DNA from: Actinomycetota bacterium
GTDB lineage: Bacteria > Actinomycetota > Humimicrobiia > Humimicrobiales > Humimicrobiaceae
Direction of reading: 5' to 3'
NCBI GenBank assembly: GCA_023487035.1
Contig: JAMDEN010000006.1
Span: 1 to 33,258 of the forward strand
DNA length: 33,258 nt
Below, piece by piece: positions 1 to 33,258 of this stretch; position 1 is the stretch's first letter; every line of letters starts with the position of its first letter. The notes beneath the pieces were generated by a model, which was not told where the DNA came from, ran no database searches, and worked only from the letters and a program-made list of their open reading frames with translations. A program made the translations under genes and the position numbers.

Positions 1-2
1 TA

Positions 3-887
3 GCAGATAATAATGAAGTTCTTCATGATTATGGATTTGATGTAAGAGATTATCCTTTTTTTATATCTCGGTATTATCCTGCCGATTATAAAGCAATATT
101 GTCTACATTTATTATTCTACAAGAATATGATTTTAATTTTACCAAATTTATAAAAAGCATTTTGGAAAAATTCATAGATGATAATGAGCTAATAATAAAG
201 CTTTTATTTTTTCTTTATTTATTAAGCTATGATGAAATAGGAAACCCAAAATACAGCAATATTAATTTTTCAAATTTTCTTTCTATTACAGGTAAAAGGT
301 TGAAAAACTTAAAAGAAATATTAAAAAGAGAAAAATTTTACTTGAATTATTATGACTATTTCAAAAAATATAATATATATGTACAGAAACGAGCGTGGTG
401 TGCATTAAGAGATTATTTTAAGTCACCGGAATTTAGTAAATACTTCTTTGCTTCATTAAAAAACGAGGGATTTAATCAGATAGAGACGTTAAAAAACAAA
501 GACTTATTGACTCAATTCGAATTACCCGGAGATGTCTGGAATAATAATCCCAAATTCAGGAAATGTATTTTTAAAGAAACACATTTTGAAGAAGACAATA
601 TGATTTTCGGAAAACTATTAAGAGAAATTTATACAACCTATAATATACAATCTGGATATCCTGAACAGTTTGATGTCACCTTTGATTTTATTCAAAGAAT
701 GTGTCTGGTAAATAATTGTTCTATCTGTCCATATGGAATTATTAAAGGCAAGGCTGTTGAATTTGATAAAATATGTTTAATTGACACAAGTAAACTTTGT
801 CCGGTTGCTTATATTAGTTGCAATTATAAGATAAATTGTCAGGGTAAAAACTGTAGTCTTTTAAGATTATATAAAGAGTATAATTAA
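3..887 (+). CDS. Cysteine-rich protein of unknown function, 5' end cut by window edge
   Basis: The reading frame is open from base 3, so the gene begins outside the window; 294 residues are visible. A TTG at 99 could serve as a start but has no ribosome binding site, and the frame continues upstream without a stop. The body is rich in Phe, Tyr, Lys and Asn. The last 70 residues hold a dense cysteine cluster beginning CLVNNCSICPYG, followed by five more cysteines, which suggests a zinc- or iron-sulfur-binding tail. A loose resemblance to the cysteine ends of HhH-GPD-type proteins was considered but cannot be supported. It ends 17 bases before the convergent regulator gene. Seen: frame and cysteines. 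Inferred: metal binding. Confidence 0.7.
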   Translation, partial: ADNNEVLHDYGFDVRDYPFFISRYYPADYKAILSTFIILQEYDFNFTKFIKSILEKFIDDNELIIKLLFFLYLLSYDEIGNPKYSNINFSNFLSITGKRLKNLKEILKREKFYLNYYDYFKKYNIYVQKRAWCALRDYFKSPEFSKYFFASLKNEGFNQIETLKNKDLLTQFELPGDVWNNNPKFRKCIFKETHFEEDNMIFGKLLREIYTTYNIQSGYPEQFDVTFDFIQRMCLVNNCSICPYGIIKGKAVEFDKICLIDTSKLCPVAYISCNYKINCQGKNCSLLRLYKEYN

Positions 888-891
888 TAAT

Positions 892-915
892 AAAAAAAGC
901 TATTTAATCTAGCTT
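892..915 (-). terminator. Intrinsic terminator of the controller-type regulator
   Basis: On the minus strand a 6-bp stem AAGCTA/TAGCTT with a 7-base loop is followed directly by a run of T. The stem overlaps the last codons of the regulator gene that ends at 904. It lies between two convergent genes. Confidence 0.6.
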
Positions 916-1119
916 CAATAGTTCATTTATAGAAATTCCAAGTGTTTTAGCAATTTTTTCAATAGTAATTAGAGTCACATTTTTTTCAGCTCTCTCAATC
1001 ATTCCAATATAAGTTCTATGCACTCCAACTTTATCTGCAAATGCTTCTTGAGAAAGGTGCTGTTTTAATCTTTCAGCACGCACTTTATTTCCAAACTTTA
1101 CAAGTATTTCTCTTTTCAT
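904..1119 (-). CDS. Controller (C-protein-like) XRE-family HTH regulator, copy 1
   Basis: A 71-residue single-domain HTH protein of the XRE/Cro type. The recognition-helix region reads VHRTYIGMIERAEKNVTL, which closely resembles the DRTYISGIERxxRNxT motif of restriction-modification controller proteins. I chose the ATG at 1119 over an upstream start at 1173. It matches the start of the paralog at 17809-18024 (MKxxILxKFGNKVR), and a promoter -10 box lies only 8 bases before it, so the mRNA is probably leaderless, as is known for several C proteins. No methyltransferase or endonuclease is adjacent. A lipoprotein gene is divergently placed on the other side of the control region. Autoregulation is inferred from the operator at 1128-1171. 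Confidence 0.85.
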   Translation of the reverse strand: MKREILVKFGNKVRAERLKQHLSQEAFADKVGVHRTYIGMIERAEKNVTLITIEKIAKTLGISINELLKLD

Positions 1120-1127
1120 AACAAAAG

Positions 1128-1171
1128 AGTATAAGTACTTGATATTTATAGTTCTACATACTATAGTTAGC
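1128..1171 (-). promoter_or_regulatory. Promoter and C-box-like operator of regulator copy 1
   Basis: Read on the minus strand, AACTATA occurs twice with a 15-base period (AACTATAGTATGTAG then AACTATA). The second copy overlaps a TAGAAC -35 box (1151-1156), which is 17 bases from a TATACT -10 box (1128-1133). A 23-base block at 1149-1171 is identical to 18078-18100 before the paralogous regulator, with the same 17-base promoter spacing. Two dyads upstream of and over the -35 is the known layout of C-protein operators; binding here is inferred. Confidence 0.65.
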
Positions 1172-1203
1172 AATTATTAAAACCTTAAGGAAAGGTTTAA
1201 GAA

Positions 1204-1704
1204 ATGAAAAGACTTTATTTATTGGTAGCTTTAGTTTTCTTTACACTGATATTAAGTTTTTCTTTTGCTTGTAATGAAAGTTCAAGTACAGGCAGCAAGA
1301 CAACATATTCAGAAACTATTACAACTGCTGCCAAACCGTTAACCGTAGATGTAAAATACATTGTTTTTGGAGATACTGGAAATGATGTTGTAAATCCTGA
1401 AGTATCTGTTACTTATACAAACTATCAAGGTGGAACAGAGCAGATTTCAAATCTTGTACTGAAAGGTAATCCAAACGATATTATGGTTTATAAGTTAGAA
1501 GATGTAAGAACAATAAAAGCAGCTTTAGTTGCTGAATATAAAAAATTTCCAATAGATAATTTTATGTATATATCTGCTCAAAACCAAAAGGATTACGGAG
1601 TTATTTGGGTATTTATAGTTATAAATGATACACTCCAAAAGATGTCTAAAGCAAAAGGTGCTTATGCGATTGCTGAGGCAAATTACTATTATTATAGTGA
1701 GTAA
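1204..1704 (+). CDS. Lipoprotein of unknown function
   Basis: A 166-residue protein with a classic lipoprotein signal: MKR n-region, hydrophobic stretch over residues 5-20, and a lipobox ending FSFAC with the lipidated Cys at about residue 23. It is followed by a Ser/Thr-rich linker and a compact globular domain of about 130 residues with repeated beta-strand-like stretches. The start is well supported by AAGGAAAGG at the proper distance. The domain contains the pattern PEVSVTYTNYQGGTEQISN, reminiscent of small extracellular beta-sandwich domains, but I do not recognise the family. It should sit on the outer face of the cytoplasmic membrane. It is transcribed away from the regulator at 904-1119 and has no plus-strand partner. 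Confidence 0.85.
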   Translation: MKRLYLLVALVFFTLILSFSFACNESSSTGSKTTYSETITTAAKPLTVDVKYIVFGDTGNDVVNPEVSVTYTNYQGGTEQISNLVLKGNPNDIMVYKLEDVRTIKAALVAEYKKFPIDNFMYISAQNQKDYGVIWVFIVINDTLQKMSKAKGAYAIAEANYYYYSE

Positions 1705-1820
1705 ATTTTATTAAAGCTGTTTTATTGATTCTTCCAGTCTTCACTATAAGAAAAGAAAGTTTTTATGAGAATTATCTGAATGTGTAAGCAATATTTTTTT
1801 CTTATTTTTAAATTATAATT

Positions 1821-1845
1821 TTGGTTCGAATCACCTTTGACAAAC
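1821..1845 (-). repeat. Diverged copy (R0) of the GGTTCGAA intergenic repeat
   Basis: The plus strand reads GGTTCGAATCACCTTTGAC, a shortened form of the consensus GGTTCGAAATTTCACTACC(T)TGGGCAG. It lies 36 bases beyond the stop codon of the minus-strand gene at 1881-2123, the same relative place as the five better copies further right. It is the weakest member of the family. Confidence 0.4.
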
Positions 1846-1880
1846 ATAAAAATAAGTACTGCTGTCTTTTATGGTATTGT

Positions 1881-2123
1881 TCAATTGGATATATTATTTA
1901 AATTAATTCTGTCAATCAATAAATCTTTAATTGCTTCTTCCAAAGTGTTATATTTTTTAAGTTTACTTATCTGTTCCCTTCCACTGCCAGAATCTAGGTC
2001 AGGAGTTGAAAATGCCGCCTTCCAACCAGTTGTAAACTTCATAATTGTAATATGTCCATCGGTTTCTTTTTTTGCCATTTCTTCTAAAATATCAAACAGA
2101 GTATTTAAATCTATTTTCTCCAT
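1881..2123 (-). CDS. Small protein of unknown function
   Basis: An 80-residue acidic, soluble-looking protein. The start is strongly supported by AAAGGAGA eight bases before the ATG. The sequence has a helix-rich N terminus, a middle part TTGWKAAFSTPDLDSGSGR, and a helical C terminus with an EEAIKDLL motif, so it may be a small alpha/beta domain. I do not recognise a family. The longer plus-strand frame across the same bases (1837-2163) has no ribosome binding site and is read as its shadow. The gene stands alone between two plus-strand genes. A diverged GGTTCGAA repeat follows its stop codon. Confidence 0.7.
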   Translation of the reverse strand: MEKIDLNTLFDILEEMAKKETDGHITIMKFTTGWKAAFSTPDLDSGSGREQISKLKKYNTLEEAIKDLLIDRINLNNISN

Positions 2124-2376
2124 TTTTTTCTCCTTTCATTTTTACAAGCATATTATAAATTAAATATAAATTTCAGACTAGGAACGACTATTAAAGTAAT
2201 AGTTATCTTGGAATTTAAATTAATCCGTATTTAAATTATAGGATATTTATCAGTTAGCAGCCTCATATTTAGCTAAAAAAGTCCAAAATACGAATTACAT
2301 AATCTTATAATAATAAATGTTACAATATAGTAAACGGTGCATCTGCAAATAATATGTGTAAAGGAGGGAAAAATCA

Positions 2377-2667
2377 ATGGTAAGAAGGATTATTTTAATG
2401 AAATTTACAGACCAGGGAGTAAAAAATATAAAAGACGCTCCTCAGCGATTTGAACAGGCAACTAAAATGGTGGAAAAGATGGGTGGAAAAATGCAATTAT
2501 ATGCAACTACAGGAGAATATGATCTTATAGCCATCGCTGAAGCTCCCAGTGAAGAAGCCGGTATGGCAGCCATTATGGGAATTTGCGCACAAGGCAATGT
2601 AAGGACTACGACATGTAATGCATTTACAATGGAAGAATTTTTAGAGATTATTAAAAAACTACCATAA
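2377..2667 (+). CDS. GYD-domain protein
   Basis: A 96-residue protein of the GYD family (ferredoxin-like alpha+beta barrel fold, function unknown, often near redox or stress genes). The family hallmark is visible as TTGEYDLIAIAEAPSEE near residues 44-60, followed by the expected helix and final strand with the conserved TTxxAF(T) region. The start is firmly set by AAGGAGGG nine bases upstream. Its length matches the family's usual 90-100 residues. It stands alone on the plus strand between minus-strand genes. Family membership is confident; the role is not known. Confidence 0.9.
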   Translation: MVRRIILMKFTDQGVKNIKDAPQRFEQATKMVEKMGGKMQLYATTGEYDLIAIAEAPSEEAGMAAIMGICAQGNVRTTTCNAFTMEEFLEIIKKLP

Positions 2668-2885
2668 TTCTATTTGATAAATTGGTAGAGCTAAATTGCA
2701 AGTTAACAACTGTGGGTGCACCGTATAATTCTATATATTGCTTGTCTTTTAACAATTCATAAAAATTATTTGCTTCATTATATATAAAAATCTTTATTCT
2801 GAATTCAAATATTATCTAAATTAAAGTATTGTTTACATTGGTTAATTCATAAATAGATTTTTTAAGGCAGCCAACTTCTCTAAAA

Positions 2886-2916
2886 ATTGGTTCGAAATTT
2901 CACTCCTTGGAGCAGC
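2886..2916 (-). repeat. GGTTCGAA intergenic repeat, copy R1
   Basis: Plus-strand core GGTTCGAAATTTCACT followed by CCTTGGAGCAGC. It lies 16 bases 3' of the stop codon of the minus-strand TMEM175 gene. On the minus strand it forms CTCC-AA-GGAG and ends in CCAATTTTT, so it could also act as a terminator. Confidence 0.75.
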
Positions 2917-2932
2917 TGTTGTGAAATCATTA

Positions 2933-3583
2933 CTAATTTTTTTTGAAATTAAGACGGATATTTTTTGATCTTATTGTTGCGATAATTCCCCAGACTATAA
3001 GTAAAAAATAAATAATTAACCCAATATAGAGGTTAACAAAAGATAGTCCAATAGATATTAAAAATAAACCAAGTGCTAAACCAAAACTTATTTTTATCTG
3101 CATTATCTCACGGGAAGTGATGTCATTAATTAATAGTTGACTATTTTTTGTAACATACCACCATAATATATTTAAATTTAATATATTTAAAAAACAATTT
3201 GTACCATAGAATACAACTGCTGTAGTGGATAAAATAGCATATTTTCCTATCATAGCAGTTGAGAATGGCAATAGTGATATAAACATTAAAAATATTATAT
3301 TTATCCAAATAATCCTGCTATTAATACGTTTAATATATTGAAAAATATAATGATGGAAAGACCACAGTAAACCGAGTACTATAAAGCTAAATGCATAAGC
3401 TGTAAACTTAGGCCACATCTCTAAAAGTTTTAGGCCAAGTTGTTTTTCGGCAAATAGGTCCTGTATATCCGGAACTGTTAGTTCAAGTACTAGGATAGTC
3501 ATAACTATTGCAAAAACTCCATCAGACAAAGTTTCTATACGATTTGTTTTTGCTTCTCTGGAAACGGTTCTTATATCTTTCAT
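2933..3583 (-). CDS. TMEM175-family potassium channel, paralog 1
   Basis: A 216-residue integral membrane protein of the TMEM175 (former DUF1211) family. Bacterial members form tetrameric K+-selective leak channels with six helices per subunit. The signature in helix 1 is visible as NRIETLSDGVFAIVMTILVL, with Arg15 and Ser20-Asp21. Five further hydrophobic segments follow, including WSFHHYIFQYIKRINSRIIWIN and the INDIT region before helix 5. I chose the ATG at 3583 rather than an upstream ATG at 3646, because GGAGGAACC precedes it and it gives the same length and motif position as the paralog at 4585-5238. It is flanked on both sides by GGTTCGAA repeats, like a one-gene unit. Confidence 0.88.
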   Translation of the reverse strand: MKDIRTVSREAKTNRIETLSDGVFAIVMTILVLELTVPDIQDLFAEKQLGLKLLEMWPKFTAYAFSFIVLGLLWSFHHYIFQYIKRINSRIIWINIIFLMFISLLPFSTAMIGKYAILSTTAVVFYGTNCFLNILNLNILWWYVTKNSQLLINDITSREIMQIKISFGLALGLFLISIGLSFVNLYIGLIIYFLLIVWGIIATIRSKNIRLNFKKN

Positions 3584-3741
3584 TGGTTCCTCCATATTAG
3601 ATTTATAATTTGAGTTAATAATAGAAGAAATGATGTTGACAGGCAAGTGATGATTATATTTTAGACTTAAAAAATGAAGTGTTTTAAAAACTTAAATATC
3701 GTCTATTAAATATATTTTTATATTAGTTATTTCCTTTAAAA

Positions 3742-3776
3742 ATTGGTTCGAAATTTCACTACCTAGGGCAGCCAAT
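3742..3776 (-). repeat. GGTTCGAA intergenic repeat, copy R2
   Basis: Plus strand ATTGGTTCGAAATTTCACT, then ACCTAGGGCAGCCAAT. The ends ATTGG and CCAAT pair. It lies 51 bases 3' of the stop of the recombinase remnant at 3828-3962, on the same strand. The minus strand continues into a T run. Confidence 0.8.
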
Positions 3777-3827
3777 AAAACATATTTGTCTTGATTTAAA
3801 AAATAAATTTATATTCTTTAAAAAAAA

Positions 3828-3962
3828 CTAAAGTACATTAATAGAATCAATTAGCTCTTTTCCCATCACATGCAAATAAATCTGTGTAGATTCTAAACTT
3901 CTATGACCCATTAAATTTTTAATATTAACAAGGCTTACATCTTTTACCAGTAATCTTGTTGC
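3828..3962 (-). pseudogene. C-terminal remnant of a tyrosine recombinase
   Basis: The minus strand encodes 44 residues plus stop, beginning ATRLLVKDVSLVNIKNLMGH and ending GKELIDSINVL. It aligns almost without gaps to the last 44 residues of the recombinase at 6060-6935. It keeps the late catalytic His (in NLMGHRSLES) and the nucleophile Tyr (in TQIYLHV). The similarity stops at once upstream, where in-frame stop codons appear, so the N-terminal 84 percent of the gene is absent. It lies between repeats R2 and R3 together with an oppositely oriented flavodoxin gene. It cannot act as a recombinase. Confidence 0.9.
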
Positions 3963-4022
3963 TTATTAAGGATTTTGCCTTTAAAATTTTATTTATATTT
4001 TAATAAAGAAAGAGATATTAAA

Positions 4023-4511
4023 ATGAAAATATTAATTGCTTATGCAACAAGATTTGGTACAACAGAAAAATGCGCGGGTATGCTTGCAGAGCTGCTGAAA
4101 GAAAATGACCATGCAATTGAACTCGCAAATCTTAAAATGGAAAAAAGAGTAAATCCAGAAAACTATGATTTGGTTATAATTGGAGGATCTTTTCTTATTG
4201 GGAGAATGAATGCATATGTAACAAAATTTTTAAAAAGAAATTTAAATATACTTTTAGATAGGAAAACTGCTGTATTTATGTGTGGTTCAGATGAAAACTG
4301 GGAAAATGAGATAAAAAGAGGTTTTCCAGAGCAGTTACTAAATAGAGCAGTTGCTAAGGGTTACTTCGGTTATGAATTTAATTTAAGTAAAATGAATCCA
4401 ATGTTTAGGAATATGCTGCAAAAAGCAACAAATACTTCAGAAGTTGTATCAAAGATAAATACTGAAAATATAAAGATTTTTGCAGATGAAGTTGAGAAAG
4501 CTTTAACTTAA
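4023..4511 (+). CDS. Flavodoxin-domain protein
   Basis: A 162-residue single-domain flavodoxin of the Flavodoxin_5/HemG-like type. The N-terminal beta strand and phosphate loop read KILIAYATRFGTTEKCAGML, giving the FMN phosphate-binding loop at residues 9-14. The second strand and loop are visible in YDLVIIGGSFLIGRM, and the third in KTAVFMCGSDENWENEI. These should form the isoalloxazine-binding loops. The start at 4023 is chosen over an upstream one (3975) because AAAGAGAT precedes it and the fold begins at its first residue. It is the only plus-strand gene in the repeat-delimited array from 2886 to 6038 and shares its unit with a recombinase remnant. It likely transfers electrons in the cytoplasm; the partner is unknown. 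Confidence 0.88.
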   Translation: MKILIAYATRFGTTEKCAGMLAELLKENDHAIELANLKMEKRVNPENYDLVIIGGSFLIGRMNAYVTKFLKRNLNILLDRKTAVFMCGSDENWENEIKRGFPEQLLNRAVAKGYFGYEFNLSKMNPMFRNMLQKATNTSEVVSKINTENIKIFADEVEKALT

Positions 4512-4549
4512 TAGGTTGAAAATCTCTCAAATTAATTAATATTAGAGAA

Positions 4550-4584
4550 AATGGTTCGAAATTTCACTATCTTGGATAACCAAT
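4550..4584 (-). repeat. GGTTCGAA intergenic repeat, copy R3
   Basis: Plus strand AATGGTTCGAAATTTCACTA, then TCTTGGATAACCAAT. TGGTT and AACCA at the two ends pair, and TATC-CAA-GATA forms an inner hairpin at the place where R1 has CTCC-AA-GGAG. It touches the stop codon of the minus-strand TMEM175 gene at 4585. Confidence 0.8.
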
Positions 4585-5238
4585 TTAATCTGTTTCTATA
4601 GTTTTCCTATAATATGGAATTGTAGCCAGTATCTCAATAATTGCCCAGACAACTATTATTATGTATATGGCAATTCCGAAATAGGGATTAATGAATGAAA
4701 GCCCCATTGCAAGCAACGCAAGTATTGCAGATAGAAGGAACCTTATCTGTACATTTTTAACATCTGACTCTCTTATATCTTTATCAACCAGACGCCTATT
4801 TTTTGTAGCATACCACCACATCAAATTAAGCATAACCATTATAATAAATCCGTTAGCCCCATAAAAAATAACTGCTGTTCTGGCATATACACTGTATTCA
4901 CCTATTAGAGCAGTTGAAAATGGAACTAATGCAACAAACAATAAAAATAATATATTTAACCATACAAACCTTCCATCAGACCGCTTTATATAGTGAAATA
5001 AAAAATGATGGAAAAACCAGAAGATACCCAGAATTAAAAAACTTAATGCATAGGCTGCAAATTTTGGCCACATTTCAAATAATTTTATCTTTAATCCTTC
5101 TTCCGCACTTGATTTTATAAGCACTGGAACTGAAAGTTCTATTACAAGTAAAGTCATGGCTATTGCCAAAACTCCATCAGATAATGATTCAAGACGGTTT
5201 GGCTTAAGCTCAATGCTAAAAGACCTTTTATTTCTCAT
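4585..5238 (-). CDS. TMEM175-family potassium channel, paralog 2
   Basis: A 217-residue six-helix membrane protein clearly paralogous to 2933-3583. The helix-1 signature reads NRLESLSDGVLAIAMTLLVI, with Arg15 and Ser20-Asp21 at the same positions as in paralog 1. The WFFHHFLFHYIKRSDGRFVWLN segment and the ATKNRRLVDKDI loop also match. Bacterial TMEM175 proteins are K+ leak channels in the cytoplasmic membrane. The start ATG at 5238 is preceded by a weak GGGG element. Having two diverged copies, each with a repeat immediately 3' of its stop, points to independent acquisition or to duplication as repeat-bounded units, not a simple tandem duplication, since a flavodoxin lies between them. Confidence 0.88.
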   Translation of the reverse strand: MRNKRSFSIELKPNRLESLSDGVLAIAMTLLVIELSVPVLIKSSAEEGLKIKLFEMWPKFAAYALSFLILGIFWFFHHFLFHYIKRSDGRFVWLNILFLLFVALVPFSTALIGEYSVYARTAVIFYGANGFIIMVMLNLMWWYATKNRRLVDKDIRESDVKNVQIRFLLSAILALLAMGLSFINPYFGIAIYIIIVVWAIIEILATIPYYRKTIETD

Positions 5239-5286
5239 CTTGTTTTACCCCACTTATTAAAAGTAATAATAAGATTATTTACTAAA

Positions 5287-5319
5287 AAGGTTCAAAATTT
5301 CATAAATTAAGACAGGCAC
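5287..5319 (-). repeat. GGTTCGAA intergenic repeat, copy R4 (diverged)
   Basis: Plus strand AAGGTTCAAAATTTCATA, then AATTAAGACAGGC. The core is changed at one base (CAAAA for CGAAA). It lies 11 bases 3' of the stop of the minus-strand methyltransferase-like gene at 5330, and the minus strand runs into TTTTT. Confidence 0.65.
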
Positions 5320-5329
5320 TTAAGGCATT

Positions 5330-5893
5330 TTATAGCTTTGGTATTCCTATCCACTTAGGTGTTCTATTAATATACTCCTTATATGCATCTCCATATCTTT
5401 CCTTGCAGAATCTTTCTTCAGCACCAGTGTCAATTTGCATCAAAATAAACAATATGATAGCAACCAGCAGGATAACCCATGAAGCAGTGGCTATACCTAT
5501 GGCAATTAAAAATAGGAAATTAGAAAAATATAAAGGGTGTCTGGAATAGTGATATATCCCTTTTGTTACCGGCTCATCGTTTGGGGTAGTCATAAAATTT
5601 ATAAGAGCAGTTATCAGTATAAATAAAGCCAGTAAAAAGATAACAAGCCCCATATAAAACCATGCTTTACCCAGCTTGAATGGTAAAAAAATTGTATATA
5701 AAGATGCAGCATAGATAAGAATTGTGGCAATATAACTTATAGCTTTTTCTCTGCTGCACATACCAGGAGGATTACCTCCTCTACTGTAAGTTTCTTTATT
5801 AAATAGCATTATAATAAATGGCAGGAGTAAAAAAATAACTGAAAATATCCAAGCGTTCCATACACCTATTTTAAATGTTGGTATAAATTGCAT
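5330..5893 (-). CDS. Isoprenylcysteine carboxyl methyltransferase-like membrane protein
   Basis: A 187-residue membrane protein of the ICMT/PEMT superfamily (S-adenosylmethionine-dependent methyltransferases with the active site at the membrane surface). About five hydrophobic segments are visible. The cofactor-binding motifs are intact: GIYHYSRHPLYFSN (Arg118-His119-Pro120) and, after a further helix, the paired acids in GAEERFCKERYGDAYKEY (Glu159-Glu160), with TPKWI near the end. Length and motif order are typical of the bacterial family, whose real substrates are mostly unknown; these proteins do not imply protein prenylation. No strong ribosome binding site is visible. It forms a one-gene unit between repeats R4 and R5. 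Confidence 0.85.
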   Translation of the reverse strand: MQFIPTFKIGVWNAWIFSVIFLLLPFIIMLFNKETYSRGGNPPGMCSREKAISYIATILIYAASLYTIFLPFKLGKAWFYMGLVIFLLALFILITALINFMTTPNDEPVTKGIYHYSRHPLYFSNFLFLIAIGIATASWVILLVAIILFILMQIDTGAEERFCKERYGDAYKEYINRTPKWIGIPKL

Positions 5894-6007
5894 AATTATC
5901 TTCTTGGGTAGTTTTTATAACGAATTCCTAAGTGTATTTTACCATTGATAAGACTACATATAAAATTTTAAAAGAAGCTTTTTAATTTTATCAATTTACC
6001 TCAAAAA

Positions 6008-6038
6008 ACGGTTCGAAATTTTGTAACTCGGGACAGTA
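6008..6038 (-). repeat. GGTTCGAA intergenic repeat, copy R5
   Basis: Plus strand ACGGTTCGAAATTTTGTAAC, then TCGGGACAG. It lies 21 bases 3' of the stop codon of the tyrosine recombinase at 6060-6935, and the minus strand continues into TTTTTT. It is the last copy on the right; none is found beyond the recombinase. Confidence 0.75.
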
Positions 6039-6059
6039 AAAAAACTTATCTTTAAAAAT

Positions 6060-6935
6060 TTACAGTACCTTTATCGACTCTTCCAACTCTTTACCTGTTA
6101 CGTGCAAATAAATCTGTGTGGATTCCAGACTTTTATGACCCATCAAATTTTTAATATTAACAAGGCTTACATCTTTAGATAGCAGCCTTGTAGCAAAGGT
6201 ATGTCTTAACGTATGAATTGTATAGCCTTTACCAGAAAGTCCTGTAATTTTAATATACCTATCAAATAAATTTTTTAAGCTGTTATGATGTATTCTTTGA
6301 CAGGTATTGCCAATAAATAAGGCATTGTTTTTTAAAGGCAGTCTTTCAGATAAATATTTATCAAGAAGTTCTAGTACCTTATCATGAAGTGGGATTATTC
6401 TTTGATTTTTATTTTTAGATTTTCTTACAATTAAATACTTATTGCCTAAATTAATATCATTCCAGTTAAGATTAATAAGTTCAGTTCGTCTAAGTCCAGT
6501 ATAAGCAAACATTGTAAATATAAGTTTGTCTCTTAAGCTGTATTTTTTAAATTTAGTATAAATATTGTGTTCAGTTGCGCTGAGAAATTTTTCAAGTTCA
6601 ATATCATTAAATACTTTTGGAATTTTAACTCTTTTTCTTGGTGGTCTAATTAATATTGCAGGATTTACCTTTATATAACCTGAATTATGCAGGAACCTAA
6701 AGAAGTGATGTAAAATATTAATCTTATTTGCAACTGAACTTGAAGTGTAACTGTATTTTTGTCTTATATAATTTAAGTAATCTCTTAAGTGGTTCTGGTT
6801 AATTTCATTAAGATCAGTGACTTTTAAATATCCAAATAATCTTTCTAAGTCAGCCCTGTATTTGTGGATTGTAGATTTTGCAGCATCTTTTTCAGTTTGC
6901 AAGTAGTTTAAGAAATAATTGATATATTCATTCAT
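6060..6935 (-). CDS. Tyrosine recombinase (XerC/XerD-like), intact copy
   Basis: A 291-residue site-specific recombinase. Residues 1-85 are a SAM-like core-binding domain and residues 105-285 the catalytic domain. All catalytic residues are visible: Arg149 in AYTGLRRTEL, Lys near 172-174 in RKSKNKNQ, His241 and Arg244 in HTLRHTFATRLL, His267 in LMGHKSLES and the nucleophile Tyr276 in TQIYLHV. The integron-specific insertion of IntI is absent. A sister copy (roughly 85-90 percent identical by eye) lies at 25042-25776, and a C-terminal remnant lies at 3828-3962. A conserved block upstream (6963-7001) may be its promoter or its site. It stands at the border between the repeat-delimited array and the defence island. 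Confidence 0.92.
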   Translation of the reverse strand: MNEYINYFLNYLQTEKDAAKSTIHKYRADLERLFGYLKVTDLNEINQNHLRDYLNYIRQKYSYTSSSVANKINILHHFFRFLHNSGYIKVNPAILIRPPRKRVKIPKVFNDIELEKFLSATEHNIYTKFKKYSLRDKLIFTMFAYTGLRRTELINLNWNDINLGNKYLIVRKSKNKNQRIIPLHDKVLELLDKYLSERLPLKNNALFIGNTCQRIHHNSLKNLFDRYIKITGLSGKGYTIHTLRHTFATRLLSKDVSLVNIKNLMGHKSLESTQIYLHVTGKELEESIKVL

Positions 6936-6962
6936 AATAATATTTTTAAATTATTAATATAG

Positions 6963-7001
6963 GCGAGGGTAGTAGTATAATGGAGTAGAATCAAGGGTTT
7001 T
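6963..7001 (-). promoter_or_regulatory. Conserved block upstream of the recombinase (promoter or recombination site)
   Basis: This 39-base non-coding block matches 25803-25843, before the sister recombinase, with only a few changes, while the DNA on either side has diverged. On the minus strand both contain TTGATT followed after exactly 17 bases by a TACCCT or TATCCT element, so a promoter is likely. Conservation over the whole block also allows a recombinase-binding site. Confidence 0.5.
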
Positions 7002-7076
7002 AATATAAAAATATTTATAATTATTTTTAATGGTTTGTGTTTAGAATGAACCTATTCTTTGTTAGACTTAAATATT

Positions 7077-8573
7077 ATGAATAATAAAATTTTCGAAGAT
7101 TTAAATAATATTTATTTCCATTTAGAAGAATTTTTAAACAATTATAACAAATCAGAAATTCTTCAAAATTACTTTATAAGTGAATTCAAATCTTTTTTCT
7201 ATGCTAATTTAATTAACAATTTTTTTATTAATTTAAACCATAGAAACATTAAAGAATATAATTTACCAGAAGGTAAAATTGGAATAATTAAAAGGAATTA
7301 TAAAAAATTGCAACAAGATGTCAAATTATCATTAACATGGTCATCCAAAAATAATAAAGTAGATGAAAAACGTTATATTAATTTTAGACTTAATATAAAA
7401 AAAGAATTTCCTGAATTTTATAAAATTATTTCAGAAATTGAAAAAGAAATTGATACTAAAAAAGTAAAACATTATTTAAAGAAAAAAGAAAAATATATTA
7501 AAAAGTTGGGAAAATCAGATAAGGATCTAAATGCTCTTTTTATAGTTAAAGCTTTGGAGATATATATACAAAAAGAAAAATGCTTTCCTATCGGTAAAAA
7601 ATTAGATTGCTCAATAAAAGTTTTTGTCAAAGAAAGTTTACCAAAATGTTCTCAAGAAATTGTGGAAAAACTAAGAAAAAATATTAATAAAATGCTTAAT
7701 CATCAAAGAAAATATCAAAAGGGTTTTGAAAATCGATTATATCAAAAATGGAAAGAGCCTTTAAATTTACTTGAATATTTAATTAAAATTTCCTTGGAAT
7801 TTGGAATGGAGCATAAAGACAAATTAAATAAAACAACAAATAATTTCAAACAAAGTGCTCTATTAAAAATTCATGCAAGAGCATTGCAAATTTCAAATGA
7901 AATTCTTGTTCTTTTAAAATCAGGTTATGCAGATGGTGCTAACGCCAGATGGAGGAGCTTGCATGAACTTGCAGTAATTTCTTTTTTCTTATTAGATAAT
8001 AACAACGATGTTTCCAGAAGATATTTAGAACATGAAGTAATTAAAAATTTTAAAGAATTAGAAGATTATAAAGTTTATTATAAAAAATTAGGATATCTTC
8101 CTATCGGAAGAAAAGAATTTAATAAAATAAAAAGCGAGAAAGAAAAACTTTGCAGAACATACAGTGACAATTTTCAAGGTGATTATGGTTGGATTCCTAG
8201 TTCGATATTATCAAACAGAAACTTTAGAGCTTTAGAAAAGTATGTTCGGTTAGATAAGTTACGTCCATTCTATAATCTTTCATGTGATGCTGTCCACGGT
8301 GGCTCAAAAGGCTTTTATCGCTTAGGTTTAATGGATAATTATCAACATAAAATATTACTTGCAGGTGCAAGTAATTATGGTTTAGCGGATCCAATACAGA
8401 ATACAGTGATCTCTTTATTGCAAATTACTATCTGTTTGTTGAATTTGGAACATGACTTTGAAAGTATTATGCAAATGTATGTAATGAACAATTATATTAA
8501 TGAAATTGGAGTAAAAGCCGTTAATGTCCAGAAACAGATTGAAAAAGATGAATATTTAAAATTTACTAATTAA
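7077..8573 (+). CDS. DUF5677-type protein, probable defence gene
   Basis: A 498-residue Lys- and Asn-rich protein. The N-terminal 250 residues are helical and unrecognised. The C-terminal part from about residue 256 resembles DUF5677: ALLKIHARALQISNEILVLL, then GYADGANARWRSLHELAVIS (Arg and His conserved) and later LSCDAVHGGSKGF. DUF5677 proteins are helical and often occur in defence islands; a link to HEPN nucleases has been suggested. I chose the ATG at 7077 over a TTG at 7059; neither has a clear ribosome binding site. It is followed after 20 bases by a nuclease gene on the same strand, so the two probably form an operon. Confidence 0.72.
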   Translation: MNNKIFEDLNNIYFHLEEFLNNYNKSEILQNYFISEFKSFFYANLINNFFINLNHRNIKEYNLPEGKIGIIKRNYKKLQQDVKLSLTWSSKNNKVDEKRYINFRLNIKKEFPEFYKIISEIEKEIDTKKVKHYLKKKEKYIKKLGKSDKDLNALFIVKALEIYIQKEKCFPIGKKLDCSIKVFVKESLPKCSQEIVEKLRKNINKMLNHQRKYQKGFENRLYQKWKEPLNLLEYLIKISLEFGMEHKDKLNKTTNNFKQSALLKIHARALQISNEILVLLKSGYADGANARWRSLHELAVISFFLLDNNNDVSRRYLEHEVIKNFKELEDYKVYYKKLGYLPIGRKEFNKIKSEKEKLCRTYSDNFQGDYGWIPSSILSNRNFRALEKYVRLDKLRPFYNLSCDAVHGGSKGFYRLGLMDNYQHKILLAGASNYGLADPIQNTVISLLQITICLLNLEHDFESIMQMYVMNNYINEIGVKAVNVQKQIEKDEYLKFTN

Positions 8574-8593
8574 ATAGAAATAAAAATTAAAAA

Positions 8594-9715
8594 ATGGAAA
8601 AGAAAATAAAAAGTGCAGAAGAATTAAAAGTAATAATTACTAATCAGGATATATTAGGCTTGAAAATAGAGCAAAGAGATTCTTTGCCTAAAATATTAAA
8701 TTTTCTTAAGTCTAATATAAATCGAAAAAGATATGTTGAAGATAAAATAGTCGAATATGCTAATTTGTGGCAGTGGGTGGGTAAAATATTTGAAAAACAA
8801 GGTCGTATATATGAAGCAAAAGCTATTTTTGAATCTTTATACGATGAGTTAACTATTACACAGATAGAAGAGAAAAGTTATATCCATAAAGGAATGCCAT
8901 TAGTTTGGATAAGAGATTATACTAATTCTTTAAATCAGCCATGGCTATCTCAAAGATATATGTTATTAACTATCATTGAAGATTCAATAGCTACTAGTGG
9001 AAATATAGATCCTAATAAATCTGGGTCTTATTTTAGAGGTGTTTGGTATAATAATATGGGAGATACAGAATTTAAAAAGTTTTCATCCGACATTTTTAAT
9101 GTATTTCAAAAAAATAGTGATTTAGGTAGATTTCCTGAATGGATTTTATTTAATTTGATCAATACCTTATCGATTGAATATCCTAGCCATAAAGAAATTG
9201 ACATTTTCCCCTTGAATAAACCATTTGCAAAATATTGGTATGATAATATATGTGCAGAAGATAATAAAAAAGGTTCTCCTTTTGAAGATTTTTGTGCATT
9301 TTTATTATCATGTATGCCGGGTTTTGAAGTTGAACCTCGTTTTAAAACAAGTGATTACCATTTTGACGCATTGATACGAAATAAAACAAATACAAATGAT
9401 TATCGTTCTGATATAGGGATTTATATTATTTCTGAAAGTAAAAATTGGTCAGTTCCTATTAGTCCACAAGAAATAGCTTATTTTGCATCAAAGTTATTAT
9501 TTCATGATATAAAAGCAGGAATTATTTTTTCACAAGAAGGTTTAACAGGAAAAGCTGTCAACAAACATGCTGCGCTTACTCTTATTAAATCATTTTATAA
9601 AGTTGGTCGTATTATAATGATAATAACTAAAGAGGATATTGAAAATATTATTGAGAAAGGCAATATGATTAGCCTCTTGCAATCTAAATATGAAGAATCC
9701 AGATTTACTTTGTAA
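8594..9715 (+). CDS. PD-(D/E)XK restriction-endonuclease-like protein
   Basis: A 373-residue protein. The first 200 residues are helical, with a short TPR-like look (RIYEAKAIFESLYDEL). A nuclease domain of the restriction-endonuclease fold follows. Its catalytic constellation is visible as Glu231 (GSPFEDFCAFLLSCM), Asp258 (YHFDALIRN) and Glu281-x-Lys283 (ISESKNW), then the helix PQEIAYFASKLLFHDIKAGI seen in Mrr-like enzymes. It should cut nucleic acid, but the trigger and target are unknown. It lies 20 bases after the DUF5677-type gene, with no ribosome binding site of its own, suggesting a two-gene system. No methyltransferase is nearby, which argues against a classic restriction pair. Confidence 0.8.
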   Translation: MEKKIKSAEELKVIITNQDILGLKIEQRDSLPKILNFLKSNINRKRYVEDKIVEYANLWQWVGKIFEKQGRIYEAKAIFESLYDELTITQIEEKSYIHKGMPLVWIRDYTNSLNQPWLSQRYMLLTIIEDSIATSGNIDPNKSGSYFRGVWYNNMGDTEFKKFSSDIFNVFQKNSDLGRFPEWILFNLINTLSIEYPSHKEIDIFPLNKPFAKYWYDNICAEDNKKGSPFEDFCAFLLSCMPGFEVEPRFKTSDYHFDALIRNKTNTNDYRSDIGIYIISESKNWSVPISPQEIAYFASKLLFHDIKAGIIFSQEGLTGKAVNKHAALTLIKSFYKVGRIIMIITKEDIENIIEKGNMISLLQSKYEESRFTL

Positions 9716-9790
9716 TAAAAATAAATTTCAATAAATCACATCTAATTTATAAATCTTAGCGGAATTTAATAAGAAATTAAAATATTAAAT

Positions 9791-11002
9791 ATGAATAAAA
9801 CAATCAATTTTTTATTCGGTTCTGGGGTATCTTTATCAGCGAATATGCCGACTACAGAAGAGTTAACCAAAACTATATTAAAAGAAAAAAATATTCGCAT
9901 GCATACTGATAACTCATTTTATTTGTCAAACAGAGAAGATAATGTTATGCAAAGTGAACTTGTAATTGATTTTATCCAAAAATTTTTAGTTGGGTTAAAT
10001 ATAAGAATAAGAAATTACTACAAATGGGTTGGAAAAATAAATCTTGGTTATAAAAGAATGTTAAATTATGAGAGTTTGTATTACCTTATTTGGCAACTAC
10101 GGAGTAGTGGATCAGGGGAATATGATAATCCAATAGTACTAAGAATATATAAGGAATTAGAAAAAAGATTTATTTCAAAAGTATCTGTTATTGAAAATAA
10201 ATGCTTTTATAATAAAAGTTTTACATATTTTTTAGAAGATATTTTAATTTACATTGAAGATATAGTTTGTGAAAAATTATATAAAAACCTATTAGATGGA
10301 TTTATTAAATTGGTTGATGAAGCATATAGTGATGTGGCTATAAAAAGAATAAATATATTTACATTAAATCACGACACTTCAGTAGAGCAGTTTTTAGAAA
10401 GAAAAGGTATTAATTATTGTGATGGATTTATTAGAAGTGATTTACCAATATTATTGTGGAAACCAGAGGTTTTTAAGAAAAATGAATATAAAATTAGCCT
10501 ATATAAACTTCACGGTTCTATAAACTGGTATCAATTTAAAAAAGAAAACGATAGTAATTATTTTGTAGGAAAAGTACCTCAAGAAATTAAAGAAATAGAT
10601 CATATTGAATATTTAAAAAATAAATACTTATATCGTTACAATAGACACATGATTTTGGTTGGTACGTTTAATAAAATGTTTGATTATTTAACTAATATAT
10701 TTATTGAGATTCATTATAGATTTTTCAATCTGCTATCCAGTATTAATACAATCATAATCAGTGGTTATAGCTTTAATGATAAAGGAATAAATTTTAGTAT
10801 AAAAAAATGGATGGATTCAGATACAAATAAAAAAATCATTTTAATAAATCCAGATCCCGAAGAACTTAGGTTTAATGCAAGAGGAATGATTAAAAATAGT
10901 TGGTATGATTGGAAAAATAATAAAAAGCTTATAATAATACCAAAGAAATTTGAAGAAACAAGTTGGGGAGAATTAATGTATGCCTTAAAAAAATCTATTT
11001 AA
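9791..11002 (+). CDS. SIR2-family defence protein
   Basis: A 403-residue protein with a SIR2-like Rossmann domain. The NAD-binding start reads FLFGSGVSLSANMPTTEEL (residues 7-25), the catalytic region TLNHDTSVEQFL (Asn193, Asp195) and LYKLHGSINWY (His241). A later IIISGYSFNDKGIN strand-loop is typical of the SIR2_2 group. SIR2 domains in phage defence deplete NAD+ on infection. Here the domain seems to be the whole protein apart from a helical insert (residues 50-180). It stands as a single gene with about 75 and 68 bases of AT-rich spacer on the two sides and no clear ribosome binding site. A partner may not exist, as in some single-gene SIR2 systems. Confidence 0.85.
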   Translation: MNKTINFLFGSGVSLSANMPTTEELTKTILKEKNIRMHTDNSFYLSNREDNVMQSELVIDFIQKFLVGLNIRIRNYYKWVGKINLGYKRMLNYESLYYLIWQLRSSGSGEYDNPIVLRIYKELEKRFISKVSVIENKCFYNKSFTYFLEDILIYIEDIVCEKLYKNLLDGFIKLVDEAYSDVAIKRINIFTLNHDTSVEQFLERKGINYCDGFIRSDLPILLWKPEVFKKNEYKISLYKLHGSINWYQFKKENDSNYFVGKVPQEIKEIDHIEYLKNKYLYRYNRHMILVGTFNKMFDYLTNIFIEIHYRFFNLLSSINTIIISGYSFNDKGINFSIKKWMDSDTNKKIILINPDPEELRFNARGMIKNSWYDWKNNKKLIIIPKKFEETSWGELMYALKKSI

Positions 11003-11070
11003 TAAAAATTTATATATAATATTATTAATTAGAATTTGTGTAACTGAGCGATAGTTAATTAGAAGAAATT

Positions 11071-12093
11071 ATGAAGATTTTTGAAATAGATAAAAAAAAG
11101 TATCGACTCCCAAATGAGTTAACCAATTTTCAGTTTAAAATGTATGTTCATTTAATTAATTGGAAATGGGCTAATCTAACGACAGAACCTGGTTTTTTTA
11201 AAGGTTTGCCTTATGATGCATTATTACCAGAAAATCTAAAAGCAAAATTATTTCCTATATACCCTCCAATAAAAGAGATGTTTATTAAACATCAACAGAA
11301 ATTCCCATTCAAATCACACAAGTTTATTGGACATATGGCAAGTTCTCAGGCAGCATGTGCTAATTTGTTTTTACCTATATTAAGAAACCCCGATATAGCT
11401 GCAAAGGTTTTAGGAAAAGTAAAAACAGATATAAAAAAGATTGCAACTGAATTTTTGGACACTGGATTTAGAATTGAGTTTTGGGATGAACCAGATAATA
11501 TGTTAAATGACCATAATAGGGCTAGTGGAACAGATTCTGATATTGCTATTGCTTACTATGATCATCAGGATAATCTTAATCTGTGGCTAATTGAGCATAA
11601 ATTAACAGAAACAGAGTTTACATTTTGTGGGGGATTTAAAAGCAAAGGTCGAACTTCATTACATGTATGCGAGCCAGCATCAGCAGTCATAGAAAATCCA
11701 GATAAATGTTATTATCATAGTAGCTGTAAATATAATTATTGGAATATTACACTTGGGAATACTTCACCTTTTAATATCAGTCTTATTAGAGAATATAACA
11801 AATGTCCTTTTATTGGAGGATTGAACCAATTGTGGCGTAACCAACTTTTAGCTACATGTGTTGAAGCATCAACTTCAAGCAGATGGCCTTATAAGAAAGT
11901 ATATTTTTCTGTTGTACATCATCCTAAAAACAATTTCTTAAAATTTTCAATTTCAGAATTTCAAAAATTAATTAGATTTAATGATCGATTTTTTGCTTTT
12001 ACATCAGATGAATTGATTAATAGTGCAAAGGAGTTAAACGAATCAGAATTATCTGAATGGTTAAATTGGTATCAGAAACTCTATTATTTCTAA
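11071..12093 (+). CDS. Putative PD-(D/E)XK nuclease (PGN_0703-like)
   Basis: A 340-residue protein. The best functional clue is TDSDIAIAYYDHQDNLNLWL followed by IEHKLTE, which gives Asp155/Asp157 and Glu175-x-Lys177, the pattern of a PD-(D/E)XK active site. The earlier GHMASSQAACANLFLPIL segment resembles a motif of PGN_0703-type putative restriction endonucleases. Cysteines in GGFKSKGRTSLHVCEP, KCYYHSSCKYNY and REYNKCPF suggest an additional metal site between residues 186 and 245. It is a stand-alone gene on the plus strand, with a weak AGAAG element before the ATG. The nuclease fold is likely, the family assignment tentative. Confidence 0.65.
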   Translation: MKIFEIDKKKYRLPNELTNFQFKMYVHLINWKWANLTTEPGFFKGLPYDALLPENLKAKLFPIYPPIKEMFIKHQQKFPFKSHKFIGHMASSQAACANLFLPILRNPDIAAKVLGKVKTDIKKIATEFLDTGFRIEFWDEPDNMLNDHNRASGTDSDIAIAYYDHQDNLNLWLIEHKLTETEFTFCGGFKSKGRTSLHVCEPASAVIENPDKCYYHSSCKYNYWNITLGNTSPFNISLIREYNKCPFIGGLNQLWRNQLLATCVEASTSSRWPYKKVYFSVVHHPKNNFLKFSISEFQKLIRFNDRFFAFTSDELINSAKELNESELSEWLNWYQKLYYF

Positions 12094-12153
12094 TAAATAA
12101 TCTTATAAGAAATTTTCAAGAAATGTGAATTGGTTTAATGTTTATATATTTAT

Positions 12154-12206
12154 CTTATTACAAGTTTAAATACATCTTTTAGGTATTTTTAATTTTATAA
12201 TTCAGG
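12154..12206 (+). repeat. Diverged copy (S1) of a second intergenic repeat
   Basis: Reads CTTATTACAAGTTTAAATAC, then ATCTTTTAGGTATTTTTAAT and TTTATAATTCAG. It matches S2 (12963-13027) and S3 (30274-30339) over its first two thirds and then diverges. With S2 it brackets the gene at 12222-12962. Confidence 0.55.
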
Positions 12207-12221
12207 AATCACTAAATTAAA

Positions 12222-12962
12222 ATGCAACATTTAGAACAACTTTTAATTATAGCTAATAGAATTAGAAAAGATACTGAATCAAATTGCAATATTAATAATA
12301 TTGAAAGATATATTACTGGTTTTAATTCATGGACTAGAGATGCTCCAGTGCCAACGCGTCCTATATGGGAAACGGCAATGTTTGATGCAAGTGCTATTGC
12401 TCATGCTTCATATTTCTTGGTTGTACATGGATTTTATGAAGAAGCTTGTTCACTAATTAGGGAAATAATTGATGGCTTTTTAACTAGATTATATTTTGAC
12501 GAAAGGGATAGAATTGGAGAATTAGAAAAGTGGCAACAAAAAGATGGCAGAAGTACAAATGAATATTGGGAGTGGGAAAGTGGGGATGAAGATAATTATC
12601 CAAACTATAAAAAGGATATAAAAAAACTTATGGAGGGAAAAGGTTTAATTAAAAAATATGATAAAAAATATAGTTTATGGAATGATATAGAAGAACTTTT
12701 TAGAAAATTAGGTAAATTTGTACATGGAAGACCAGAGACTAGACATTATGACTTTGCTTCCAGATCAAGCTCAAATATAACTGAATTTAAAAAGAAACAT
12801 TTTGATGAATGGTATGAATACCTAAAATCTGCATATTGTATAATCTCCATACTATCATTATTGCAGTATAAAGAGTTATTTGACAGTAATTATATCAAGG
12901 AATTTAAAGAGCTAGAACCTGAGATATATAAAAAGATAATAGATATTTTAACAACAGTTTAA
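12222..12962 (+). CDS. HEPN/DUF5677-like protein bracketed by repeats
   Basis: A 246-residue helical protein. Residues 50-90 (TAMFDASAIAHASYFLVVHG, then FYEEACSLIREIIDGFLTRL) resemble the DUF5677 or HEPN-like helical pair seen in 7077-8573, and GKFVHGRPETRH near residue 165 gives a conserved His. HEPN RNases carry an RxxxxH motif; here the spacing is not a clean match, so RNase activity is only a possibility. It has no ribosome binding site. It lies between repeat copies S1 and S2, and S2 starts directly after its stop codon, giving it the shape of a one-gene mobile unit. Its neighbours are defence-type genes. Confidence 0.6.
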   Translation: MQHLEQLLIIANRIRKDTESNCNINNIERYITGFNSWTRDAPVPTRPIWETAMFDASAIAHASYFLVVHGFYEEACSLIREIIDGFLTRLYFDERDRIGELEKWQQKDGRSTNEYWEWESGDEDNYPNYKKDIKKLMEGKGLIKKYDKKYSLWNDIEELFRKLGKFVHGRPETRHYDFASRSSSNITEFKKKHFDEWYEYLKSAYCIISILSLLQYKELFDSNYIKEFKELEPEIYKKIIDILTTV

Positions 12963-13027
12963 TTATTACAACCTTAAACACATCTTTTAAGAATTTTTAG
13001 CTTATAACTCGGCTTATAGACTAACTC
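12963..13027 (+). repeat. Second intergenic repeat, copy S2
   Basis: Starts at the base after the stop codon of 12222-12962. It reads TTATTACAACCTTAAACACA, then TCTTTTAAGAATTTTTAGCT and TATAACTCGGCTTATAGACT ahead of AACTC. It is nearly identical to 30274-30339, 17 kb away. The TATAACTCGGCTTATA part is an imperfect hairpin followed by GACTAA; a similar TATAACCAGTGTTATAAGAC occurs at about 13214-13233. Confidence 0.75.
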
Positions 13028-13294
13028 CACAATGCTAAAGCCAAGCTTTTAAAAAGCAGCCTTTTAAAAAAACCTAAAACCCTTTAGTTAATAAAAGTTT
13101 TAGTATAAAAATAAGCTTAAAAATGCTTATTTTTATTACTATTTATTATATTCCAAAATTGTATTAATAAAAAGTATTTTTTTTAAAAAAAATAATATTT
13201 TTTATTTAGGCTATAACCAGTGTTATAAGACTAAAAATTCTATAAATTTTAAAATGATATTTTATAAAATAATTATACTTCTTAAATTTATATA
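13028..13294. other. Convergent intergenic spacer
   Basis: Together with repeat S2 this makes a 332-base stretch without a gene. It holds the terminator at 13107-13134, oligo-A/T runs and a TATAAC/GTTATA hairpin at about 13214-13229 that resembles the end of repeat S2. I see no further gene on either strand. Confidence 0.5.
13107..13134. terminator. Bidirectional intrinsic terminator
   Basis: A perfect 10-bp stem AAAAATAAGC/GCTTATTTTT with an 8-base loop, with A runs on one side and T runs on the other. It lies between the plus-strand gene ending at 12962 and the minus-strand helicase ending at 13295, and can serve both. Confidence 0.75.
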
Positions 13295-14602
13295 TTACTC
13301 AATGATGATAATTTCATTTTCCTCAAACCATCCATTTGCTAAAGCTGTGCTTCTTACCGCATTTACATTACCTGTATATGCAATAAGAGCCAAGCTCTTT
13401 TGTGCCCGAGTGCATGCAACATAAAATAGTCTTTTTGTTCGGGAAATGCTTGTATCTTTTCCTTCTTGTTCATTTCTGAGATCGGTATCTGACTTTTCTT
13501 TAGCTCCAAATAATTTCTCGTAACTAAATAAAAAACCTTTTGCTTCTTGATCGTCCATTATTACTGTAACCCTTGGAAATTCAAGTCCCTTAACTCCTTG
13601 ATGAGTTTCAAATGGAGTTTCTCCATTAATATATGCGTTATAGTTCTCAATTTCATCAAATGAAACGGAAAATGCAGTTTTTAATGCTTGAATTCTTTCA
13701 TTTGTTTCTACTTGAGCTTGAGTTGTTAAAACTCCTTGTAGATTATCTGGAATTTTAAATAATCCACTCTTTTCAGTTGTGATTAATGTATCTATGCATG
13801 ACGGCTTTTGTCCATTATTCCATAATGCACATAAATCATTAACAGCTTTTTTAGCAGAAGCAATAATTTTTGTTTGATTCTCATTGCTATTAATAAAAGA
13901 TTTTTTATCTAATAGCGGTGAATATTGACGAACAATTTTTGCGACCTCAAAATCTTGCTGTGCCTGATAAGCTTTTACAAGTGGTAAAATTATTTTTGTA
14001 AAAAGAGAGATTTCCGGAAGTGTACCATCAAGGATTCCAGTTTTGAATGAATCTATCTCATATAAGGGTGAAAACAAATTAATAAAACCCAATCTTCTTC
14101 CTGCCATATGATGTTCGAGTATAAGGCTTTTACATTCATTAGGAATAATCCATTTATCATCATCAGTTAAGTCAGCCATAATTTCTGGCACACGTTTTTC
14201 AATAGAATGTTTATCTGCACTATTATGCACTATAAATAAGCGAATAATTCCTAATTCTGCATCTGAACGACTTTCCTGATGTTTACCATCTACATTTTCT
14301 CGAATTGCATTTGCTAATGTTACAATACGTTTAGCACTTCGGTGATTCATAACTTTGGTAAATTTTTCCCAATCATCTGGTATGCAAAGAGCTAAATTGT
14401 CTTTTCCATCTGTATAAATCTTTTGCATAGTATCACAAAACAATCCAATGATTATTTTGTCTTTATGGTTTTTATGTAATTCAAGAAGTGCATCAATTAA
14501 TTCTTTTTTAGTATCTTGACTTTCATCAATCAAAAGAATAGGAAATCTACTTATAAATATTTTTTGCATTGTTTCACTATTCATTATAAATTCGGATCCC
14601 AT
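13295..14602 (-). CDS. UvrD-like helicase, C-terminal part (Gabija GajB-like), separated by a frameshift
   Basis: A 435-residue open frame holding the later motifs of a superfamily 1 UvrD/PcrA helicase: motif II LLIDESQDT (residues 24-31), motif III-like GLFCDTMQKIY, motif V THQGVKGLEFPRVTVIMDD and motif VI RLFYVACTRA. The upstream codons of the same frame are also protein-like (FTYNPNGENLGYDSLSHSEV) and stay open to about base 14718. There the N-terminal frame (14638-15147) meets it. One base separates the two frames, so the real gene is 13295-15147, about 617 residues once joined. With the ATPase/TOPRIM gene upstream it resembles Gabija GajB. The break may be a mutation, a sequencing error or a -1 slip on CAAAATT. 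Confidence 0.8.
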   Translation of the reverse strand: MGSEFIMNSETMQKIFISRFPILLIDESQDTKKELIDALLELHKNHKDKIIIGLFCDTMQKIYTDGKDNLALCIPDDWEKFTKVMNHRSAKRIVTLANAIRENVDGKHQESRSDAELGIIRLFIVHNSADKHSIEKRVPEIMADLTDDDKWIIPNECKSLILEHHMAGRRLGFINLFSPLYEIDSFKTGILDGTLPEISLFTKIILPLVKAYQAQQDFEVAKIVRQYSPLLDKKSFINSNENQTKIIASAKKAVNDLCALWNNGQKPSCIDTLITTEKSGLFKIPDNLQGVLTTQAQVETNERIQALKTAFSVSFDEIENYNAYINGETPFETHQGVKGLEFPRVTVIMDDQEAKGFLFSYEKLFGAKEKSDTDLRNEQEGKDTSISRTKRLFYVACTRAQKSLALIAYTGNVNAVRSTALANGWFEENEIIIIE

Positions 14603-14637
14603 TTTTATTACTTCTGAATGACTAAGAGAATCATAGC

Positions 14638-15147
14638 CTAAATTTTCACCATTTGGGTTATAAGTAAATCTTTTAAAAGTTTCAATTTTACTAAGTCGAT
14701 TTTTCTTAGATTCAATTTTGTTCGTTCTATAGAAGCATTTCCAGACCTACCCCTCAACTGCTGCTCTTCTAACTCATTGATTTCAGAGACAATACTTTTT
14801 TTAATCCATTCTTTTAAATCACGCTGTTGGTTTTTTATAAGCTCCCATAAAAAGCTATGTATTGTTGATACAGAAAAAATATGTTTATAATCAACCCTAC
14901 TTAAGATTTCATTACAAGCTGCATTTGTATATGTAATTACAGCAATTTGTTTGGAATATGCGGCAAGTTCAGAACCTATAGAGTCGTCAAGGAAAGAAAG
15001 CGTTTTAACTAAACTTCTTGTTTTTCCTGAGCCTGCACCTGCAAATGTGAAAAAACTTTTTAAATTATCCTTATTGAAACACGTTTTAATTTCATCATCT
15101 ATATGATCGTCAATATGATTGTCGTCTATTATTATTTGTCTGTCCAT
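14638..15147 (-). CDS. UvrD-like helicase, N-terminal part (Gabija GajB-like), truncated by a frameshift
   Basis: A 169-residue frame with Walker A FTFAGAGSGKTRSLVKTL (Gly37 to Thr43) and motif Ia AVITYTNAACNEI, followed by FSVSTIHSFLW, as in the start of GajB/UvrD helicases. True similarity ends at about residue 143 (RSGNASIERTK). The last 26 residues are out-of-frame sequence. In the -1 frame the protein continues IESKKNRLSKIETFKRFTYN into the fragment at 13295-14602. The start is firm: CAGGAGGATTAAT precedes the ATG, and it lies 17 bases after the stop of the OLD-type ATPase. The shift point lies at about 14715-14720, in an A/T run. Without frame restoration the protein lacks motifs II to VI and cannot be a helicase. 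Confidence 0.8.
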   Translation of the reverse strand: MDRQIIIDDNHIDDHIDDEIKTCFNKDNLKSFFTFAGAGSGKTRSLVKTLSFLDDSIGSELAAYSKQIAVITYTNAACNEILSRVDYKHIFSVSTIHSFLWELIKNQQRDLKEWIKKSIVSEINELEEQQLRGRSGNASIERTKLNLRKIDLVKLKLLKDLLITQMVKI

Positions 15148-15164
15148 ATTAATCCTCCTGATGA

Positions 15165-17360
15165 TTAATCATTGAGTTTAAGCTGTTCTTGTAGCCAATT
15201 TAAGCCTTCTATAATATATGGTGGTATATTTATTTCATCAGGATCTATAGAGTAGATTAAATCCAATGCAAAACCTGCTTTCAGAGAATCATTGCCTCTA
15301 AGTAAGTAATATATAGATTTGTGTAAATCATAAAAGTCTTGAGATTGTATAATTAAGTCATGTGCTTTTTCAATAATCCCTTCTCCATTAGTCTTTGATA
15401 AAAGTTCTAAATTAGAATATATTAAACAATCTTCAAATGTACTTGATAAAGCTTCTATATTTTCTTTATCTTTGTAACTTATAAGAATGGGAGTTTGGTA
15501 AGCGATTCTTATAGAATAATTATATGGAGTAGAACATTTAAATTCTTTATTTTCATAAGAAATATCAAGTAATTTGTCATACTCTTTTTCTTTTATCAGC
15601 CATTCTGTAATTGCATAATTACAGCTTATCAAATTCTTCTTCCTCTCTGGGTATGAAGATTCATGATGACCAGAGGGTAAAGCTGAATCGATGTCAGTGA
15701 TAATAAGAGTAGTTAAACATAATTTTTCGATAAGAGGCTTTAACCTATGAGAATGTCTACCATTAATACTTAAAATTGTGATATAGCGTTCATTCAACTG
15801 ATGATATTTACTCTTAATAAAATGGGGGATAATCATGTTCTCTGATGAACCTTCTACTAAAATAACTGCATCTGCAAAAAATAAATCACAATGTGTAGTT
15901 TGAAGGTATCGAGTAACAAACCTATCAGTAGTAATACCTTCGCCAAATACATCTGATAGATTTATAACTTTAGCTGTTGATATATTACATTCATCTGACT
16001 CAGGAAGCCTTTTGAAATATCTCAAATCAGCAAAATTTACTTCTCTTGCAATGTGACTTGAATGAGAGCTTATTACCAATTGAGTAGAAAAGCTTGGATT
16101 TTCTTTTAGGAACTCATGGTTTGTCAAAACACTAAATACTTTTTTTATAAACACTTGTTGCACCTGAATGTGTAGATGGGCTTCTGGTTCTTCAAGTAAA
16201 ATTAAATGCAAAGGTGCTATTCGTTTCCCAGAAAGCTCTTGTTCTTTTTTAGCCTTACCGACCTGCATCCAATCATCTCTAAATCCAATAAGTAAAAAAA
16301 CCATTGAGATCAAATTTTGATAACCCAATCCATTATATTTTTCGGGCAACTTCAAATCATCATCATCGTTTTTTGTTAATGAATATTGAACTGCAGAATC
16401 ATGTTTTAACGCATCTGTCGTACTGACTTTTGTTGCAATTGTGATCTTAGGGTCACTTATACCTGGATATCCAAGAGTCTCCAACTCTTTAATAGCAGAT
16501 TTAAATTTTTCTGCTAAGTTTTGGTTGAAGGCTTTTTTTGCATCTTCCATAACCTGTAAAGTTTCGAGATCTTCTGATGTTGGTGATTTTTCTGGATCAA
16601 GATGTTTATCATAGTAATTTCGAAGTTGTGATGAAAGACTACTGCAGTAATTGTTTTCGGTAATACTAGATGAAGATTCCGGATCGGAAAAGCCACGTTG
16701 AGCTTCGATCATGTCAATTTTGATGAGTCCTTTCAATGGATCTTGCTCAAAACATTCCATATCATAAGATGTTTTTTGTAGTGATTCATTATTCAATTTT
16801 TCGGGATCAAGTATATATGCCTTTAATGTAAATAAAGACGAGAATCTCTTTTCAAGAAAATCACAAAGATTCTTTGGCCATAATGATAATGAAGAGTTAG
16901 CCCTTATAGATTCAGTTTCTCTTGCAGCAGCATAAGATTCTCTGTAATCTACAAATATTTTTGAAATATCTTCAGGTTGAAATATAAATCTTACACCTAA
17001 ATTTCCACCTTTCCAATCAAGAGTGGGTATCATATGTGATACATATTGTATTTCATTGTCTGCTACATTAAGCCAAATATCTAATGTTGGTAGGATGTTT
17101 TCCCAGTTCTCGAGGGTATTTGGCATTATACATTCTTCCTTCTCCCATTCACTTCCAATAGATTTTATTATCAAATGATTAGATAATGTAAAATCATTAA
17201 AAACAAATTTTCGCTTTGCTAAAAATTTACCTAATGCATCCATTGCTGATGTCTTGCCACTATTGTTTGCTCCAACAAAAAGAGTGGTTGTATCACTGAA
17301 ATCTATCCGACATTGTTTCAATTTTCGGAAGTTTTGAAGATCGATGAATGTAATTCTCAT
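15165..17360 (-). CDS. OLD-family ATPase/TOPRIM nuclease (Gabija GajA-like)
   Basis: A 731-residue protein with an ABC-type ATPase and a C-terminal TOPRIM nuclease domain. Visible are Walker A VGANNSGKTSAM (residues 30-37), the signature-like KYNGLGYQNLISMVFLLIGF (341-360), Walker B LHLILLEEPEAHLH (385-397) and the SSHSSH switch (431-436). TOPRIM acidic residues are Glu503 (AVILVEGSSENMIIP) and Asp556/Asp558 (LIITDIDSALPSG). Followed by a UvrD-like helicase, this is the arrangement of Gabija and other class 2 OLD systems. At 731 residues it is longer than the prototype GajA, so call it Gabija-like. The start overlaps the stop of the upstream HTH gene by ATGA, with AAGGAGAC as its ribosome binding site. 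Confidence 0.88.
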   Translation of the reverse strand: MRITFIDLQNFRKLKQCRIDFSDTTTLFVGANNSGKTSAMDALGKFLAKRKFVFNDFTLSNHLIIKSIGSEWEKEECIMPNTLENWENILPTLDIWLNVADNEIQYVSHMIPTLDWKGGNLGVRFIFQPEDISKIFVDYRESYAAARETESIRANSSLSLWPKNLCDFLEKRFSSLFTLKAYILDPEKLNNESLQKTSYDMECFEQDPLKGLIKIDMIEAQRGFSDPESSSSITENNYCSSLSSQLRNYYDKHLDPEKSPTSEDLETLQVMEDAKKAFNQNLAEKFKSAIKELETLGYPGISDPKITIATKVSTTDALKHDSAVQYSLTKNDDDDLKLPEKYNGLGYQNLISMVFLLIGFRDDWMQVGKAKKEQELSGKRIAPLHLILLEEPEAHLHIQVQQVFIKKVFSVLTNHEFLKENPSFSTQLVISSHSSHIAREVNFADLRYFKRLPESDECNISTAKVINLSDVFGEGITTDRFVTRYLQTTHCDLFFADAVILVEGSSENMIIPHFIKSKYHQLNERYITILSINGRHSHRLKPLIEKLCLTTLIITDIDSALPSGHHESSYPERKKNLISCNYAITEWLIKEKEYDKLLDISYENKEFKCSTPYNYSIRIAYQTPILISYKDKENIEALSSTFEDCLIYSNLELLSKTNGEGIIEKAHDLIIQSQDFYDLHKSIYYLLRGNDSLKAGFALDLIYSIDPDEINIPPYIIEGLNWLQEQLKLND

Positions 17361-17536
17361 ACTTGTCTCCTTTTAATAACTCTTTTGTCATTGGGTTTTA
17401 GCGATATTTTTGGTATCGCCCATGATTTTCCAAGACGCTGTACTCCTTCAATACGGCTCAACTTACAAAGTACTTGAACTCTACGTTCTGAAATGCCCCA
17501 TTTTTCAGCTGCTTCTTTAGCTGTTATGTACTCCAT
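17357..17536 (-). CDS. Small HTH (excisionase/MerR-like) DNA-binding protein
   Basis: A 59-residue protein of the helix-turn-helix type found in excisionases: ITAKEAAEKWGISERRVQVL, then CKLSRIEGVQRLGKSWAIPK with the wing-like strand, and a basic tail (KRVIKRRQV). I chose the ATG at 17536 over the TTG at 17542, because TAAGG lies six bases before it. Its stop overlaps the ATPase start (ATGA), so it is the first gene of the Gabija-like operon and most likely its regulator. An 18-base near-palindrome about 42 bases upstream is a candidate operator. Confidence 0.8.
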   Translation of the reverse strand: MEYITAKEAAEKWGISERRVQVLCKLSRIEGVQRLGKSWAIPKISLKPNDKRVIKRRQV

Positions 17537-17577
17537 ATGCAACCTTACTAAATTGTTAATTCTTCACGGATATAGTT

Positions 17578-17595
17578 TATGCGTAATTACGAATA
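17578..17595. promoter_or_regulatory. Near-perfect palindrome upstream of the HTH-ATPase-helicase operon
   Basis: TATGCGTAATTACGAATA is symmetrical except for one pair, with a perfect CGTAATTACG centre. It lies 42 bases upstream of the first gene of the minus-strand operon, a natural place for an operator. Binding by the small HTH protein is inference. Confidence 0.45.
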
Positions 17596-17808
17596 ATAGC
17601 AAAGTAATTTGCTTAGAATTTTAACACCAAAAGTTGAAAAAATAATAATTCAAATTGAAAGTTATTTTGGAAACAATCCAGATAAAATTTTTATATTAGC
17701 CATCAAAGAAAGTGGCATACTTGATAATTACTCTGTGGTAATAGTGGTGACTTTTAATAAAAAAGAGGCAATCTTTGGGATTATTTATAGTCTGTTTAGC
17801 TACAGATT

Positions 17809-18024
17809 TTATAAGAATTCAAACATTTTAGTCATCTTTATATTTAAAGCCTTTGCAATTTTCTCTATATTTCTTAAAGTAATATTTTTCTCTGCTCTTT
17901 CAATCATGCCAATATAAGTTCGATGAACACCAGCTTTTTCAGCCAGAGCTTCTTGAGAGATTTTTCTTTTCAATCTCTCTTCTCTTACTTTATTTCCAAA
18001 TTTAATAAGAATATCTTCTTTCAA
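17809..18024 (-). CDS. Controller (C-protein-like) XRE-family HTH regulator, copy 2
   Basis: A 71-residue HTH protein paralogous to 904-1119. The C-protein-like core is ALAEKAGVHRTYIGMIERAE followed by KNITLRNIEKIAKALNIKMT. The start is a TTG at 18024, in register with the ATG of copy 1 (MKEDILIKFGNKVREERLKR). Its promoter region carries the same 23-base operator block as copy 1 and the same promoter spacing, so both likely read or cross-read the same site. It lies upstream of the Gabija-like operon on the same strand but is separated from it by 270 bases with a different control region. It may control itself or the divergent membrane gene at 18191. No methyltransferase is nearby. Confidence 0.85.
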   Translation of the reverse strand: MKEDILIKFGNKVREERLKRKISQEALAEKAGVHRTYIGMIERAEKNITLRNIEKIAKALNIKMTKMFEFL

Positions 18025-18056
18025 TGATGTAAATAGAATAAAAATAATATGATAAA

Positions 18057-18100
18057 AGTATAGGGTTATGCTAACTTTAGTTCTACATACTATAGTTAGC
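18057..18100 (-). promoter_or_regulatory. Promoter and C-box-like operator of regulator copy 2
   Basis: The block 18078-18100 is identical to 1149-1171. On the minus strand TAGAAC (18080-18085) and TATACT (18057-18062) are 17 bases apart, as at copy 1. Here the block is also framed by GCTAACT (18070-18076) and its inverse AGTTAGC (18094-18100), giving a longer dyad. Confidence 0.65.
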
Positions 18101-18190
18101 TTTTTTATAAATTATTTAGTAAAATATTAAGACTATATCTGAATGTTTATTTCATATTTGTTTTAAAAATATATTTAAAAAGGAGGCTAA

Positions 18191-18667
18191 ATGAAGTATT
18201 TTAGAATTTTTATTGCTATTTTATTCTTTTTTATCTCTTCAGCTATACCTATCTTGTATCAAGTAACACTTCCCCAGAATATGATAAATTTAACAAGCTC
18301 TTTCTTTTTTTATTTTTTATTACGTTACCTGCCGATAATACTTACAACTCTTTCATCAATAGTCTTTCTTGTTTATTTATTAAAATTTAGTTGGAACAGT
18401 AATCTGTACTGGAGCAACTTCTTTTTAGCTTTTACAATTAATTTGTCCATCACTCTTTTAATTGATATTCCAATTAGAATTACAGAACATATTAAGTGGA
18501 TAAATATCCTTGATAGAGATAAAGGTTCTGATTTCTTTTATGAGATTACAGCAGGAAGGATATTTGGCTGGTTTTTTACTTTTATAGCAGTAGTAGGGTT
18601 TATTTGCCTATTTTTGTATTTCAGAAACAAATATAAAAGCAAAAATATTGCCAAAAAGCTAGCTTGA
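18191..18667 (+). CDS. Small four-helix membrane protein of unknown function
   Basis: A 158-residue hydrophobic protein with four predicted membrane segments (about residues 4-24, 42-66, 74-94 and 127-147), a short loop with RITEHIKWINILDRDKGSDF between the third and fourth, and a basic C-terminal tail (RNKYKSKNIAKKLA), which should be cytoplasmic. AAAAAGGAGG precedes the ATG, so the start is firm. I recognise no family. It is divergent from the controller-type regulator copy 2, and the operator block lies about 90 bases upstream of it, so co-regulation is possible. Toxin or immunity roles cannot be inferred from what is visible. Confidence 0.75.
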   Translation: MKYFRIFIAILFFFISSAIPILYQVTLPQNMINLTSSFFFYFLLRYLPIILTTLSSIVFLVYLLKFSWNSNLYWSNFFLAFTINLSITLLIDIPIRITEHIKWINILDRDKGSDFFYEITAGRIFGWFFTFIAVVGFICLFLYFRNKYKSKNIAKKLA

Positions 18668-18947
18668 AACACTTTGATAACAATAAATAAACCAAAGATA
18701 TGTCATTAAATTTGTCCAAATTCGTCGTTGTAATATTTTATAATATACTGTTAATATAGTATTTTTATAGGTATATTATAGAATTCTCTTGTATAAAATT
18801 GCTCGAAACATGTAATTTTTACTGCATCTCTCCTTCTGTATCTCTCTAAGAATTCACTTGAAATGGAAAATATTATTTTAAAAAGTAAAATCCTTTTTAT
18901 GAAATGCAAAAGACTATTTATGAAAATCCAAAAAAGAGGTAACTAAC
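18668..18947. other. AT-rich spacer
   Basis: About 280 bases between the membrane protein gene and a decayed small gene. I see TA-rich runs around 18735-18780 and a GAGGTAAC ribosome binding site for the decayed gene, and no protein-like frame on either strand. Confidence 0.4.
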
Positions 18948-19130
18948 ATGGATGAGATTACATCTTTAACAGATGAAGAAATTAAATAATACCAGAAGGT
19001 TTACAAGGAGTGTTTTAATAAGGAAATAAACAAACAGGAAGCACTTGAGTAGGGTCTTAGATTAGTAAATTTAATGAGGCTATTGATAGAGATTGATTGT
19101 CAGAATAAGAATTCCGTTAATCTCTCATAA
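18948..19130 (+). pseudogene. Decayed small gene with two in-frame stops
   Basis: AAAGAGGTAACTAAC precedes an ATG whose frame reads MDEITSLTDEEIK, then TAA (18987-18989), YQKVYKECFNKEINKQEALE, then TAG (19050-19052), and GLRLVNLMRLLIEIDCQNKN before a final stop at 19130. The protein-like sequence on all three pieces shows one former gene of about 60 residues. The helix-rich pattern suggests a small regulatory or antitoxin-like protein, but the family is not recognised. Both internal stops are one base from Gln or Lys codons (for example CAG to TAG), which fits point mutation. Confidence 0.65.
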
Positions 19131-19137
19131 ATTTATT

Positions 19138-19785
19138 CTATAAAAGAATATATTTAAAAAGATCTTCTATTGGATTAATTATATAAGTATCAATTTTATC
19201 TTCGTCTATACGGCTTAGCCAATCGTTAGATAATATAAAATATTGTTTACCAGATTTTTTGTGTTCTTTTGGTATACCGGACCAATTATTTGATGTCATT
19301 ATTAATAAGAAGGATTTAGCATGAGGGAACATTTTTTTTATTACTAAATCTCTTTTTATAAAATCATCTTCCCACTTATTCCTATTCCAACCAAGTTGAG
19401 TTTTACATTCAATTATTAATACTATTTTATCTTCTTTCCAAATCGAAATATCTGGTCGAATTGCTAAACCTTTTAATTTAATTAATTTCTCAGAGAAAGC
19501 TTTAATATCTATATTATTTTTTTCAAGGAATAATTTAAGATAAAATATTATTGTTTCAACAAAGAAATCCGAAGCTGATTGAGCATATTTTTTATTTAAA
19601 AAACTTTTAATTTTATATTGTGCTTCATAATAAGCTTTCATTCTCAGCAAAATTGCCTTTGTTATATCTTTATTTTCTAAGGAGATAGGGATGCTTGATT
19701 TAATTTCATCATATAGTTTTATTAATTGTTTATAATTCTTGAAAAAATTTTTACTATATTTCTTTTCTAATTCAATTAATGTCAT
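19138..19785 (-). CDS. PD-(D/E)XK nuclease-like protein
   Basis: A 215-residue protein whose second half is a PD-(D/E)XK nuclease core. Visible are Glu77 on the helix ASDFFVETIIFYLKLF, Asp112 in RPDISIWKEDK and Glu126-x-Lys128 in IVLIIECKTQLGWNR, then KWEDDFIKRDLVIKKMF. The first 75 residues are helical and Lys-rich. It lies 33 bases downstream of a gene with a second nuclease-like core on the same strand, so the pair is likely co-transcribed. There is no methyltransferase. It might be the second subunit of a restriction enzyme or a two-gene defence system. Nuclease fold likely, role inferred. Confidence 0.75.
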   Translation of the reverse strand: MTLIELEKKYSKNFFKNYKQLIKLYDEIKSSIPISLENKDITKAILLRMKAYYEAQYKIKSFLNKKYAQSASDFFVETIIFYLKLFLEKNNIDIKAFSEKLIKLKGLAIRPDISIWKEDKIVLIIECKTQLGWNRNKWEDDFIKRDLVIKKMFPHAKSFLLIMTSNNWSGIPKEHKKSGKQYFILSNDWLSRIDEDKIDTYIINPIEDLFKYILL

Positions 19786-19818
19786 TAATTTATTACATAA
19801 GTTTTTATTTTTAGAGAA

Positions 19819-20979
19819 CTAATCAAAAATTTTTGAAACCTCTGCTGCACCGAAATACTTTTCAAGGTCATTATAAGTCATATATTCGCATACTTCATAT
19901 AATCCTGAAAAATCAAATGTTCTTCTTGCAATTTGGTTTTCAAATAATTTAATTCTTGATTTTGGTACTATAACCGTAGCCTTTGTTATAGGAAAATCAA
20001 TAATAATATCATTGAGTCTTAAAAGTCCTGAATAAACTGATGTTGTGTGCTCAATTTCAAAAAATCTTACAGGATTGGCTGTATTTTTCTTAAACCAAAT
20101 TACATCTACAAATTTTGCAATCGCAAGTGTCTTGGGTTGTGTAAATGAAGGAAGTTCTTTTAAAGTATTTTCATAAAAGGAAAAACCATTATATGATTTA
20201 TTACTGTCATTTTGTGCGATCCATATATCGTATCCCTTATTAATTCCAATTTTTATAAGGCAATATTGCATTTTTGTATGTACATCTTCAGTTTCCTCTT
20301 TTTCTTCTTCAATTTCTTCGATATCTTTAATTTCCTTTTCAACTTTTTTATCTATCTCACCTTTTTCAGACAAATACCCCACATTTATACAGAACAACAA
20401 ATTATCAACTTGAGCTAAACTATCTAAACCAGTTATTTCTTTTATATTTAAAAGTGCTTGGTTGATTTTTAAATAAAAATTTGACTTTTGTTCACCAGCA
20501 CTTTTTATAGGATAAGCACCTAATATTTTAAGCGCACCATCTATTTGTCTATTCCATTGGCCATATTTATCAGGGAAGTAATTTGTTAAAAATAGTGTTA
20601 TAAAATTTATTCCTATTCCTCTAATAAAGAAATCAGATTCTTGATTTTCTGTAACTTGTTTTAACTTTTCATTTGGTTCAATTGATCTGTCTGATAAAAA
20701 TTTAAAAAGCTTGGATAATTTTTCAATACCAGAGCCTAATACTGAATTTATATATAATTTTGGGCCAAAGCCGAATTTGCGATAAAAATTCGAGAAGTCT
20801 TCTATAGTTACTATTCCTTTATCTATTTTATTTAAAATATCACTTATAAGTTCCTTATAATAATCCCACCAGTATTTTCCCTCAAACAAAAAACCATCTT
20901 TAACACCATACTGCTCCATAATGCTGTCATGTTTGTCTTGGTAGGTTTTTAAATATCTTAATAAGAGTTCCTTATCCAT
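19819..20979 (-). CDS. Restriction-endonuclease-like protein with coiled-coil linker
   Basis: A 386-residue protein in two parts. Residues 1-205 form a helical N-terminal domain with NFYRKFGFGPKLYINSVLGS and YFPDKYGQWNRQIDGALKIL. A highly charged coiled-coil linker (about 207-235, mostly Glu and Lys) leads into a C-terminal domain with FVDVIWF (Asp292) and PVRFFEIEHTTSVYSGLLRL (Glu308, Glu310), a PD-(D/E)XK-like arrangement in which His replaces the usual Lys. The start is the ATG at 20979, with AAAGAGAG before it. An upstream TTG at 20994 lies inside that ribosome binding site. It is the first gene of an operon with 19138-19785. The substrate is not known. Confidence 0.7.
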   Translation of the reverse strand: MDKELLLRYLKTYQDKHDSIMEQYGVKDGFLFEGKYWWDYYKELISDILNKIDKGIVTIEDFSNFYRKFGFGPKLYINSVLGSGIEKLSKLFKFLSDRSIEPNEKLKQVTENQESDFFIRGIGINFITLFLTNYFPDKYGQWNRQIDGALKILGAYPIKSAGEQKSNFYLKINQALLNIKEITGLDSLAQVDNLLFCINVGYLSEKGEIDKKVEKEIKDIEEIEEEKEETEDVHTKMQYCLIKIGINKGYDIWIAQNDSNKSYNGFSFYENTLKELPSFTQPKTLAIAKFVDVIWFKKNTANPVRFFEIEHTTSVYSGLLRLNDIIIDFPITKATVIVPKSRIKLFENQIARRTFDFSGLYEVCEYMTYNDLEKYFGAAEVSKIFD

Positions 20980-21175
20980 ATTACTCTCTTTCAATATATT
21001 TTATTGATACTTAATTTTATCATATTAAAAGCAGGTTAGGTTAAAATAAAAATATTTAAAATAAATCTTATTTTTTATATTATAGATATTATTTTTATAA
21101 GATTTATTATATAATAGTATTATAAATATTGTATATTAAAATCAATAATATTATCATATTTATATAATATAAATT

Positions 21176-21586
21176 ATGAAAAGAGTTATAGAAATTTTTA
21201 GGACAAGAGAAGAACTTGAAAAATTAGTAAACCTTCCCAATAAGAAATATATATCCGGAATAAGAAACAGGGCAATACTTGCAGTGCTGTGTTATGCAGG
21301 TTTACGAGTGGGGGAGATTATTAGTCTAAGACCTTCTGATGTAAAAGAAAATGACAGTGTTATAAGGGTAAATAATGCTAAGTGGAAAAGCTCAAGAATG
21401 GTGTATGTACCAAGTTATTTATTTCACTATATAAATAAATGGTTAGAAGTAAAACCAGAAAGCAAGTATTTATTTTGTTCGAGATATGGAAAAAAATTAT
21501 TACCAGATTATTTACAGAAGATGGTAAAAAGATATGCTGGAAAAATTGACCCTGATAAAAATATTCATCCCCATTGTTTGCGTCAT
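21176..21586 (+). pseudogene. Tyrosine recombinase, catalytic domain only, cut by the RIT element
   Basis: The frame encodes 137 residues of a recombinase catalytic domain: RNRAILAVLCYAGLRVGEII with the first catalytic Arg44, a Lys-containing hairpin, and IHPHCLRH with His133 and Arg136. It breaks at the His137 codon, and the next ten codons (YVECYIMVSA, ending at 21619) are the terminal repeat of the inserted element. The late His and the nucleophile Tyr are missing, so it is inactive. It has no core-binding domain and no clear ribosome binding site, so it may have been a short integrase. The other half of this gene is not on the far side of the element. There, a different recombinase is cut at the same motif. 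Confidence 0.88.
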
Positions 21587-21671
21587 TATGTAGAGTGCTA
21601 CATTATGGTGAGTGCTTAAGTAATAGTGCGATAACATAAGCCTTTTATCTTTAATCACTCACCATAATATT
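21584..21671 (+). repeat. Left inverted terminal repeat of the RIT element
   Basis: Identical over 88 bases to the reverse complement of 24957-25044. It contains TGTAGAGTGCTACA (5-bp arms) at the outer edge and an inner pair ATTATGGTGAGTG / CACTCACCATAAT with about 40 bases between, which look like recombinase-binding arms. Confidence 0.9.
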
Positions 21672-21684
21672 ATCCCGGACTATT

Positions 21685-22713
21685 TTACTTACAAAGGTTT
21701 TGAAGCCAATACATCAGATCTTCATTTTCTTCCCAATTTGGCATATCTACTGGACTCAAATCCGTATATGCACTTTCAATTGCTTTTCTTTTCATTTCAG
21801 TATCTGCTCTTGCATAGATCTCTGTTGTAACTACATTACAATGTCCTAAAAAGTCTCTGATATAAATAAGATTAATTCCTGCCTGCAGTAGCAACATAGC
21901 TTTCGAGTGCCTCAACACATGCGGGGTAACGGCAAAACCGGTATTAAATTTTGTATTGTTCTTTGCCATTTGGACATATTTATCAAGTATATGTGAAACT
22001 CCCCATCTGGAAAGCTTTTTATGTTGTTGATTGAAAAAGACTGGTGCATCTTGTGCTGCAATACCCCAGTTATATTTTTTGTGTTCTTCAAGGTATGCTG
22101 CCAGAATATCTTTTGTTTTACCGATAATTGGAACATGACGTACTTTACTGCCTTTTCCATGTAAGGCAACAACTGCAGGAGAAGACAGTCTGATATCAGA
22201 AACTTTTAAGTCAATTATTTCGGATACTCTTGCAGCGCTATCATACATTAAAACAAGTAAAATTAAATCCCTTCGGCCCTGCTTAGAGCTTGTATCTGGT
22301 TGACTAAAAAGGATCTTTAATTCATCAGATCTTAGGTAAAATACTTGAGGTTTTGGTTTTCTCTTTAGTGGTATTGTAAGTATTTTATGAAATTCAAACA
22401 AATTATCCGGACTTTCTTTTTGCACATACCTAAAGAATGCATGGATGGCTGAAAGCCTTTGATTTCTTGTTGATAGGCAGCACTTGCGTTTTTTTTCTAT
22501 CCATTCAAGAAACTCTGTAACTATCTTTCGTGTCAGCAAATTTAAAGTTATATTTTGCGATTTTAATCCTTTAGTTTCACTGCAAAATATTAAAAATAGT
22601 TTAAATGTATCCCTGTAAGATGCAATCGTATTGGTGCTTAAATTTTTTTGCCCTGGAAGATACTTTGAAAAAAATTGTGAAAGATAGAATGCAAAATCAT
22701 TTGTATTCTTCAT
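21685..22713 (-). CDS. RIT element tyrosine recombinase, third gene
   Basis: A 342-residue recombinase. The core-binding domain covers residues 1-115 (NTIASYRDTFKLFLIFCSET, then STRNQRLSAIHAFFRYV) and the catalytic domain follows: Arg in YDSAARVSEIIDL, Lys in LHGKGSKVRHVP, TPHVLRHSKAMLL with the His-x-x-Arg pair, FLGHCNVVTTEIYAR with the late His and the nucleophile Tyr. A GGAGGGGG ribosome binding site lies before the ATG at 22713, and the start overlaps the second gene by 17 bases, so translation is coupled. It ends 14 bases from the left terminal repeat. In RIT elements all three recombinases are thought to be needed for movement. Confidence 0.9.
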   Translation of the reverse strand: MKNTNDFAFYLSQFFSKYLPGQKNLSTNTIASYRDTFKLFLIFCSETKGLKSQNITLNLLTRKIVTEFLEWIEKKRKCCLSTRNQRLSAIHAFFRYVQKESPDNLFEFHKILTIPLKRKPKPQVFYLRSDELKILFSQPDTSSKQGRRDLILLVLMYDSAARVSEIIDLKVSDIRLSSPAVVALHGKGSKVRHVPIIGKTKDILAAYLEEHKKYNWGIAAQDAPVFFNQQHKKLSRWGVSHILDKYVQMAKNNTKFNTGFAVTPHVLRHSKAMLLLQAGINLIYIRDFLGHCNVVTTEIYARADTEMKRKAIESAYTDLSPVDMPNWEENEDLMYWLQNLCK

Positions 22714-23677
22714 ATATAACCCCCTCCGGAATTAAATAGTCATATAAAGCTTCGGCTTTAGCTATAATATCAGGATAAAGATCAGCTGTAAGACGCAGGT
22801 AATACTGGGTGCCCCTAAAATCAGTATGCCCCATATATGCAGCAAGATAAGGCATAAGATTTGTAAGCTCTTTTCCTGAAAGCACCCATTTTTTAAGACA
22901 ATGACAACAGTAGCTGTGACGCAGATCATGGATTCTTGGTCCATTGTATGTGTGCGAGATATCAGCCACCAGAAGATAATCGCGAAATCTGCAGTATACG
23001 GTACTTTTATCAAGTCTATAGCCAGCAGGACTAATAAAAAAGTAGGTGGAACTTCCACTAAAAGTATGTAACTGAGTAAATAACTTTTGAAACCTTTCAG
23101 TAAGGCTATCTGCAATAGGCACAAGCCTGTCCCTGTTGTTCTTTGCATGCAGGATAGTTAAAGTTCCGGTTTTAAAATCAATGTCTTTTAACTGCAAATT
23201 TAATGCTTCCGAGAGTCGGAGTCCAGAGCCATAAAGCAGGCGAAAAAGTACTGGATCTACAGTGTTGCGATTGGATTGGATAGATTTCGGATATCCGTCA
23301 ATTGCTTTAAAGAACCGTCTTAACTGTTCTTTTGAGAAGATATATGGAACATAAGAGCAGCGTTTGGCTGGTGCTGATTTAATTGGCGGCACATATACTG
23401 AATATCCCTGCCCTATTAGGTATTCTGAAAAACTATTTAGAAGGATTTCTTTTTTGTAGTGCGTTGATTGCTTTTCATAGCTTGTGCCGTATATAAATGC
23501 CTCTGTCATTTGTTTTGTAAATTTTACGCCTGTGTATCCGTTTCTGTAGTAATAATCGTCAAATCTTTGTAGTTCCCTGTCTTGTTTTTCAAATTTAAAT
23601 CCAGTCATCTTTTTTTGGCTTAGATAACACTGCAAAAGTTCTTTCATATCACTTTTCCATTGATAGTGCATTTTCAT
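22697..23677 (-). CDS. RIT element tyrosine recombinase, second gene
   Basis: A 326-residue recombinase starting at the ATG at 23677, which overlaps the stop of the first gene (ATGA). AGGAGG lies ten bases upstream; a longer frame from 23710 is less likely. The catalytic residues are visible: Arg in LLYGSGLRLSEALNLQ, Lys in LHAKNNRDRLVPI, the RIHDLRHSYCCHCL box, then YMGHTDFRGTQYYLRLT with the late His and the nucleophile Tyr. The N-terminal part (MKELLQCYLSQKKMTGFKF) is the core-binding domain. The KKWVLSGKELTNLMPYLA insertion before the late His is typical of this subgroup. Confidence 0.9.
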   Translation of the reverse strand: MKMHYQWKSDMKELLQCYLSQKKMTGFKFEKQDRELQRFDDYYYRNGYTGVKFTKQMTEAFIYGTSYEKQSTHYKKEILLNSFSEYLIGQGYSVYVPPIKSAPAKRCSYVPYIFSKEQLRRFFKAIDGYPKSIQSNRNTVDPVLFRLLYGSGLRLSEALNLQLKDIDFKTGTLTILHAKNNRDRLVPIADSLTERFQKLFTQLHTFSGSSTYFFISPAGYRLDKSTVYCRFRDYLLVADISHTYNGPRIHDLRHSYCCHCLKKWVLSGKELTNLMPYLAAYMGHTDFRGTQYYLRLTADLYPDIIAKAEALYDYLIPEGVIYEEYK

Positions 23678-24915
23678 GAGCCAAACACCTCCTCTGGATC
23701 CAGTGCACACTTTTTGAGCCCATCCAGATCAATTTTTAGATAAATACTTGTTGTATTAATGCTTTGATGCCCTAAAACTTCTGAAATAACAGGAAGTGGC
23801 GCTTCGGCTTCCAGCATGTTTCTTGCAAGCGTACTCCTTAAGGAATGCAGCCCACAATGAACATCGAGTGGTATTTCAAGCCCAGCTTTAATCATGTAAC
23901 GGTGCAGTTCACGTTGGAAACATTCATTTTCGCCAAATGAATCATAAGGTGCTCTGTGCCGCACAAAGACCGCATCACACTTTGTTTCTGGCCGTCCATT
24001 TTTCAAATAATCAATAATTGCCCAGCCAATATCATCCAGTAGTGGCAGTTTATGAGGCTGCTTTGTTTTCTGCATCGTAAGGGAAATTGTTTTGCTGCTC
24101 CAGTTTAAGTTGTGAAATTTTAGGCCTCGAATATCGCTTACACGCAGTCCAAGACGTACTACAAGAAGCAGGATTGCATAATCTCTTTTTCCTTTTTTAT
24201 CACCCCTATCTACAGCTTCAAGAAGTTTACTTACATCCCGTCTCTTCCAGCAGTAAGGAATAAATGCATTTCGTATGATTCTCACTTTTGGAAGAGACTT
24301 ACTGATATCTTCGTCCATGAATCCATGGCCGTATAAAAAGTTAAGATAATTTCTTAAGACATAAATAATTGTAGAAATATATTTAGGTTTGCAGTTACTG
24401 TAGCGCCAAAGAAAAGTAGTTAGATGCTTTACATTAATTGATTTTGAACAGTTAACATTGCAGGTATCTAAAAATGTCAAAAACTTATTTACCTTCTCGA
24501 TATTACATTTAATGGTTGCTCTGGCATAACCCCTGTATATAAGTTCTTCCTGAAAGGTTGAGTATTCCTCTTCAAACTGTGCAGGGCAACAGTAAGGGCA
24601 AATTCTTGGACGCATCTTAAACTTAACAGTTTTTGTTTGAATATAATCCAGAAGTATTTGAAGTGGTTTTGTTACAGTATTAATTTTTCGATTACCAGCA
24701 CCATAAAATCCATCAAGCCTGTATCCTGTTTTAAAAAACACATATTCAATGCAGGCTTTTTCATTAAAAGAAGAAATATTATTTGTCTGCATATGTTTTA
24801 GGATATCACTGTAGATAGCGCTGTAAGAGCCTAGTGCACTATTTGAATATTTCTGGCATTCCAGCTCTCTTAAGACCGACTTCATAGAATCTTTGAGTAT
24901 CTGTATTTCATTCAT
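23674..24915 (-). CDS. RIT element tyrosine recombinase, first gene
   Basis: A 413-residue recombinase, the longest of the trio. An extra N-terminal region (1-120) ends in RPRICPYCCPAQFEEEY, a Cys-rich piece that may bind metal. It is followed by the core-binding domain and the catalytic domain: Arg in VVRLGLRVSDIRGLK, Lys in QKTKQPHKLPL, GLHSLRSTLARNML and LGHQSINTTSIYLKID with the late His and the nucleophile Tyr. It is transcribed first from near the right terminal repeat, and its stop overlaps the second gene. The trio shares little sequence beyond catalytic residues, as expected for three different recombinase subfamilies. Confidence 0.9.
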   Translation of the reverse strand: MNEIQILKDSMKSVLRELECQKYSNSALGSYSAIYSDILKHMQTNNISSFNEKACIEYVFFKTGYRLDGFYGAGNRKINTVTKPLQILLDYIQTKTVKFKMRPRICPYCCPAQFEEEYSTFQEELIYRGYARATIKCNIEKVNKFLTFLDTCNVNCSKSINVKHLTTFLWRYSNCKPKYISTIIYVLRNYLNFLYGHGFMDEDISKSLPKVRIIRNAFIPYCWKRRDVSKLLEAVDRGDKKGKRDYAILLLVVRLGLRVSDIRGLKFHNLNWSSKTISLTMQKTKQPHKLPLLDDIGWAIIDYLKNGRPETKCDAVFVRHRAPYDSFGENECFQRELHRYMIKAGLEIPLDVHCGLHSLRSTLARNMLEAEAPLPVISEVLGHQSINTTSIYLKIDLDGLKKCALDPEEVFGS

Positions 24916-24956
24916 AATAAACCCCTTTCGTAATAATATTGGAAAGTTTATTATGA

Positions 24957-25044
24957 AATATTATGGTGAGTGATTAAAGATAAAAGGCTTATGTTATCGC
25001 ACTATTACTTAAGCACTCACCATAATGTAGCACTCTACATAATG
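24957..25044 (-). repeat. Right inverted terminal repeat of the RIT element
   Basis: Reverse complement of 21584-21671 without a visible mismatch. It supplies the ten-residue tail and stop codon of the cut recombinase at 25042-25776, exactly as the left repeat does for the other fragment. Confidence 0.9.
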
Positions 25045-25776
25045 CCTTAATGTATGAATTGTAAAGCCTTTACCAGAAAGTCCTGAAATCTTAACATATC
25101 TGTCAAATAAATTTTTTAAGCTATTATGATGAATCCTATTATTCGTATTGCCAGTAAATAATGCGTTATTTATTAAGGGTAGTCTTTCAGATAAATATTT
25201 ATCAAGCAGTTCTATGACCTTATTATGTAATGGTATTATCCTTTGATTTTTATTTTTAGATTTTCTTACTATTAAATATTTATTTCCTAAATTAATATCA
25301 TTCCAGTTAAGATTAATAAGTTCAGTTCGTCTTAGTCCAGTATATGCAAACATTGTAAATATTAATTTGTCTCTTAAGCCGTATTTTTTATATTTAGTAT
25401 AGATATTATGCTCTGGTGCTTTTAAAAATTTTTCAAGTTCAATGTCGTTAAATACTTTAGGAATTTTTACCTTTTTCCTTGGTGGTCTAATTAAGATAGC
25501 TGGATTAACTTTTATATAACCAGAAGCATGAAGAAACCTAAAGAAGTGATGAAGAATATTTATTTTATTTGCAATTGAACTTGAAGTGTAATTATAAGTT
25601 TGTCTTATATGATTTAAATAATCCCTTAGATGATTCTGACTGATTTCATTAATATCAGTAATTTGTAGATATTCAAATAACCTTTCTAAATCAGCTCTGT
25701 ATTTATGAATTGTATTATTAGCAGCGTCTTTTTCTGTTTGAAGATAATTTAAGAAGTATTCTATGAATTTATCCAT
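25042..25776 (-). pseudogene. Tyrosine recombinase, sister copy of 6060-6935, cut by the RIT element
   Basis: The first 245 residues match the intact recombinase at 6060-6935 closely from MDKFIEYFLNYLQTEKDAAN to TIHTLRH, including the first catalytic Arg149, the Lys region RKSKNKNQ, His241 and Arg244. At His245 the frame enters the RIT terminal repeat and reads ten foreign codons to a stop at 25009. The late His and the nucleophile Tyr are gone, and their codons are not found on the other side of the element. The upstream conserved block (25803-25843) is preserved, so the truncated gene may still be transcribed. A dominant-negative DNA-binding product is possible but speculative. Confidence 0.9.
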
Positions 25777-25802
25777 ATCAAAATTATATTTATTTTAATT
25801 AT

Positions 25803-25843
25803 GCGAGAGGATAGTAGTATGATGGAGGAGAATCAAGGGTTTT
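25803..25843 (-). promoter_or_regulatory. Conserved block upstream of the cut recombinase
   Basis: Matches 6963-7001 with a few substitutions and two inserted bases. On the minus strand TTGATT (25831-25836) is followed after 17 bases by TATCCT (25808-25813). The match is limited to this block and the coding region, so it is probably the promoter or a recombinase site. Confidence 0.5.
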
Positions 25844-25917
25844 TATGGAAATTATCCCTTTTTTAAATTATAATCTTGCTTTATTTTATTTTTAATTATC
25901 GATAATCTGATAAAAAA

Positions 25918-28707
25918 ATGAATTATTACGAGTTAAATAAAGAGCAGTTATTTGAAGCGTTAAAAGTTACCGAAAAGGGTCTTTCAGAAGAAGAAGTTAA
26001 AAAGCGACTTGAAGTTTATGGTTTAAATATTATTCAAGAGAAAAGGAAAAGACCTTTAGTTTTTAAATTTTTAGATAACTTCATACATATCCTTGCAATA
26101 ATCCTCTGGATAGCAGCCATACTTTGTTTCATCCCGGGTGTTGATATGCCACAACTGGGATATGCAATTATAGCAGTAATAGTTATTAATGCAATTTTTA
26201 GTTTTTTACAGGAGTATAAAGCAGAGAAAGCTTTAGAATCTCTGAAAAAAATAATCCCTTCATATGCAAATGTATTAAGATCGGATGAGGTGAAGGAAGT
26301 TTTATCAAGCGAGCTTGTTCCCGGGGATATATTAATTCTAAATGAAGGAGATAATGTTTCTGCAGATGCAAGGTTGATAGAAGCATTTGACTTAAGAACC
26401 AATAACTCTGTTTTAACAGGTGAATCAGACCCTCAAAGGAAAAGCGCCCCTGCAATTGTTGGCAGAGATGTTGATCTTTTAAGATTAACAAATGTAGTTT
26501 ATGCAGGAACAAGCATTACTTCTGGTAATGGTCAGGCTGTAGTATATGCTACAGGAATGAATTCAGAATTTGGCAAAATTGCTAATTTAACTCAAAAAGT
26601 AAAGGATCAATTGAGCCCACTTCAGAAAGAAATAAATAAAGCCAGTAAATTACTAATGTATATTGCTGTAGGAATTGGCATTTTGTTTTTTATTCTTTCT
26701 ATTGCCGTAGTACGTTTACCTTTTATTACCTCGTTTGTATTTGCTATTGGAATTATAGTTGCATTTGTCCCGGAAGGGCTGCTGCCAACTGTAACCTTGG
26801 CTTTAGCCATGGGGGTACAGCGAATGGCAAAAAAAAATGCCTTAATAAAGAAATTATCTTCTGTAGAAACACTTGGCAGTACCACAGTAATTTGTACAGA
26901 CAAAACTGGAACTTTAACCCAGAATGAAATGACTATAAGAGAGATGTGGGTAAATGGTAATAATTATGAAATTACTGGTGTGGGTTATAATCCTGCCGGA
27001 GATTTTATGGTTGATAGCACTAAATTAACAGGTGATGAAGTTTCTAAAACATTTAAAAAAATAACCAGAGCAATGTCTTATTGCAATAATGCAAGAAATT
27101 ATTTTGATAATACTTTAAATCAATGGGTAGTAAAAGGTGATCCTACAGAAGGAGCATTACTTGTTACAGCTAAAAAGGCAGGATTTGACTATATAAATGA
27201 ATTACGAAATGAACCAAGAATTTTCTTACTTCCATTTGATTCTAACCGTAAAAGGATGAGTTCAATTCATGATACTGTTGATGGAACTTTTGCCTTCATT
27301 AAAGGGGCACCTAAGGAAATGTTGGCATTATGTGACAAAATAGACGTTAATGGTGAAATTAAAAACCTAAGTCAGGGCATTCTTAATGATATACTGAAAT
27401 ATAATGATGATTATGCCAGGGAAGCACTTCGTGTTCTGGCAATTGCTTATAAGGACTTAAATAATATTGGCGATGAATATTCTGTTAAAAATGTAGAAAA
27501 AGATATGGTATTTCTAGGGCTTGTTGCAATGATTGATCCCCCAAGACCTGAGGTAGAAACTGCAGTAAAAGAATGTAAAAAGTCTGGAATTAAAATAATA
27601 ATGATAACAGGTGATTACGGTCTTACGGCTGATGCAATTGCAAGAAAAATCGGCATTATTGATGGTGAATCCCAAATTTATTTAGGAACCGATATTGAAA
27701 AGATGAATGATGAATCATTAAGAGAAGCACTCAAACTGGAAAATATTATATTTGCAAGGGTTTCCCCTGAGCATAAGATGAGAATTGCTGAAGCTCTTAA
27801 GAAAAATGGTCATATAGTAGCAATGACCGGTGATGGAGTTAATGATGCTCCAGCATTAAAAGCAGCCGATATTGGCATAGCTATGGGAATATCAGGAACC
27901 GATGTAGCCAGAGAAGCTGCTGATATGATTTTAACTGATGATAATTTCGCAAGTATCGTAAACGCAATTGAAGAAGGCCGGGCAGTATTTGAAAATCTCA
28001 GAAAATTTATACATTATATTCTTGCCAGCAATATTCCTGAAGCAGTCCCATTTATCTTGATGGTTCTATTTAAAATTCCACTGCCTCTTACTATTATGCA
28101 AATAATTGCTATTGATATGGGTACTGATTTACTTCCGGCACTTGCACTCGCAGCTGAACCTCCCGAACCCGGCATAATGAACAGACCTCCCCGACATAGA
28201 AATGAAAGGCTTCTAACAGGCAAAGGTTTAGTGAGGGCTTATGGTTTTTTAGGTCCAATAGAAGCTGTAGCAGCAATGGCAGCTTTTTTTATATTTTATT
28301 ATGATAAAGGTTTTACTTTTGCAAAATTAAGAGAAATAGGTACTAATCCTCAGAATTATTCTAAAGATATAATATATCAGACTGCCACTACAGTTAATCA
28401 TACTACAATTATTATGGCACAGATTGGAAATGCATTTGCCTGCAGGACAAATTATGATTCAGTATTCAAAGTAGGATTTTTTAAAAATAAACTTTTATTC
28501 CTGGGTATAATTGGAGAAATTGTTATTATAAATGCACTAATCTATATTCCAGGATTAAATACCTTATTTAATCATTACCCGCTTAGCTGGAATAATTGGC
28601 TACTGGTAATTGCATTTATACCAGCAGTATTAATTTTTGAGGAACTACGAAAATTAATTTTGAGACTGATGAAAAACAAGCGACAATTGCAAACAATAAA
28701 TTCATAA
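25918..28707 (+). CDS. P2-type cation-transporting ATPase
   Basis: A 929-residue P-type ATPase. The order is the N-terminal cation-ATPase domain (YELNKEQLFEALKVTEKGLS), two membrane helices, the actuator domain with NSVLTGESDP, helices with IIVAFVPEGLLPTVTLALAM (ion-site helix 4), the phosphorylation site ICTDKTGTLTQNE (Asp328), the nucleotide domain, IIMITGDYGLTADAIARKIG, MTGDGVNDAPALKAADIGIA and the C-terminal helices. The PEGLLPTVT sequence lies between the Na+/K+ and Ca2+ pump types, so the ion is open. The TrkA/RCK genes just downstream favour a Na+ or K+ related role. No ribosome binding site is visible before the ATG. The protein acts in the cytoplasmic membrane. Confidence 0.92.
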   Translation: MNYYELNKEQLFEALKVTEKGLSEEEVKKRLEVYGLNIIQEKRKRPLVFKFLDNFIHILAIILWIAAILCFIPGVDMPQLGYAIIAVIVINAIFSFLQEYKAEKALESLKKIIPSYANVLRSDEVKEVLSSELVPGDILILNEGDNVSADARLIEAFDLRTNNSVLTGESDPQRKSAPAIVGRDVDLLRLTNVVYAGTSITSGNGQAVVYATGMNSEFGKIANLTQKVKDQLSPLQKEINKASKLLMYIAVGIGILFFILSIAVVRLPFITSFVFAIGIIVAFVPEGLLPTVTLALAMGVQRMAKKNALIKKLSSVETLGSTTVICTDKTGTLTQNEMTIREMWVNGNNYEITGVGYNPAGDFMVDSTKLTGDEVSKTFKKITRAMSYCNNARNYFDNTLNQWVVKGDPTEGALLVTAKKAGFDYINELRNEPRIFLLPFDSNRKRMSSIHDTVDGTFAFIKGAPKEMLALCDKIDVNGEIKNLSQGILNDILKYNDDYAREALRVLAIAYKDLNNIGDEYSVKNVEKDMVFLGLVAMIDPPRPEVETAVKECKKSGIKIIMITGDYGLTADAIARKIGIIDGESQIYLGTDIEKMNDESLREALKLENIIFARVSPEHKMRIAEALKKNGHIVAMTGDGVNDAPALKAADIGIAMGISGTDVAREAADMILTDDNFASIVNAIEEGRAVFENLRKFIHYILASNIPEAVPFILMVLFKIPLPLTIMQIIAIDMGTDLLPALALAAEPPEPGIMNRPPRHRNERLLTGKGLVRAYGFLGPIEAVAAMAAFFIFYYDKGFTFAKLREIGTNPQNYSKDIIYQTATTVNHTTIIMAQIGNAFACRTNYDSVFKVGFFKNKLLFLGIIGEIVIINALIYIPGLNTLFNHYPLSWNNWLLVIAFIPAVLIFEELRKLILRLMKNKRQLQTINS

Positions 28708-28831
28708 AGACTTATAACGTGAGATTATATTATAATGAATTCATAGTAGTTGTTCAATGAATAACTAACTGGAATAAACTCAAAGAATAAAATTAATTTA
28801 AATTAAGACCTTAATTAAATGAGGTGGTTAA

Positions 28832-29479
28832 ATGGAAGTAGTTATAATGGGCTGTGGTAGAGTTGGTTCTCAATTGGCAAACCTGCTTTCGATGGATGGG
28901 CATGATGTCAGTATCATTGATGTGGATGAGAAGTCATTCAACAGGCTGGGTAAGAGTTTCAAAGGCAATAAAATACTCGGTTTTGGATATGATAAAGAAG
29001 TTCTTGAAAAAGCGGGGATTGAGCATGCAGATGCCTATGCATCTGTTTCGCCTGGGGACAACAGAAACATCATAGGGGCTTTGATTGCCAAGAGAGAATA
29101 CAGGGTGCCGATAGTAGTGGCAAGAATATACGATCCTGTAAGAGCTATCGTTTACAACAAACTTGGCATTACCACCATATCACCTACAAGGTGGGGAGCT
29201 AATAAAATCAAGGAACTGATCTGTCATTCTGATATAAATTCTCAACTCAGTCTTGGCAATGGTGAAGTTGAGGTCATAGAAGTTGAAGTCTTACCACCAA
29301 TAGCAGGTTTTACAAGCGATAAAATCAATGTACCGGGTGAAATTATGGTTTTTTCAATCACAAGATTAGGAAAATCATTTGTTCCTGTTGTGGGTACGGT
29401 AATGAATAGCGGAGATCTGCTTCATATAGCTGTTGCAGCAACTGCCATCCCGCAGCTTAAGAGAATACTGGGTCTTTAA
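28832..29479 (+). CDS. TrkA-type RCK regulatory protein (N and C domains)
   Basis: A 215-residue K+ uptake regulator. Residues 1-120 form a Rossmann RCK-N domain with MGCGRVGSQLANLL, an acidic end of strand 2 (IIDVDEKSF) and DNRNIIGALIAKREYRVPIV. Residues 135-215 are an RCK-C (TrkA-C) domain, with EVEVLPPIAGFTSDKINVPG and the final SGDLLHIAVAATAIPQLKRI. It would bind NAD(H) or nucleotide and gate a Trk/Ktr channel. No TrkH-like pore protein is in the window; the P-type ATPase lies 124 bases upstream. GAGGTGG precedes the ATG. It forms an operon with the short RCK protein 16 bases downstream. Confidence 0.92.
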   Translation: MEVVIMGCGRVGSQLANLLSMDGHDVSIIDVDEKSFNRLGKSFKGNKILGFGYDKEVLEKAGIEHADAYASVSPGDNRNIIGALIAKREYRVPIVVARIYDPVRAIVYNKLGITTISPTRWGANKIKELICHSDINSQLSLGNGEVEVIEVEVLPPIAGFTSDKINVPGEIMVFSITRLGKSFVPVVGTVMNSGDLLHIAVAATAIPQLKRILGL

Positions 29480-29495
29480 TATTTGGGAGGAAAAA

Positions 29496-29903
29496 ATGAA
29501 TATTTTAATTATTGGTGCTGGAAAGGTTGGTACAAGTCTTGCAAAGGACATGTCTTCAAAAGGCCATAAGGTAAGCCTTATTGAAAAAAATGAGACGGTT
29601 TGTGAAAAGTTTGGGAAAATTAAAAATATTGAAATAATTTACGGAGATGGCTGTGACCCGCTTGTTTTAGAATCCGCAGGAATAAAAGTTACAGATGTTA
29701 TAGCGGCAGTAACAGGAGATGATGAGGATAATCTTGTTGTTGCACAGCTTGCAAAGCTTCAGCCAAACCGCCCGAGAGTTGTATCAATTATAAATCACCC
29801 AAGAAATGAGTGGCTTTTTACAAAAAGCTGGGGTATAGATGCTGCAGAAAGCCCTACCTCAATTATTACAAAATTAATTGAAGAAGATATTGATAAGAAA
29901 TAG
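29496..29903 (+). CDS. TrkA-N (RCK-N only) regulatory protein
   Basis: A 135-residue protein that is just an RCK-N domain: ILIIGAGKVGTSLAKDMSSK (dinucleotide loop), LIEKNETVCEKF, IIYGDGCDPLVLESAGI, DVIAAVTGDDEDNLVVAQLA and the final WGIDAAESPTSIITKLIEEDI. The C-terminal RCK-C domain is absent, in contrast to its neighbour. I chose the ATG at 29496, preceded by GGGAGG, over a longer frame from 29433 that would overlap the upstream gene. Paired full and N-only RCK genes suggest a mixed gating ring on a channel encoded elsewhere. Confidence 0.9.
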   Translation: MNILIIGAGKVGTSLAKDMSSKGHKVSLIEKNETVCEKFGKIKNIEIIYGDGCDPLVLESAGIKVTDVIAAVTGDDEDNLVVAQLAKLQPNRPRVVSIINHPRNEWLFTKSWGIDAAESPTSIITKLIEEDIDKK

Positions 29904-30013
29904 ACTGGATTAAAGTTTTTAGTATAAAAACTGTATGAAGCTCATTTATATTCTTAGGTGGAGAAATTATAACAAATTTGGTAGAAGATACAGAACAGTT
30001 TTAAACTGTCTTC
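29904..30013. other. Convergent spacer with two hairpins
   Basis: AGTTTTTA/TAAAAACT (29914-29932) and ACAGTTT/AAACTGT (29995-30009) lie between convergent genes. Neither has a proper T run, so terminator roles are only possible. Confidence 0.35.
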
Positions 30014-30178
30014 TTAAATATGCCTGAGCACTTCTTCTATTGCTTTTACTATCTCCTGAGCCTTACTTGTTCTGTGGCTTTGTCTGAATGTTTGCTTTGC
30101 AAGAAACAAAGCATTTAGCAGGGCTAGAATGCTCACAGAAACTACCGCATAAAACGATATCTCCGCGAATAAAGACAT
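30014..30178 (-). CDS. Short single-pass membrane protein (54 residues)
   Basis: An ATG at 30178 follows AAAGGAGAAGGAA and opens a frame of 54 codons. The protein is MSLFAEISFYAVVSVSILAL, then LNALFLAKQT (together one membrane segment, residues about 7-27), then a charged helix FRQSHRTSKAQEIVKAIEEV ending LRHI. The strong ribosome binding site and the clean membrane-plus-charged-tail layout support a real gene. It is divergent from the gene at 30458 and convergent with the TrkA operon. The function is not known; such proteins often modulate larger membrane proteins. Confidence 0.7.
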   Translation of the reverse strand: MSLFAEISFYAVVSVSILALLNALFLAKQTFRQSHRTSKAQEIVKAIEEVLRHI

Positions 30179-30273
30179 TTCCTTCTCCTTTAATTTATTT
30201 TTTTACAGTCAGCAATAATAAAGTATTTTGGTAATAGATCGTAAATAATTTCAATACGAAGTAATATAATTAT

Positions 30274-30339
30274 CTTATTGCAACTTTAAATACATCTTTT
30301 AAGTATTTTTAGATTATAACTCGGCTTATAGACTAACTC
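30274..30339 (+). repeat. Second intergenic repeat, copy S3
   Basis: Reads CTTATTGCAACTTTAAATAC, ATCTTTTAAGTATTTTTAGA, then TTATAACTCGGCTTATAGAC and TAACTC. It is nearly identical to 12963-13027. It is not next to the 3' end of any plus-strand gene here; the closest is at 29903. It lies in the 279-base non-coding stretch between the small minus-strand gene and 30458. Confidence 0.75.
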
Positions 30340-30457
30340 TGCTGGAATTCTAAAAACTTCCCTGTAATTTAGCAAAAAGGAATACTTTTATTATTTGTAT
30401 AAGAATATCGCAGCATTATATAATAAAGTAAGTTTTCCATAATATTAAAGGAATGAA

Positions 30458-30976
30458 ATGGGAATAATTATAATTATAAGTTCGTCTGCAGCCAATTTGG
30501 AAATTCCGATTTCATTTATTTTTTGGGGATATGTTATTGCCTATGTGATTCACATAATAGATGAAGCATTAATTGGTGAGACTTTTGTCGGTATGGTCAG
30601 AAAGTTGTTCTGGCCAAAATATGAATGGAAACACTTCTTTGTTTTCAATACAATGCTGATTTCGTTAACGATAATATCCATAATTGTGTTTGAAGTATTT
30701 AACGGATTATGGATAATTGCTCCTTTATCGGCAGTCTTTTTATTTACTACAAACGGGATATGGCATTTGATTTCAACTATAATTACTAAAAAGTATTCGC
30801 CCGGACTTGTAACAAGCCTGATTTACTGGATACTTTTTTGCTTTTTAGTAAGATATTCTTTTTTAACGCATACAATCAGCAATAGCGTTATTATAATATC
30901 CGCAATTATAGGAACGATACTGACAGCTTTGATGATGGTTTCGTTTTTTATTTTCAGAAAAAAATTCAAGCAATAG
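30458..30976 (+). CDS. HXXEE-like integral membrane protein
   Basis: A 172-residue protein with about five membrane segments. The pattern VIHIIDEALIGETFVGM near residue 30 and the NGIWHLISTIITKKYSPGLV motif near residue 107 resemble the HXXEE family of bacterial membrane proteins of unknown function. The first Glu is replaced by Asp in HIIDEA. The ATG at 30458 follows AAAGGAATGAA. The C terminus is basic (FRKKFKQ), so it faces the cytoplasm. Family membership is moderately sure and the role is unknown. It stands alone, with a repeat S3 copy upstream. Confidence 0.7.
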   Translation: MGIIIIISSSAANLEIPISFIFWGYVIAYVIHIIDEALIGETFVGMVRKLFWPKYEWKHFFVFNTMLISLTIISIIVFEVFNGLWIIAPLSAVFLFTTNGIWHLISTIITKKYSPGLVTSLIYWILFCFLVRYSFLTHTISNSVIIISAIIGTILTALMMVSFFIFRKKFKQ

Positions 30977-31119
30977 GATTAAAAAGCGCAGCAATAAGTA
31001 TCAAATGACACTTGCTGAATCCAGCACAAATCAAAATATATCTGGGTAAACTGCTTCGTTATTGTTAATAGCTCAATGGAATGGCTTATTTGCCGGTATA
31101 GTCTCCATTGTAATATTGA

Positions 31120-31320
31120 GAGTCTCCCTGTAAAGAGATATTTGCATTTGGCGGTGATAATTTTATATTGGAATGTACTTATGGAAGCCAGAAAATGGTT
31201 CGAAAAATAATAGCAGAATTTCTATATGAAAAAGTTAAAAGGAATTATTTTTCTTTTGATCAGGCAATAAGGTTTGCAGAAAAAATTTTATATTTAAATC
31301 CTAAACAGTTTATGATTTAA
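31120..31320 (+). pseudogene. 5'-truncated gene remnant
   Basis: A frame of 66 residues directly after a stop codon reads IFAFGGDNFILECTYGSQKM, VRKIIAEFLYEKVKRNYFSF and DQAIRFAEKILYLNPKQFMI, then stops. The sequence is protein-like through the whole frame, but there is no ribosome binding site. The first ATG (31195) is inside the sequence, so it looks like the C-terminal end of a former longer gene. I do not recognise the family. Its last four bases overlap the convergent gene at 31317-32048. An alternative is a short gene starting at 31195. Confidence 0.5.
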
Positions 31321-32048
31321 ATCTTTCCTAACCTGTCAGCTATATTTTTTGCTTCTTCAAGTCTTGACAAGGGGACCGGTATTCTTGCATCTGTATAGCT
31401 TATGCCTGTTCTTGTCATGTAGGAATATTTTACAATAATAAGCATTTTATTTTCGTCAAAACTTACATCTTCGAGTTTTGAAGACAAAAAATTCCATAGA
31501 TGAAATTCTCCTGCAAGATAAATTCCATTTAAGCTTATATAAACTTCGGGATTGATATTTTTACGATCCCTGGCATATTTAATTCTGGGAATTATAAATG
31601 CAAGTATAGCAAGAAGCACCAGTAAACCAAGAAACACGGCAGACAGTACTTTCCATGCATCTTTATGAATCAAAGTAAAGATTCCGCCAACTACTATTGT
31701 AATAGCAGCTATCGTAATAAAAATACCCCATTTTTCGGATTTCTGTTTTTTGAATTCTTCTTTGGAATATCTATTCCATTCTTCCGGGCTGTATTCCCAA
31801 TGAGCGAGCATGTTGACTTCAGAAAAAACCATATTTAATCTTCTGGCCATCGAAGCATAAACACCTGAAGTAATTGCAAAAGACAGGGCAAGGAAAAAGG
31901 AAATAAAGGCAATACCGAACCCCCATCTCATCATGTCCATATTCAGAATGGATGGTAAAAATATTATAAATATAAACATGATTGTTAAAATAAGGAAAAT
32001 CACTGATGTTGTTGAATATGAATTTCCAGGTCTCTTTTTATTGCTCAT
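31317..32048 (-). CDS. Four-helix membrane protein of unknown function
   Basis: A 243-residue protein. Two hydrophobic pairs are seen at about residues 15-35 with 43-63, and 107-127 with 133-153. Between them is a charged loop that includes LAHWEYSPEEWNRYSKEEF. The C-terminal 90 residues form a soluble domain with IPRIKYARDRKNINPEVYIS and NGIYLAGEFHLWNFLSSKLE, ending in an amphipathic helix (SRLEEAKNIADRLGKI). This resembles bacterial membrane proteins with a PH-like domain after the helices, but I am not sure of the family. No clear ribosome binding site is visible. It converges with the remnant at 31120-31320. Confidence 0.8.
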   Translation of the reverse strand: MSNKKRPGNSYSTTSVIFLILTIMFIFIIFLPSILNMDMMRWGFGIAFISFFLALSFAITSGVYASMARRLNMVFSEVNMLAHWEYSPEEWNRYSKEEFKKQKSEKWGIFITIAAITIVVGGIFTLIHKDAWKVLSAVFLGLLVLLAILAFIIPRIKYARDRKNINPEVYISLNGIYLAGEFHLWNFLSSKLEDVSFDENKMLIIVKYSYMTRTGISYTDARIPVPLSRLEEAKNIADRLGKI

Positions 32049-32391
32049 ATATAAAATTTAAAATATTTAATATTCAGGAAGAAACCATAATTTTATATGG
32101 ATATTGCCGATATTTCAAATTTAATATAGCAAATTTTTCCAACATTGATAATTCAAAATAATAGGTGTATATTTGAAATATATAAAAACATACACATTAA
32201 AACTGCAGGCAAATAGCTACAGTAATACTGCAATAATATTTGGAATCTTTAAATAACTAATAATTTATTAAGCTTCTTTATTTTTAGTAATTAGGTAATG
32301 AAACATCATTTTTAAAAAAAGAAGGACTGCAATACCGACAGAAAATTTTATGCCAAACAATATAATGCAATTTAATAAAAGTGTGAAACTC
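32049..32391. other. Divergent intergenic stretch
   Basis: About 340 AT-rich bases between divergent genes that should hold both promoters. A minus-strand frame at 32268-32456 (hydrophobic, 62 residues) crosses its right end. It lacks a ribosome binding site and overlaps the lipoprotein signal, so I do not accept it. Confidence 0.4.
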
Positions 32392-32949
32392 ATGCATAGG
32401 GGTAAAGTTATAAGCAAAAATATCTTAATAATTACCACATTGGCAGTATTTATCACACTGAGTTTAATCAGTGTAGGCTGTAGACCTTCAGAAGCATCTC
32501 AATTTGTAACGTATACCGATAAAGAAAATGGATTTTCCATCGATTATCCTGATAACTGGCACATTGAAACTCCAAGTAAGCCTTTAGAATTAAAAGTTTC
32601 TATATATGAAAAGAAAGTTGGCCTTAATCCAGTAGGAATTATGGTGGGAAAGTATCAAGCACCAGGATATGACTTGGAAAGTTTTATTGAATTTAGAAAA
32701 GACTTCTTGTCTGATACTTCTGAAGATTATGCTTATATCTCCACAGAGCAATTAACTATAAATGGTATAACAGCAATAAAGCATTTTTATGCTGAAACTG
32801 TCGGGCCCACTACATATGAAATAGTTGAAGTGTGCCTGATTGATAATGAAACAGGTTGGATAGTTCGTTTTAATTCTCCTGAGAAATCCTTTGATTCCTA
32901 TAAAACCATTTACGATACTGCTTTTAATAGCTTCAGATTGTTAAAGTAA
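32392..32949 (+). CDS. PsbP/DUF1795-like lipoprotein
   Basis: A lipoprotein of 185 residues if read from the ATG at 32392, which gives a normal signal peptide (MHRGKVISKN, a hydrophobic stretch and SLISVGC). Starts at 32350 or 32365 would add an unusually long n-region. No start has a clear ribosome binding site. After the lipidated Cys the mature part begins with TYTDKENGFSIDYPDNWHIE, a hallmark of PsbP-like or DUF1795 domains, and continues with EQLTINGITAIKHFYAET and GWIVRFNSPEKSFDSY, ending in the FNSFRLLK strand-helix typical of this fold. It is anchored outside the cell; the ligand is unknown. Confidence 0.85.
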   Translation: MHRGKVISKNILIITTLAVFITLSLISVGCRPSEASQFVTYTDKENGFSIDYPDNWHIETPSKPLELKVSIYEKKVGLNPVGIMVGKYQAPGYDLESFIEFRKDFLSDTSEDYAYISTEQLTINGITAIKHFYAETVGPTTYEIVEVCLIDNETGWIVRFNSPEKSFDSYKTIYDTAFNSFRLLK

Positions 32950-33020
32950 AAGTTAAATTAATTACCAAACTAATACTGGTTTGGATTTAAGTAACAGGAG
33001 AATAAGATGGAGGCAAGTAT

Positions 33021-33110
33021 TTGGCAAAAATACCACGACGACAGGTTATTATGAAGATTTTTTCCCATATTGGAGCCGGAGGATTAAAGTCAATTTCATT
33101 GTATGAATAG
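33021..33110 (+). CDS. Possible 29-residue basic small protein
   Basis: A TTG codon seven bases after GGAGG opens the frame LAKIPRRQVIMKIFSHIGAG, then GLKSISLYE and a stop. The good spacing to GGAGG and the non-random, basic N terminus are the only support. An overlapping frame from the ATG at 33007 gives just 15 residues. It could equally be the tail of a decayed gene. The remaining 148 bases to the window edge show no clear gene. Confidence 0.25.
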   Translation: MAKIPRRQVIMKIFSHIGAGGLKSISLYE

Positions 33111-33258
33111 ATAAATTCTTTAATCATTATAGCAACCTAACTATTCTTGGAGATGGTGTTTTAACAACTGGTTCTTTTTTACTAACATAAGTCATAAAAA
33201 TAATTTTATAACCATATTTATTTAATTTTTAATTTCAACCTCTTCTAAATCCGAAAAT

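Follow-up and report, generated by a model that had tools for sequence, protein, structure and literature searches.

The window analysed here, a stretch of 33,258 nucleotides, carries a complete RIT element (ritA, ritB and ritC between exact 88-bp terminal repeats) whose two ends adjoin the N-terminal halves of two different tyrosine recombinase (YR) genes, each cut at the codons of the catalytic Arg-His. Comparison with related elements indicates that it probably belongs to a RIT lineage that targets this catalytic Arg-His word, and that the second core of one element probably attacked a second target to give the arrangement in the window.

RIT (recombinase in trio) elements consist of three overlapping YR genes in the order A-B-C, span about 3.5 kb and have terminal inverted repeats; a palindrome overlapping the inverted repeat has been noted, and mobility was called undemonstrated (PMC3414803). 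Sources for the family are Van Houdt 2009/2012 and Ricker 2013, with C. metallidurans CH34. The source genome of the window is a metagenome-assembled genome (MAG) of 2.23 Mb in 174 contigs and is 79.7% complete.

A complete RIT element between two truncated recombinase genes

The element is 3461 bp long including both 88-bp terminal inverted repeats (Table 1). The CA that opens the 88-nt 'repeat' is part of the targets' His codons and not of the element. The three rit genes lie on one strand and overlap by 4 bp (A/B) and 17 bp (B/C), and no fourth conserved gene (ginD/srap) accompanies them between the repeats. All three products match PF00589, in RitA from residue 226 onwards. RIT elements encode three distinct recombinase types, the longest being RitA, which has an additional N-terminal domain, and RitC being extended at its C-terminus; the products here agree with these types by size and order only. 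All three types have an R-H-Y catalytic motif. In the window the box reads HDLRH in RitB and HVLRH in RitC; in RitA it reads HSLRS, with the Arg kept and the following His replaced by Ser.

Table 1. Coordinates of the element, its targets and related sequences in the window
Feature	Position	Strand	Remark
N-half of a short YR, cut at HCLRH	21176..21585	+	PF00589 4-136 of 172
6-bp target word GCGTCA, Arg-His codons of the left gene	21580..21585	+	direct side, palindrome absent
Left 88-bp terminal inverted repeat	21584..21671	+	first 2 bases CA = target's His codon
RIT body, half-site H1 to H1'	21586..25042	-	H1-N7-H2 at both ends and exact terminal inverted repeats
Left half-sites H1 TTATGTAGAG, N7 TGCTACA, H2 TTATGGTGAG	21586..21612	+	TTATGTAGAG starts at 21586 (plus)
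ritC, 342 aa	21685..22713	-	own HVLRH box
ritB, 326 aa	22697..23677	-	ATG start; GTG start at 23710 also open
ritA, 413 aa	23674..24915	-	
Right 88-bp terminal inverted repeat	24957..25044	-	100% complementary to left repeat
Right half-sites H1'-N7-H2'	25016..25042	-	sequence identical to left end; TTATGTAGAG starts at 25042 (minus)
6-bp target word AAGGCA, Arg-His codons of the right gene	25043..25048	-	direct side, palindrome absent
N-half of a XerD-like YR, cut at HTLRH	25043..25776	-	PF00589 7-136 of 172
Intact paralogue of the right-hand YR	6060..6935	-	reads HTLRHTFATRLL...; 84% nt identity to right gene
Candidate C-terminal remnant of the right-hand family, residues 247-291	3831..3965	-	begins at cut point; no adjoining palindrome

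The initial annotation had described a RIT element between two different recombinases, both cut at the same Leu-Arg-His, and this description holds: the repeats are exact, the two genes end at HCLRH and HTLRH, and they are 32% identical over their common part. The ten shared codons that it read after each cut are likewise there and derive from the repeat, the left gene being translated as ...IHPHCLRH-YVECYIMVSA-stop (plus strand) and the right gene as ...FTIHTLRH-YVECYIMVSA-stop (minus strand). In both genes the PF00589 match ends at model position 135-136 of 172. The left gene is of a short type of about 190-200 aa, and relatives with 184-206 aa are intact. Both truncated genes keep the Arg and the adjacent His and have lost the later His/Trp box and the catalytic Tyr, and, judged from this anatomy only, both are presumably dead through the loss of the Tyr.

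The further statement that the missing C-terminal halves do not lie on the opposite sides stands in so far as N-halves occupy both ends; it is qualified by a candidate C-terminal piece of the right-hand family elsewhere in the window (Table 1). This piece was the sole loose YR C-terminal fragment detected with PF00589 in the source assembly, and the same search found no C-half of the left gene. We considered it as the lost half of the right gene but left it unassigned, as its strand fits a simple split rather than an inversion and a palindrome is absent. It begins within about one residue of the position at which this family is cut by the RIT and may be an old scar or a chance product. No further copy of the terminal repeat was present anywhere in the source assembly (174 contigs, 79.7% complete).

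One XerD-like integrase family has at least four copies or fragments (window 6060-6935, 25043-25846 and 3801-3965; G000:C104:5092-5625). Conserved DNA extends beyond the ORF, over about 70 bp upstream and, downstream, to a word resembling GAAATTTCGAACC. This suggests a mobile element with a solitary integrase. Between both recombinase copies, window 7059-21000 holds a gene run that by eye resembles a defence or accessory island and includes an ATP-binding protein, a UvrD-like helicase and a restriction-like ORF. A second, different RIT is found in the source genome (C51). It splits an IS21 istB gene exactly at the Walker A motif GSTG[TGK]THI, and neither half of the gene is missing.

Architecture of RIT insertions

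RitB relatives were gathered from 80 GTDB contigs, 8 viral-collection contigs, plasmids and relatives. A class-level search of 40 genomes yielded no closer relative, and a phylum-level search added one relative (42%). The ends and the adjoining 6-bp words (n6) could be read in 57 loci. The ends share a common plan, in which a 10-bp half-site H1 (TTATGNNNAG) is followed by 7 bp and a second half-site, H2.

A normal insert reads host-[n6]-H1...RIT...H1'-[n6]-20-bp palindrome-[n6]-host and so has one direct end and one palindrome end. On the direct side the host is joined to H1 through n6, and on the palindrome side it leads into n6, then the 20-bp palindrome, an inverted n6 and finally H1. In dozens of loci the host ORF is back in frame after the RIT, the palindrome and one n6 are taken out, and n6 codes for conserved residues of the interrupted gene. 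Pfam agreed with the identity of the interrupted gene for most genes long enough to score and gave no match for it in L134, L137 and L138; the C5 methyltransferase, the amidoligase-like gene, the REP transposase, some DDE boxes and the Tyr box of L138 were identified by motif reading alone. One contig that is perfectly symmetric around its RIT (L089) was handled as a probable assembly artefact. The many independent insertions and the restored empty sites would, on this comparative basis, speak for mobility of RITs.

Nearly all related loci have a palindrome, and the window RIT lacks one at both ends, which marks the window copy as rearranged. A palindrome-like site in contig C94 of the source assembly was discarded when its translation placed it in a hisF-like gene where the contig folds back at its end. 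This fold-back, at the start of the contig (L144 1-380, G000:C94), indicates that the MAG contains local assembly errors.

Target motifs follow the RIT tree

The interrupted codons fall into recurrent classes. Targets were the Gly-Lys codons of IstB Walker A in nine loci and the Asp-Asp/Glu codons of IstB Walker B in three, the Gly-Gly of PQGG in group II intron reverse transcriptases (RTs) in six to seven, the catalytic Tyr box of YRs in six, and the Lys-Gly next to the catalytic Glu of DDE transposases in two; the Arg-His of YRs was the target, with restoration of the ORF, in L024 and L060. A few inserts lie elsewhere, in C5 methyltransferase-like, CHAP-lysozyme and YpsA genes, which likewise have conserved motifs. 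When seven target labels, of which those of L058, L062, L088 and L132 rest on n6 alone, were placed on a maximum-likelihood tree of 62 RitB proteins, 15 changes were required, compared with a mean of 38.6 for shuffled labels, and 0 of 200 shuffles gave a value as low. The comparison shows each RIT clade with its own target motif.

Two further groups of interrupted genes were observed. An amidoligase-like gene is interrupted in L170, L171 and L111 and by the outer RIT of L169, mostly on phage-like contigs, and in the first three the cut coincides with a G-[IL]-H-I-H motif or lies close to it. The cut in C5 cytosine methyltransferase-like genes is near the QRR motif in L137 and L173, and in L176 it is at PCQ, a catalytic motif.

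The clade of the window element at the YR Arg-His box

In the RitB tree the window RIT groups with L058, L059, L060, L050 and L061 in a clade that has full support; the close relatives L053 and L169 were not included in that tree. L060 lies inside a YR gene at HT[LRH]SFATHLLD with both halves retained. L059 is inserted within the ritC of another RIT, and L169, from a viral-collection contig and with a RitB 54% identical, is likewise inside a ritC, at ITPHC[LRH]SKAM. L053 (G033), whose end sequences are the same as those of the window element, is flanked by a YR N-half on the direct side and by a YR C-half where the palindrome lies, and these two halves apparently come from different genes. For L058 only the n6 TCGCCA is available. 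The inserts of L050 and L061 are not in YR genes. The more distant L024 also occupies the YR Arg-His box, at HS[LRH]SFATHLLE. Pfam backs the YR halves at the same-clade loci.

The proposal that the element chooses the H-x-x-R-H box of YR genes as its target is therefore borne out by five of the seven clade members with readable flanks (the window, L053, L059, L060 and L169, the other two being L050 and L061). The possibility raised against it, that insertions of this subgroup fall mostly in unrelated sequence, is the opposite of what these loci show. The nested RIT-in-ritC arrangements are located at 3424-3824 in L059 and at about 4290-4650 in L169, and the outer RIT of L059 itself lies within a transposase-like gene at RWSIEVF.

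Orientation of the palindrome and the same-half products

The palindrome faced the C-half in nine of nine Walker A inserts (RIT orientation 6:3) and in six of six YR-Tyr inserts (RIT orientation 3:3), and the N-half in seven of seven RT inserts. At the YR Arg-His box it was directed toward the C-half in L024, L060, L053, L059 and L169. As shown by comparison of these inserts, the palindrome always faces a fixed half of a given target, with the RIT body lying either way in the Walker A and YR-Tyr classes. The window, with N-halves at both ends and no palindrome, has exactly two direct sides.

Other loci have the same kind of symmetry. In L063, from a Gracilibacillus isolate, the RIT lies between two istB N-halves with istA upstream on each side and no palindrome, and in L119 it lies between two IstA C-halves, again with no palindrome. 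The genome of L063 also contains the perfect palindrome TTATAGAAAGCTTTCTATAA between two IstB C-halves, without a RIT. Lone palindromes between two YR C-halves that start at RH occur in L221 (G022, a family member) and in L226 (G002, a congener). In G022, two further sites (L220 and L222, on C60 and C178) have the same non-YR flank, near another YR gene, adjoining a RIT-type palindrome, and the far side of each palindrome is a different YR C-half. No C-palindrome-C counterpart of the window was found in its own genome (assembly 79.7% complete, 174 contigs). Because the N- and C-halves in the Gracilibacillus genome could not be paired as mutual partners, C-palindrome-C and N-RIT-N are treated here as product types rather than proven reciprocal pairs.

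Origin of the arrangement in the window

In the proposed history, the excised element would be a circle, itself inferred, whose two-core junction reads H1'-n6-palindrome-n6-H1. One core would integrate, and the other would stay behind as a complete site, H1'-n6-P (P, palindrome), able to attack a second target. This second exchange would divide the insert into an N-RIT-N product without a palindrome, as in the window, and a C-palindrome-C product without a RIT, and both target genes would lose their catalytic Tyr. Searched for on this basis, the second product type was found in the L063 genome, L221 and L226. The order of events, and any advantage to be gained from disabling the cut YRs, are likewise inferred.

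The initial annotation had favoured a different course, in which each YR gene received its own RIT copy and homologous recombination between the terminal repeats of the two copies deleted the intervening DNA together with both C-halves. The exact 88-bp repeats would be a suitable substrate, and the assembly contains neither a second repeat copy nor the C-half of the left gene. Recombination between copies probably also happens, since the palindromes at both ends of L099 and L096 need two copies and cannot be explained by a single element. However, if two complete inserts recombined homologously, the C-halves would be separated by a RIT instead of by a palindrome on its own, and RIT-free C-palindrome-C arrangements are present in three genomes, one of which also has N-RIT-N and one of which belongs to the genus of the window. 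Two-copy deletion is therefore an unlikely origin of the window and not the best account of it; a conservative reaction of one element with two targets would fit both the palindrome architecture and the RIT-free C-palindrome-C better.

Less likely still is an assembly artefact, in which a short-read assembler joined the direct sides of two ordinary inserts through the repeat. The source genome is a MAG, and perfectly symmetric contigs (L089) and the fold-back at the start of C94 show that such errors occur, but the assembly holds a single copy of the element, the palindrome side that would be expected twice for two ordinary inserts was not found in it, and the isolate locus L063 has equal architecture with flanks of 4.7 and 5.9 kb. 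It would be a most improbable coincidence if RITs inserted anywhere in mobile-element-rich regions and YR fragments flanked this one by chance: although the mobile genes that contain published RITs are varied (PMC2864759, PMC3414803) and some few RITs surveyed here lie in non-recombinase genes, the same two codons are cut in both genes, motif targeting is clade-specific on the tree (15 versus 38.6 changes), and the ORF is restored in frame across dozens of loci.

Discussion

For the window we prefer the reaction of one element with two targets, and we lean towards a more general reading. RIT lineages may be parasites specialised on other mobile elements, each lineage adapted to the codons of a single catalytic motif, with a two-core circle that disables two targets and leaves N-RIT-N and C-palindrome-C behind, and the clade of the window would hit YRs, including the ritC of other RITs. 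Inteins and homing introns also occupy conserved active-site codons, which offer a stable target. They splice out and spare the host gene, whereas the RIT has no splicing and its host gene is truncated. Integrative elements at tRNA genes and similar sites use a tyrosine recombinase at a conserved short DNA word and usually rebuild their target; a RIT, in contrast, destroys its target, which is a catalytic motif encoded by another mobile element.

Published RIT insertions are in radC (twice), an IS66 tnpA and a Tn6049-type transposase gene (PMC2864759, PMC3414803), and in these descriptions the palindrome is not a defining feature of the family but was noted near the ends of some elements only. 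An active-site-codon targeting rule was not found in the literature searched, which excludes Ricker 2013 (Plasmid 70:226); with the same exclusion, clade-specific targets, n6-palindrome-n6, N-RIT-N and C-palindrome-C were absent from the RIT literature covered. A comparison table published in 2023 gives RIT specificity as not formally tested (PMC10214605). According to the part of that source considered here, GInt/SE elements have three integrases and a fourth gene; they resemble RITs in bringing several tyrosine recombinases together, in the carry-over of 6 bp of flank and in target specificity, and differ in their genomic-island size, the fourth gene and other targets, and no palindrome side is described in that part.

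The target of a RIT is predictable from its clade and readable from 6 bp, so that the rule is testable at once. The palindrome gives a reason for the appearance of reciprocal junctions, and clade-specific target recognition by three recombinases merits biochemical study. These results point to a class of mobile elements in which insertion is directed systematically at the transposition enzymes of rival elements, kin included, and presumably abolishes the function of these enzymes.
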